Source of the DNA: Chondrosia reniformis
Taxonomy: Eukaryota > Porifera > Demospongiae > Chondrillida > Chondrillidae
DNA: 64,000 bases
Direction: 5' to 3'
NCBI GenBank assembly: GCA_947172415.1
Contig: OX359199.1
Span: forward strand, 1,018,001-1,082,000
Shown in pieces: positions 1-64,000 of the stretch. The notes under the pieces were generated by a model that was given only the letters and a program-made list of their open reading frames with translations, made no database searches and was not told the origin of the DNA. The stretch's first letter is position 1. Each line of letters starts with the position of its first letter. A program made the translations under genes and the position numbers.

Positions 1-1477
1 TTTGAACAGTGCATTAAAGTTAGGTGCCATTTCTTCAGCTGGATTGATGCAGTCTGTTTCATTCTCCTGGGTAAACAAGTACAGCAATGTCAACTGGAAC
101 TTGATAATTACCCGTCTACTATGATTGTATGTACGTGTATGCATGATGAAATAGTTACACAGAAATAAATTTAGCAAACATTACATTTGATTACAAGAAT
201 ACCAACCAAATCATCAAATGGACCCAGTGGCACGGTGGAGCTGACAATGTTACTGTCAGAAGAGGGAAGATGAGGAAGATATTCATTTGGATCGTCAACT
301 GGTCTCACCACTGCAGTACAGGCCATTTCACCTAAACATACAGGTACATAATACAGGTTGATTCAAAATCATACTTCTAAGAAAAAGTACGTATGTACGT
401 ACGTACATTACCAACTACACATGCATACATATGTAGTTATTTTACTTTAAGAACTTTAACCACGACATCTCATGCTAAGTACCTACTACTTTTAGGTACC
501 TCAGTTAGTGTGTACATACATATGCAATATAAGTTAGATATCTTATATATGTACGTATATAAGTGTGTACATAAATACCGTATGTTTGAATAGTGAATAA
601 TCATTGGACGTTATACTACACTAAACCACCCAAGTAACCAAAGTCTTAACTTATCTTTGGTCATTTGGCTGGTTGCGAGTGATAACTTGGCTTAATGCAA
701 TTAGCACTACATATTATGTACATACACATGTATGCCTTAAAATGTAAAGAATAAAAATACGTATACTTCAACTCTTACCTTCTCTTCCTCCCTCCTCCTC
801 AGCATCCACAAACTAAGCATTTTAGAGAGAAAAGATCACTGTCACTTCAAAAATAACAAAAAGACATTACATTAAACAAACTAGGTAGTTTAGAAGTATA
901 TAAGCATGCAGACTAATGAAGTTTATGTTCTGTCATCTTTGGAACTACCTGATTCATCTGGTCAGGAGGCTCTTTGTGATCTTGGAAAGCTTTGCTTAGC
1001 TTGAAAACCTCATCACGAATCTTAGTTGCTTGCTGTTCGCATTCCACATCTGGCTGCACATGTACTGTTGATGCTAGAAGTGGACAACATTACACCCAGT
1101 AAACATTGACTCATTACTGACCTATTCTCTGTCAGTTAGCCATCAACATAATTTATCATAATTATTAAAGTGACTATCAGTATACACAAAACTGACCAGT
1201 CAGCTGCAGGTTTAGTCACAAAAAAGATGGGTGAGGGTGTCTACAATAAATTATGATGGGAATAAAAGGGATTGTCTGAGATTATACATTTTTTTTAATC
1301 ATTCGTCATTACAATACTTATTAAAGAACCTGAAACTACCTGCACATGTTACTTACAGTCTGCCTGTTGAAGCTTTCTTTCTTCACCAACACCATCTCTC
1401 CTCTGCTCAATGGGATCTCCAGGAGATGATTCTTCTTCTGATGAAGATGAGTCTTTTTTCTTACTTAATGGTGCCAT
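1..1477 (-). CDS. Unidentified spliced gene, 5' part, runs off left edge
   Basis: I do not recognise this protein. Five exons can be read on the minus strand: 1357-1477 (start codon 1475-1477), 949-1073, 779-812, 207-331 and 1-66, the last open to the window edge. Every intron has a GT donor and AG acceptor, and phases agree across all joins (1, 0, 1, 0), giving 157 residues so far. The N-terminus is acidic and serine-rich (MAPLSKKKDSSSSEEESSPG), followed by a charged helical stretch and a region rich in Asp, Pro and Ser. No signal peptide or membrane segment is visible. An acceptor-like AG just upstream of the start (exon edge about 1483) and a donor-like site near 2013 suggest a non-coding first exon, placing the promoter near 2.05 kb. 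The reading frame is well supported; the function is unknown. Confidence 0.6.
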
Positions 1478-1619
1478 TACAAACTAAAAAAGACATAAAT
1501 CAATTGATAAGGAACCTTAATTAATAATAAAAGTGGAAGCCATTTTCAACTTCAATAAAGAAAGAAGTGGTTAGACCCATAAGTCTTATCAGGCCCAGTT
1601 AGAAGATTTACCAGGAGTT

Positions 1620-1738
1620 AATACAGTAAGTTGGCTCTATATCACACAGAGTACACAGGGTACATAGTGTATTATTAAGACCTAAATCCCGACAGGGCAC
1701 CTTTTAAGATCTGGGATATAGAGCCAACATACTGTATT
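1620..1738. repeat. Foldback (MITE-like) element in 5' intron
   Basis: Arms at 1620-1643 and 1715-1738 are inverted copies of about 24 bp with one mismatch, separated by about 71 bp. Such a short foldback without coding capacity is typical of a MITE. No clear target-site duplication was identified. Confidence 0.6.
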
Positions 1739-2093
1739 CACGCAGGGCACTTTAAACTATAATTAAAAGCTATTAACAGTGACAGGCGATAAATTGATAC
1801 TGTTTAGAGTGCAAACAATTAACAATCCTTTAGATTTTAATGAAAATTTCGTCACTATATTTGACGGTAAAACGGTTAAACTTTGCCGGCTTACGGATAA
1901 AGCCACTAAGGGCTTATAAGTTCCGTATATGTAAACAAGCTATTATCTCTAAATATAGTCCAAATTATGAGACTGACAGAAGATAATTAAACACAAAGAT
2001 TACAAACTTACCTTTACGAAGTTAGACCATAGGTTACGCAAGTACAGATAGTCTATGGTTAGACTATCACGTGTTCGTTACTGTTGCGTCAAA

Positions 2094-2144
2094 ATGGCAT
2101 CGTATGTCTTTAATAATATCCTCCATTACAACTTTGCATGGAAT
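2094..2144 (+). CDS. Possible first exon of a divergent gene
   Basis: An ATG in good context at 2094 opens 17 codons ending at a consensus donor (GTAAGA at 2145). It faces away from the minus-strand gene that begins near 2.0 kb, so it could be the other half of a bidirectional promoter. I could not find a convincing downstream exon, so this is only a candidate. Confidence 0.2.
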
Positions 2145-3328
2145 GTAAGAAGGCGGGCGCTCCGCACAGTGCCCAATCACCTCATATCCTCTGTGCACTC
2201 CCATTATACATTTATAGGTCCGTCCCTGCTTACTGTTGCCTTAGTGATTTTCTAGTCGTTCATTTGTTAATTCAATTGAAGAAAGTCAACCACGTAGTAC
2301 GGTACGTACTATGAACTGCAATCTCTTAGCCTCGGAGGAAGTTCCTAAGTCTGCAGAACTAGCTGCGATTCGATTTGCGAATTGCAAATTCTTTTAATTT
2401 TCGACTGTAATTCTACTATAGTGGTTTACACGGGGTTGCTGATCCAGTTTGTGTCCATTCCAAAATCTTCATTTCACTCCAATCTTCGTAGTCTGTCGGT
2501 CTGTCGGTCTTTGATCTATGAATTATGATACTAATCGACGAAAATAGTTGACTTCTTTATACGCAAACTGAGGATGTTTTAACGAACGGTTGGTCCTTTA
2601 ATAGACGAATCCAAGACGATCGGCTAGTTCCATCCTATTATTGTCGTTGCTATGCCGTTACTGTATAGGCCTTCGCAACTCCGGATATCCACACTGCTGG
2701 TGAGCATTCCACAAATTTGTGGGAGTGCTTCGATACACTGGTCCAGCATGTAATAATTTATATTCTGGACTTGAAATAAATTGCAACTAACAGATTGAAA
2801 ATCGAACAAGGGAAGGGCGTCGAGGATGATTTCTATGGTAACGTCACTCTGGCAACGCATCAGCTGTGTGTCTCAGCTGTACTGGTGACCAGGTGCTCTA
2901 CTCTGCTCTCAAGAAATTCGATCATGTGCTCGAGATGCTCCGAGCGCCACACTATCACGTGTCAGCTGCAGGCATGCACAATTTTGTAGAGTAATCCATC
3001 GACCCATATCTCAAAAACTATATCATTTCCATAGCTTATTATGTATATTTCTACTATTAATCTAAACACAACTAATGTTAATACACTCGACATCATGCAT
3101 GTGGAATCATGCATTCTGTCCACATTTTCAATGATTTCCTTTCACCAGCTTATACTTAAAATGAAACAAATAAAGACACATTCAAACTAACCTTATTGTT
3201 TAACAGTACAAATGTTCATGCAACTGTTATCACACACAAGTCAGCCATAGGACTACAAAGACACACAACAAATGCCTACAAGTTGCAATTGCTTAGAAAA
3301 CAGTCCCTTATATAGGTATGTATTCAGG
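2145..3328. other. Stretch without a resolved gene
   Basis: No complete gene can be supported. On the minus strand two overlapping coding-like patches occur: one at 2624-2860 (78 codons, ending in a stop) and one at about 2870-2960 that reads like a short amphipathic coiled coil (EHLEHMIEFLESRVEHL). They may be exons of an unidentified gene, but I could not join them consistently. Confidence 0.3.
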
Positions 3329-4748
3329 TCATTCTTTGCCTTGCCAATCAGGAGGTTTAAGCTTAGGCCTTGCAATGGAGTTTTGCTCTTTCACATCCAA
3401 CCCATGATCAGCTGCAATGGAATTAATGAAATAATTAGACATTGCCCCACGACAGAACAGCAAAAAGGACCAACCAGGCTTCCTTTGGGGCTCTGGTGTC
3501 TTGTTAAAAGCCGGCTGCTGAGCAAAAGGAGGTTTTTCCTCAGGCAACATAGTACCAACAGACTTGCTTTGAGACATGTTCATTAACCTCCCATTAATAT
3601 CCTTAAGAAGAGGTGTACATTGGGCCAATAATTCAGTAGAGGGCTGCAATAAAGTAAAAATACCTCTCAGAGTAGTTCAAAAGTAGGCACTCATATGTCT
3701 ATGTAGCTAGCCTTGTCTGTTGTTTCCTCCTCGTTTTCATTATGGTCAGCTGGAGGTATCTTTTGTTCTACCTTCCTCTGTCTGTGCCCGGGGGTGTCCT
3801 TATCAGGGAGACCTACATCCCTGGAGGGTCGCTTAGGGAGTAGTCCAACAACCATGGCTTGGGGCAAATAGGGACTTGTCTACAAGTAGCAGATTAAGTA
3901 AGTTTCACTGCAAAGAGACTTCAAGTACCGTATATCCAGGAATTGAATGGGAGAGTAAAAGATTACAAATTACCAGTATAAGTAAACATTGTGGTTAAAA
4001 GAATGCGAGATAAAGCCTATGTGTACAGTCAAAACTCCCAATTCCCATTCTTTTGACACACGCATTCAATTCCCGATATACAGTATCTTAAAAGTTTCTT
4101 AGGATACCCACCTCTTCAGTGCATTCAAACACAATAGATTCCTCCTCAACCTTTAGAAGATTAAATAAACAGTTAAAGTGTGTAAACACTATTTTTATCC
4201 CATGACTATGGCTAGCCTACAAGTGTATTCTAAGATCTCTATTAACTTGCATGCATTAGGTACTGTAGAGATAAAACTGTGCATCTATTAATAGATGTAT
4301 GGTTAACATACACAATTAATCTAAGTAATGAAACCACAAACTGTTTTGATAAAACATTTTGCACAACTAATTAGAAAAGGTATAAAAGTGGCAGTGATTA
4401 CATCTCCCTATTAAACCAATACTAAGTAATTGTACACCAGCGATTCTGTTATACCAAACCGGCCAACTCAGTGTATACATATCTTAAGAGTAGCATGTTG
4501 CAAAACTTACAGATAGAGGAACTTTGTCTTCTTCTTTATTCCACATAAGTTCATTTGCCAGTTGAGTAGGCACATATTTGAATGTACTATCATGGTCACC
4601 TGGTCTTACGAGGTCATCTGCAGAGAAAATGAATTATTAGACAATTAATCTAAACAAAAAAGGTATGTAGCATAGAACAATTACATAATAACATTTAGCA
4701 TTTAGAATTAATTAGTTTTGCAGCTACTTACATATTTATCATAGTCAC

Positions 4749-4815
<67 letters not shown>

Positions 4816-6397
4816 TACATAGTCAGAACCAGAAGACAGATTTTGTGACATGTCCTTCGAGATAGTATATAGGCATGTACATATGTGTAAACATGTAACT
4901 GAATATAGCTTACACTTGAAAGAGTTGTTATCGCATGCGTAAGAGGGCTGTATAAGAAGATTTTAATATCAATGCAACAGTATCACTATTACTACATACA
5001 TATATTACCATCACCTTTACACTACCTCCTACTTCATGTTCCTCCAGGAACGTCACCCAATCTGTAGCTAATATCAAACACAAAATGGGTTGCCAGTAAT
5101 TTGCACTTACAATACATCATTAATATACAGTCCAGAGAATACAAGATTTTATATACAAACCATCAAATTGGTTCAGTTTGTCTATATACAGGTCATTTTC
5201 ACTTTGTGATAGCTTAGGAGAGCTAACAGGTTCTTTATCATATTGAAGTCCTCTGTTTATGTCATGTATAAAATTGGCCACTACAAAAGAAAGTACTATA
5301 CCATCAATCTCAGAATGGCCAACAAAACTACTCCAATTCAAAAGAGTCCAAACGTGAACTAAAAACTAGACAAACTAAGCCGCAAATCAGATAACATCCC
5401 TTGGCTAGTGCAGTTCCAGATTCTGAAACATGAATACACCTAGCCACACAGAGATCTTCAAAGTGATTCGCGACAACTATATAGTACTTACACACATGTA
5501 CATACGTACGTAGCGCTTACTGCTCAGTGGTCGACAATCACTTTCAACTTACATTTCCCACAAAAGGGAACACAATGAATCACTTGTACAATCTTGATCA
5601 AGAGCAGTTGCCCTAAAACAGTGAGAATTGAAGAGCTTAGACACACACGGAGAGAAGAATTAGAGCTTAAAACCTTAATCAACTAGAGAAAGAATTAAAT
5701 AAATAGAATAAGTGTTTCAGATACACAATTAGGAAGCAATCCTATTTCACTTACCACTCACAGCTAATCATGTACAATGTTACAAGACATCTTGTAGAGC
5801 TTTGGAAGGATACGTGTACTTCAATTTCTTTATACTTGTTTCTAGGACTAGGAAACTGTTTCATCTCATCAGATTCACTGATAAGAAGTTTCTTCATTAG
5901 ATATTCTGTAAATATCTTAGGTTAGGCTTTAGCTAGCTATAGGAATTTACACTTACTGGGTGACTTAAAACAGTACATACACAAAGCAACTGAGAACACA
6001 CTTTGATCGCAGTCTCCATTCATTCGTTTATAGGGAAACCACAAGTGAGTTTGTCACTACTACCCGCACCCGATCTCTCGTCCAAATACCCCCTTCAGGG
6101 GTTCACCAGAGGTCAAATACGTGACTCTAGAAACTACCGATGGATTGGATGACGAGAGGTGATCGTGTGTTCAAATGAGAGGAGATGGCTGATAGACTGA
6201 AGGTTACACAGGCATAACTGGGCTGCATATTAGTATAGTAGAAAAGAACTATGAAACGTAAAATGACTGGCTTTCTTGAACACGTGTTACCTACAACAAT
6301 TCACAATCCCTAACGCAACGCTTGACTCCTTCCCTCGGTAAGACCGACGTTCCATAGAATCTGCTCTTCCACCTAGTTGGCGTACTGGAGGAGACAT
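3329..6397 (-). CDS. Unidentified 12-exon gene, about 405 aa
   Basis: I do not recognise this protein. The start is ATG 6395-6397. Exons in transcript order are 6295-6397, 6138-6222, 6070-6126, 5957-6000, 5762-5905, 5553-5612, 5161-5280, 5026-5061, 4511-4617, 4112-4150, 3772-3879 and 3329-3643 (stop). All junction phases agree, and the stop follows a Lys/Pro-rich tail (KLKPPDWQGKE). The middle region contains acidic helical segments, and the C-terminal third is basic and proline-rich. No signal peptide is visible; one hydrophobic patch (LLLIKIVQVIHCV) is too short and too charged around it to call a membrane helix. The acceptor of the exon starting at 6000 is weak, and the donor at 5761 has a competing GT 5 bases further on, so the N-terminal third is less certain. 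The 36-nt exon 5026-5061 is phase-symmetric and could be skipped. Two CRE-like TGACGT sites lie just upstream (6427-6450). Confidence 0.55.
3926..4085. repeat. Foldback (MITE-like) element in an intron
   Basis: The left end (about 3926-3951) and right end (about 4061-4085) are inverted copies sharing a TAC(C/T)GTATATC tip followed by a GGAATTGAATG block. The element is about 160 bp, has no open frame and sits in an intron of the 12-exon gene. Confidence 0.55.
4746..4812. repeat. (CA)n microsatellite
   Basis: A nearly perfect CA dinucleotide run of over 60 bp lies in an intron of the 12-exon minus-strand gene. Confidence 0.95.
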
Positions 6398-7560
6398 TTT
6401 ACCAATTCGTCACTGCGATTATTTCTGACGTATCTTCCTTATGACGTCCAACAAAAATGGAAGAAGAATGGTCTGGCTGAATGACAAAGTTGCAGGGGTT
6501 GGTGATAGATTATTGGAAGCATAATAGCCATTATTTATATCTATCTACAAATCTTTGGTGTGGTGTACATGTGAGGTGCATAATTGTAGTCAAACTGTAT
6601 ATATTATATTTAAAAGATTACCTTAGTATATTGTAACTTGCACTGTATATATCAACTAGGCCAAGGAAAAATCAATAACCTGCATCCTAAGCCTAGTACT
6701 CCACAAGAGTAATATATATATATATACTTATCAAAGTATTAATATAATATGTGGGATAATTCTAAGTGTGTATATAAAACAAGCACTGTAGTACTTTCCT
6801 CTAATCTATATTAGTGCAACTTTCACAACACAAATACCACAAATTGTAAAATATACACAAAGAAGGCCTAACCAAGACATATAAAAGCCTTTTCTCTTAC
6901 TTTACAGTTACATATACCTATCTATAGCTTTCACTTTTCTCTTATTGTACAATATCTATAATACAGATTTAGCACAATAAATTTAACAATTTAGAGTTAT
7001 ATTATAGACACCCCTTGGTCCCAAAGCACCCGGATCATCAAGGTTCTACTGGATACATAAAGAAGGCAATGCTAACCAAGACATATAAAATTCACTAGAA
7101 GCCTATACATAATGCTCTTTCCTTGTCATCATCAGACAAATTCAGTGTGTCAGCAGAGTATTCAGAGAAAAGAGCTAAAGCAAGTTATGAATCAGTACAT
7201 TGTGCTGTATATCAAACCTCATCAAGTAGTCTGCCTTCAATTTTCAGTTCCCATTCTGGAGAGGCAACATAGACAGTTTATTACTTCTCTTCTTTGTTTT
7301 ATCCTAGTATTATGTGAATTACAAATTTAAAGAAGAATTGACAGGTTGAATTATGACAGATGCCAATATTAATTGCGATTAATGCCACAACTGTTTAATA
7401 GTTATTATTTAGATAGGTTGCACGAATAATAGTGATTTCTAAGAATTAAGCCTACTTCATATTTTTGGATAAGGCTCCTTGGCTCTCCTTCTATGGCAGG
7501 GATATCTTCTTTTGGATAAATTTGACCTCTCTCCTGCGGCTGGTCTACGTACCTCCTCTT
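6398..7560. other. Intergenic, AT-rich
   Basis: Apart from paired TGACGT sites near 6427-6450, which probably belong to the promoter of the minus-strand gene starting at 6397, I see no exon, RNA gene or long repeat. Confidence 0.5.
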
Positions 7561-7564
7561 GCTT

Positions 7565-7916
7565 AACCCTTCAAACTGGCCCACCTCCTCAGGCTCTTCA
7601 AACTGGCCCACCTCCTCACTGTCCCACCTCCTCACTGTCCCACCTCCTCACTGGCCCACCTCCTCACTGGCCCACCTCCTCACTGTCCCACCTCCTCAGG
7701 CCTTTCAAACTGGCCCACCTCCTCACTGTCCCACCTCCTCACTGTCCCACCTCCTCACTGTCCCACCTCCTCAGGCCTTTCAAACTGGCCCACCTCCTCA
7801 CTGTCCCACCTCCTCACTGTCCCACCTCCTCAGGCCTTTCAAACTGGCCCACCTCCTCAGGCCCTTCAAACTGGCCCACCTCCTCAGGCCTTTCAAACTG
7901 GCCCACCTCCTCATTT
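7565..7916. repeat. Minisatellite, C/T-rich on + strand
   Basis: Two interleaved unit types alternate: a 16-bp unit (ACTGTCCCACCTCCTC) and a 27-bp unit that adds AGGCCTTTCAAACTGG before the same CCCACCTCCTC core. About 18 units are present. Several long frames are open through it on both strands only because the unit lacks stops; I do not regard them as genes. Confidence 0.9.
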
Positions 7917-8258
7917 TAACTCTTTCAAACTACCCTGCCCCCAAAGCCTTATGTCATAACAAACAAATATGCAAGTCAGGTAGCTAGCTAGCTAGCTGTA
8001 AGCACGTTCTTATCCTGCTGAATGAGCACATCAGAGCATGGTAGCACACTCTAAAAGAGAGTTGGCCAAAATTATCAATTCCAAAATTCATTTCAAGTTA
8101 GGAGGGTCCTTCTGTTAAGAGGTTGGATGATTTAAAGAATTGCTTGGAACCTATATTACACGTGTACTTCTTTGTTTAAAATATATTTTTTCAAACTATA
8201 ATCAAACAAAGTAGTGAAATATGTAGCTGGATTTTCCCTTCTTCCTTTTTTTGATGTG

Positions 8259-8285
8259 TGACGTCATATCCGAATGTTATAAAAG
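8259..8285 (+). promoter_or_regulatory. CRE-like site and TATA box of the receptor kinase
   Basis: A palindromic TGACGTCA (8259-8266) is followed by TATAAAAG (8278-8285), 55 bp before the start codon at 8340. Position and sequence fit a focused core promoter with transcription starting near 8310. Confidence 0.7.
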
Positions 8286-8339
8286 GACTCCTGTGTAGTA
8301 CGTACTCAAAGTCACAGTGAGTATACAAGATCTGTAATC

Positions 8340-11300
8340 ATGATGAAGAGCTATCATTTTGTAGCTCTCCTACTGTGTGCTTTAAGCAGCAAATTGGCAA
8401 AGTGCGCGGATAACAACCGAATAGAACTAAGTGAGTTAGCTTTGGATGCAGGCTGTGAACAGCTCGCTGCTCGACACCCGTCCCTTTGTACTTTCCCGTC
8501 TGAGCTACTACCCCTATATACTATACAACATATAGAAAGATTGATTAATCTAAGATATTGGATAAAATCACCCGCGTGCTATAGAGAGATAGCGGTCATC
8601 ATGCATTAGCTACTTATGGGACCCCTGGTAGACCAGCTATGCTGAAGTGGTATATCCTGTTGAAAATTAAAATTATTAAGTATCTATCTATCTACCTCTT
8701 TTATTTACCTACCTCAGGTACAGACTTGATATACTACAACTTTACGACTTGTGTTAAATCCGGCCACCTGGGGCCTTCCTTACAGGAATGTAAAGACCAT
8801 TACCAACAGATCGGCTCCCCGATCCCTGATCGGCTCTTTTCGCCAGCTAATCCCTTACCCGGCGTGCAGTACTTTACAGTTCCTCGTTCAGGTCGATACA
8901 TCCTCACCATATCAGGAGGTCGCGGGGGTAAGGGTGTCTGTACGCACTGGCCCGGAATCAGCCCTGTAGTTCAGAGTGTCTTGGAAATTCAGAAGGAGAC
9001 GAAACTGGAAGTCGTAGCCGGTCACCACGGAGTAGATGCCTGCGCGAATAACAGAAAAGAGATCGAGCTCTGCGATTGGAGTATAACAAGCATCGCTGAT
9101 GCCGTGAACTGTTCGACAAGGTGGATGGCTGTTGCTTCAGAGCAGCAGAGCGGACAAGCGCTGCTGTACGACGGAGGTGGTGGAGCAGGTGGAGCCAGTG
9201 TAGTGAGATATGAGGGTACAAACGATGCCGATGATATTCTGATCATGATTGGTGGTGGAGGAGGAGAGAGTGCTATTTTCCCAAGTATAACATTATCTCA
9301 AAACAAAACAAGAGCCACTCAAAAGAACGCTAAATCTGATAATTCTTTTACAGTTGCCTCTGGAACAAGGCCAGTCAGTGCTGGTGAGTTGTCCATCATT
9401 CTTTGTAGTGGTACATTTTATTGCCTACATGAGACTATATGGACACGTCTATGTACTCTTGTTTCGTATTCCTCAAGGTTCTCTAACTGCCGGTCGTGGA
9501 GGCGGAGTTACAGTTACCTATGGTCCTGGTGCTGCCTTAAACATTGATGGTAAACCCTTTGGACTGATTACTAACTCCTTTGCTCAAGGAGGCGAAGACT
9601 GTTATCCACAAGATGATAATGATCCTTACTTTCCTAATACCTATGGGGGATTCGGAGGAGGAGGGGGTGGGTGTGGCAATGGTGGAGGGGGTGGGGGCTA
9701 TGGTGGAGGAAATGTACCCATTGCCATAAATAATCAATATGGCATGGGAGGGTATTCCAAGCGTCCGGATGGTAGCGAGGTCATTGGCGAGAATCATGGT
9801 GATGGTTTTGTGAGTTTTAGACTTGAACACTGTGGCTGTGCTGGTAACTGTTCGATTGACTATGAGAGATCAGTGTTCTGGTGTACCTGTCCGGTAGAGA
9901 CTACTCCAGCACTTGATGGACTGGACTGTTACATAGGTAAGTTCAAGACCTTCTTGTCCAACTCTGTAACCCGACTAAATGTCAGTTTTTGTTGTGCATC
10001 AAAGCATATTTAATTTTTACTACTCTGTACCTTGCAGAAAAAGAAGTGAATTTTACAAAAAGCACTTCAAAAAGTCAATTGATAGAAGCAAGGAATTTTG
10101 GACAAATTCGACTGATTCCTCTTAAGCTGGTGCATCAGACATCTTTGTTGTTACTGGGTCTTAGAGCATCTGTCACTCTATCAGGAAGGCGTACTGATTC
10201 CTTTAAGTGTGGTGTACTGATTGTGAATATTAATAGTAAGATCACTGGAGTGTTACAGTTGACACAGTAAGTGTATTGATTATTATGCCAAGGTTCAACT
10301 TGAATATTTTGGTTAAAGAAGAGTTTCTGTTTATGCTTGAGAGGTGCTATCTTGTTCTGTAATGTCCCTAACTTTGTAACAATGTTTTTGTATGTAACTA
10401 TTACAGTGACATTTGGATAAGTTACAGTTTTAAAGTTATTGCTAAATATGGATAGCTTTGTGGTTCATTGTATGTATGTACTATTAGATTTTCAAATGCA
10501 TGGCTTGAATATACGTATATACAGTTTAGACCTTAGAGAATAAGTGGTTCCTAGATAGAGATATACGTTTAACAGATTTACAGCATGCGTACATATATAT
10601 GGTGTACATAAATCAATAGTAATTGAAGCCATTTTTTATACTGCCCCTACTATATACAGAATTTGTACTTGGATAAGGAGCTGATTGTTTGAGCTAATTA
10701 GTTTGTAAATAGAGTAGATCTACCATGCACTCTTATAGCTGTCCATTCTATGATGTTACAGTCATATGTATAATGACATAGGTGAAGGTTTTAAAGAGGA
10801 AGTAATAATATCCTTTGTATACATGTTCCACTAGTAGAGATGAAAGACTTCATTGTTACAAACAGAGTATGAATGGTTGAATTGTTAGTAGTTTTGTCTC
10901 TCAACAGTCATGCTGCAGTAATACTGTGGCTATAGTATTACCTGTTGTCTGTGCAAGTGAATAGTAGGCTGTTGTCAGAACCATTGTCCTTGTCTCACTG
11001 TGACTGTTCTCTTCAGACATACATCTGTCTCTTTTAATTACAGAGTCAAATAAACTAAACACATACGTAGTTATTCAAGTGTGCATGAGAACATCTACCG
11101 TATTTTTTATATAGCTATGAAATTTCAAGCAATAGAGCCTGTGTATATGGATGAATAATCTAACACACCATTTTTCTTACATGCTGCAACTTCTATAGGC
11201 CAATTCTTGGTCTATATAGCCTATGAAACTATAAGATACAAACATATAAGTATTGCTTAATTATGCTGAAATTATGTATATATGTTCTTCAAAGTACAAA

Positions 11301-14300
11301 TATAGCAATTGGATTTATTTTGGGTTTTCTGTGCCTACATGATCTAAGGGATCAACTAGAGTATGATCTTTGCTAATTTACTGGAACCTTGTGTACATAA
11401 AACATACACAATTTGAAACTGACCATTTTTCTGTGTTAATGACTAAAGTATTTTGTTTATGAAGGGGTACCATATGAATTTTAATCATGCTGCCAGTACT
11501 ACACTAGTTATGCCTATACGTACTTACACAGCTACAGGTTTGAGTTAAGATTTTATTGAAAAGTCACATTTCTCAAAACAAACTTTGTTTACCATCCCGC
11601 TGGCATGTGTTATAACGAATATGTATATAGAAACTAGACAACCTATGTACTGTATGTATACATAATATTCTACTTTACAATTTATACATATTGTAGCATA
11701 TTATAGGTGTACAGTGTGCGGCACCTATTATACATATGTACCCACAAGTAATGTGTATATTTTTAAGCCTCTTCATATGCGACTGACTGTTCTACATATG
11801 ATTATATAAAAGAATGTACAATAGACATTTAAATGTACGTACATACATATGTATTCATAAACCTTAAATTGTCTTGTCTTCCTAAAGGGGAAAAGTGGAA
11901 CTAGAGTTTTTGCACACTGTGATGCAAGATGAGTCAACAGGAAATGTGACATTTGCCATATCTTCAGACCCAGTTCAACTTCTAAATGGACCAATTGAGT
12001 TTGGGAAGGCTTACCTTTACTATACAGAAGGAATGCCTGTAGATGTAACGACCATCACTGGGTATATTAGTATCACAAAGGGTAGAAATACAAGTAAGTT
12101 GGAAATATTTGTGTAAATATATAACTAAATTTGCTACTGGCAGTGAACTCCAAAGCAAATCTTTGTAAACTGAAGTTCTTTCTAAACTAAACAGTTTTTG
12201 TACTAAATCCCATTAGTAAAAGCATAAAAGAAAAATTCAGTTAGTAACTGTGTCAAAGGTTCCGTTTAGAGAGACTTCATTGTACACATAAATCACTGCT
12301 TTACCCGATAATACATACATCCTGAAGGTGAATTAGAAAGTACGTATATATATACATTAATCACTTTGCTATTTTGACTGTGGGCATCTTAAATCCCTTT
12401 CATCCATATACAAATATCCAAAGAAATACATTTAAGGCAGTTTCTGATTGGTCTATCCTGTGTATTGATACATTCCTGCATCCTATCAATAATTTGCTTT
12501 CCTGAGAGAACTTTTGTTTGAACTTGTGAATGTACGTATGTGTTGTCATGGTATCCATGGTAACCATACAGATATGTGTACACACAGTAAATGTAGTCAA
12601 TCCTATATGGAGTATACTGAAGTTGTTGTTATCAACAACGCAAATTCTATTGCACAGTTTCTGATTAGAAAAACTTCTGTTAAGAAGAATTAATATAGTC
12701 GGTCCCTTAAAGTTCTTCTTAACGAGGTTCCACTGTTGTTGGTTATTTGTTAAGCATCAGCCTATACTACGTATACCTAATGTATGTTGAATGTGTTTTA
12801 AAGAGAAAAATATTTTTAGTGGTGTACTTTATGACTAACGGTTACTGAAGGTTACATATGCTTTACAAATTAAGCTTATAAATGTATATAGAAAACAGTG
12901 GAATGAAACTTTTGTTTTGTATATATATTGTATGTACGTAGGTATGATTGAAGATTTGGATAACTCAACTTTAGTGAAATTCTTTAGTTCTCTGTATGAA
13001 GCAAACAACCCAACGGTCAATGATACTGGCCCAACCAGCCCAGCCACACCTCTTCCTGAGTGGTTCCTCCCAGCGATCCTAGGAGCAGTGCTGGCACTCT
13101 TGATAATCGTTGTCTTCTGCATCATCTTTTGCATAATCACCGCTTTGTGCCTAAAGAAAAGGTAAGAACACTCTATATACAGTATGTCTCTGCTGTTTTG
13201 CCTCCACTAATAATGCTAATATACAACTTAATCAACTCAGCTTCAATACATCTTTAGAAGCGTTAGCATTTATGTACCATGTGGGTATATACGTATAACA
13301 ATATGGAGGCTTGCCTGTGTTTTGACACAACCAAGGCTGATAAAGACATCTTGGGTTAAAATGTTCAAATAGTTGCTGAGATTCATAATAATATCTTTAT
13401 GTACTAAGGAATCTGTATATATATAACAGATGGCTTACATACACATACGTATATATGATATGTCACATGTAATGGGGTATTTGTAGACCCAAAGTCTAAA
13501 ATTCACTTGTTGAATCTGTAAAGTATTTAATATATGGTCATGTAACAGGAAGCGAGCCCTCTGAACTATTAGAGTATGACTTCCTATAGACAGTTGTGTG
13601 AATAGCATATATACCTGATGAATGAGATGGTATTGGACTTCTCATTAATATATTTGTGGGAATCCTATTCTGAAACTGTTTTGATGGATATTCTCATGAG
13701 TAATCAAAATATTGACTTTTGCGTATTCATGACATCAGGCAACAAGTATGAGTACTGTATTGCACAATTGTTTATTCTAGAAAGAAGAATAGAATTATTA
13801 AGTTGCAGTTTATAGGAAATAGTATTTACAACCTTGATCCTGAAATTGATGGAGCTGAAGTTGTGAGAAGAGTGAAGGTCAGTCAGTATGCATGAATTTG
13901 TATTCAGTATAATCAAATTGAACATGTATTTCGGTTCTAGATTTAATCCCAGCTACTGGGATAAACAAACAATGAGGCAAGTAATGAGCCTCTATGTATA
14001 AGGTTAATACTGTAGTGTGTATCAACCTGTGCTGTTGTTTGGAATTTAATCCCATGTGTTGTTTACCTTTTCTGTGGCTCATGGTAAACCACACAATTTG
14101 GTATACCAGACCAAACCAGATCTTTGCAAACCACCTTCCTCCAAGTTATTCCAATTAGTGGGATATTATTGTTAGTCTATCCCTTGAAACAAGAGGCTCA
14201 GACACTCTTGTTTGTTATTTGAATCTTTTTAGAGCTAATGCATGTCATGTGATATATTCCAGCTCCATGTCTCTACTGATTTAGATACCTAACATTGAAA

Positions 14301-15867
14301 TATCAGGCTTCATATCTGGTACTTGTAAATGGTCTACCTAGGAGTTTAATGGTTGTTCCCCTGAGAAACATGTTCAACAATCTATAGTGGACTAATTACA
14401 AATAAAATATTTGAACTTATTTCCTAACAAAATTGCATACTGACCATACAACCTTTTAATTAAGGAATGTCCAATTCAACCATTTCTTTTTTAAGAGTAT
14501 GCTGTCTTCACAGAGTACTAATGTCTTTGTGTCCTGTATACTGAGTAGAATACGTACGTACATGTATGAGTATATGTACATATTGTACATGTTGTTATAT
14601 TATATTTTAGAATTGAAACTACATATATTTTGAAGACCGGCAGTAATTATTGTACCTTAACCAAAAGAATGAGAAATGTTTAAGAACTTCTTACTTTTCA
14701 TTTCAATACTCACAGAATGCTCATGATCCCCAAACAGCAGTTCCACCTCAGAATGCCTATTCTACAGTGAGGGCATTCAGAAGAAAGGTACGCCTATGTA
14801 TATATGTACGTCCATACCTGCATACATGCATACGTACATATATACGTACATACATATATATATGCAAGCTTTCCTATATGCATAAGCCTGTGTATAAAGT
14901 AACTACATATTATAGGTCAACATTGTTATCAGTCAGTATATGTACATGTGTATTACAAGAAATTGCATTATAACATTAGTACATAAAACCAAACAAATGC
15001 CTGCTGTTAATATACGTGTACGTATGTACATAGGAACAAAGTGCACTAACTTCTATCTCAAATTAACACACCGTTGTTCCTGCCCAACATATTTAATACT
15101 AAGCAGTACTACTCCTGAGTATATATGTATTTCACATGCACTCTAGACCATCAGCAGCTAACTCCTGACCTAGTTTTGTACTTGTTATTTTATAAAAGTT
15201 GATAGAATTCTAGCAATTCCTACCACTATACAGTGTTGTGTGTACAGATTTATGGAATGCAAGGATTGTAAAAGTAAAAGCTCTTTCTCTATAAGCCAAC
15301 CATTTGGTATATGCATTCATTACACATCATTGAGATATTCCTACAGATTAAGAACTTTAAGAGACTGACGTACACAAACATACGTAATCATAACAGACTC
15401 ATAATATTAATATAGCACATGTATACATTATCAGATACATATATAAATGCTGTGTCTGGAGCAGTCCCTAACATGGTAGGCTGATTGAATTTCACAGCAG
15501 CTGATATGACATTAACCTTTCTTCTATAAACTTCTGGATTTGTTATTGTTGCACCTAGGGAATTGTTTTTGTAGGAGATATGATTACACCTAATGAATAT
15601 TTAATGATTTCTATATTCAGCAAATTCCTGGTCACATTGACTATTGCCTGGGTACACTCCACTTAGCTCCTTTCCCACAAGGCCCCAGGGTCCCAGGGCC
15701 AAATTCATTATGCCTCAGCCTTTCAAGTTATATACAGACTAACTACAAAAGAATGGGGAATTGCAATTTCTATTTATTCTGATTCCTGATTATCTCCCAA
15801 AGCATCTGCCTTCTGTAGCTGTAGGTTAGATTTCTTAGTTCAAAATGTAGAAGCCATTGCAAGTGTA

Positions 15868-15901
<34 letters not shown>

Positions 15902-18900
15902 CTGCCATAAGTATTACTTTTATGTATTTTCCAAATATGGTTGCACTTTGAGATTCATATTGCTTATTCCCTTATGTGTAACTCTCCCATAATAATATCT
16001 TAAAAAGGCTTGTTAATATATCCTATAGAAAGCAACTGCTACCTTCTAAATATGGTATCAGTCCATATGGTTATAATGACATCATAATTAATTAGTACAT
16101 CCTTTTTTGTCCCTGTGGTACATTTGTAATTAAATATTGACATTCTTCATTCATATACATATTTAGTCCAAAATGATGTCCATGTCAATGAATGCTGGTG
16201 ATGAAGTGAAAGGTCACTCTCTCCCAAGAGCCTATGCCGACCTTACTGTACCCAACTATGGAGTGGAGGTGCCTCAAGGAGTAGACTTTGCTAAATACAA
16301 CGAATCCAGGACTGATAAGAACGATAAGGTACGTATGTATGTAAGTGAGATGTATATTATAAGAATTGTAGGTAAAGTGAGATATTTTACTGTCTTGAAT
16401 ATTATAAGATTTGTAGGACTGTTCTTGTGGTTCAACCCAAGTATACGCATGTACTCCTTTCCCTCTTAATGATGATCACTTGTGGTTTCATTATCACTTT
16501 AATCTGCAACACCTTATTGTTTCCCTTTATCTTTTAAGGCGTGGTACTTCCCCAGAGAACGGCTGACATACATGAGAGAATTAGGAGAAGGAGAATTTGG
16601 AAAAGTTTTACTCATGTCAGCTAACGTAAGTACATTATACTGGACATGTGATCAATGTGATAAGTAAAACCACAACAATTACCAAGTAGCTCTGTCTCTC
16701 TTCATGAGAATTCAGAATTAGCTCCATCTGAGATTCCCAGACCTAGCATGTGGGAGGGGCCAATGGGATGGTCCAGTGGGAGGGGCCAATGGGTTGGTCC
16801 AGTGGGAGGGGCCAATGGGTTGGTCCAGTGGGAGGGGCCAATGGGATGGTCCAGTGGGAGGGGCCAATGGGATGGTCCAGTGGGAGGGGCCAATGGATGG
16901 TCCAGTGGGAGGGGCCAATGGGTTGGTCCAGTGGGAGGAGCCAATGGGTTGGTCCAGTGGGAGGAGCCAATGGGTTGGTCCAGTGGGAGGGGCCAATGGA
17001 TGGTCCAGTGGGATGGTCCAGTGGGAAGGGCCAATGGGATGGTCCAGTGGGAGGGGCCAATAAGAAGGGCTGATGCTATTATAGCAGAGATGCACATGTA
17101 CATAAATTATTATACTTAAAATATAGATATATGTAATCTACTTACAAAACTATGAATGAAATTATTTATTCTCCCGGTAAATGTTATTTGTTAAAACTTA
17201 TTTGTTTTAATCTATAGTCTTGTCTAGTTAAAGCAATACGTACGTATATGCATTGTGTCTCTGTCCCCTATGTAGTCCATTGCTGGATATAATGGCAATT
17301 TTCCTGTCGCTGTTAAAACACTTTCCCGTTCTAGAATGCAAGATATTGATAAGTTCATGCAAGAGGTCAATGTCATGAAGAAGTTTTCTCATCCCAACAT
17401 TATTAGTCTCCTTGGTGAGTAAGTCAAGTGATGACATTGATTGACATTGTCCAGTCAAAACTATATGTGGCTTGAAGATGAACAGCTACGTATACTTATA
17501 CTATAGTAAGGTATCACTTGAAGATGAATAGCTACGTATACTTATACTATAGTAAGGTATCACTTGAAGATGAATAGCTATGTATACTTATACTATAGTA
17601 AGGTATCACTTTTCCTAAATCAGAATCAAAAATGCTAGAAATTCCTGTTTATGTGTGTATGGTTTATCAAATTTTATTTAGAATAGCATTTAGCTTCAGA
17701 ACCCTTAAATGTGCAGACTTTTGAATAGTGCATCCTCATTGCTATCACTAATTGTAACTAAAATGTGAATGCTTGAAGAGGAGGGACAGACAATTAAGGA
17801 AATTGAAATTTCTACTGTTAGCAGATGTTGGGAAAGTGTTAATTTCATTTGAGTTAGTAATATTTATCTTTCAGTTACATACTGAATAAAAATATTTGTA
17901 CCTTGTACTAAAGTGAAGGTACCATCTGGATTGTCATCATTTTATTGATTCTGTTGATCCCTAAGAATTGAATTTTAAATCCTTCATCCTAATTGACTCC
18001 ATAAAAGTATAGTGACTTGAATTAAGCTGATTATAACCTAAAATGTCATTATTATCTCTAAAGTATGCAAAAAATGGCTGTCATAGGCAAAGAATTATTA
18101 ATTAGTACCTTTTAAATCAATAACAAAACAATCTATGATTTCATTTGACCATTATAAGCCCTTTACATACCAATGTTGAGACATGTTTCAATAATGTATA
18201 TTTGCAAAGTACATATTTAAACTGCTATTATGACATTTCACATTTTGTTTGATCAATTGTTCTCAAATGAACTGTGACGATACTACAAACATAGAAGTGA
18301 TGTGAATGATGTATACTTACAGTAACTTCATTTTTTGGAATGTTTTAATTTGATTTGTTCTAAATACAATTTTACGTTATTGTTGCAGTAGTCAAGAACA
18401 AAGTGAGAATAAAGACCTACCTCTGATCTCCTTTCATATAGGTGTCTGTCCTGCCGAGGAGGATGCTGCTCCAATGATGATATTAGAGTTGATGCCTTAT
18501 GGTGATCTGCAGTCATTTCTATTAGCAAACAAGTATGTGTGTATAGACAGTACACATTGGAGTATACTAATATTAACACCATATGAGACACTTATTACTT
18601 AGGGAAAGCCTATAAATCAAACAGTGGATAAGAATACAGTTTTCACTTTTTTACTTGTCCATATTCATTTTACTACATATTAACATATACAGTACTTTTT
18701 AGGTCGGTTGTCCAGACCGGACTTTGCAATCGGTAATTGGTAAAACAAAAGTTATCGCTGAACATGCTGACGTTATTCTAGTAGAGAAAGTTTGTTCAAA
18801 TGGTAGTCGTGAATTGCTAACTGATTACAGATTGCAATGTCCGGTCTAGACACCCGACCCAAAAAGTACTGTTACAGTAGCAATTATTATTGAGATGGCA

Positions 18901-20911
18901 CATCTATATATATATTAATAGTATTGATAGTGCATAACAAGTTAACATTGCCTCATTCCAGGCCAGAGCCCGATGCCATAGCTCGTATATCCATTGTGGA
19001 GATGGTCCAGTTTGCATTTGATATAGCATCAGCTTTAGAGTATATTGAGCTAAAGAACTATGTTCACAGAGACGTTGCTGCCAGGAACTGCCTTGGTATG
19101 TGTAGTTTAGCACTGTAATCAATAGGTATACATCTCTTCTATAGAGTGATTATACGTACATACAATAATTATACAGTATGTATGTTAGCTTTTATTACAG
19201 TTTTACTGTTATAGCCTTCAACTTTTTTTGTTGTCACAAGCCATAAGTCTATGTATGAATATTTAATGAACTGATAGAGAGTAACTTTAGTTGCGTTCAA
19301 TAGGATAGATATTGTTGATGAAGACCTACGGGTCGAAACGTTCAATCTAGCTCGATTTTCATTGCAGATGGCTCCAATAAACTTATCTATCAATATTTTA
19401 ATATCCTACTACGTGAACTCCTTAACATAGCATCAAGACTGAGTGTAAAATATACAATTAACCAGAATTCTCATCTATATACGAAATTAATCAGTTCCTG
19501 AAAATTTTATGCAAATGTGCAGTTGTGCATTAGTGAAGTCCACTGTACTCATCCAATCTTCCGTAGAAAGGTCTCTACATGTCTTGTGTGTAATATTTCC
19601 TTTGTAGTTGGCTCTGAATTGACGGTAAAGCTAGCTGACTTTGGGATGGCTAGAGGCATTAAGGACCAAGATTTTTATAAATTGGCTGGAAAAGCCAAGC
19701 TGCCAGTTAAATGGATGGCACCAGAGTCAATCCTTTACGGGGAATTCTCCAGTGCATCCGATGTTTGGTAAGTTTATATCCAGCACAACATTACATCTTC
19801 AAGCAATTGTCATATTTATACCTTGATCCAGCCAAGATGAGACCTTGGTCACTTGGCTGGTTTAGCATAATACGTATGTTCCAGTGATTTTCCATTTTCC
19901 ATAGTATATATCTACGTATGTACATGTAATTATCAGTATAAGCTGTCTTACGTTTCCTTAACTGTCCCCTATTATTATTTGTTTTCAATCCACATACAGG
20001 TCATTTGGTGTGTTGCTATGGGAGATAGCCAGTTATGGGAAAGCCCCTTTGCAAGAATACAGTATTGATCAAGTAGTCCAACTTGCCGAATCCAACGTAC
20101 TCAGTCAATGCCATCTGAGCACAAAGTTAGTATACCTACCTACACACCTGCCACATGAAAAATCTAAGATACTATTTTCCTACATGCTATATGCCTATTC
20201 TGTAAAAAGAGCCTATAGGGGAACCTACACACCTGCCACATGTAATCCTTGTCTTACCTGTTAATCAGTTCAAATATATTTACTCCGTACCTTTCAATTC
20301 ACATTTATTTGTCACCAAAAGAAAGGAAGTAAAAGTCAGTCCTAAAAATGATGCTACTTTGTCGTGTATACCTGTACATTATGATATGTGTGTATAAATG
20401 TTACCTCTAAGCATTATTCACTGTTTCAATAATCAAAGTGATAATGAAACCACAAGTAATTATAATCAATCATAAAGAGGGAAAAACACAAATATGGAAT
20501 GTAGCAATTGCCAGGGATTGAACCCAGGACAGCTTGTTATGACCAGCAGTTCTGCACCCCCTGAGCTGCAGTAGCCACAGCAATGTCTCCCTCATATTTC
20601 CCCCTTGTACTAACTGTATGTACGTATGCATAGTGAAGAAATATAACTATATTATACCTACCTAATTTAGGCCGGAAGATTGCCCAAATGAACTAGTCTA
20701 TTTGATGGAACAGTGTTTAGTTAACACTGCGGCGGAGAGGCCTCACATATCAAAACTCAAAATGACCCTGGATGATTACAGTGACGAGGACTATCGTCTC
20801 GAGGAAGTACATCAGAATGACTACGAACATGAGACTATTGAACTGAGCCCAATTGAGGAAAACCCTGAACTCTGTTGTGCCGCAGGGTCCAGTCAATATT
20901 CACTTGTGTGA
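8340..20911 (+). CDS. ALK/LTK-like receptor tyrosine kinase, 16 exons
   Basis: A complete receptor tyrosine kinase of about 1059 aa. Exons: 8340-8430, 8718-9383, 9478-9936, 10038-10266, 11888-12093, 12942-13161, 13781-13877, 14716-14787, 16167-16328, 16539-16625, 17276-17414, 18442-18532, 18962-19095, 19608-19767, 20000-20125 and 20671-20911; all phases agree. Residues 1-22 are a signal peptide. The ectodomain has poly-glycine blocks (densest about 309-331) followed by a six-cysteine EGF-like module (about 371-403), the arrangement seen next to the membrane in ALK and LTK. A TM helix spans about 592-621. The kinase shows the glycine loop GEGEFG (750-755), VAVK lysine 777, alpha-C glutamate 793, HRDVAARN (875-882), DFG (895-897) and WMAPES, so it should be active. 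The activation loop has a single tyrosine (DFYK) rather than the ALK YxxxYY set. The tail carries several candidate phosphotyrosines (DEDY, NDYEH, SQYSLV). The exon 1 donor could instead be at 8488, adding 19 residues in the same phase. The family is certain; the ALK assignment rests on the ectodomain. Confidence 0.9.
15862..15900. repeat. (GT)n(GA)n microsatellite
   Basis: A GT run passes directly into a GA run within an intron of the receptor kinase gene. Confidence 0.9.
16744..17065. repeat. 26-bp minisatellite in a kinase-gene intron
   Basis: About 12 tandem copies of a G-rich unit (core GTGGGAGGGGCCAATGGG plus ATGGTCCA or TTGGTCCA) lie between the exon carrying the glycine loop and the exon carrying the VAVK lysine. 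Most frames on both strands are open through it; these are by-products of the repeat. Confidence 0.95.
17471..17608. repeat. Three tandem copies of a 46-bp unit
   Basis: Three almost identical 46-bp units starting CTTGAAGATGAA and ending AAGGTATCA follow the VAVK-lysine exon of the receptor kinase. The near identity suggests recent expansion. Confidence 0.95.
18689..18872. repeat. MITE with 43-bp terminal inverted repeats
   Basis: The ends are inverted copies of about 43 bp with four mismatches, both starting ACAGTACTTTTT. The element is 184 bp long, has no coding capacity and lies in a receptor kinase intron. CAGT tips next to TA are reminiscent of Tc1/mariner-type MITEs, but the right-hand flank does not give a clean TA duplication, so the superfamily is unproven. 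Confidence 0.75.
19315..19342 (+). ncRNA. Hammerhead-ribozyme-like core motif
   Basis: The sequence has a TTGATGA box, a short stem-loop (GACC, loop, GGTC), then GAAAC. This is the layout of a hammerhead core (CUGAUGA - stem II - GAAA), with one substitution and one extra A before the stem. Minimal hammerheads of this kind are known in Penelope-like retroelements and in retrozymes. Similar motifs occur near 21914 and 27593. Catalytic ability is not established. Confidence 0.35.
20154..20226. repeat. Partial copy of a dispersed repeat family
   Basis: This stretch, just after a kinase-domain exon, matches the left part of the repeat at 43484-43752: CATGAAAAATCTAAG, then CCTACATGCTAT, then AGAGCCTATAGGGGAAC. 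Confidence 0.7.
20510..20579 (-). repeat. tRNA-derived SINE head
   Basis: On the minus strand there is an A-box-like stretch (TGCAGCTCAGGGG), a degenerate anticodon arm with CAT, and a good B box (GGTTCAATCCC). The acceptor arms do not pair well, so it reads as a decayed methionine-tRNA-like SINE head rather than a working tRNA gene. It lies in the last intron of the receptor kinase. Confidence 0.55.
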
Positions 20912-21391
20912 TTCTGTGTAAATGTACAGTATCACTATACATGTCTAATGTAATGTGACTTGTTATATACGTACTTATATATATATATATATATTTACTG
21001 TATTATAATTTTGTACACTATATTCTGTAGTATATGTATATATGTAAACATTAATTGCATTTTCATCTAATTATTATCTTATTTTGCAATTGGTAACTTC
21101 TTGAATTACAAACATTGTATTTCAATTCATTCCACATTGTCACATGTACAGTTTTGTGAAATTTTTGATTTATTCAACTTTCTTTATAATGTATTATAAT
21201 AATGTGTTAATAACTTTAAGTGTAATATGTATAAATACAGTAACTGTAAGTGATTATTATAGCTATAAGTGGCACCACCATTCCTTCCCCTTTGAATCTC
21301 CAATTGCAAGCAGATTAAGTGAAGACATGAAGCATACATTGATGAATGAATTAAGTGTTCTAATCAAAACATAATGTCAATATTTCCTTCC

Positions 21392-21397
21392 AAATAA
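21392..21397 (+). terminator. Polyadenylation signal of the receptor kinase
   Basis: AATAAA lies about 480 bp after the kinase stop codon and about 190 bp before the stop of the convergent ABITRAM gene, so the two 3' ends are close together. Confidence 0.5.
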
Positions 21398-21583
21398 ACA
21401 TGTCTGTTCAACCTCTTGTGGTTTTACTTCTACTATTTAATATATAGTAAACATACGTACGACTCTTGTATAAGGTGATATATATATAGCAATATACGTA
21501 TATATATTACTAGTGTTTACTCATGATCATCAATATACATATTTAAGTGACTTAAAAAACACGATAATGCATAAGATTTAATG

Positions 21584-23558
21584 TCATACATCTTTCTTTT
21601 TCAATTCCTCGTACTTCTCTTCACTCACTAAAGCATTGCAGGTTGCAGCTCCGTCTCCAAGTTTAGGTAGAACAAGTGCAATATATCCTTCACCCAACGG
21701 CTGCATTGAACCAGATATAGTAATTATATAATTGTGATTATCTGTTTATAAATTCACATTATTAAAGTAAGTCACACTTGTATACATCATTTAATACAAA
21801 CTTACCTTTTGAATGGTACATTGTTTGACTCTTAGAGTGTACGTATGTATATACAGAATGAACATTTCACCCCCCCCCCCCCCCCCCCTAAAAGGGTCTT
21901 CATATGTGACTAGCTGATGAAGACCCTTGGAGTTGAAACATACCATCCAAAAAATAAGTTTGATGTAGTTGAAAGGAATCCATATTTTATTATTACAAAC
22001 CTGTTTCTGTATTAGAGATGGATTATCCAACAGCCGTTCGTTAACTTCAACAAGATATCCTTTAATGCAACTAACAAGAAGTGACGCTAAGATAACTTAG
22101 TCCTCATATTGTATACACATATACAAGTGAGAATGTTCTATTATAGTATGTATTCCACTGAACATTGAATAACTAACAAACAATGTAACCATTATTTTAT
22201 AGGCACTTATACGTACTGTACTCAGTATTTTGGAGAATTTTTCATAATTTAATCTACTGATCCGTATGCTAGCTAAGTACGTAAGTATGGTGACTAGGAC
22301 ATACAGTAGCAATGACGTAATGAGATCAGATAACTCGCTTGATTACCTGTAGAGGCAGTATTTCCTCTCTGGATCTCCTTTACAGTGCACCAGGCAGAGT
22401 GGAGACCTGGGGGTGAGGTGCTGGGCACCCTGTATAAGGGAAGACATTCATAGGAGTACACAGAGTGGAGACCTGGGGTTAAGGTAGAATAAACTTTGAA
22501 GATGATTCGAGAAACATTCTTAAAATATAGAATAGCTCATTAAAAAAGAAAAAAAGGAAAAAGAGAAAAAAGGAAAAAGACCTACTGTACAGTAGGTGAA
22601 CAATTCAACATGGAAAGGATTAAGGAGACAGATCTCTTATTTAAATGACATGTTGATGCTGAATATATGGTTGGCAACTTATTTTTTCCTTTTCCTGATA
22701 CTGGATTATCTGCTCTGTCATTTTTACCAATTTTGAAAGTTACTTGTAAAATGTCTTCTTTCATCAGTGGATGTGATGGAGAAACACATATCATACAGAT
22801 TCTAAAGAAGAATGTTTAATGATTGTTCTTGACACACAAGAAAACAGGACTATATACATATATATTATTGCCTCATCTAACAATAATATATAGAACACAC
22901 ACATTACATGTTGTATAATATGCAGTATGTTGGTGGTGTATATTTTGCACATGAAAGGGGGACACATGCAGTTTATCATATTACAACAGTAATTACTGGT
23001 AGCAGTTGCTTTGATGAAATTACTATGTGACATTAATCCTACTACATTTATAATTTTGCTAATCGTCTCTTCCTGTGATCATTTATTTCTTCATCAGAGC
23101 ATGTACACAGGCTATAGTGCAATTAACTCCCTCACTTAATGTACTATGGTATTTTAAACTCTTCTTTGAATTTATAATTGAATATTTAAGTATATTAGTG
23201 CATACATATGTGTACTTGTTTGAATGTTGGAAGACGCACTGCTCTTCTCCTTCTCTTCCTTGTACATCTATGTGTCATCAAACAGGATGCATGTAAACTG
23301 TGATGCAATAACATATCATACGTAATGATTTTATACATATTATATTATTTCCATTACATTACTGGGATATGTTGGAACTTGCACTCGCATTATATTATAT
23401 TTATTTGTTCGGATAATATAATCATTACTACTTTGGCATATCCATTTAATCGTATATTGTATAGATCTGTCTTGCCCACCTATTGCATAATATTTAGTGA
23501 AGTATCGCCTTAAGAGAGGCTCCGGAGGGCCTCTACATTCATCCTCAATGGCGGCCAT
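21584..23558 (-). CDS. ABITRAM: ABITRAM (FAM206A) homologue
   Basis: Spliced gene on the minus strand. Exons: 23480-23558 (start), 23216-23267, a third from 22801 down to an unresolved donor near 22590-22660, then 22347-22429, 22001-22070 and 21584-21700 (stop). The translated pieces follow vertebrate ABITRAM from end to end: RRYFTKYY at the N-terminus, QHSNKICM, a VSGKGK block, GAQHLTPRSPLC, SCIKGYLVEVNE, and GEGYIALVLPK at the C-terminus. The family has a glycine-cleavage-H-like (lipoyl-fold) domain without the lipoylated lysine and in vertebrates has been reported as a nuclear actin-binding regulator. The donor after the VSGKGK block does not give a simple GT join in phase 0 with the next exon. 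An intron holds a partial duplicate of the 22347-22429 exon. The start codon lies 16 bp from that of the divergent death-domain gene. Confidence 0.85.
21871..21888. repeat. Poly-C run
   Basis: About 18 consecutive C residues lie in the last ABITRAM intron, just before a hammerhead-like repeat. Length polymorphism or assembly error is likely here. Confidence 0.9.
21914..21990 (+). repeat. Hammerhead-like motif plus retroelement-like tail
   Basis: An exact CTGATGA is followed by a weak stem and GAAAC (21914-21939). The sequence after it (CATCCAAAA, ATAAGTTTGATG, AGTTGAAAGGAATCC) is also found near 34265-34313. It is probably the end of a short retroelement or Penelope-like copy. Confidence 0.4.
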
Positions 23559-23585
23559 TTTATTCTCCTTCAAAATGGCAGCTAA
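23541..23585. promoter_or_regulatory. Shared ABITRAM / death-domain gene start region with YY1-like motifs
   Basis: The minus-strand ABITRAM start codon (23556-23558) and the preferred plus-strand start (23575-23577) are 16 bp apart. The interval contains GCGGCCATTTT and CAAAATGGC, which resemble the YY1 motif often found straddling start sites of TATA-less genes. Transcription of the two genes must therefore overlap or begin within a few tens of bases. Confidence 0.5.
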
Positions 23586-24552
23586 GAGGAAAGAAGGTGA
23601 AATTAGATCTATTTTCATATGCTACACTGCCATCCTACCTACTGTCATTGAACTGAGTGACACCGCAGAACGTTTAGATTTATCTTTAGTCAAAAGAGTT
23701 GAAGATTTCATTTCTTTATTAATCAAGAGTGGTGTCCCCAAATCAAAGATTACCACAAGTGATCAGGCAAGCTTGGATGAGCAGAAAAATAAACCCTTGT
23801 GGTTGGAAAATGAGATAATGAAAGCAGACCTCATATTTTGTGTAATAACCCCTCATTTCCATGAAGTTGCTACAAAAGGTATTGATGAGGTTGGTAGGCA
23901 TACGACAATCAGTGCTACTGCACCTAATAGTTCCCACCAGTCACTTGTCAACAAACAAGTAAAGTATGGCCTCCCTGGTCATATCTTGCGGAATCTAATT
24001 AATTATTCTGGTGTCATTTTTGTTCCCATTTTCCTTGGAGGAGAAAACGATACAAAATCTATTCCTTTGATGTTGCGTGGGAAAAGATGTTTTGTATTAC
24101 CTTATCCATTCAATGTAGAAAGAGTTGAAGATTCAAATAACTTGGATTTAAGAGATCTTTTTGCTCAAATTACAGGACAAAGAATTTCTACTCCCTTGAA
24201 ATTAACTGATGATATCCATCATGAAGAATCACTTTCAAACTCTTTATATCATGATTCTAGAAATATTATTGAATTGGCAAATAAGAATAGTATATTCCTG
24301 CGATTAGCATCAAAGATGGCTCTTCCTTGGGATGGTCTGGCTGCCCAGCTGGGTCTCTCTATACAAGACATTGCAACACTAAAGTACAACTTTCCAACTG
24401 ATGTTAGAGAACAGTGTTATCAAATGTTGCTGAAATGGGAGCAGGATCATGCTACCATAACAACCATCTCTAGGCTCACTAGAGCTATATCTAAGTGCCC
24501 TGAACAGCTACATCTTTTAAATATTTTGTTTGATCTGCTAAATAAAAATTAA
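23575..24552 (+). CDS. SEFIR/TIR-like plus death domain adaptor, intronless
   Basis: A single-exon gene of 325 aa. Residues about 10-190 look like a SEFIR or TIR domain: an opening strand (SIFICYT), an alternating helix/strand pattern, a WLENEIMKADLIFCVITP segment, and a later strand VIFVPIFLGGE followed by IPLML. Residues about 238-318 are a death domain, with LASKM, WDGLAAQLGLS, IATLKYN, a mid-domain MLLKWEQ and a final helix. This combination suggests an intracellular adaptor downstream of IL-17-like, Toll-like or death receptors. The domain order is the reverse of MyD88 (death then TIR). An upstream in-frame ATG at 23548 would add nine residues and overlap the ABITRAM coding exon by 11 bp; I prefer 23575 because it has A at -3 and G at +4. 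The death domain call is strong, the N-terminal domain call moderate. Confidence 0.75.
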   Translation: MAAKRKEGEIRSIFICYTAILPTVIELSDTAERLDLSLVKRVEDFISLLIKSGVPKSKITTSDQASLDEQKNKPLWLENEIMKADLIFCVITPHFHEVATKGIDEVGRHTTISATAPNSSHQSLVNKQVKYGLPGHILRNLINYSGVIFVPIFLGGENDTKSIPLMLRGKRCFVLPYPFNVERVEDSNNLDLRDLFAQITGQRISTPLKLTDDIHHEESLSNSLYHDSRNIIELANKNSIFLRLASKMALPWDGLAAQLGLSIQDIATLKYNFPTDVREQCYQMLLKWEQDHATITTISRLTRAISKCPEQLHLLNILFDLLNKN

Positions 24553-24940
24553 TATTGAAATTGAAATTTTAGAGAATGAAATAAATGAAATACACATACA
24601 ATTTATATATGTGACTGGTGTATTGTAGTAGTATAATGGTCTATATCATTCGCTTATCTGAACAAATATATGTGTATTCTTCAATAAGTTCTATGAATGG
24701 TCTGTGGGGGAGGATTTACGTGATGGCTGGATAGTCATCCTTCTTTGAGCAGTGTAGATATATAACTTGTAATATATGTGTATTATATGTTCATAAATCC
24801 GTATGTTACCATAGTTATGCAGACAGATAGCCTATGGTAATTCCATTTTGCATTTTTTAGTAACCTCAAACTTAAGACAGCTGGAGCATCAAGTCACGTG
24901 ACGTTAGGCAACCGACAAGACAATAGCAGTACAGTTGATT

Positions 24941-26149
24941 ATGAATGCGTTATTTAGGCGAATATCAAAACTGCTAATAGTCTTTATATTAATATTCTCC
25001 GTGTGTCAGTTCCTTGTATCAGTATTCCACTGGACCACTACATCCTCTCCGCCTCCCATTGTCCTGAAAGATAATTTTCCATCAAGCTATGAAGAGGTAA
25101 TATTTTTGAAATCAAGAAAAAAATATCATCCGAGACAGAATAAGGAGATTACAGTTAAAACAGCCAATCACCAATCGCCTGAAGAGCCAGCATCATCGGC
25201 AATATTTTTAGCCCAATCAACTCGAGGTTCGAGTAATGACAAATCAGTAAAAGAGACAATACAATCTTTAACAAGAGAAGCCTCGCAACCGAAGCTACCG
25301 AACGAGCCTATTTCTCGTTCAAACAACAATGCACTGCCTCTTTTAGCAGCTAAATTTCCTAAAGTTATCATCATTGGATTCGGGAAGAGTGGTACTCGCA
25401 CGCTCTACGATTTCCTCCTAAGGCACCCATCCTTAACGGGTCCCAGAACAGAGCTAAGATACTTTAGCAATCATTTTGAGAAAGGTCTTACATGGTACCT
25501 TTCAATGTTCCCCTCTCCATCAGGTGGAGCGGTTACCATGGAGAAGAGTCCAGATTACATCATCAAGCCGCTAGTCCCAGGGAGACTGATCAACACAGCC
25601 TCAAGACTAAATGTTGATGTGCACTCTTTAAAGTTTGTAGTCATGCTGCGTGACCCGATTAACAGGGCCATGTCTGAGTATCTAGAATGGGCAGCGCTGA
25701 GGAATCACAAACACGACACACCTCTGCCGCCATTTTCAGATATGGTGTATGATGATTCTAAGCATATCAAACTGAAACAAGTACCTTTCTTGAATGCCAG
25801 TGCCTATGCATACCATTTAGAAAATTGGCTTAAACGTTTTTCTTCTTCACAAATGTGTTATGTGGATGGCGATGCCTTTGTGAAGGATCCATTACCAGTT
25901 ATGCAATCCTTGGAGAAATGTCTCAATATTTCATCTTATTTTAGGAGGGGGCATTTTGTTTATGTTCCTGAAAGAGGATTTTACTGTTTCAAAACTGACT
26001 TTGGCGGAAGGTTTTGTGAAAATAAGTCAAAAGGTCGACCTCACCCTCCTCTCTCAAAGGAGCTGGAACTGGACCTTCGGAAGGTATACAAGTCTTATGA
26101 TGGCTGGTTATCAAAGATTATTAATCAAAACTTCACTTGGATGCGTTGA
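24941..26149 (+). CDS. Heparan sulfate 3-O-sulfotransferase-like, intronless
   Basis: A 402-aa type II membrane enzyme: a short cytoplasmic end, a TM helix at about residues 9-28, a stem region to about 130, then a sulfotransferase domain. The PAPS-binding 5'-PSB loop is GFGKSGTRTL (about 146-155) and the 3'-PSB segment is LRDPINRAMSEY (about 236-247). The substrate-side EKSPDY, the VDGDAFVKDPLP segment, and the C-terminal RGFYCF...KGRPHP pattern match HS3ST-family enzymes rather than NDST or tyrosylprotein sulfotransferases. Members transfer sulfate from PAPS to the 3-OH of glucosamine in heparan sulfate in the Golgi. The start is the first in-frame ATG. The lack of introns is notable but also seen in HS3ST1-type genes. 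Confidence 0.85.
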   Translation: MNALFRRISKLLIVFILIFSVCQFLVSVFHWTTTSSPPPIVLKDNFPSSYEEVIFLKSRKKYHPRQNKEITVKTANHQSPEEPASSAIFLAQSTRGSSNDKSVKETIQSLTREASQPKLPNEPISRSNNNALPLLAAKFPKVIIIGFGKSGTRTLYDFLLRHPSLTGPRTELRYFSNHFEKGLTWYLSMFPSPSGGAVTMEKSPDYIIKPLVPGRLINTASRLNVDVHSLKFVVMLRDPINRAMSEYLEWAALRNHKHDTPLPPFSDMVYDDSKHIKLKQVPFLNASAYAYHLENWLKRFSSSQMCYVDGDAFVKDPLPVMQSLEKCLNISSYFRRGHFVYVPERGFYCFKTDFGGRFCENKSKGRPHPPLSKELELDLRKVYKSYDGWLSKIINQNFTWMR

Positions 26150-26454
26150 TGCTTTATGTTAACAATCTTTTATTCATGTATTTGTCAATCTCTTAAATTC
26201 GTGATCATGAGTGGATATGTTAACGTTATTTTACAAATATATGCTTTTAAACAGATTTCTTAAGCTTCTCATGTATTTGTGAATTGTCTTTTAAACTAAA
26301 CTAAAGATATTGATTTAAGATCATTTGGTGACAAATTTATTATTGAAAATGATCACATCGTATACTATGATATACGTATACGTACAATTTGATTGTTCAA
26401 AAGCATTATACTATATACATATATATATACATACAACTCAGCATTATGTACAAG

Positions 26455-28512
26455 TTAAAAAGAGAAGTTAAAATCTGTGCTCTCAAAACTATTAGCAGCT
26501 CCCCAACCTCCAACCACAAATAACATTGTTCTGTTACCATAGCTACCAGTCACTGCATATGAATGTCTCCTAGGGACATTGATTTCACTAATTTTCTTCC
26601 AATTCTGTTTATATTTATCAAACATGTACACCGTAGTCTCTTTAGTGTTCCGATTATCTTCTCCAGCAACTGCTAATAAGCAACCATTAATAAATGCTAA
26701 ACCGCTACTCTTCAGAGGTACTTCCGGAAGTATCCTCCAGAATAAGTCCAAATAATCCTGATCATGAAAGTAATGTTGATCAGAAAACTTCTCAATTGAT
26801 TGTCTAATATCACAAAGAAGAACCTCAATAAGAGAGCTCTCATTTCCTATACCAACGCCAACCACAAATGTGTCATCGGTGACAGCACATTGCATGTAGT
26901 CACACTTGACGGGTAAGTTACAGATAGTATACCAAAGTGGGGATGGATGACATGTATTGATGACTTCAATGGATGCTAATTTACCATGTCCACTCCACCC
27001 TCCAGCCACTACCACGTAACTATCAAAGGCTGCTGAAGTTGCAAAAGCTCTACCTTGATTGAGTTGAGGTAGCCATTGTTCCCACTTAAACTCTTTATCC
27101 AAGGTATACACCTTACTGGAGTCTTTATACTGCATATTCCCTTTATTCAGATTACCTCCAATTAGATGTAGATTGGTTGATGCAGAACATAGGGCATATC
27201 CATTCATGAGATAATTCCTAAAAAATGCCAATTTTGTCCAAGTTCTTAATGCAATATCAAATACATGTAAATATGGACTATAGAACCAACGATTTCCAGC
27301 AATTACTTTTCCAAGGAAATAGGCAGCCATTGGCCAGGTGAGAAATTCTGGTATATTTGCTTCTTCCGTCCAGAAAAGGTCAAACTGCAGCTTCTTTAAC
27401 TGGTACTCCTATAAACACATTAAATAATCAGACAATTTGGTGCAACTTGTAATATATACACACATATACCTGCATGCATACATGAATATGTTCTTAATTA
27501 AAATACAACTAAAACATACAATTAGATGATGGGGATTGCACCAAACCTATCTTGAAATGGTTCATCTTTAGTCTTTTGAGCTTCTAGAGATGTGACTTAA
27601 AAGACCCACAGGGTCGAAACGTCTGATTCTTAAGAAACAAACTGTGTCTCTATGTGCTCAAAGGACTAAGATAAACCATCTCAGGGATAAAAAATATGTA
27701 CTTAGGTACGACGTGCACATATCCATATAAAATACTAGTATAATTATTTGTTTGGAACATACATGGTAATCTTCAAGCATTGACACTACATCTTTGTGAT
27801 TCATGTTTTTTGCAAGAGCTAGAGCATTCGGATGGTAAGTGGGTATGCAGCTCTGAGGGTCATCAATCAGTGCAACCATATCTGGGTCTGCTCCCTGATT
27901 CAGCAGTGCTGCCACCATCTTTGTATTGCCGGTCGCGGCAGCCAAATGAAGAGGAGTATATTTAGGATGGACGTGTGCTCTAGCATTGACATCTGCATGA
28001 CCCTCTTCAACCAGTATTGGCACTATCTCTGGAAAATCATTCAGCACAGCCAAGTGGAGAGGAGTGTGATATATGTGGTACTTCTTGGCATATTCTTCAG
28101 GAGTGTTCACAGGAGCTCCTTCCTTGATGGCAGCTCGTACCCAATCTGCCTCCTTCCAGCCCAAATATACACCAAGATCACGATGCTTCACTACTTCCGA
28201 TGGTTCTTCCAGTGCAGACCCTTTAACCACCTCACGATCAGCTACAGGTCCTGGAGGTGGACCTATTGTATAAACAAGTTTTACAGTAAATGACTACAAT
28301 TATCTACAGTAGACTTCAGTGTGACAAACCAAGTTTGAATGGTTCCCCTGAACAGAACATGTGTTTAGTGCTCATTTGATGATCTCCTGTAGCTAGGGAC
28401 AGTTTCAGAAATTTAACAATCAACTTTACTAAATGACAAATTGACTAGTTAATACAAACTTACCTTTTACTGTTTGAAATGTTGCTAGGCAGCTGTTGCC
28501 ATGGAAGCTTCT
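26455..28512 (-). CDS. Ankyrin-repeat plus kelch-repeat protein, 5' end unresolved
   Basis: Three exons join in phase: 28464-28512, 27763-28262 and 26455-27408 (stop). The middle exon holds ankyrin repeats with clear YTPLHLAAATGN and TPLHLAVLND motifs preceded by a Trp-rich helix. The last exon encodes kelch-type beta-propeller blades (VVVAGGWSG, LHLIGGN, LFVVGGWG). Such proteins usually act as substrate adaptors or scaffolds; no BTB or F-box is seen in the visible part. The first exon is not certain. An ATG exon at 30371-30405 (MAVARELRKWR) next to an AATGGCC/YY1-like motif is a candidate start, but its phase (1) needs another exon before joining 28512. Confidence 0.75.
27593..27622 (+). repeat. 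Third hammerhead-like stem motif
   Basis: AAGACCCACAGGGTCGAAAC repeats the stem II-GAAAC part of the motif at 19315 but lacks a clean CTGATGA box. It lies in an intron of the ankyrin-kelch gene and probably belongs to the same element family. Confidence 0.4.
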
Positions 28513-28790
28513 CTACATAATTGAAGAGGAAATGAGAAGGCTACCATAAGATGCATATGAATATCAAGTAGATACATTTGGCAAACAAATATGCTTTACT
28601 CAATGTAAACTTAACAGCTGCAGCAGTGTAATATCAATTATTGCACATTGCTCAAAGTGATTGTACAGTTTCATAACCAAAGTTGTGAGACAAACTGATC
28701 TACAAGATGCAGAGAATCTGATGCACTTCACCTCTCTCTAACTGAGTGTAGCTAAGAGTTACTAGGAGCTGTATACATGTAGCCTACATG

Positions 28791-29063
28791 GATTCACAGA
28801 AGATCAAGATAGGGAGGGGGACAGGGACTCCCAGGATCACTGATGAAGGGGACAAGGACTCCCGGGATCACTGATGGGGGGTGGAGTTCCCGGAGGCGGC
28901 TGTCTGACCCGGTGGAGAGGAGGATGGGGGAGGGGGGAAGAAGGAAGAAAAGACTCCTGTATCTTCATCTAAAGCTCTCTTTAGGTTTAGTTCCCCTATA
29001 GGCTCTTTTTACAGAATAGGCATAGCATGTAGGAAAATGGTATCTTAGATTTTTCATGCAGAC
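28791..29063. repeat. Dispersed repeat family, full-length-like copy
   Basis: The reverse complement of the repeat at 43484-43752: it begins with GATTCACAGAAGATCAAGA and ends with GCATGTAGGAAAATGG and a TTTTTCATG end. The internal 'GATCACTGATG' segment is locally duplicated. No coding capacity is visible, so it is a MITE- or SINE-like element. Confidence 0.75.
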
Positions 29064-30603
29064 TTCATCTAATGATGTCATTGGCAAGCTACACGTTCTA
29101 ACTGCTATACTAAACATAGCACTCTAGTTGGGTAGGTAAATAACTACTTGGTTACATGAGAATGCGACCAATCTAATATTCAAGTAAGTTGGTTTAAAGC
29201 TGATCTTCACAAATGTTTAGAAAGTAAAGTCTAGAGGATTGTAAATTGATTAGCACACAAAACCAGCCCATAACATGTTGTTCAATCAAAACCTGTCATG
29301 TACTGTAGGCTGCTAAATACTTTGGCATTATCCTTCCTTACTCTTCTCTGTCCCACAGTAACAGATCTGTAGACAGTCTCACAATACTCAGACATATAAC
29401 ACTGATCATTTAGAGCTATTGCACAACCAAACTTAAAAAGGATACTTCACGTATATTCACGTATATTACATAAAACCACATATACAGTACATGTGCTAAG
29501 TCTTCTATTAATTGAAAACCTTTGACAATTAACTTTATAAACATACTCCATGTTTAGGAATAAATGGACACTACCATTTAAAAAGACTACCACTTGCTTG
29601 GCTCTGGTACATTCAGAGGCACAAACACTCAACTGGAGTCTCAAATGAAAGAGCTCTGACATTTCATGCAGTAGTATTATAAGTGTGGCTTTTAAATATG
29701 AAGCTACCCTCAGGTTTGTATGCTTGCACACACTGACATGGATTATTACAGAACAAGATTAGTAACTACAGCTACAAAATTGCAAAAGATCAAAGCTCAT
29801 TAGTCACAAGGTTAATACTACCTTGTCCAATCTTTATAATCTGTACATATATTATGAGGAAAGAGTAGCTAGGCAACTCTGACACAAATCCATTCTCAAT
29901 TTTACTATGGTCACAAAGTTTAGTTTACCCTGACATGTCCATATAAGGCTTGTGAGAATTGGACATAATTTCAATGAAACAGACTTTTGCTAGCAATAAA
30001 TTTAAGGAATTTTGGAGGCTCAATGTACTCACTGCTGATGTCAAATTCACCTTTAGCTTTATTATGAAACCGAGTGTTACTTTATGGCAGTTACTTAAAG
30101 TACAGCTATCATTTGGACAGTTTTACAAGTACATCAGTTAACTCATACATGTAGGTAAAGAAGACAGACAGATATGAACATCCTATATTATTGCAATATA
30201 TAAAAGGAAATGTCGACTTATGGCATGATTAAAATTAATGCCGCGTCATTTTACACTTCATTTAAAGCAGATCTAGATAACTTGTTTGATTCCCTAAACA
30301 AGCTTAAGAGCGATATTGATGATGCATGTTATATAACCTACCAATCTGTGTAGCTTACTAGGGAATATAACCTCGCCATTTCCGGAGTTCTCTAGCAACG
30401 GCCATTTTTGATTCTAATTGAGCAATAATTGAAGGGAGGCAATTCATGAACATCGAAGTGTACATTAAAATTAAGTTCATTATGCATTCTATATTGGTAT
30501 ATTTCTCCCAAACAGCTACAGTTACATTCTCAAAGTTTTTATAGAACTATAAAACGAAAGTTGTAATGGTAAAAATTAAAATTTTTAATGATATGTACTT
30601 AGC

Positions 30604-30950
30604 TTAAAGAGTTACAAGTTATTGATATGCTAAAGATTCACAAGTCATTGACATGCTAACTTATGCAATCGCAAGAGCTTTGAATGCAAGCGCTAGCGTT
30701 GAAGATAATGATTTACAGCTGAAACAAATTTCAATATATAAAGATTTACAAGTCAATGACATGCAAACTTAAAGATTCATAAGTCATTGACTTGTTTATG
30801 TAGAACTATAACATTGAAACTTGAGGTTTTAATTATAAAGATTTAAAAGTCAATATAATGTGACATACAAATTTAAAGATTTACAAGTCATTGACTCGCT
30901 TACGTATGCACTCATAAGAGCTTTGAATGCAAGCATTGCAGATAACTGAA
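30604..30950. repeat. Degenerate interspersed-tandem repeat
   Basis: The unit AAAGATTTACAAGTCATTGA recurs about six times with variation. A companion block AAGAGCTTTGAATGCAAGC occurs twice, near 30673 and 30918. The array looks old and partly scrambled. Confidence 0.65.
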
Positions 30951-31189
30951 AATAATTAGCGATTTGATAGCTATTAATTTAGAATAGGTTCACTTGACAT
31001 GCTATGATGTTTCGCTGAATAGAGATGCATGTTTGTGAGTTGGACCTCAATAGAACAATAACAACTTGATGAATAGGCCGGGTCATGTACTGCATGTTGT
31101 CTATTGTTCCAGAGATAGATCTCGAAAACAAATAACAAAATTTTGCTTCCACGATTTTCCGCCAAGTTCACGATGTTTCCCGCCGACAT

Positions 31190-31990
31190 TTTCTAATAAA
31201 TAGTCGAGGAAATTTTCAGTCTTTGGCCTCCGGGCCATCAACTCTGGAGGTCTACTTTGGTGTGGATCGATGCGAAAACCATGCTTGGAGCACGAGTCAT
31301 GGTACATGCCTATCCGAAGGGTCATCGGTGTTCGTATAGTGGGGTGGTCTCTCTACCTATGGGTTAGTGCCTGGAGATGTATCTCACTATTAATCCTGCT
31401 TGTGTGTTAAATTGGCACTTGCGGATTCTTGCTATACGACCCGTACCTGGAGGTTGGCGTGGTCCAGTGCCACTACGTAGTCGGTCAGGAAGCTATTGTA
31501 GGCTGCCGCATCAGGTTGGTTTAGAAGGCATTTGCATTTGAATTTGGATTTGCATTTTTAATTTTATGCATGCGTGCTATGTGATTGAGCATATATTTAT
31601 TTTTCTTTATTCTTTTCTTTTTGTATAGTTCATCGATGGGTCCCTACTCTAAAGCAACCTGGCCGATCCCAATGAGCTAAAGTCTGTGTACAGTGTTCTC
31701 AAGCTGCGTTGTGTGCACATGATGATTCTCATTGGTGGGAGTTTGTGGTCCGCCAGGGTCGGGCTTGTTCTGTCCGTAGCGTGAGGCAGTGCAGGACTAG
31801 TAACTGGTCATAGGGCTGTCAGGTACGCCGGATTGTCCCCGTGCAACTTCTCTTACGACGCAAGTAGTGGAAGTGTCAAACAGAGTTGAGAACCCGGAGG
31901 CCTTTTGGGGCACGAAGTACTTCTACCTCCACGTGGTGTGCCCTGGGGTCATCTCTCAAGATGATGCGAAAAGAAGTACAGTGAAGTTTT
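31190..31990. other. GC-richer unexplained segment
   Basis: About 800 bp that is visibly richer in G and C than its AT-rich surroundings and lacks a convincing gene. A minus-strand frame of 74 codons at 31101-31325 overlaps its edge. It could be part of a non-autonomous transposon, a structured non-coding RNA gene or a transferred fragment; nothing in the sequence decides between these. Confidence 0.3.
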
Positions 31991-32736
31991 ATGACTGAAC
32001 ATGCAGATCAGGAAAATCAGAAGAAACATGACTCGTAAACTCTTGATTATTTTCGTAAACTCTTAATTTAATATGAACAGCTTTTGTTTTTTAATTGTAT
32101 TTCTGAATAATAATATCATTTCAAACATCCAAATTCAGTCTACTTCATATAAATCTACCATTATTATGCATCATTTGGCAAGTATAGGGAAAGTCCCTTC
32201 ACGTGAAAGTATATACGGTACGAGTCTATAGTAGTTGACAAATCGAGATCTACTCTACAGGAGAAAGTAAGTTACAACAATCCTGGAAACCAAAAGGAGA
32301 AGAAACAAAGCTGAGAACATAGTCTCTTCACATGAAGAACAAATTTAAGAACTTGTAATATCAACATTTTTTTCCTTTTTAATATTAATTACTGTAACGA
32401 AATGTATATTTCAGAATTGTCAAACAAAAATGATCATCTAATTTCAGCTATCATATGCCTGCTCGAATGGATTTTTTAAGCATTCAGTATACTGAACTGA
32501 TACTATGCAGTATATGCGCAATTTACTACTTTATGTGCTAGAATCCGTAACGCCGTGACCTATGTTCGATTGGGCGATTGGGGAAATCCCTTTCCAAAAC
32601 CACGTGAAGCATTTATCACGAGGGAATTGGCGTTTAAAGATTTACCCATGGAAACTTATTCATTTAGAGCAGAATACTTTGGAAAAGAGAGCGTGCAGTT
32701 TCTTTGTTTAAGAAGTGTAATTACTGGATCAGTTAC

Positions 32737-35700
32737 TTAGTCTGGGTTTCCAAGGATGAGTCGGTTATGGTCAAAGCGTAGAGGAAGGACATCCTCGAGA
32801 GGTAATTTTTGTACGTAATTAGTTTCAAAGTCGCAACTTAAAAGTTCACTAACGCCTTTAATATGCAGTGGTGCTCCAAGATAAGAGCCAACCGCCAGTA
32901 GAAGTCCACTCATCAACTTCACTGCTTGAAAGAGAGAGAGCCTTTTGTTGATTTAATTGAATGTGTGTAGTGTATACAACGTTGATCAGCTGGTGCTTTG
33001 ATACTTACTATGTGTTACTAGTCTATATGTGGGTATTGTGCATACAACTTGTATATGGATATCAATCAACAGAACCATAGATTATATAGACTACCTAGTC
33101 TATATAATCTATGACAGAACTAAACAGTATTAGATATGGTATGCACTTCTTGCTGTCCTAAAGTAGTCTTGTACCCAGACCCATCTCTGCCGTTATTATT
33201 GGAGTGAGCAATGTTACCAGACTCTTTCGCTGCCTCCTCACTCCAAAAACCACAGCGAGATGGGTCTGGATACGAGACTAGCCCTAAAGGTCATTGTGAA
33301 AGGTCCCTTATCACAGATCACGAGGCCAGAAGCCATAAGCTCATTTCAATTAACCTCTGCAACCTTGGGCATTTGTAAGCAATGTTCAGCTGATTTGCTC
33401 AGCTGATTTTTGGGAATATAACACAATGGGTGTACTGCTATGATGTAATATGTAAATCATGTGACTGCTGAGTCAGCAGGCTATCTGGAGTCTTGCATGT
33501 TCTCAATGGAAACTTATATTTACCACCTGCTGTGTGTGTATGGCTGAACTGACACAGTAAGGCCACTTAGTCATATGGCCATAGTACTTGTTATGTGATA
33601 TATACCTGATCCATCTGTTGGGTGGGTTTGTGTATATTAGCTATTAAGATTAGATAATGTGCTCTTAGAATAGCAATACAATATCACAAATTTGTTACTG
33701 TCTGTTAACTTATGGGCTCTTTATGTCTTATGAAAGGGGCTTACCTGCGTGGATCACTAATAATGTTAAAGATTCTACACTCTTTAATGATCTAATCACT
33801 TTACTGGTCTCGGTTTAGGGGATGAAGAAGAAACAGAAATGCATGATTTGAGCTGTAGTAGTCCAACCACTCCTGAGAAGGAAGACATGGGTATTTCGCT
33901 CAATCTAGACTTAAGCTTGTCACTCAGTTTTCCAAGGCCACAGAGCAATGACGTAGGTTAAACTACCATACTATGAACTTTTCAATATTACTCATTGCAT
34001 ACAATATATAAACCAATTCAAGTGTACATGTTATTGTGTGTTAGGTGAGTCCTTTATTGTCCTCAATGGAAGCTTCGGGGAAGGCAGGGGACTCACAAAT
34101 ATGTCCCTTTCAGAGCCATTTACAAGTAATTATGTTAGCATACATACATATGTCCATGCATACACGACAATACCTTATCTTTATCTTTTGGATGGTTCAT
34201 CTTTCGATAATTTTGAGCATCTAAAGACGCAGATTTCTGTTCTCTGTTCCATCGTAACGTGAACCATCCAAAAGATAAGTTTGATGCAGTTAAAAGAAAT
34301 CCTTATTCTATTGCCTTATCTTTTAAATGTTTATTGGGATTGCATTACTCTAGAATGACTTACTGAGGAGGGACAAGTCGTCTACAACTCACTCCCCCAC
34401 TTCTTCAGCCGGTAGCTCATCAGAGGAGAGTGAGACCTCTTCAAAGCAGAAGTTGAAGAAGAAGAAGAAGAGGGTGGCAAGGTCATGAGCATCACAGTAA
34501 GCCTAGCAAGTGTGTAATGTGTGTTCTCAGCTTTTAATGTTGTTTGCATTTTTGTTTTTCTAGGTTGTTTATGTAATGAAAGGTGTTTACTTGTTAAATG
34601 TAATTAAATTTTAACTTTTCTTATAACTCATCATTTTCTATGTGTGTTAACTTCTTTTATGTATATTTCAGTAAGTTTAATTATCAGATTGATAGTGAAA
34701 ACATTTACTAGTAATAGGCGTTTATAAAGGTTGCATTCTTATTTGACTGTGTGTGTTATATTCTCTTCAAGTCTCACTGGATTTGAGGTGAGCTGGTACT
34801 ACAATAACAAATATATTTACATTATTCACAAGCAACATGTATAGGTCCAAATATTGACTGTATAATTATGTAGTCTGCTGATTTGAAGGAATAGGAATAA
34901 AGTGCCCTTTGTAGACACCAATACACCCACTTTATCTTGGGGTATTCAATTAATAAATGATTTTTTCCAAGCTTTGAAAAGGTCATTCATTCTGTACTAT
35001 TCAAACTGACTACTGAGGATCACAACAACTGTCTAGTGCATGTGGTGTCAATTTAGTGGTTTAGAATTCTATGTATGGGAAGACTTATGTAGGAAATTGG
35101 GATATTCTAACAGGGTATACATGCTGTACCACATAAGCTCCATAGCATTTAATGAATGACCTTATTTCTGATATTATGTTAAATAATTAGTGCAGCGGTA
35201 ACAAGTGTTCTAAAGTATAATATGCCTAGAGAATTGTACCAATTATGTATTAACTGAAGAACTTTCAATGGAATGTATTAATCATTGATGTTATATATGT
35301 ATCTATTACATGTATGTATGTAGTGTTTGAGGGTGTCTGTAGTGGGTGATTTGACCTTGTTACCTCACGGCATGAAGCTTCTATCCTATGGCTGTTACTA
35401 CAAGTTCGATATACATGTAAGCCCCACTTCCTATAGTTGACATGTCCATATAAGGTTTGATTAGGTGTGGACAGTCAATACTTTTTGTTTTCTCCATTTC
35501 CTGAAAGCTGTTTCTGGGAATTCCACCCAGGAGTCAGGAGTCTTATCTTTTAGTCCTCATCCCTATGTGCCCTTAGCTATAAGTACTGTATCCAGATATT
35601 TTGTATACATATTCATGTATTAGTAGCAGACAAATATGTTCACATTATAATATATACGTACAGGGAGGTACAAAGTACATGATTTGACATAGTATATAAC

Positions 35701-38380
35701 TCATGGAATTGGTACTGCTTGACCTTTATGTTGAAAATAAAAACATTTTCTGATTGAACCAGATGGGCTGTGGTTAGTGCACTCTAGCTTGGGAGGTCTC
35801 CTCTGGTTTATTTGGCCATACAAAATGACAATGTTTACATTGTGAATTACCAATGGTTGTTTGTATTATAATAATACTAATAGATTTATTATAGTGATAA
35901 GGAAGCAACTTTTTGTTTGTTAGCCCTTCATAAGTGATTTGACATAGTATATAACCCATGGAATTGGTACTGCTTGACCTTTATGTTGAAAATAAAAACA
36001 TTTTCTGAGTGAACCAGATGGGCTGTGGTTAGTGCACTCTAGCTTGGGAGGTCTCCTGTTGTTTGGCATGACATTCAAAATGACAATGTTTACATTGTGA
36101 AATACCTAATATTTATCACATCCCAAAAAAACATAAATAGAATTTGTGGGATGTAGGAAAATTGATTGGATTTGCAAAAAGGATTTACAAAGCTTCCTTC
36201 CTAGTAAGCTTTGAATTGTGTTATTTTCTTAAAATAGATTACAGATAAATGGCTCTATGTACGTACGTACTACGTATGTATATGATGCAATCATGTGTTA
36301 CCCTATATAAGTATGTACACTGAAACTTTATTGCAGTTGCCATGTGTATATTCACAGTGGCATAGCTAGGAGGTTGCTTGAGTGTGGTCAAGCACCCCCT
36401 ATATAGTTAGAAGCATTTACAACAAGATTACAATTGACAATGTACTACGTAGTTATACATAGTTCACATTTTAGTAATCACTTGTCACATTTTACAGCAC
36501 ACACACCCATTCACTGTTCATGAAAAGTATTGATCTGTATGGAACTCAAGAACAATTCAAAGGTTTAGTTCCCTATGGGTCTTACTCTAAAGTAGATGTA
36601 GCATGTAAGAAATATAGTGTGTAAGATTTGTATCCATTACATGTATTCTCTCTCATAACACAGCTCTTGCTAAGTATATTATTCCAGTATTGGTCCTAAG
36701 GTATGACATTTGCTTCCTGGTACTTACATGTCTACAAGCTCTGACTTGTGGTAAGACCTTTCCTTCCTGCATTCCCTTGGGAGTATTGGGATACAACTAG
36801 TCTACAGCACTGGACCAAAATTGAATGTAGTGACTCTCCACCTCCCTCCAGGCAATAGCTTGTACATACACATGAAGAGGTCAGAGTTCATGCAGGCCTA
36901 ATCTGGCCTCTCTGGCTACAGCTTTTAAGCATGTACAGTCTGTGTGTTTATAGTATATGGAAATTGCAGTATGTACAATCTAGTGATGTCTTGTTGTTTA
37001 GGTAATAAACAGTTTAAAAGAAGTAGCTATTATCTGTTTTGTTCAATTTCTAGTTTAATTTTGTGCTATCATATTGTACTACATAGTTAGTACCTATGGA
37101 ATACTGGATATCCACATATTACATATACATTATTTAGGTAGCCTATGTAGTTACGTATCTACAATAACAATATACTTACTTTGAAACAAAGTTTCATAGA
37201 CATTAAACTCGATGTCACCAGGTGGTCTGGAATATGGCAGCCAGTAGCCAAACTGACACATCTCTGTGAACTTGGCAGTCAAGGCATTCCCTCTAGACAG
37301 TTTGTTTATTTGTTTACCATTGTTTACCAGTTACCATGCCAACATTTAATGTAATTTGGCATGTTACCTCTAGTACCTGATTCCTTTTAAGGTTATAGGT
37401 AACATGGCTGATAATTGATTACCACTTTATCAATTATAATTAGCCATACTCAATCATATTGTTGTCCACTTTGGATGAAACAGTAATATCAAAGGAGAAG
37501 ATTAGAGATTTAGGTATTACACACACCTTATATAGTTAATGTTGTATATACGTAGTGATTTGACTAATTATTACATGTATGTATATGTAATGGCATAAGC
37601 AGTGATGTACTTATGTATGTAAACTATTAATATTTTAGTCCAATTGATTCTAATGCTAAGGAAACCTTGTTAGAAACTTTGGATATGTAAACAATTTGAG
37701 GCAACTATAATAGGCAGTTTGTATGAGGAGGTAAAGAAGGTTACAGTTTTACAAAAGGTGTAGGTCCACTAGACAGTTTGTTTATTGTTTACCATTGTTT
37801 ACCAGTTACCATGCCAACATTTAAAATGTAATTTGGTTTAGCACATGCATGGCATGTTACCTCTAGTACCTGATTCCTTTTAAGGTTTATAGGTAAACAT
37901 GGCTGATAATTGATTACCACTTTATCAATTATAATTAGCCATTGTAACCTTTCTTAGAAGTATTAACTGGCCATGGTCTCCTATTGTTGTCCACTTTGGA
38001 TGAAAACAGTAATATCAAAGGAGGAGATTAGATATAGGTAATAGGGATTTCTTCTAACTCCACCAAACCTATCCTTAAGACATACATGTAATAATTAGTC
38101 AAATCGCTATATACAACATTAAATGCTAAGAGATTGGGCAATCATCATAGGGGGTGTGGCAAAGGCGTAGCATAGGTTGCTTTTAAAAATGCCGGACAGA
38201 GAAGTGTTTCGGGTGCCAACAGTTTTAGTTTGTGAAACTGGATCGTAACGAGTTACTGAGGAGAGACTGGCAAGAATGCACCAGGGTAAGTAAAGAACCT
38301 TTAAGTTCAGCGCATCTATGTACAGTCCAGCACCTAGAATATTCCGCACCGCTTTCGCCGAAAGAGGAATTCGTAAACAT
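32737..38380 (-). CDS. Predicted 3-exon gene, 125 aa, unidentified
   Basis: Exons 38299-38380 (start), 37180-37290 and 32737-32921 (stop) join in matching phase (1, 1). The middle exon (ALTAKFTEMCQFGYWLPYS...) and the last exon (MSGLLLAVGSYLGAPLHIKG...) read like genuine protein, with no low-complexity bias. The second intron is over 4 kb, unusually long for this window, and holds the plus-strand small gene at 32756-34488, whose first exon lies antisense to the last exon here. I do not recognise the family. The first exon has a weak donor (GTTCTT) and is the least certain part. Confidence 0.4.
32756..34488 (+). CDS. Small Ser/Lys-rich protein, 104 aa, three exons
   Basis: Exons 32756-32801, 33819-33952 and 34354-34488 join in phase (1, 0). 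The product starts basic (MSRLWSKRRGRTSS), has an acidic middle and a Leu/Ser stretch (SLNLDLSLSLSF), and ends with a Ser-rich linker and a basic tail (KLKKKKKRVARS) that looks like a nuclear localisation signal. I do not recognise it. Exons 2 and 3 are convincing. The 46-nt first exon is antisense to the last coding exon of the minus-strand gene at 32737-38380, so one of the two overlapping exons may be wrong. Confidence 0.5.
33076..33113. repeat. Perfect 18-bp palindrome
   Basis: Two perfect 18-bp inverted arms (CATAGATTATATAGACTA and its complement) flank a 2-base centre. Confidence 0.9.
33164..33280. repeat. 117-bp foldback MITE
   Basis: Terminal arms of about 24 bp (TAGTCT(T/C)GTA(C/T)CCAGACCC) are inverted with two mismatches. 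A second nested inverted pair (GGAGTGAG / CTCACTCC) lies inside. It has no coding capacity. Confidence 0.8.
34181..34278. repeat. Hairpin with 19-bp perfect arms
   Basis: TTATCTTTTGGATGGTTCA at 34181-34199 is exactly inverted at 34260-34278. The right-hand part continues into the tail shared with the element near 21945, so this looks like a foldback derivative of that family. Confidence 0.7.
34489..37179. other. Intergenic/intronic, repeats only
   Basis: I see no plausible exon here. A direct duplication (35681-36107) and fragments of the dispersed repeat (about 35498-35545 and 36561-36633) are the recognisable content. Confidence 0.45.
35681..36107. repeat. Direct duplication, about 170 bp, offset 255 bp
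   Basis: 35681-35850 and 35936-36107 are close copies (GATTTGACATAGTATATAAC ... ATGTTTACATTGTGAA), separated by about 85 bp of unrelated sequence. Confidence 0.85.
37291..38041. repeat. Direct duplication, about 225-275 bp, offset about 480 bp
   Basis: 37291-37515 and 37766-38041 share CTAGACAGTTTGTTTATT ... GTTGTCCACTTTGGATGAAA, with insertions in the second copy. The first copy starts exactly at the upper edge of a predicted minus-strand exon (37180-37290). Confidence 0.8.
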
Positions 38381-39286
38381 GTTGCTGACAATCCAGTAAC
38401 TGCACGCGTGAATTATTATAATAGGATTATTCATTGTAACTAAATCCGTGATTAAGTTTACGAATTAGCGATTACTCCTCCAACTAAACTAAATTGGATG
38501 TTACAGACTATATATTTTTGTTAAGCCAGTGGTTTAGTGTTATCATAGATGTGTACGTAAGTATATTTAATCCATGGTGTTGTGTAGCCTACTATAGCTA
38601 GTTAACTAAGGCTTAAATTGCTGTTGCCATTCGTAACCGCGCAGTTAATGAATTATAATATAGAATGTGATTTTACTACATTTTATAGAAGAAGATAATG
38701 AAGAGTTTATTGTTGAAACCTGCAAGGGAGAGAAAAGACCAGCTTTGCCTGTCAAATGTTCTTTTTTTGACCCTTTTACTGATTCAGAGGAATTAGGGGA
38801 AACGCATGTAAGTTACTATTGTATTTTCATGGTGCTACATACAAGTGTATATAGGTATGTGTGTGTGTGTGCACAGCAAAATGAGTAATAAAGGTATGAA
38901 AGTTGATTGTGTAAAAAGTAGACATAGAATTATAACACACTTGTGAGTATTAATGTGATGTGAATACAGTTGCTATTTTCCATTACGCATGTTAACAATC
39001 TGTCACAAATGTGAGCATCTACAGGCAATATAATGACTATTTTATGTAATGTATTAGATTGGGTCAGTAAAAGTTTGTATTTCTCTTTTTGGATTTTAGG
39101 AAGAAGCATCTTTACAAGTATCATTTGCCATTAGAAATGATTCCTCAGAATTTGTTTCTTGTTCAAAAGAGGAACAACAATGCCCGATTATAAAGGTTTG
39201 TGACATTAGCAGGATAATATATGGAAAGTGTATTTTTTGTGAATTGGATATTATTATAGGAACAAGAAGAGATTGCAAAGGTTTGA
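38276..39286 (+). CDS. Micro-gene A, 83 aa, four exons, new family
   Basis: Exons 38276-38285, 38689-38807, 39100-39195 and 39260-39286 (stop). The product is acidic, with a central SFFDPFTD motif, a segment SLQVSFAIRNDSSEFVSC, then QCPIIK and a short EQEEIAK tail. No signal peptide or TM helix is visible. Exon count, the 10-nt first coding exon, all phases (1, 0, 0) and the 96-nt third exon are identical to those of the gene at 42711-43922, so the two are paralogues. I do not recognise the family. The start exon lies within the first intron of the predicted minus-strand gene at 32737-38380. Confidence 0.65.
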
Positions 39287-39540
39287 AGTATTGACAGGTT
39301 GCATTTCAAGTTGCAACCATTTCTCACTTATCATGATAGAATTCTTAAATCATTGTTGTGGTATTTCATTTCCATCCTTTGTTGTGGTATGTAATTTCAT
39401 TTCAATCATATAAACATTAATTGTTGTGGTATCATATTTCATTAACATTAACCATCTTTTTGACTGGTACATAGTTAATGTGTGTCACTTTAAATTATTA
39501 TTTATTTACGAGTCTGCTTCATAATCCATTGTTTGTCTAA

Positions 39541-39661
39541 AGTCTAATTGGAAGAGATCAAGGTCAACTTAGAGGGACATTTGGTTTGGCAATTGACAAG
39601 GAGGGACATATTTTTGTGGCAGAGAATTGGGATAATAGTGTTTCTGTGTTTACAGAAGAAG
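39541..39661 (+). pseudogene. NHL-repeat relic
   Basis: About 40 codons read as an NHL blade (GTFGLAIDKEGHIFVAENWD, then SVSVFTEEG) ending at a GT. This is typical of TRIM/NHL proteins. I found no RING, B-box or neighbouring blades and no phase-compatible join to the genes on either side, so it looks like an isolated exon remnant. Confidence 0.5.
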
Positions 39662-40050
39662 GTAAACTTAAAATAGAGGACTATATAAATCATTGAAATA
39701 TACTACAGTGATGTACGTATATAAGATTAAGATTAAAAGTATCATGACTCAAGTATCATCAAGTATGACATGTGACAAAGCTATCACTTCATTATTAGAT
39801 GATTGACAGTACCAGTAATTTATAGTGTTATACAAGAAATTTTACAGCTTGGCCTAATGTCTGATGCAATAATGTATTCCATATGCTGTATATGCATTTC
39901 TATATATAGGTACGTATCTATGATGTAATGTTCATGATTTATTACAAATGCCTTGCTCATGTGCCCCTGAAAGGTATATAAAGGTTAGCTAGATTTAGTC
40001 TGCATAGCTATCCTCAAGTGCTGTTTACTGTGTATATGTATGTATGCATA

Positions 40051-40257
40051 GAGAGCCAAGGATTCACAAAAGATCAAGAAAAAGACAAAGATTCCCAGGG
40101 TCACTGATGAAGGGTGGAATTCCAGAAACAGCTGTCTGTCCCAGTGGAGCAGAAGAAGAAAGAAAAGACTCCCCTGTATAAGCTCTAGTTCCCTACAGGG
40201 TTTTTACAGAATAGGCACAGCATGTAGGAAAATGGTGTATTAGATTGTTCATGTGTG
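40051..40257. repeat. Dispersed repeat family copy
   Basis: In the same orientation as 28791-29063: GGATTCACAAAAGATCAAGA, GTCACTGATGAAGGGTGGAA, AGCTGTCTG, then CAGCATGTAGGAAAATGG. Confidence 0.75.
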
Positions 40258-41749
40258 TATGTGCTACAGGGTTGCTGTACGTAGGTGTCTAATTTCTGGC
40301 AACAAAATGATGAGATTATTTATTGCCCCCAAGTGATAACTTTCAATATGTACCTTTTGATTATGTGTGTATATATATAGGTAGTTGGTAACTTAGGTTG
40401 TCTCTATCAGAGTACACATACGTATATAGGTACGAGGTCCCTCCTCAAATGGAGGAGGTCCTTTGAGTGACCATATATGGGATGGCTTTGTGTGGGATGT
40501 GAGAGTGTGTTCCACTTGTTATTGTATGTAGTTTGTGTATTGTTTACTTAGTGTAATGCAGTTACATGTAGTTTGGATGATGCAACAGTATTACAGAATT
40601 TCAAGATTTCATTTATAGTCAGACCAAACAGCTTTCATAAGTAACATTGTGAATTAATAATTTTGTGTTTCACTAGCTCAACATGTTAATCACAACTATC
40701 TAGCTGGAGTTGGCATGGAGTGACTGTACATAATGGCGAGTAAAACAATATCATGTATATAATGTAACTGTAAATATACCTATATAGGTGTGAATATAGG
40801 GTGAGATAGTTTGTTAGTTTGTATGATGCAACCATATTACACTATTACAGGGCCTCCTAATCAGGAGGTATGAACATATTGAAATAGAATCTGAAACACC
40901 TTTCTGACTGGAATAATATTTAATATTGAGAATACTATTGTATATAAATAGGGTGCTAGGTTAGATTTACATACATGTATATATACATATAATTGTTACA
41001 TAGACAAGTTGATCAGACAAAGAGGTTATCTTTAATCTGACCTTTGAATTGTAGACAATTTTTTGTTTGTATGTATACCAGGTTACCAAGCAACACACTT
41101 TGATTTATGGGAGTCCTAATTGAGTGGTCCCTACATGTGTAGTTAGTTGGTTAGTTATTTTTCTGATCTGATCAGTAACCATCAAATATTGTGGATGTAA
41201 AATGTTTGGTGTAGCCATTTTTTTGGGGATACACATTGCTATGGACAGATCCATGCATAGTCAATACTACAGTAGAAAGGTTTTTTGTTTCATGATTTAA
41301 GTGTGTTGATCATTACACTCTTTAGTAGTAATATTAGGTATAGTTAAAGGTAATGTAAACATGTATTGATCATGAATGATTACCTTTGTATATATGTGTA
41401 TTTCATGTTCTCCAGGACTCGAGGCCTTAAGTTTCACATGGCTAGCGCTGTTTTGTCTGACATTCCTGTGAAGCTTGTGAGTGTGTACTGTATGTAGGTA
41501 TAGTTTATACAGGTGTACAGGTACTAGTGTGTATAGCTCCTAAGTATGCTACCTAATTGTATGTCTGTGCTAGTGCTACATCAAGTTGAATCAAGTTATT
41601 ACTTAAGCATGACCTTATAATGATTGATGATCTCAGTATATACATGTGCCACCATGTAAACATTCTATATAGATCTTACAATACTAAGAGTTGGATGAAT
41701 AATCTGACACACTACATTCTAAAATCCATCTATTAAAGGGAATAGATTA

Positions 41750-41895
41750 ACAGCACATTTTTCTTAGACTAATGACTAGGATAAACCTATAAAGCTTTTG
41801 ATGAGGAGATAAAGGGTCACTGATGAAGGGTGGAATTTCCAGAACAGCTATCTGGTTTAATGGAGAAAGGAAGAAAAGAAGCACAACTGTCTTCT
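41750..41895. repeat. Rearranged dispersed repeat copy
   Basis: It starts TTAGACTAATGACTAGGA as in the copy near 60833, but the core (CACTGATGAAGGGTGGAAT) is in the opposite orientation, so it appears rearranged. Confidence 0.6.
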
Positions 41896-42710
41896 TCTTT
41901 TGTTGGCATGTATTTCCTCTATACGTAGGTTAGATGGGTGTCATGTTATTTTAGTTATAATAATCTAAAGGTGAGGCTGATGCAACCATTGTGATTATTC
42001 TTCTGTGGTTTTGTCATTAATATTGCCGCCACTGTTCCGCATCCCATGTCACACAGTTTTACTGGTGTATATTTAGTTAGGTGCTTTTGAATTTATAAAA
42101 AGTAATGTTTCTAAATATGTTGGGAGTTGTTTTGTTCTAAAGAAGTAACTACCTGTATGTATATTAACTTTTAATTCCATCCATAGTAGACCTGTTCTGT
42201 GCTTGAATATGGTCCTAGGACTTAATGATTTTAGCAAATTTACATGATATCTTTTGAGCTTCTTATATAATTATTTAAGAGATTGATGACCACTGTGTAT
42301 ACATAGGCATGTTTGTTTATACAACAGACCACATGACATGAAAGCCAGATGTGTGTACCTAGTGGTCAAAAGTGTGTATAGACTGTCATCTGTGTTTTCA
42401 GCTGTTGATTTGAATTATCATATAGTGACCTTCATGATGGTTGACAGAGAACACACCACCCTTCCTGGAGTCTAATTTTAAATATGAATGTACTTCCTAT
42501 GCCATATTTGTCAGATGTGAAATGATTGGCAGATCTCTCGAGGTGCGCACTGGCCAGTGGGGTGTGACACTCAAGTGACTATATAAATAAACAGTACGTT
42601 GCCAATTTTATAGTTTCTAAAGATTGGATCAAGGCCGACTGTTATAACTCTCCGGCGTCGCCAAGTTATCTAATATCTTTCGAATTCGTTAGTGAATTAT
42701 TTATGGAATT

Positions 42711-43922
42711 ATGGCTCAAGGTAAGCGAGCATGCAGAAGGTAGCTAGCTAAAAAAAGGTCACGCAGGTTATTAAAACGGTTACCCTAGATATGGGTTACA
42801 GGTGGGATCAATAAAATTTACAACACCGCACGATAATATCTTCTGCCTCAGGACTGTATATCTATATGGCTCTACTTTCAAATATATAGCCAGGGTTACC
42901 GTCACAATAATATATAAAAGAGCAATCGAATTCATCATACGATAAAACAAAAGGTGAATCATATGTATCAATTTTATAATAGGCAGTTATAGTAGGCAGT
43001 TATAGTAGGCTAAGTTATATGCCGAAGTTGCTAAATAGTTGGCGTTCTCCGTATATATAGACTCTAGATCCCCCTATAAAAGGTAGCTAAACAGCATTCA
43101 TTTGACAGTTTTTAATTTCTGTCCATTTACGTATGCAGAAACACCAATTCATGGAGGGACTCAAATTGAACGCCATGTAAAACCTGAAACACATAAAAGG
43201 CCATCTGTAAAAAGTCTTCTCTACTCTTTCGATCCGTTTGATACTGCATTAATGGCAGACAAAGTTAGTATTCTATAATCCCATGCATGTAGTGCACTTG
43301 TACAAGAATTATTATATAGCTGAAAAATATTGTATTATTATTTCAGGAAGATATTTCTACAAAAGTGTTTTTTGCAGTTAGTCATTATGGTACCAAATTT
43401 GTATGTTCCACAATGGAAGGACAAAAATGCCCAATCAAAAAGGTTTGTAATGCTTTGATGTTCTTATTAAAAATATTCTAGCTACATGAAAAATCTAAGA
43501 TACGTACCATTTTCCTACATGCTATGCCTATTCAGAATCTGTAAAAGAGCCTATAGGGGAACTAAACCTGAAGATATAATAGCTTTGGATGAAGATACAA
43601 GAATCTTTTCTTCCTTCTTTTCCCTTCTTTCATCTTCTTCTCCACTGGGTCAGACAGCCGTTTCTGGGAATTCCACCGTTCATCAGTGATCCTGGGAATC
43701 TTTGTCTTTTTCTTTATCTTGATCTTCTGTGAATCCTTGGCTCTCTACTTTAGAATACCAATAGTGATCCATTACATATTATAAGTATAGCTTGCAGGAT
43801 AGGATGCACATGCACAGTGACATATATTGCATAATGCATATGGTGACCCTTATATTATGTCTTATGATGTTGGCTTTGAATTTCAGGAACAAGAAGAAAT
43901 TTCAAAGAAATTTGGTGGTTAA
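42711..43922 (+). CDS. Micro-gene B, 88 aa, paralogue of micro-gene A
   Basis: Exons 42711-42720, 43139-43263, 43347-43442 and 43887-43922 (stop) have the same architecture and phases as the gene at 38276-39286. The product contains LYSFDPFDTA, then TKVFFAVSHYGTKFVCS, KCPIKK and an EQEEISKKFGG tail, aligning throughout with micro-gene A (FFDPF, VSFAIRN, EFVSC, QCPIIK, EQEEIAK). The pair is clearly diverged, so constraint on the protein is likely. The dispersed repeat at 43484-43752 sits in its last intron. Function unknown. Confidence 0.65.
43484..43752 (+). repeat. Dispersed repeat family, reference-like copy
   Basis: The longest well-preserved copy runs from CATGAAAAATCTAAGATAC to TGTGAATCCTTGGCTCTC, with a T-rich centre. 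At least six further complete or partial copies occur in the window. It has no coding capacity. Confidence 0.75.
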
Positions 43923-44361
43923 TTGAGGAGAGTTCTCTTGTGTCCATAGGTTACTGCAACTCTGTACTGTAGGGTATAAATATTAATGGTTAATTTAATC
44001 ATGAATTAACACTTAGAAGTACAAACTTTTTTTCTAATATCATCATTTCATTATACTCATTATTGCAATTTGATTAATTGATGCATAACAGTGTTGCAAT
44101 TTTTGATCCAGTCCAATGTGTCATCACTATATTGGAATAGTAATTATGTTAAGAAACTTCATGCAGACAGAGAGAAATATCGACCCGGTGGATTTTTTCA
44201 TGGGTCGGAATTAGTGAGCCCCTAAATTTTGGGTAATCTATCCAGTCGATCCATTTTTTCGACACTATTATTATGGAACATTTCCGTTTTTTTTTTAATG
44301 TCATGCGACCTCCCGGGCCCATACGTAGACACAGATAGAATTATTAATATTGGGTGGCACC

Positions 44362-47001
44362 ATGAGCATCACAAGGGTAGATTTTCTTACATACTTACTT
44401 GTTTTCAGCCTACTTGGATTTAGTGGTGGATCACTGAAGGATATCAAGAGACCTTCGACTGTTGATCCAAAGCTTGACTGTGCTATCAGAGAATTGGCGT
44501 GGGAATATGCCAAGAAACTTCAGCCTCAAAGAGGAGACTTCAAATCTGCTTACGATGCCTTGAGGTTGAAAGAATGTGGAACGCATCGCAGTAAACACCA
44601 ACAGGGAGGTCGTAACTTTGTATCTCCACAGCTTAGTGCTAGTACCCTGATTGTGTATGCGGACAGCGAGCGAGGGAGAGACGATAACCCAGGAACCCTT
44701 GACAAGCCGGTAAAGTCTCTACAAAGGGCCGTCGAATTAACCAGAAGTACCTCACCGCCTGGATCGCCAAAGGTGATATTCTTGCGCGAAGGAACATTCT
44801 TCCTCGACAAGCCTATTCTACTCGAGGAGGAAGACAGTTTTCTGACAATATCTAGTTACAAAGGCGAACATGCCATCGTGAGTGGAGGAAAGAGATACAA
44901 CTTCACTTGGACGCAACACGTTAGAGAAATGCAAAGTCCTGTAGCTGGCTATAGCTTTGTAAACGACATAGAGACTATACGGGAGCAAGGGATGGTGAAG
45001 GCCTATGGTACAGTGTCTTCTACGTCTGAATGTGCGGCTGTATGTAGAGATGACAGTCACTGCTTTGCATACACACACTTTACAAAGACTTCCGATGTTC
45101 ATCCAAATCAGTGTTTCTTAAGAGTGGGCGGTTTTGTCAGTAGAAAAAGATGTACGTCCTGTACCAGTGGCAGAAAGGTCAACATTGTCTCCACTGACCT
45201 CTCAACCCAGAGCCCAAATGTGTTCACCTCTCTCTTCATTAATGGCAGGCGAGCAGTGCGAGCCAGATATCCTGATGGCAACCCAGAGACTACAGGTCTC
45301 TACACCAACAACACTGGGTATGTCAACAAGGCTGATGCCTGGCTTGCCCCCCAAAAATATCCCCCTGCTGTGGAGATCAACATTGAGGTGCCAAAGAGAA
45401 ATGGAACTCATTTTCCTTTATTTCAAGTAGGCCTGGGAGGACCTGTGGAAATGTTCAATCCTCCGCAGTCCTACTGGGGACAGAGGGCACCAAACGGAGG
45501 TGTCACTTATGAGGTTCCCAGTGGCTTGGAATATCCCTCTGATGTAGACTTTGTCAACCGAACATGGAGTAACCCTGACACTGGAATAGTGCATGCATTT
45601 CATGGGAGACACTGGGGAAACTGGTTATTTAAACTTGCTGATAGGGACATGGACTTGAGATACTTAACTTTTGGATCGGGAGGTTTTCAGGAGGCAAGGG
45701 GCTGGCCAGAGGGTGCTGAATGGTATGTGGAAAATATTTTTGAAGAATTGGACTCACCCGGGGAGTGGTTCTACAACCAATCTACCAAAACCCTGTACTT
45801 GTATCCTAATGGCTCGCTACCAACTGAAGGCATAGGAACCAATCTCGAATCCCTGATTGAGATACGTGGATCAATGGACTCTCCAGTGGTCAACGTTACT
45901 CTACTGAACCTTGAATTTGCTCACAGTGCTACCACCTTCCTCTCAGACTACGAGGTACCCAGCGGGGGAGACTGGTCTGTACATCGTGGAGGTACTGTGT
46001 TTGTAGAGGGAACGAAAAAGTTTCTCTTACAAAACTGTCTCTTTAATGCTCCGGGAGGGAATGGCTTATGTCTGAGTGGCTATAACAGAAATGCTGTTAT
46101 TGAAGGAAATGAGTTTGTATGGAGTGGAGATAGTGGAATAGTTGCAGTTGGCACCTCAGAGCACATTGATGGGACTTTGGGCACACAGCCAAGAGGGAAC
46201 AAGATTATTGGTAATCTTGTCCATGAGAACGGTGTCTTTGGCAAACAGACCTCTGCCTATATGCAAGCACTGGCCTGTCAGACAGAGTTGATTGGTAATG
46301 TATTTTTCAATGGTCCTCGTGCAGGAATCAATTTTAATGATGGTTTTGGGGGAGGAAATTTACTAAAGAATAATCTGTTATTTAATCATGTTCGTGAGAC
46401 TTTAGAGCATGGTCCGTTCAACTCCTGGGATCGCTTGCCTTACCTTACGGATGTTAAAACAGGAACAGCTTCACTGATGCCTGCCCTCTCCAATGTGACT
46501 GGAAACTTTATAATCAACACCTATAACTCCTTCTTTCCAATTGATCACGACGATGGCTCCTGTTACTATTTAGACACATACAACTATTTAATCTATGGTG
46601 GCTACAAGAATTATTTGGGTCACAGCAAGACGGTGCAGAACAATGTGTATGTCTATCCGGATACAAGTCATAATCCATTCTGTGCGATCAGTAATGCGGC
46701 AAGTCGAGACTATCTACCCTCAGGTTGGGGGGAGGTGTACAGCAACAACACCTGCTTGATTGGAAATCCAAACATTTACCAGTTTGGGTCATGTAATCTG
46801 GATGATCCCGAAGGATTAATCCCTCTTACAGCCTTTAATAAATTTTATGCGCCAAATAAGGATGTCTACATCGAGTGTCAAGGTGCTGAGCTCTCCCTTT
46901 ACGCCTTTCAGAAGCTGGGCTATGATAAGGGATCCACCGTGTCTGATCCAGTGGACACAGCAACTGTCATCAAGTGGGGGAAAGATTTACTAGGAATGTA
47001 G
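44362..47001 (+). CDS. Secreted beta-helix/PAN protein, copy 1, intronless
   Basis: A single-exon gene of 879 aa. An N-terminal signal peptide (FLTYLLVFSLLGFSGG) is followed by a conserved STVDPKLDCAIRELAW segment. The first beta-helix strands begin at about residue 100 (LIVYADSERGRDDNPGTLDK, then KVIFLREGTFFL). A PAN/Apple-like insert with several cysteines spans about 215-275 (SECAAVCRDDSHCFAYTHF ... QCFLRVGGF). Then comes an RRAVRARYPDG block typical of right-handed parallel beta-helix carbohydrate-active proteins, followed by many Asn/Gly-rich helix turns (NAVIEGNEF, NKIIGNLV, GNVFFNGP, NNLLFNH). It probably binds or cleaves polysaccharide outside the cell; no lyase catalytic set can be named. 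The upstream ATG used by copies 2 and 3 is lost, so translation should start at 44362. It differs from copies 2 and 3 at shared positions such as GWPEGAEW, so it branched first. Confidence 0.8.
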   Translation: MSITRVDFLTYLLVFSLLGFSGGSLKDIKRPSTVDPKLDCAIRELAWEYAKKLQPQRGDFKSAYDALRLKECGTHRSKHQQGGRNFVSPQLSASTLIVYADSERGRDDNPGTLDKPVKSLQRAVELTRSTSPPGSPKVIFLREGTFFLDKPILLEEEDSFLTISSYKGEHAIVSGGKRYNFTWTQHVREMQSPVAGYSFVNDIETIREQGMVKAYGTVSSTSECAAVCRDDSHCFAYTHFTKTSDVHPNQCFLRVGGFVSRKRCTSCTSGRKVNIVSTDLSTQSPNVFTSLFINGRRAVRARYPDGNPETTGLYTNNTGYVNKADAWLAPQKYPPAVEINIEVPKRNGTHFPLFQVGLGGPVEMFNPPQSYWGQRAPNGGVTYEVPSGLEYPSDVDFVNRTWSNPDTGIVHAFHGRHWGNWLFKLADRDMDLRYLTFGSGGFQEARGWPEGAEWYVENIFEELDSPGEWFYNQSTKTLYLYPNGSLPTEGIGTNLESLIEIRGSMDSPVVNVTLLNLEFAHSATTFLSDYEVPSGGDWSVHRGGTVFVEGTKKFLLQNCLFNAPGGNGLCLSGYNRNAVIEGNEFVWSGDSGIVAVGTSEHIDGTLGTQPRGNKIIGNLVHENGVFGKQTSAYMQALACQTELIGNVFFNGPRAGINFNDGFGGGNLLKNNLLFNHVRETLEHGPFNSWDRLPYLTDVKTGTASLMPALSNVTGNFIINTYNSFFPIDHDDGSCYYLDTYNYLIYGGYKNYLGHSKTVQNNVYVYPDTSHNPFCAISNAASRDYLPSGWGEVYSNNTCLIGNPNIYQFGSCNLDDPEGLIPLTAFNKFYAPNKDVYIECQGAELSLYAFQKLGYDKGSTVSDPVDTATVIKWGKDLLGM

Positions 47002-47367
47002 TAACTATATTATTTTGATAACACACACAGAGAGAATGTTAAACACTTTAAGAAGAAAAAAATTGTAATTAATAGCAAATTTGATTTCATTATATTATTT
47101 CATAAATAGATTTAGGGTCTTCTATATAATTATAACATCATTGTATTTTGATTTGTTATATAATAGTGTTGTTGATCCAATGCTTGATTGTGCCATCACT
47201 ATATTGGTACCGTATACGTACGCTTTTACCCTAATGAAAAGTGTACTGTATTAGAAGTGTACAGACGAATTTTGACACAAATATCCCCTTCATAATTATA
47301 TACGTATATCACCAACAAACTACGACAAGCGACCTGCCGTATTGGTACCTACAATAGAATCTATAAT

Positions 47368-50028
47368 ATGGCTGGCACCATATGCATGAGCATCAAAAGG
47401 GTAGATTTTCTTACATACTTACTTGTTTTCAGTCTACTTGGATTAAGTGGTGGATCACTGAAGGATATCAAGAGACCTTCGACTGTTGATCCAAAGCTTG
47501 ACTGTGCTATCAGAGAATTGGCGTGGGAATATGCCAAGAAACTTCAGCCTCAAAGAGGAGACTTCAAATCTGCTTACGATGCCTTGAGGTTGAAAGAATG
47601 TGGAACGCATCGCAGTAAACACCAACAGAGAGGTCGTAACTTTGTATCTCCACAGCTTAGTGCTAGTACTCTGATTGTGTATGCGGACAGCGAGCGAGGG
47701 AGAGACGATAACCCAGGAACCCTTGACAAGCCGGTAAAGTCTCTACAAAGGGCCGTCGAATTAACCAGAAGTACCTCACCGCCTGGATCGCCAAAGGTGA
47801 TATTCTTGCGCGAAGGAACATTCTTCCTCGACAAGCCTATTCTACTCGAGGAGGAAGACAGTTTTCTGACAATATCTAGTTACAAAGGCGAACATGCCAT
47901 CGTGAGTGGAGGAAAGAGATACAACTTCACTTGGACACAACACGTTAGAGAAATGCGAAGTCCTGTAGCTGGCTATAGCTTTGTAAACGACATAGAGACT
48001 ATACGGGAGCAAGGGATGGTGAAGGCCTATGGTACAGCGTCTTCTACGTCTGAATGTGCGGCTGCATGTAGAGATGACAGTCACTGCTTTGCATACACAC
48101 ACTTTACAAAGACTTCCGATGTTCATCCAAATCAGTGTTTCTTAAGAGTGGGCGGTTTTGTCAGTAGAAAAAGATGTACGTCCTGTACCAGTGGCAGAAA
48201 GGTCAACATTGTCTCCACTGACCTCTCAACCCAGAGCCCAAATGTGTTCACCTCTCTCTTCATTAATGGCAGGCGAGCAGTGCGAGCCAGATATCCTGAT
48301 GGCAACCCAGAGACTACAGGTCTCTACACCAACAACACTGGGTATGTCAGCAAGGCTGATGGCTGGCTTGCCCCCCAAAAATATCCACCTGCTGTGGAGA
48401 TCAACATTGAGGCACCACAGAGAAATGGAACTCATTTTCCTTTATTTCAAGTAGGCCTGGGAGGACCTGTGGAAATGTTCAATCCTCCGCAGTCCTACTG
48501 GGGACAGAGGGCACCAAACGGAGGTGTCACTTATGAGGTTCCCAGTGGCTTGGAATATCCCTCTGATGTAGACTTTGTCAACCGAACATGGAGTAACCCT
48601 GACACTGGAATAGTGCATGCATTTCATGGGAGACACTGGGGAAACTGGTTATTTAAACTTGCTGATAGGGACGAGGACTTGAGATACTTAACTTTTGGAT
48701 CGGGAGGTTTTCAAGAGGCAAGGGGGTCTAGAGGGGGTGCTGAATGGTATGTGGAAAATATTTTTGAAGAATTGGACTCACCCGGGGAGTGGTTCTACAA
48801 CCAATCTACCAAAACCCTGTACTTGTATCCTAATGGCTCGCTACCAACTGAAGGCATAGGAACCAATCTTGAATCCCTGATTGAGATACGTGGATCAACG
48901 GACTCTCTAGTGGTCAATGTTACTCTACTGAACCTCGAATTTGCTCACAGTGCTACCACCTTCCTCTCAGACTATGAGGTACCCAGCGGGGGAGACTGGT
49001 CTGTGCATCGTGGAGGTACTGTGTTTGTAGAAGGAACTAAAAAGTTTCTCTTACAAAACTGTCTCTTTAATGCTCCGGGAGGGAATGGCTTATGTCTGAG
49101 TGGCTATAACAGAAATGCTGTTATTGAAGAAAATGAGTTTGTATGGAGTGGAGATAGTGGGATAGTTGCCTTGGGTACCTCGGAGCACATTGACGGTACC
49201 CTAGGCAACCAGCCAAGAGGAACCAAAATCATGCGCAATCTTGTCCATGAGAACGGTGTCTTTGGCAAGCAGACCTCTGCCTATATGCAAGCACTGGCCT
49301 GTCAGACTGAGTTGATTGATAATGTATTCTTCAATGGTCCTCGTGCAGGAATCAATTTTAATGATGGTTTTGGGGGAGGAAATTTACTAAAGAATAATCT
49401 GTTATTTAATCATGTTCGTGAGACTCAAGATCATGGCCAGTTCAACTCCTGGGATCGCTTGCCTTACCTTACGGATGTTAAAACAGGAACAGCTTCATTG
49501 ATATCTGCCCTCTCCAATGTGACTCAAAACTTTATAATCAACACCTATAACTCCCTTTATCCGATTGATCACGACGATGGCTCCTGTTACTATTTAGACA
49601 CATACAACTATTTAATCTATGGTGGCTATAAGAATCATTTGGGTCACAGCAAAACGGTGCAGAACAATGTATATGTCTATCCGGATACAAATCCTGGCAA
49701 GCCATTCTGTGGTGTCTGTACTGGAGCAAGTCGAGACCATCTACCTTCAGGTTGGGGGGAGGTGTACAGCAACAACACCTGCTTGATTGGAAATCCAAAC
49801 ATTTACGAGTTTGGGTCATGTAATCTGGATGATCCCAAAGGATTAATCCCTTTTACGGCCTTTAATAAATTTTATGCACCAAATAAGGATGTCTACATCG
49901 AGTGTCAAGGTGCTGAGCTCTCCCTTTACGCCTTTCAGAAGCTGGGCTATGATAAGGGATCCACCGTGTCTGATCCAGTGGACACAGCAACTGTCATCAA
50001 GTGGGGGAAAGATTTACTTGGAATGTAG
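47368..50028 (+). CDS. Secreted beta-helix/PAN protein, copy 2, intronless
   Basis: 886 aa, collinear with copy 1 over the whole length without indels beyond the N-terminal extension (MAGTICMSIKR). It shares RGSRGGAEW, GTLGNQPRGTKIM and RETQDHGQFNSW with copy 3 against copy 1, so copies 2 and 3 are sisters. The 3' flank repeats that of copy 1 for about 160 bp, to 50189. The frame is fully open, and most differences from its siblings are scattered single-residue changes, as expected for recent duplicates still under selection or homogenised by gene conversion. Confidence 0.8.
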   Translation: MAGTICMSIKRVDFLTYLLVFSLLGLSGGSLKDIKRPSTVDPKLDCAIRELAWEYAKKLQPQRGDFKSAYDALRLKECGTHRSKHQQRGRNFVSPQLSASTLIVYADSERGRDDNPGTLDKPVKSLQRAVELTRSTSPPGSPKVIFLREGTFFLDKPILLEEEDSFLTISSYKGEHAIVSGGKRYNFTWTQHVREMRSPVAGYSFVNDIETIREQGMVKAYGTASSTSECAAACRDDSHCFAYTHFTKTSDVHPNQCFLRVGGFVSRKRCTSCTSGRKVNIVSTDLSTQSPNVFTSLFINGRRAVRARYPDGNPETTGLYTNNTGYVSKADGWLAPQKYPPAVEINIEAPQRNGTHFPLFQVGLGGPVEMFNPPQSYWGQRAPNGGVTYEVPSGLEYPSDVDFVNRTWSNPDTGIVHAFHGRHWGNWLFKLADRDEDLRYLTFGSGGFQEARGSRGGAEWYVENIFEELDSPGEWFYNQSTKTLYLYPNGSLPTEGIGTNLESLIEIRGSTDSLVVNVTLLNLEFAHSATTFLSDYEVPSGGDWSVHRGGTVFVEGTKKFLLQNCLFNAPGGNGLCLSGYNRNAVIEENEFVWSGDSGIVALGTSEHIDGTLGNQPRGTKIMRNLVHENGVFGKQTSAYMQALACQTELIDNVFFNGPRAGINFNDGFGGGNLLKNNLLFNHVRETQDHGQFNSWDRLPYLTDVKTGTASLISALSNVTQNFIINTYNSLYPIDHDDGSCYYLDTYNYLIYGGYKNHLGHSKTVQNNVYVYPDTNPGKPFCGVCTGASRDHLPSGWGEVYSNNTCLIGNPNIYEFGSCNLDDPKGLIPFTAFNKFYAPNKDVYIECQGAELSLYAFQKLGYDKGSTVSDPVDTATVIKWGKDLLGM

Positions 50029-51020
50029 TAACTATATTATTTTGATAACACACACAGAGAGAGAATGTTAAACACTTTTAGAAGAAAAAAGTTGTAATTA
50101 ATAGCAAATTTGATTTCATTATTTCATAAATAGATTTAGGGTCTTCTATATAATTATAACATCATTGTATTTTGATTTGTTATATAATATTAATGTATTC
50201 CACTTGATCAATGCCTACACCTACCTTGACCCGTAACTTGAAGCTCTAATGCACACCTGTTTCCACCTTCCTTGCCACGTACCAGGGTTGGAAAACCTTT
50301 TAGCCTATGCATATCTATGCATTGAGCTGGCGGAAGGCCAGGGTATGCAGTATGTCAACTAAACACTGTTTTTTAGGAGTTGCCATTGCTGGTGCACCCC
50401 TTACCTTTAAAGCCAGCCATGCTATTTATCAAAATACTCCCAAATGTGACGAGAGAAGTGCACCGGGTGCAAATACTTTAAGGACTGTAGATCTATTTAG
50501 GCATGGCCATACAATATGAATGTACCTATGTATACGACACCCTGTGCCTGAGAGCAACAGGCATCCTTTGAAATAACTAGAGTCTGGCCTATAGAAGTGT
50601 CCATGCTCAGGTTCCCAGCCTATACCGTATACCTACCAGGTAAGAGGGTGACCGCTTCAAGCATAAATTTACCACCCCTAGAAGCTTTGGGGTTAAGGTG
50701 CTAACCGCATACTGCCATGAGTCAGACCCGAACATTTGTGAAGGGGAGACTCCCCCAAAGCATAAAGACACAATATAACTACATCTAGCTCCAACAGAAA
50801 TTGAATTGACTTGACTGATTAGAGACTACGCCTTACAGACTAACTGTATGGCGAATAATAACATAGCAATCAAATTATAATAACTGGGCCTTTGACCCTG
50901 AACAGTAATGTAAGATACATCTATACATATATACTACATACGTACGTATATAAAAGTTAATATATATATACCACGAGTGTAAGTGTAACAGGTTATATAG
51001 TACATTTTTTTTTTTTTTTT

Positions 51021-52004
51021 TTAAATTGGGGAATGAGCTAGTACTGATGAGACAGATGCCAGTTCCTCCCTTGAGGTCTGCAGATAGCATTGATAGGCCG
51101 AACTCTCCCAACGGCCCAGCATCTTGATTTTTGCATCGGACACCCCTGCTTTGAGAGCGGTCGTTGCAGCCCCTATTCTAAAGCTATGGCCTGTATAATG
51201 GCTAGCGTCAATACCGGCCACAGAGAGAGCTTTTTGCATTTCTTCAACCAGCCGGACCCTAGTTAATGGACTAGCATCCTTGAAGGTGAAGAGAGGGCCA
51301 TCATGTGGACCTCGCAATACAAGGTAATCAAGGAGCGCTGAGACTGGACACAGGTCAGTGCCTGTCTTGGAGAGAAAGATAGAAACTCCTTTTGCGAATG
51401 GGTCTGTCTTTGACTGTTTAATCTTGATGGCTAACCTGGAAACTGTCTGGGTAGATCGTGAGAATGAAACGTCAGAAAGCGAAAGGTGCCGAGCCCTATC
51501 ATAAGAGCTAGCAGATGGTACTGTAAACTCAGCACAACGAAGGAATCCGAAAAATCCAAGACAGGCTGCTGCCCAAAATAAGCGATTGGAATATGAGTTT
51601 GGATTCGTGCTCCAGACCCTCTTCAACTTGCGAAGGACTGATGGCGTGATTGGGAGGCGGGATCTGACTAGCACACCACGGTTGGCCTTAAATCTCTTAA
51701 TACCTCTAAGGACTAGCTCAACTCTTGGTGAGTAAAGTGTAACGGAGAATAAACCCAAGTTAATTAGGAGGTTACGGATTGCAGATAGGTATAATCTGAT
51801 GGTTGATACTGCTAAACCATCTTCCCCCAACTGAGATATAAATAATAGAATAGTATTCTCTGTTGGGGGATCAGAAGGGAGTTTATATTTGCTGCAAAAA
51901 TCTAAAAATCGTTTTTGGCCTGAACTATATGCCTTTTTTGTAGTGGTGGCTAAGCCATAAGAATAGAATTTCTGAAGAGCGACCTCCACCGGTTTGATAT
52001 CCAA
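51021..52004 (-). CDS. Tyrosine recombinase of the DIRS-like element
   Basis: The 3'-most part of the element. The C-terminal half carries the phage-integrase-type HSFRIGAATTA, a GRW segment and a terminal tyrosine in YQCYLQ, the hallmark that separates DIRS-type elements from LTR retrotransposons. It overlaps the end of the reverse transcriptase region, and an A-rich run (minus strand) follows directly. Treated as a fossil element part. Confidence 0.8.
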   Translation of the reverse strand: MDIKPVEVALQKFYSYGLATTTKKAYSSGQKRFLDFCSKYKLPSDPPTENTILLFISQLGEDGLAVSTIRLYLSAIRNLLINLGLFSVTLYSPRVELVLRGIKRFKANRGVLVRSRLPITPSVLRKLKRVWSTNPNSYSNRLFWAAACLGFFGFLRCAEFTVPSASSYDRARHLSLSDVSFSRSTQTVSRLAIKIKQSKTDPFAKGVSIFLSKTGTDLCPVSALLDYLVLRGPHDGPLFTFKDASPLTRVRLVEEMQKALSVAGIDASHYTGHSFRIGAATTALKAGVSDAKIKMLGRWESSAYQCYLQTSREELASVSSVLAHSPI

Positions 52005-53836
52005 TCTGGTCTTTCCAGTACTAGCAAGGACCAGAGAGGGATTGGGATTGGGGTGGGTTCTGCACTGAGGGTGGGGACCTGAGAATAAACGCAGGATAAT
52101 GTGTTACGTGAAATGCCATCGGCTAATGTATTATGTATGCCAGCAACATGACAAGTGGCTAGGGTAAATTTATAGTAAGCTGAGAAGAAAGATAGGCATC
52201 TCAAGAGGTGCATCACCACCCCTGAGGGTTCCTTGGAGGACCCTTTCTTGATGACTTGAACTACAGATGAGTTATCTATGTGGAACTGAACATGATGCCC
52301 AGACCATTGGCTACCCCACATAGCACAAGCGAGGACCACAGGGACCAATTCTTTTACCATAATGTTCACTGATTCCCACTCTAAAGGCCATTGTCCTTGT
52401 AACCACAAGTTGCCCCAGAGTGCCCCGCAACCGAACGTGCCTGATGCGTCAGTGAATACATTCATGGATGGGACCACCTGCTGCGTCAGGTTGAGAAATG
52501 TGATTCCATTCCAGGAATCTACAAAGGTTGACCACCAAGCTAAATCAGATCGGAAGTCTACATTAAGGCGAATGTGGTGGTGGGGTGCCCTTGGAATTGA
52601 CAACAAGTTGATCATCCTTCTTAAAAAAGGCCGACCCTGAGGAACTACCCTACAAGCAAATTGTAGAACGCCTATTAAATGTTCCAGCTCATTTCTAGTA
52701 CATGATTTTTTAGCCTGCCAACTAGTAAGCTCCCTTTGCAAGCGTGAGAGTTTGTCTGCAGGCAGGCGGGCTTGCATTTTTTCTGTGTCGATTTGGATAC
52801 CTAAAAATGTTAGGCTAGTTGTTGGACCCTCTATCTTCTCCATTGCCAAAGGTACACCCAATTGCGTGCAGATGGCCATAATGGAGTTGAGAGAATGCTG
52901 ACATTCGGGTGTAGCTGGAGACCCAACCACCAGGAAATCATCTAAATAATGAAGTATATTGAGCATTCCCTGCTTCCTAAAGATCCACTCTAGTGCATCC
53001 GCATATGCATTGAATAGGAGTGGGGCAGACCGCAACCCGAATGGCAACTGATTATCAATAAACACTTTGTTCTTCCACTGCATGCCCAGAAGGTACCGAT
53101 CAGCTGGATGGACAGGGATAATCCTAAATGCCGAAGCAACATCGATTTTTGCCAACAAAGCCGACTTCCCGAGGCCCAGAATTAAACGAGCTGCATCCTC
53201 AATAGAGGAATAAACCATGCTAGAGTCAGCCTTGGCAATGCCATCATTAACACTAGAGCCCTTAGGGTATGAGAGGTCTACGATCAACCTCCATTTACCA
53301 GGCTTATTGGCTTTTGGAATCACTCCAAAACGGTTTAGAATAACAGAATTTGGTATTAACTTGGGGTCAAATGGACCAGCAATGTTACCTTGGGCCAGCT
53401 CCTCATCCAAGTAGTGCTCAACCACTGAGGGATGACATATGGCTGACTGCATGTTCGACTTGGCAGACCTGCAGGAAGCCTTCTGGTCGAAACCAATTCT
53501 AACCCCTTCCTCCAGACCAGACAGCAATTGACCAACCCAGGCTTTATTTGGGTGATCAGCCAACATAACTGAAAAGACTTCAACTTTTAGTGGCGAATGT
53601 ACCTTTATGGCTGAGCTGGGCAACACAGATGGACTTACGCTGCGACGCCCTTCGTTCTGGAGACGAAGGAACCGGGTGGCTAGCAATGGAGACATACGGA
53701 AGCACGTTGGCAGCACGGGGGAGACATTTGTACCTATATGTGGATATGTATGAGGACTATTACGGACGAAAGCGCCGAATAATTCACTATATATATTATA
53801 ATGATGACTATAGATAAGTGTAATAAATGAATACAA
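51950..53836 (-). CDS. Reverse transcriptase-RNase H of the DIRS-like element
   Basis: It shows the RT fingers/palm pattern (LPFGLRSAPLLFN, then the YLDDFLVVG active-site box) followed by an RNase H region (FTDASGTFGCGALW, HIDNSSVV). No DUF1891-like methyltransferase region was seen between RNase H and the recombinase, which leans towards Ngaro-like rather than DIRS1-like. Treated as a fossil element part. Confidence 0.8.
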   Translation of the reverse strand: MYSFITLIYSHHYNIYSELFGAFVRNSPHTYPHIGTNVSPVLPTCFRMSPLLATRFLRLQNEGRRSVSPSVLPSSAIKVHSPLKVEVFSVMLADHPNKAWVGQLLSGLEEGVRIGFDQKASCRSAKSNMQSAICHPSVVEHYLDEELAQGNIAGPFDPKLIPNSVILNRFGVIPKANKPGKWRLIVDLSYPKGSSVNDGIAKADSSMVYSSIEDAARLILGLGKSALLAKIDVASAFRIIPVHPADRYLLGMQWKNKVFIDNQLPFGLRSAPLLFNAYADALEWIFRKQGMLNILHYLDDFLVVGSPATPECQHSLNSIMAICTQLGVPLAMEKIEGPTTSLTFLGIQIDTEKMQARLPADKLSRLQRELTSWQAKKSCTRNELEHLIGVLQFACRVVPQGRPFLRRMINLLSIPRAPHHHIRLNVDFRSDLAWWSTFVDSWNGITFLNLTQQVVPSMNVFTDASGTFGCGALWGNLWLQGQWPLEWESVNIMVKELVPVVLACAMWGSQWSGHHVQFHIDNSSVVQVIKKGSSKEPSGVVMHLLRCLSFFSAYYKFTLATCHVAGIHNTLADGISRNTLSCVYSQVPTLSAEPTPIPIPLWSLLVLERPDWISNRWRSLFRNSILMA

Positions 53837-54065
53837 TTAGATTGGTGGTTAGCCTGCTAACCTGTGTGTATATACAATAGTATAATAATTTTATATAAGG
53901 TGAGTTGCAATTAGTATAATTAAATTAATGTCCTCCATGAGGTTGTTTTACAGATAAATTCTAACAAGCAAAAGGTTGCTTTGACTATCTATCATGGAAA
54001 TACATGCTATAATAGCGATTAAAGCGTTATGATGATGCATGCATTTCTAAGTTCTGCCCTAAATG

Positions 54066-54899
54066 TTATTGGGCAGTTGGGCCCTTCTTTACTGCATGGC
54101 TCGCAGAGCCTGTGGTGTGTTTTTGCCCGGACGGACAGGCTGATGCCCTATGCTGGGGGCTTAGGCAAGTGGAGCAAGCATGGTTGAACTTGCATGCCTT
54201 GAACGGACAGAAGGTGCCCTCATTCCACCTATCACAGGTGGCTGAATTTGGGGCCCTCCTTTTCTGAGGCAGTTGGCTGGACTGGACCGGTTGAGCAGCT
54301 TTTACTGTGCTAAGTGCCCATACTTCCTGGTCCAGCTTGTTCCATTTTATTGATGGATCTGCCACCACATTAGCCCTAAATGCCCTTTCGTAAGCGGCCC
54401 AGGCCAATCCCGGGTGGTCCCTGGCTAGCCTTGCGACAGTCCCGACAAAAGTCAAAAGTTCCCCACCAATGGAAGAATTGACAGACAACAGGGCTTGGCT
54501 GTATGTACAAAAGGCCAACACCCAATCAACAAACTTGTCAATAGCAGGGGCCTTCTTTTTCTTTCCATCAGGGTAGAGGAAAGACTCCTGAATCCTTTCA
54601 GGTAATAGTTCAGACAACTCCACATAAGACTTGCTTTGGATTCTTTTTAAAATATCAGATGGAATGGCCGGTAGCCCGCCACCCAGGACAAGGCCAGCAA
54701 TGGGCTTTTCAGTACTAGATACAGTATTAGGAGTGCTGGCAGCAGTGGTGTTGGAGGTGCTTCCACTGCCACTGGCTTTTCCTTGAGATACAGAGATCTC
54801 ACTGGTAGTACCACCTGAGGGACCTGCCAAGAGTGCAGAAACAGGCTCAAACCCGGACAGAGTAGCCTCATTTGACACTGCAAAAGGAAAAGTAAACAA
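54066..54899 (-). CDS. Gag-like region of the DIRS-like element
   Basis: The 5' region has a Ser/Thr-rich leader, a helical core, and a C-terminal cysteine/histidine cluster (CPFKACKFNHACSTC) like the zinc-finger end of DIRS-type gag proteins. A splice-acceptor-like pyrimidine tract precedes it. Treated as a fossil element part. Confidence 0.6.
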   Translation of the reverse strand: MFTFPFAVSNEATLSGFEPVSALLAGPSGGTTSEISVSQGKASGSGSTSNTTAASTPNTVSSTEKPIAGLVLGGGLPAIPSDILKRIQSKSYVELSELLPERIQESFLYPDGKKKKAPAIDKFVDWVLAFCTYSQALLSVNSSIGGELLTFVGTVARLARDHPGLAWAAYERAFRANVVADPSIKWNKLDQEVWALSTVKAAQPVQSSQLPQKRRAPNSATCDRWNEGTFCPFKACKFNHACSTCLSPQHRASACPSGQKHTTGSASHAVKKGPTAQ

Positions 54900-55142
54900 C
54901 CCAAAAATTGAATGGAGCTACCAACCTTTGTCTTGCAACCTTTACAGATTGCTAGAATAGTGTATACCTTGCAGCTATATACACCCAAGGGGAGTAAACT
55001 GCTAAATAACCCTACATGTACATGGCCAGAGAAGAACATAAGGCTCGTGACTATATATAGAAGCACTATATATCTGTAACCAACGCATGCCCAGCCGAAA
55101 CTGCCACTTGAGGCCTAACTGCCCCTGCCAAAAGACCGCTAC

Positions 55143-55555
55143 TCGAGGCATAAACCACATCTGCCACCACTCGAGGCATAACCCACACCTGCCAAGAGAC
55201 CACCACTCGAGGCATAAACCACACCAGCCAAGAGACCACCACTCGAGGCATAACCCACACCTGCCAAGAGACCACCACTCGAGGCATAAACCACACCAGT
55301 CAAGAGACCACTACTCGAGGCATAAACCACATCTGCCACCACTCGAGGCATAACCCACACCTGCCAAGAGACCACCACTCGAGGCATAAACCACACCAGC
55401 CAAGAGACCACCACTCGAGGCATAACCCACACCTGCCAAGAGACCACCACTCGAGGCATAAACCACACCAGTCAAGAGACCACTACTCGAGGCATAAACC
55501 ATATCTGCCACCACTCGAGGCATGACCCACACCTGCCAAGAAGCCCCCACACGAG
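55143..55555. repeat. Minisatellite with 172-bp higher-order period
   Basis: 36-bp units (CACTCGAGGCATAAACCACA ...) are arranged as four 36-bp units plus one 28-bp variant, repeated with a 172-bp period; the variant recurs at about 55149, 55321 and 55493. It lies upstream of the gag-like region, within the 6-kb insertion. Confidence 0.9.
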
Positions 55556-55560
55556 GCAGT

Positions 55561-55635
55561 GATTTTTTTTTATTTTATTTTTTTTTATTTTTTATTTTTT
55601 ATTTTTAATTTTTTTTTTTTTATTTTTTTTTTTTT
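55561..55635. repeat. T-rich low-complexity tract
   Basis: About 75 bp almost entirely of T with scattered A, directly after the 172-bp-period minisatellite. Confidence 0.95.
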
Positions 55636-56394
55636 AAACTAACATTTGCCGAGAAACCACCTCTCAAGTTAACTGAGTCCCTTAAACCAGTTTGAAGTAC
55701 AAACCCACACCAAAAAAAAAATAAAAAATAAAAATCACCAACAGCCCTATATAATTATCTAATTATATGTAGAACTAACAACAGACAGTAAACATGAAGC
55801 GAACCGAGAAACCTGTGACCAATGGCACTAGCGTCGCGTATACAATTCGCTATAGTACAGGCTCGCGCTCTAACGCTCGAACGCAGAACACTTCGATAGC
55901 TGTGGACCTGTATCTATATATATTAGAAAACTGTTACTAAGGTGTCTAATGTTAACGTTGCTATGTAAGAGATGCAGCTGCATTTTTTGTGTTCAAATAC
56001 AGTAATTGATTTATATCTCTTTGTATAGCTGTGTATATCTCTATATAGTATGGCCCTAGTATATAGCAGCGCCAAATGGCAGCCATGTTCCTTGCTGATT
56101 CCCCTTATTTAACTATAAAAATTGCCCATTGACATAGCGCTCCATACATTAACTCTGTTTAACGTTAATGTTTTATGTTAAACATCATGTGTTGTTGATC
56201 CAATGCTTGATTGTGCAATCACTATATTGGTACAGTATACGTACGCTTTTACTCTAATGAAAAGTGTACTGTACTAGAAGTGCACAGACGAATTTTGACA
56301 ACTAATCTCCCCTTCATAATTATATACGTATATCACCAACAAACTGTGACAAGGGACCTCCCGTATTTGGTCTACCTACGATAGAATCTGTAAT

Positions 56395-59055
56395 ATGGCT
56401 GGCACCATATGCATGAGCATCAAAAGGGTAGATTTTCTTACATACTTACTTATTTTCAGTCTACTTGGATTTAGTGGTGGATCACTAAAGGATATCAAGA
56501 GACCTTCGACTGTTGATCCAAAGCTTGACTGTGCTATCAGAGAATTGGCGTGGGAATATGCCAAGAAACTTCAGCCTCAAAGAGGAGACTTCAAATCTGC
56601 TTACGATGCCTTGAGGTTGAAAGAATGTGGAACGCATCGCAGTAAACACCAACAGAGAGGTCGTAACTTTGTATCTCCACAGCTTAGTGCTAGTACCCTG
56701 ATTGTGTATGCGGACAGCGAGCGAGGGAGAGACGATAACCCAGGAACCCTTGACAAGCCGGTAAAGTCTCTACAAAGGGCCGTCGAATTAACCAGAAGTA
56801 CCTCACCGCCTGGATCGCCAAAGGTGATATTCTTGCGCGAAGGAACATTCTTCCTCGACAAGCCTGTTCTTCTCGAGGAGGAAGACAGTTTTCTGACAAT
56901 ATCTAGTTACAAAGGCGAACATGCCATCGTGAGTGGAGGAAAGAGATACAACTTCACTTGGACACAACACGTTAGAGAAATGCGAAGTCCTGTAGCTGGC
57001 TATAGCTTTGTAAACGACATAGAGACTATACGGGAGCAAGGGATGGTGAAGGCCTATGGTACAGCGTCTTCCACGTCTGAATGTGCGGCCGCATGTAGAG
57101 ATGACAGTCACTGCTTTGCATACACACACTTTACAAAGACTTCAGATGTTCATCCAAATCAGTGTTTCTTAAGAGTGGGCGGTTTTGTCAGTAGAAAAAG
57201 ATGTACTTCCTGTACCAGTGGCAGAAAGGTCAACATTGTCTCCACTGACCTCTCAACCCAGAACCCAAATGTGTTCACCTCTCTCTTCATTAATGGCAGG
57301 CGAGCAGTGCGAGCCAGATATCCTGATGGCAACCCAGAGACTACAGGTCTCTACACCAACAACACTGGATATGTCAGCAAGGCTGATGCCTGGCTTGCCC
57401 CCCAAAAATATCCACCTGCTGTGGAGATCAACATTGAGGTGCCAAAGAGAAATGGAACTCATTTTCCTTTCTTTCAAGTAGGCCTGGGAGGACCTGTGGA
57501 AATGTTCAATCCTCCGCAGTCCTACTGGGGACAGAGGGCACCAAACGGAGGTGTCACTTATGAGGTTCCCAGTGGCTTGGAATATCCCTCTGATGTAGAC
57601 TTTGTCAACCGAACATGGAGTAACCCTGACACTGGAATAGTGCATGCATTTCATGGAAAACACTGGGGGAACTGGTTATTTAAACTTGCTGATAGGGACG
57701 AGGACTTGAGATACTTAACTTTTGGATCGGGAGGTTTTCAAGAGGCAAGGGGGTCTAGAGGTGGTGCTGAATGGTATGTGGAAAATATTTTTGAAGAATT
57801 AGACTCACCCGGGGAGTGGTTCTACAACCAATCTACCAAAACCCTGTACTTGTATCCTAATGGCTCGCTACCAACTGAAGGCATAGGAACCAATCTTGAA
57901 TCCCTGATTGAGATACGTGGATCAATGGACTCTCCAGTGGTCAATGTTACTCTATTGGACCTCGAATTTGCTCACAGTGCTACCACCTTCCTCTCAGACT
58001 ACGAGGTACCCAGTGGGGGAGACTGGTCTGTACATCGTGGAGGTACTGTGTTTGTAGAAGGAACTAAAAAGTTTCTCTTACAAAACTGTCTCTTTAATGC
58101 TCCGGGAGGGAATGGCTTATGTCTGAGTGGCTATAACAGAAATGCTGTTATTGAAGGAAATGAGTTTATATGGAGTGGAGATAGTGGGATAGTTGCCTTG
58201 GGTACCTCGGAGCACATTGACGGTACCCTAGGCAACCAGCCAAGAGGTACCAAAATCATGTGCAATCTTGTCCATGAGAACGGTGTCTTTGGCAAACAGA
58301 CCTCTGCCTATATGCAAGCACTGGCCTGTCAGACAGAGTTGATTGGTAATGTATTCTTCAATGGTCCTCGTGCAGGAATCAACTTTAATGATGGTTTTGG
58401 GGGAGGAAATTTACTAAAGAATAATCTGATATTTAATCATGTTCGTGAGACTCAAGATCATGGCCAGTTCAACTCCTGGGATCGCTTGCCTTACCTTACG
58501 GATGTTAAAACAGGAACAGCTTCATTGATATCTGCCCTCTCCAATGTGACTCGAAACTTTATAATCAACACCTATAACTCCCTTTATCCGATTGATCACG
58601 ACGATGGCTCCTGTTACTATTTAGACACATACAACTATTTAATCTATGGTGGCTACAAGAATTATTTGGGTCACAGCAAGACAGTGCAGAACAATGTATA
58701 TGTCTATCCGGATACAAATCCTATCAAGCCATTCTGTGGTGTCTGTAATGGAGCAAGTCGAGACTATCTACCCTCAGGTTGGGGGGAGGTGTACAGCAAC
58801 AACACCTGCTTGATGGGAAATCCAAACATTTACCAGTTTGGGTCATGTAATCTGGATGATCCCGAAGGATTAATCCCTTTCACAGCCTTTAATAAATTTT
58901 ATGCGCCAAATAAGGATGTCTATATCAAGTGTCAAGATGCTGAGCTCTCCCTTTACGTCTTTCAGAAGCTGGGCTATGATAAGGGATCCACCGTGTCTGA
59001 TCCAGTGGACACAGCAACTGTCATCAAGTGGGGGAAAGATTTACTTGGAATGTAG
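56395..59055 (+). CDS. Secreted beta-helix/PAN protein, copy 3, intronless
   Basis: 886 aa, same domain order as copies 1 and 2: signal peptide, STVDPKLDCAIRELAW segment, beta-helix start, PAN/Apple-like insert, long Asn/Gly-rich helix. It is closest to copy 2 and shares about 200 bp of 5' flank with it. The 3' flank diverges from both siblings right after the stop codon. A poly(A) signal at about 59143 lies only about 20 bp from the stop of the convergent CCDC167 gene. Confidence 0.8.
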   Translation: MAGTICMSIKRVDFLTYLLIFSLLGFSGGSLKDIKRPSTVDPKLDCAIRELAWEYAKKLQPQRGDFKSAYDALRLKECGTHRSKHQQRGRNFVSPQLSASTLIVYADSERGRDDNPGTLDKPVKSLQRAVELTRSTSPPGSPKVIFLREGTFFLDKPVLLEEEDSFLTISSYKGEHAIVSGGKRYNFTWTQHVREMRSPVAGYSFVNDIETIREQGMVKAYGTASSTSECAAACRDDSHCFAYTHFTKTSDVHPNQCFLRVGGFVSRKRCTSCTSGRKVNIVSTDLSTQNPNVFTSLFINGRRAVRARYPDGNPETTGLYTNNTGYVSKADAWLAPQKYPPAVEINIEVPKRNGTHFPFFQVGLGGPVEMFNPPQSYWGQRAPNGGVTYEVPSGLEYPSDVDFVNRTWSNPDTGIVHAFHGKHWGNWLFKLADRDEDLRYLTFGSGGFQEARGSRGGAEWYVENIFEELDSPGEWFYNQSTKTLYLYPNGSLPTEGIGTNLESLIEIRGSMDSPVVNVTLLDLEFAHSATTFLSDYEVPSGGDWSVHRGGTVFVEGTKKFLLQNCLFNAPGGNGLCLSGYNRNAVIEGNEFIWSGDSGIVALGTSEHIDGTLGNQPRGTKIMCNLVHENGVFGKQTSAYMQALACQTELIGNVFFNGPRAGINFNDGFGGGNLLKNNLIFNHVRETQDHGQFNSWDRLPYLTDVKTGTASLISALSNVTRNFIINTYNSLYPIDHDDGSCYYLDTYNYLIYGGYKNYLGHSKTVQNNVYVYPDTNPIKPFCGVCNGASRDYLPSGWGEVYSNNTCLMGNPNIYQFGSCNLDDPEGLIPFTAFNKFYAPNKDVYIKCQDAELSLYVFQKLGYDKGSTVSDPVDTATVIKWGKDLLGM

Positions 59056-59165
59056 TAATTTAACTGGCAAACATTTTTTCCTATTAATCAATGGCAAATA
59101 TTCCTTTTTGTTCTACTCACTGTATCATGTGAGAATTTATGAAATAAAAATGTTATTAATTTTAA

Positions 59166-59764
59166 TTACACACCAAAGATGAAATAATAGATGGCAACTA
59201 AAATAAGTCCAATTAGTAAAGCAATGACTAAACTCTTCTGGTTCTCCTTCCTCAACCTTTTTAAAGCATTCTCTAAAAGAAATTAGCCTTCTATAAGAAC
59301 TGTTAATCCATTCAAATTTATACGAACTATATCTACATATATATGCGACTCAATTTCCGACTTGCACTGCATGCTTGTAACAGAGAAGAGTATTACCATA
59401 TTTGGTCTTCTGTGACTGAAGCTCTTTCAGTTCTTGCTGCAGAATGAGCTTTCTGCAAAACAGTAGTAGAACAACACATACAGTTTCATGATCAGTCGAA
59501 TCGATATCACGAGTGAACCTTTAGTTTCTCCTAGAACCACTTGTCTACCAAGTGATGGGCAATTGAAAGAACAACATACCTGTCTTCCTTCTTGGTAGAG
59601 TCCAATTTATTTTGAATGTCAGAGATGTTATCCTCCACTTGTTGAAGATTCCGCTGCTGTTCTTCAATCTATTGGCCCAAAGGAACACATCATAAGATGA
59701 TACAGTGCCTGAGAAAGCTACAGTTGTTCAGTGTCTGCATACCTACCTCTGTGACAATTGTCAT
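59166..59764 (-). CDS. CCDC167: CCDC167 homologue, 89 aa, four exons
   Basis: Exons 59747-59764 (start), 59580-59668, 59397-59452 and 59166-59272 (stop) join in phase (0, 2, 1). The protein is a short N-terminal coiled coil (IEEQQRNLQQVEDNISDIQN ... LQQELKELQSQ), a conserved KYENALKRLRKENQKS block and a C-terminal membrane helix (VIALLIGLILVAIYYFIFGV), so it should be tail-anchored. Length and the NYEKELKFLRQENRK-like block match vertebrate CCDC167, whose function is poorly known. Confidence 0.8.
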
Positions 59765-59955
59765 TATCTTCAGCCTAATACGTAAAGTGGTTTTTAAAAT
59801 GGCGACAGAAATTTGTCAACTGCTTATCTCAGATTCTGCGAAAGCAAAGGAAACTGCTTTATAGATATCGCTTCTCCAACTTTTACTGATGTCCTAAGTA
59901 CGACCCACACTGGTGATACAACTATATAGTTCTCTTGCTCTCTTTATCTCTTGTT

Positions 59956-60008
59956 AGGTAATTACCGTATATGTCCCCCGGTTCGGACATATACGGTACG
60001 TAATTACG
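59956..60008. promoter_or_regulatory. Imperfect palindrome in a shared promoter region
   Basis: Arms GTAATTAC + CGTATATGTCC are inverted around a CCCGGTTC centre, one arm carrying a 4-bp insertion. It lies in the 356 bp between the divergent starts of CCDC167 (59764) and the plus-strand gene at 60121. Confidence 0.6.
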
Positions 60009-60120
60009 ACGAAGCCGACATTTTCTCCTAGTTCCGGTCGGTGAAGGTGTTCGACAAAGGCCCCATCGTATACCAGACGAAACACTTTTACAGTAGTGGG
60101 GTCACTCACTCGACTTAAGG

Positions 60121-62658
60121 ATGCCTCAAGTGACCAAACTAGACGTAACAAAATCCTTTGAAGATAACCTGTTAAACAGTAAGCGAATGATATTAGTAAG
60201 TGACCATCGCCAGTTGTAGGCCTAGCTGTTACTGCCGTCCGAGACCCTTCCAGTGACTCGTTCTTATCTCTTACGCTGTAGAGGACAGTGTTTCGGAGAG
60301 TGACAAAGATGAACGAAAACGGGAGCGGGGAAGTACTTTGAAAGTCAGACCGTTTCACTATCACTATAGAAATGGGGACAAAGCGACTAGCTCCCCTACT
60401 CTACTTAAAGGCCAAGTTAGCTGTGATGAACAAGCGTCGAAAGATTTAGCTTTCACTGTAAGTATGGAATGGCCCTAATCCATGGTACCTGTCTAGTGTA
60501 GCATGTACGTTTACGTTATACCCGTGAACGTTATTGTTTACAAAGATCTCTGCATGTAGTCTAAAATAGCTCTACACTGAGATCATCAGTCTCGTGATAT
60601 AATTGCATCATACAATATTGCACATACAGACTGCAAGGTCTCTAGGAGTGATGCAATGCCCTCTAGGACTTTCAATTTTATTGTAGCCAGAGTGTCATAG
60701 TTCTATGTACTCATGTGAATAGACCTAAGTATGATCTACCATATTTGTGAATTATCTACAAACACCATATTCCAAGGGCCAGCTGGGTTTTGAAGCTAGA
60801 GACAAACATAAAGAGAGTAGACTAAAACGCATTTTTTTAGACTAATGCCTAGGACAGTAGAGCTTTGGATGAGGATACAGTTAGGCTTCTTTGCTCCTTT
60901 CTCCATTAAACCAGACAGTTGCTTCTGGAAATTCCACTCTTCATCAGTACTAGTGACCCTGGGAATCTTTGTCTTCTCTTTTTGGTCTTTTTGATTATTC
61001 TTCTTTTATGATTCCTTATGTTCTCTTGTTTTATATTTAGAATGAATGCTACTGGCCAGATCCAGAAGATTCTGATGCTGTGCAAAGAAGTGATGAAGAG
61101 GTGAGTGTGACCTTTGCTGTGATGGAGTACCTGGCCAGTGTTCATACTCTGTTGAATTACCAGCAACTGCTTCTCTTTAGTGTTTCCCCTATTATTGATG
61201 TTTGTCTGTAATTACTTGTGGCCAATTGATTTTGTTGTAATTCAGTAGGTAAGGTGATTAATATTCAGTATAATTCTTGCTCGTCATAGTGCCAATGGTA
61301 CAGTTCAAAAGTACATATTTTACATTTACTCACATGTTGGAATAATCGTTTGTGTCCTTTTCTTGATTTCTTGTGTCATTCTGAATTCTGAATTCAGCTA
61401 TTGACAATTTGCAAGTAACTAAATCAATCCAAACTTTGATCAGGAAACTAATGCTTGATACTACTTAATTACCTGGAAATCCTCTTATATATATGTGTAG
61501 ACTAGTATTACATAATGATGAATCACCTGATTTATGATGTCATAGCTATATTTAGAATCACATGCATTACATGTGGGTATATAGTTTATTTGTGCGGTTT
61601 ATATAATTGCTACACCTACATGTATTGCACAGAGTGATGCAATGTATTTACAGTACAGTACTGTAAACATCAAGTATTGATGCTATGCCTATGTTCATAT
61701 ATAAATTGAGACCGCAACACAATGTTAGTGTTTCATTTCTTTCTTAGGAATTCAAGTTGTCGCAACAAGCGACAGTCTTGTCATCTAAGAGTGTTAGCTC
61801 TCACTCATTCCTGGACAGTGGACCAGTTGAGGTTACAAGAAATTTCCGGGCAAGACAAGCAGTTAGTATTCTTATTGCTGTCTTATTACAACCATAGCAA
61901 TTACATTTTAGGGACTCATGCTCTATAAATAGATACTAATAATGAAGTATACTCTGGCTTGGATCAGTGGTTGATGTAAAACCAAGGGTCAAATGATGAT
62001 ATTTAAGATCAGCTTTGGAATATACTACCAGTCTAATCATGATAGTATTTTACCTGTACATTAGTTTTATAAAGGTGTTTAAGATCTAGTTATAGATCCT
62101 TCATTACTAATTGAATGCTGTAGAGGATACCATTTTTCCTATAGCCACAATCCAACAGCGGACAGGACAGGACTTCAAGATCCAGATACATGGTAGCTAA
62201 ACTGCCCCCAGCTGATGAGACACAAACCAAGGATGGTAAAGGTAAGAATATAATTATAATTATTTATCTTTCAGAGTGTATACGTAAATATCAGTGTGAA
62301 CTTTGGGATTGGCCACCTTAACTAAATGACTGTCACCACTGAGAGGCAAATGTTCATAGGCTCCGCTATACTTAGCTTGTGGTTTATTGTTAGTATAAGG
62401 GGAGGTATGTAGTGTCAGAGCACTGGTTCGATTACTAGCTTCTTTTGTTTTTTTTTTCCTCTGCAATTATGATAACTTTTAGTACGTTTATCACCTTGAT
62501 TTCTTATATGTAGCACGAATATGTATATGATAGATAAAGTAATAGTTCTACCATACATGACATTGTGTCAATAATTAGTCAATGTTTGGTGTTCTCTCTG
62601 ATGTGTAGGGTTGCATCCATTGCCCCTAGGCCTGTCATCCATTCAGGATGCTTCTTGA
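60121..62658 (+). CDS. Unidentified six-exon gene, 189 aa
   Basis: Exons 60121-60195, 60284-60457, 61041-61100, 61748-61861, 62145-62241 and 62609-62658 (stop). All phases agree (0, 0, 0, 0, 1). The product is hydrophilic: a charged N-terminal part (SESDKDERKRERG), an acidic CYWPDPEDSDAVQRSDEE exon, a Ser-rich part and a C-terminal GLHPLPLGLSSIQDAS. It has no TM helix or signal peptide and looks largely disordered. I do not recognise it. The first join relies on an acceptor at 60283 after a pyrimidine-rich tract; it is plausible but less certain than the rest. A dispersed-repeat copy (60815-61032) ends just before exon 3. Confidence 0.6.
60815..61032 (+). repeat. Dispersed repeat family copy
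   Basis: In the same orientation as 43484-43752 over the core (AGAGCTTTGGATGAGGATAC, TTCTGGAAATTCCACTCTTC, CCCTGGGAATCTTTGTCTT). It ends about 10 bp before an exon, so its T-rich end may supply the polypyrimidine tract of that acceptor. Confidence 0.7.
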
Positions 62659-63160
62659 GTATCGTTGACTCATAAAGTACCAAAGGATAAAGTCGGGTAC
62701 AAAACTACTCTCTTGCCAAACAAAAGAGGAAGAAAAGATTCTTGAGAAACAGCATGTATACATGCAGCCCTGATGAAGTGGTTGCAGTATATAGTGATGA
62801 TATCATTTGAAAACTTTACTGTAATAACTTGTTGTGTTCTGTATTTTTGTTGTATATGAAGCTGAACATTAATAAGTTGTATACCTTCGTTAATGTAATC
62901 ATGCATACAATCATAAAATATCACCATATTACTGTATAGAGTATATACATGCAGCCCTGATGAAGTCGTTGCAGTATGGGCTTTGGATAGTCTATGTTTG
63001 TATGTACTGTATTGCATCAGGCTATTATGTACTGCTACTGCCTCTCTCAAGATACCGAATATACCAAATTATAGAGAAATAACCGCCTACGTAGTTTATA
63101 CACCCACTTAGGAGAGAAAGACAGGAGAGAACTCTGGTAGCGATAGCCGTTGGTGGCAAA

Positions 63161-63705
63161 ATGCCACCAAAGAAAGAGGAGAAATTGAGCAGGCCAGTAA
63201 ATGGTTTCCCTGAAGAGATTAAACGTCTTCAACAAAGTGCAAAACAAACTGAACTGAAAAGTGAATTATAATGGCTAACATCATTGTGTTAATATTCGCA
63301 CTACTTTCTATATATAGACTATCAAACATCGAACGAAGAAGATACCTGGCAAGCAAGTCACGAAGGGACCACCTTTAAAAAGAGAAAAGATTTCAAACAT
63401 TTGGTGACTTCTGGGAGTCCTAGCGTACACCCGCAAGAAGTCGATCATGTCGTAATTCCAACTCCAAGGAATACGATGCGTGTAAGAACGAGCTATTACA
63501 TATCCTAACTATCGTGATATATTGCCAGAAGAGTATATATATTAGGTAGTTGATAGAGTACTTCTGTCCTTCTAGTTAAAGACGTGTACATTTCATATTG
63601 ACATGTCCTAATACACATACAATGTATTCGTATGCATAAAAGGAACCTGATGTCAGTGACTCAGAAAGTTTGGTAGAACCCAGAGAAGAAGTCGTCCATG
63701 GCCAG
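63161..63705 (+). CDS. Unidentified gene, 5' part, runs off right edge
   Basis: Exons 63161-63260 (start), 63318-63481 and 63643-63705 join in phase (1, 0) for 109 residues, and the last ends in a GT donor, so the gene continues beyond the window. It starts basic (MPPKKEEKLSRPVNG), then has a short helix (EEIKRLQQSAKQTELK), a KKRKDFKH basic patch and an acidic third exon (EPDVSDSESLVEPREE). I do not recognise it. Confidence 0.55.
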
Positions 63706-64000
63706 GTACATGTAACCATGGTCTTAATTTTACTTATGATATAAATGTTAACTATGTACATGTATGAAGGCTAAAGCCATTTAATTAATGCCTAGCAGAC
63801 GTGCCAACCATACGAATTCTTCCGTATTTTTATGGATTTTTGATTTCCTGTACGGTAGTATGGACCTGAACGGTTATTTACGAAAAACTAGCCACGTGAA
63901 TAACTCCGCGGATTTATTCACGTGGCTAGTTTTTGCAATGCAACTCTGCCCATGACTAATATTTTTGTATTTAATTCATTCCTTTAAGAAACAAATTATA

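Follow-up and report, generated by a model that had tools for sequence, protein, structure and literature searches.

Gene organization

The locus lies in a 64,000-nucleotide window of the Chondrosia reniformis assembly GCA_947172415.1 (contig OX359199.1, positions 1,018,001 to 1,082,000, forward strand). It contains three genes for proteins in which a PAN-like segment is inserted into a beta-helix; copy 2 serves as the reference (Table 1). The original prediction of three near-identical intronless genes holds: the copies are intact single-exon ORFs at the exact coordinates of Table 1 and are 96-97% identical. Nucleotide identity is 97.4% over 2870 nt for copies 2 and 3, 96.2% over 2810 nt for copies 1 and 2, and 96.3% over 2649 nt for copies 1 and 3. 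Pairwise dN/dS values among the copies are 0.312, 0.267 and 0.303. Three open frames of this length are, in our judgement, far beyond chance; chance ORFs and pseudogenes were ruled out by length, by the three intact copies and by dN/dS. Copies 2 and 3 share a 5' flank, and copies 1 and 2 share a 3' flank; taken together, these flanks put the length of the duplicated unit at about 3.02 kb. The amplification that had been proposed is supported, as a recent one, by the nucleotide identity together with the dN/dS values, and the three copies were most likely made recently by tandem duplication.

Table 1. Features of the locus, numbered from the first letter of the window
Feature	Position	Strand	Basis
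Death-domain frame, 353 codons, uninterrupted	23491-24552		
Sulfotransferase-domain frame, 413 codons stop to stop, uninterrupted	24908-26149		
Copy 1, 879-aa beta-helix/PAN protein, single exon	44362..47001	+	ORF list, Pfam scan
5' flank of copy 2, homologous to copy 3 5' flank (from 56189)	47166..47367	+	
Copy 2, 886-aa beta-helix/PAN protein, single exon	47368..50028	+	ORF list, Pfam scan, structure model
Copy 2, hydrophobic N-terminus, putative signal peptide, aa 1-29	47368..47454	+	Read from sequence; model helix 11-24
Copy 2, aa 30-100, N-terminal extension with Cys 46 and 78; two helices predicted	47455..47667	+	
Copy 2, beta-helix, first part, aa 101-195, pLDDT mostly >90	47668..47952	+	
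Copy 2, PAN/Apple-like insertion, aa 196-288, six Cys (230, 234, 240, 257, 270, 273)	47953..48231	+	
Copy 2, LFINGRRAVRARYPD segment, aa 289-311, common to bacterial enzymes	48232..48300	+	Alignment
Copy 2, second insertion, aa 312-403, pLDDT mostly <50	48301..48576	+	
Copy 2, main beta-helix, aa 404-852, containing active-site-like positions and a GH141_M-like stretch (aa 457-488)	48577..49923	+	
Copy 2, D688, predicted catalytic residue aligned with BT_1002 D523	49429..49431	+	Inferred by alignment
Copy 2, D736, predicted catalytic residue aligned with BT_1002 D564	49573..49575	+	Inferred by alignment
Retroelement separating copies 2 and 3, with tyrosine recombinase (PF00589), reverse transcriptase (PF00078) and gag-like frames	51021..54917	-	
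Copy 3, 886-aa beta-helix/PAN protein, single exon	56395..59055	+	ORF list, Pfam scan

The retroelement is presumably DIRS-like, judging by its make-up; its gag-like frame gave no Pfam match. Of 8 frames scanned from 8.5 to 55 kb, 6 have Pfam domains (ALK glycine-rich, Death, sulfotransferase, Kelch, ankyrin and the retroelement recombinase). The description of the neighbourhood as intron-rich was only partly right, as the sulfotransferase and Death frames nearby are also uninterrupted. Since other neighbouring frames are likewise long and free of interruption, the absence of introns, once cited in favour of transfer, is weak evidence for it.

The copies have a coding G+C content of 45%, while the window's initial 44 kb has 36.5%. 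Observed/expected CpG is 0.46-0.48 in the copies and 0.39 in the same 44 kb; 80 whole bacterial loci have a median of 1.05 (range 0.54-1.49). Bacterial contamination or an assembly artefact, such as alleles placed in tandem, would fit the higher G+C content and the close identity of the copies, but is highly improbable: neighbouring frames carry the Pfam domains listed above, a retroelement separates copies 2 and 3, the copies show roughly the CpG depletion of the window as a whole, the PAN insertion is present, and the flanks differ between copies. Bacterial contamination in particular was ruled out by the neighbours, the retroelement and the CpG depletion.

Domain layout and predicted structure

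The N-termini of the copies look like signal peptides. The N-terminal extension that follows in copy 2 has no counterpart in the aligned bacterial relatives and was modelled with pLDDT mostly <50; a Pfam scan of aa 27-108 gave no match. The structure was modelled with AlphaFold2 from an alignment of 62 of 83 sequences (the 3 animal copies and 59 of 80 bacterial sequences), giving pTM 0.75 and a mean pLDDT of 69, with values mostly of 70-98 and some dips in the main beta-helix. The Pfam model Beta_helix (PF13229) scored 29.3, 29.3 and 26.1 in the three copies against a cut-off of 25.9. The top four PDB matches in Foldseek were all chains of 5mqp, the GH141 protein BT_1002 (E 2.3e-22 to 2.0e-21, TM by target 0.65-0.67). 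The predicted fold is a right-handed beta-helix like that of BT_1002.

Two insertions interrupt the beta-helix. The second is shorter in some bacterial relatives and absent in others among the aligned rows shown. The RARYPDG motif between the two insertions had been regarded as a segment of its own; bacterial relatives have RARYPN or similar at this place, and it is thus no separate module. When whole proteins were scanned with Pfam, PAN_4, PAN_1 and PAN_2 all remained under their cut-offs. With the segment of the first insertion alone, PAN_2 scored 20.9 in copy 1 and 21.5 in each of the other two copies, against a cut-off of 21.1. Its six cysteines are present, and the predicted model has pLDDT mostly <50 there. 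A PAN match was obtained in 3 of the 62 aligned proteins, all three animal, and not in the other 59; the insertion is absent from 10 aligned bacterial relatives. The assignment of the insertion to PAN is a weak but consistent match, modelled without confidence. The predicted PAN-like module within the beta-helix agrees with this, being seen in the animal copies only among the 62 proteins compared. PDZ_2 was matched in 2 of the 62 proteins within the stretches given. N-glycosylation sequons were discarded as a mark of eukaryotic secretion: copy 2 has nine, and 715 of 2000 shuffles attain this number, as do 8 of 80 bacterial proteins.

Relatives in the prokaryotic collections

Among the matches listed from the prokaryotic collections, the closest sequences belong to a large bacterial GH141-related subfamily, which accounts for at least 522 of the 591 candidate stretches. 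The description of the beta-helix as bacterial-type agrees with this, as the nearest relatives within the prokaryotic collections searched are bacterial. Overall identity between the copies and the subfamily is 28-34% (59 bacterial rows), and the best segments of the stronger genome matches reach 36-41%; identity to ten GH141-type outgroup proteins is 22-25% over the main segment. The 62-sequence profile matched PDB entries 9rx2 (3.6e-69), 5mqp (3.7e-44) and the xylosidase 3vst (4.1e-10). The model GH141_M, which spans the insertion domain only, was matched at E <=0.01 in 52 of the 62 profile members; in the animal copies it scored 22.6, 23.3 and 24.0 bits, under the Pfam cut-off of 27. An NCBIfam scan of copy 2 alone gave no match.

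Family GH141 is given as 98% bacterial, with 1043 members (PMC10154630). In a literature search of titles and the beginnings of abstracts, neither an animal GH141-type or beta-helix/PAN enzyme nor a characterized member of the bacterial subfamily was found. For the sponge Amphimedon, 227 candidates for transfer of prokaryotic genes are reported, with glycosyl hydrolases among their most frequent domains (PMC4784904). The terms 'beta helix', 'parallel beta' and 'pectin lyase' do not occur in the main text of that paper; the present genes may be among the 227 candidates.

Phylogeny and origin

Rows for the trees were chosen from 125 matching frames, giving 69 rows including the three animal copies. 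For the first outgroup-rooted tree, 20 of these were removed (3 of odd make-up, 3 paralogues, the rest by thinning) and 10 outgroups were added, giving 59 rows. For the second, 11 rows were removed (3 outgroups, 8 bacteria) and 6 were added, giving 54. The animal copies group with the bacterial subfamily with support of 100/100 in the first tree (49 rows versus 10 outgroups) and 100/99 in the second (47 versus 7). In the best rooted trees they branch after a first bacterial clade (94/79 and 93/84), and nesting among the subfamily's bacteria is favoured to that extent; the alternative placement of the copies as sister to all subfamily bacteria is not rejected by the AU test (p 0.122 and 0.162). 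The branch leading to the copies measures about 2.3 changes per column and, being very long, makes their placement unsure; activity or substrate may also have changed along it.

The copies might instead represent an old eukaryotic or opisthokont family, inherited vertically and intronless through retrocopying or intron loss, with no transfer into animals. This is possible, though doubtful. It accords with an animal branch that is deep, long and not near any sampled bacterium, with the AU values, and with an N-terminal extension and most of a second insertion for which the bacterial rows shown offer no equivalent. We presume that sequences similar to the copies exist in other eukaryotes, which as a lead only would point the same way. 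GH141 has also been reported from some fungi (PMC10455118, PMC6054980), so that an unsampled eukaryotic branch exists at least for GH141 at large. Against vertical inheritance stand the position of the copies after the first bacterial clade and the lack of any eukaryotic relative in plasmids, phages and viral contigs, collections that hardly sample eukaryotes. The proposed gene transfer from bacteria into the animal lineage is therefore plausible rather than demonstrated, given those AU values and a search that covered prokaryotic, plasmid, phage and viral collections.

Wider sampling of bacterial genomes revealed no donor closer than E 5.0e-67. Genomes with a match numbered 2 of 199 and 1 of 198 at an E limit of 1e-30, 20 of 288 and 6 of 294 at 1e-40, and 1 of 46, 1 of 150, 2 of 296 and 7 of 104 at 1e-50; all counts except 2 of 296 include the centre genome. 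A viral origin was rejected: tblastn gave no match in 50,697 phage records, and three viral-contig scans contained no relative. The 25 stretches that matched a pattern in one of these scans included none. The best 50 fold matches in BFVD had TM by query <=0.30.

Predicted active site

Nine active-site-like positions, recognized by alignment, are kept in all three copies, one with Glu in copy 1. D543, Q635, R659, H689, D736, D737 and K755 show no variation across all 46 subfamily bacteria of the tree and all three copies, and E685 is kept in 45 of the 46 and again in all three. Column 688 holds Asp in 39 bacteria and Glu in 7. In copy 1 the residues predicted to be catalytic are E682 and D730; their equivalents in copies 2 and 3 are D688 and D736. 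Among the ten outgroup paralogues, column 736 is Asp in all ten and column 688 in nine, the tenth, a truncated protein poorly aligned around both columns, having a gap at 688; the other seven active-site-like columns vary. The link to BT_1002 was made through one outgroup (L122), with an assumed numbering offset of 5; when aligned to the BT_1002 chain, its two Asp fall 41 residues apart. The same spacing separates D523 and D564 of BT_1002 (PMC12786026, PMC10154630), of which D523 is given as the putative nucleophile and D564 as the general acid/base (PMC10154630).

It is unlikely that the copies are secreted polysaccharide-binding or adhesive proteins, for instance lectin-like components of the matrix or of immune recognition, that kept the beta-helix and lost hydrolysis. 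PAN modules usually bind proteins or glycans, the animal branch is long, and copy 1 has Glu for Asp at a predicted catalytic position. On the other hand, all nine positions are kept, the same Glu occurs in 7 of the 46 bacteria, and dN/dS is low.

Proposed function and history

The preferred explanation, taken as a whole, has a probability of about 0.58: the genes code for secreted glycoside hydrolases with a beta-helix of bacterial stock that was transferred, received a PAN module and was recently tripled. Once the signal peptide is removed, the groove of the beta-helix would bind a polysaccharide, and the acidic pair (D688 and D736, or E682 and D730 in copy 1) would hydrolyse the glycosidic bond. 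The PAN module lies where the stretch corresponding to the ancillary beta-sandwich domain of BT_1002 begins, and might anchor the enzyme in the extracellular matrix, in mucus or on microbes by way of a glycan or protein there. The enzyme may act on acidic polysaccharides, such as fucosylated or sulfated ones, whether from food algae, associated microbes or the sponge's own matrix. The beta-helix most likely came into the animal lineage from bacteria long ago, PAN insertion coming later and tandem duplication last and recently.

A further reading is put forward tentatively: an animal hydrolase clade anciently taken from bacteria, with PAN inserted in the body of the enzyme and the genes amplified, might give the animal its own GH141-type enzyme, possibly degrading fucans or microbial polysaccharides, instead of reliance on microbes. 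If active, the proteins would be animal-encoded relatives of a mostly bacterial enzyme family. They would offer a way to study how such an animal breaks down or shapes polysaccharides that are sulfated or microbial, and how enzymes acquired by transfer gain animal binding modules. The predicted catalytic pair, in which one copy has Glu for Asp, would provide a direct test.

Comparison with known systems

The best PDB sequence match is 9rx2, a 'Parallel beta-helix repeat protein' (2.6e-12 with a single sequence, 3.6e-69 with the profile), which is absent from the best 50 Foldseek matches. The Cys pattern of the PAN-like segment aligns with the PAN/Apple domains of Micronemal protein 4 and coagulation factor XI (E 0.018 and 0.06); compared with known domains of this kind, the segment scores weakly and sits inside an enzyme. 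The bacterial GH141-related subfamily includes members from Persicobacter, Phocaeicola, Pedobacter, Verrucomicrobia, Acidobacteria, Paenibacillus and others. These have the active-site-like positions in common with the animal copies but carry no PAN match (59 scanned), no such N-terminal extension and, in the rows shown, a shorter second insertion or none. Within GH141 itself, the comparators are BT_1002 (PDB 5mqp), the endo-xylanase Xyn141E and the endo-fucanases Wf141_1 to Wf141_4. The copies differ from these in the PAN insertion, the longer second insertion, the N-terminal extension and a GH141_M score under the cut-off, whereas they share with them the predicted beta-helix fold, the GH141_M-like segment and the columns of the two catalytic Asp.

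Gene copies and duplication

The gene family is real, intact and recently tripled. The three near-identical genes of the original prediction were borne out as intact plus-strand open reading frames of 879 aa (copy 1) and 886 aa (copies 2 and 3). Nucleotide identity is 97.4% over 2870 nt between copies 2 and 3 (including ~200 nt of 5' flank), 96.2% over 2810 nt between copies 1 and 2 (including ~160 nt of 3' flank), and 96.3% over 2649 nt between copies 1 and 3. These common flanks fit a duplicated tandem unit of ~3.02 kb. Copy 1 has a homologous 5' flank too, though a diverged one (82% in one stretch, 73% in another); at the 3' end of copy 3, sharing stops within 12-15 bases at the stop codon (an upper bound). 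The changes that set copy 1 apart from copies 2 and 3 cluster towards the 3' end, within the second half of the gene, a pattern that partial gene conversion may have left. Pairwise dN/dS values are 0.312, 0.267 and 0.303. Copies 2 and 3 are each preceded, some 170-200 nt upstream, by a 29-nt stretch with 90% identity to the sequence coding for the N-terminal extension (CDS nt 117-145); it would be either the remnant of an earlier partial duplication or a 5' exon that has been lost.

Features of the window (residues are those of copy 2)
Feature	Window position	Strand	Residues	Remarks
Copy 1	44362-47001	+
Copy 2	47368-50028	+		reference numbering
Copy 3	56395-59055	+
Hydrophobic N-terminus			1-29	read from the sequence as signal peptide
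N-terminal extension	47455-47667		30-100	two predicted helices, two Cys
Beta-helix, first part			101-195
PAN-like insertion			196-288	six cysteines
LFINGRRAVRARYPD segment			289-311
Second insertion			312-403
Main beta-helix			404-852	then short tail
29-nt stretches	47170-47198; 56193-56221
Retroelement	51021-54917	-		between copies 2 and 3; three long open frames
Tandem array	55077-55558			unit ~36 bp; near retroelement
Repetitive regions	7473-7987; 16664-17137			open in several frames; probably minisatellites yielding false ORFs

Genomic neighbourhood

Neighbouring frames are of animal type (Death, sulfotransferase, Kelch, ankyrin, ALK/LTK glycine-rich). Lack of introns, together with the bacterial-type fold, had been taken as a sign of acquisition from bacteria or of an ancient retrocopy; the argument from introns is weak, because the sulfotransferase-domain and Death-domain frames in the same window also run uninterrupted from stop to stop (413 and 353 codons). 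The retroelement encodes a tyrosine recombinase (PF00589), a reverse transcriptase (PF00078) and a gag-like frame without Pfam match. From this make-up we take it to be DIRS-like; it was perhaps active recently.

Family assignment and protein organization

In all three copies Beta_helix passes the Pfam cut-off, and GH141_M and the PAN families fall below it. A PDB sequence search gave 9rx2 (2.6e-12) and 5mqp, the GH141 enzyme BT_1002 (1.4e-5); the four top Foldseek matches of the predicted model in the PDB are 5mqp chains. By tblastn, 5 of 72,556 plasmid records matched, the best from Phocaeicola (1e-45), then Persicobacter (2e-44), and no phage record did. Scanning of bacterial and archaeal genome contigs yielded at least 522 relatives among 591 candidate stretches, of which the best 80 were kept; the top five among the matches listed are from Acidobacteriaceae, Spirochaetales, Acidobacteriaceae, Verrucomicrobia and Paenibacillaceae. 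Beta_helix is matched by all 62 of the aligned members scanned, GH141_M by 52, and PAN_4 by three, the animal copies. At loci L012-L015 (Wenyingzhuangia and Winogradskyella) a second member, 25-29% identical, lies near the first, perhaps in a polysaccharide-use cluster. Bacterial genomes G009 and G007 match the protein in 12 and 9 places (one gene can give several), likely an expansion of this kind of enzyme.

The N-terminal extension has no counterpart in the aligned bacterial relatives and no match in the Pfam scan. The RARYPDG-type segment noticed originally is present but not a separate module: LFINGRRAVRARYPD is part of the enzyme, and bacterial relatives carry e.g. LFVNGKRQIRARYPN at the same place in the alignment. 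In the AlphaFold2 model (mean pLDDT 69, pTM 0.75) the first beta-helix part is confident and the main part fair; the PAN-like module, second insertion and N-terminal extension are unconfident.

Predicted active site

Two residues are reported to be essential in BT_1002: D523 as the putative nucleophile and D564 as the general acid/base (PMC12786026, PMC10154630). For Xyn141E, D540 and D577 are given (PMC5593877). Aligning the GH141-type outgroup paralogue L122 with the BT_1002 chain places its DMAGVYTLG and CDEGSS aspartates at chain positions 528 and 569 by our count, with the same spacing of 41; we assume that the shift of 5 comes from differing residue numbering. In the alignment these columns correspond to copy 2 residues 688 and 736. 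Column 736 is D in all 46 subfamily bacteria, all three animal copies and all ten outgroups. At column 688, 39 of the 46 bacteria have D and the other 7 have E. Among the animal copies, D is found in 2 and 3, whereas copy 1 has E (GAG, 46405-46407); nine of the ten outgroups have D, the tenth being a truncated protein with a gap. Seven more positions are kept across the subfamily and animal copies and vary in outgroups (one bacterium has D in place of E685). Given this conservation the copies are predicted to encode an active hydrolase; it does not reveal the substrate.

Phylogenetic position and origin

In the tree that includes ten outgroup paralogues (L120-L129), the three animal genes join the GH141-related subfamily bacteria at 100/100 and branch after a first bacterial clade (Acidobacteria, Spirochaete, Bacillota and Verrucomicrobia rows) at 94/79. 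A second rooted tree, with six added bacterial members and a thinned set, gave 100/99 and 93/84. Without outgroups, the animal copies plus a seven-row version of the first clade split off from the others at 99/86. The animal branch measures ~2.3 changes per column in each tree. Constraining the subfamily bacteria together with the animal copies outside cost 2.6 and 2.7 log-likelihood units and was not rejected by the AU test (p 0.122 and 0.162), nor was grouping the animal copies with the first clade (p 0.327). On these values subfamily membership is firm, and nesting among the bacteria is favoured with less certainty. No donor lineage was found among the bacterial relatives compared.

CpG observed/expected is 0.46-0.48 in the copies and 0.39 in the first 44 kb of the window, unlike 80 whole bacterial loci (median 1.05, range 0.54-1.49), so the genes seem not to be recent arrivals in this animal. 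Transfer from bacteria is plausible but unproven. Alternatively, the copies may belong to an older eukaryotic family, with no transfer; since GH141 is reported from some fungi (PMC6054980, PMC10455118) and the comparison covered prokaryotes, plasmids and phages, both readings stand.

Comparison with known enzymes

The three genes probably encode a secreted GH141-related hydrolase with an internal PAN-like module, an interesting variation on a known kind of enzyme whose origin and substrate are unproven. The PAN-like insertion lies between points aligning to BT_1002 chain residues 117 and 135; with the ancillary beta-sandwich domain of BT_1002 given at 109-295 in a review (PMC10154630), it falls at the start of that stretch, in a numbering that may be off by a few residues.
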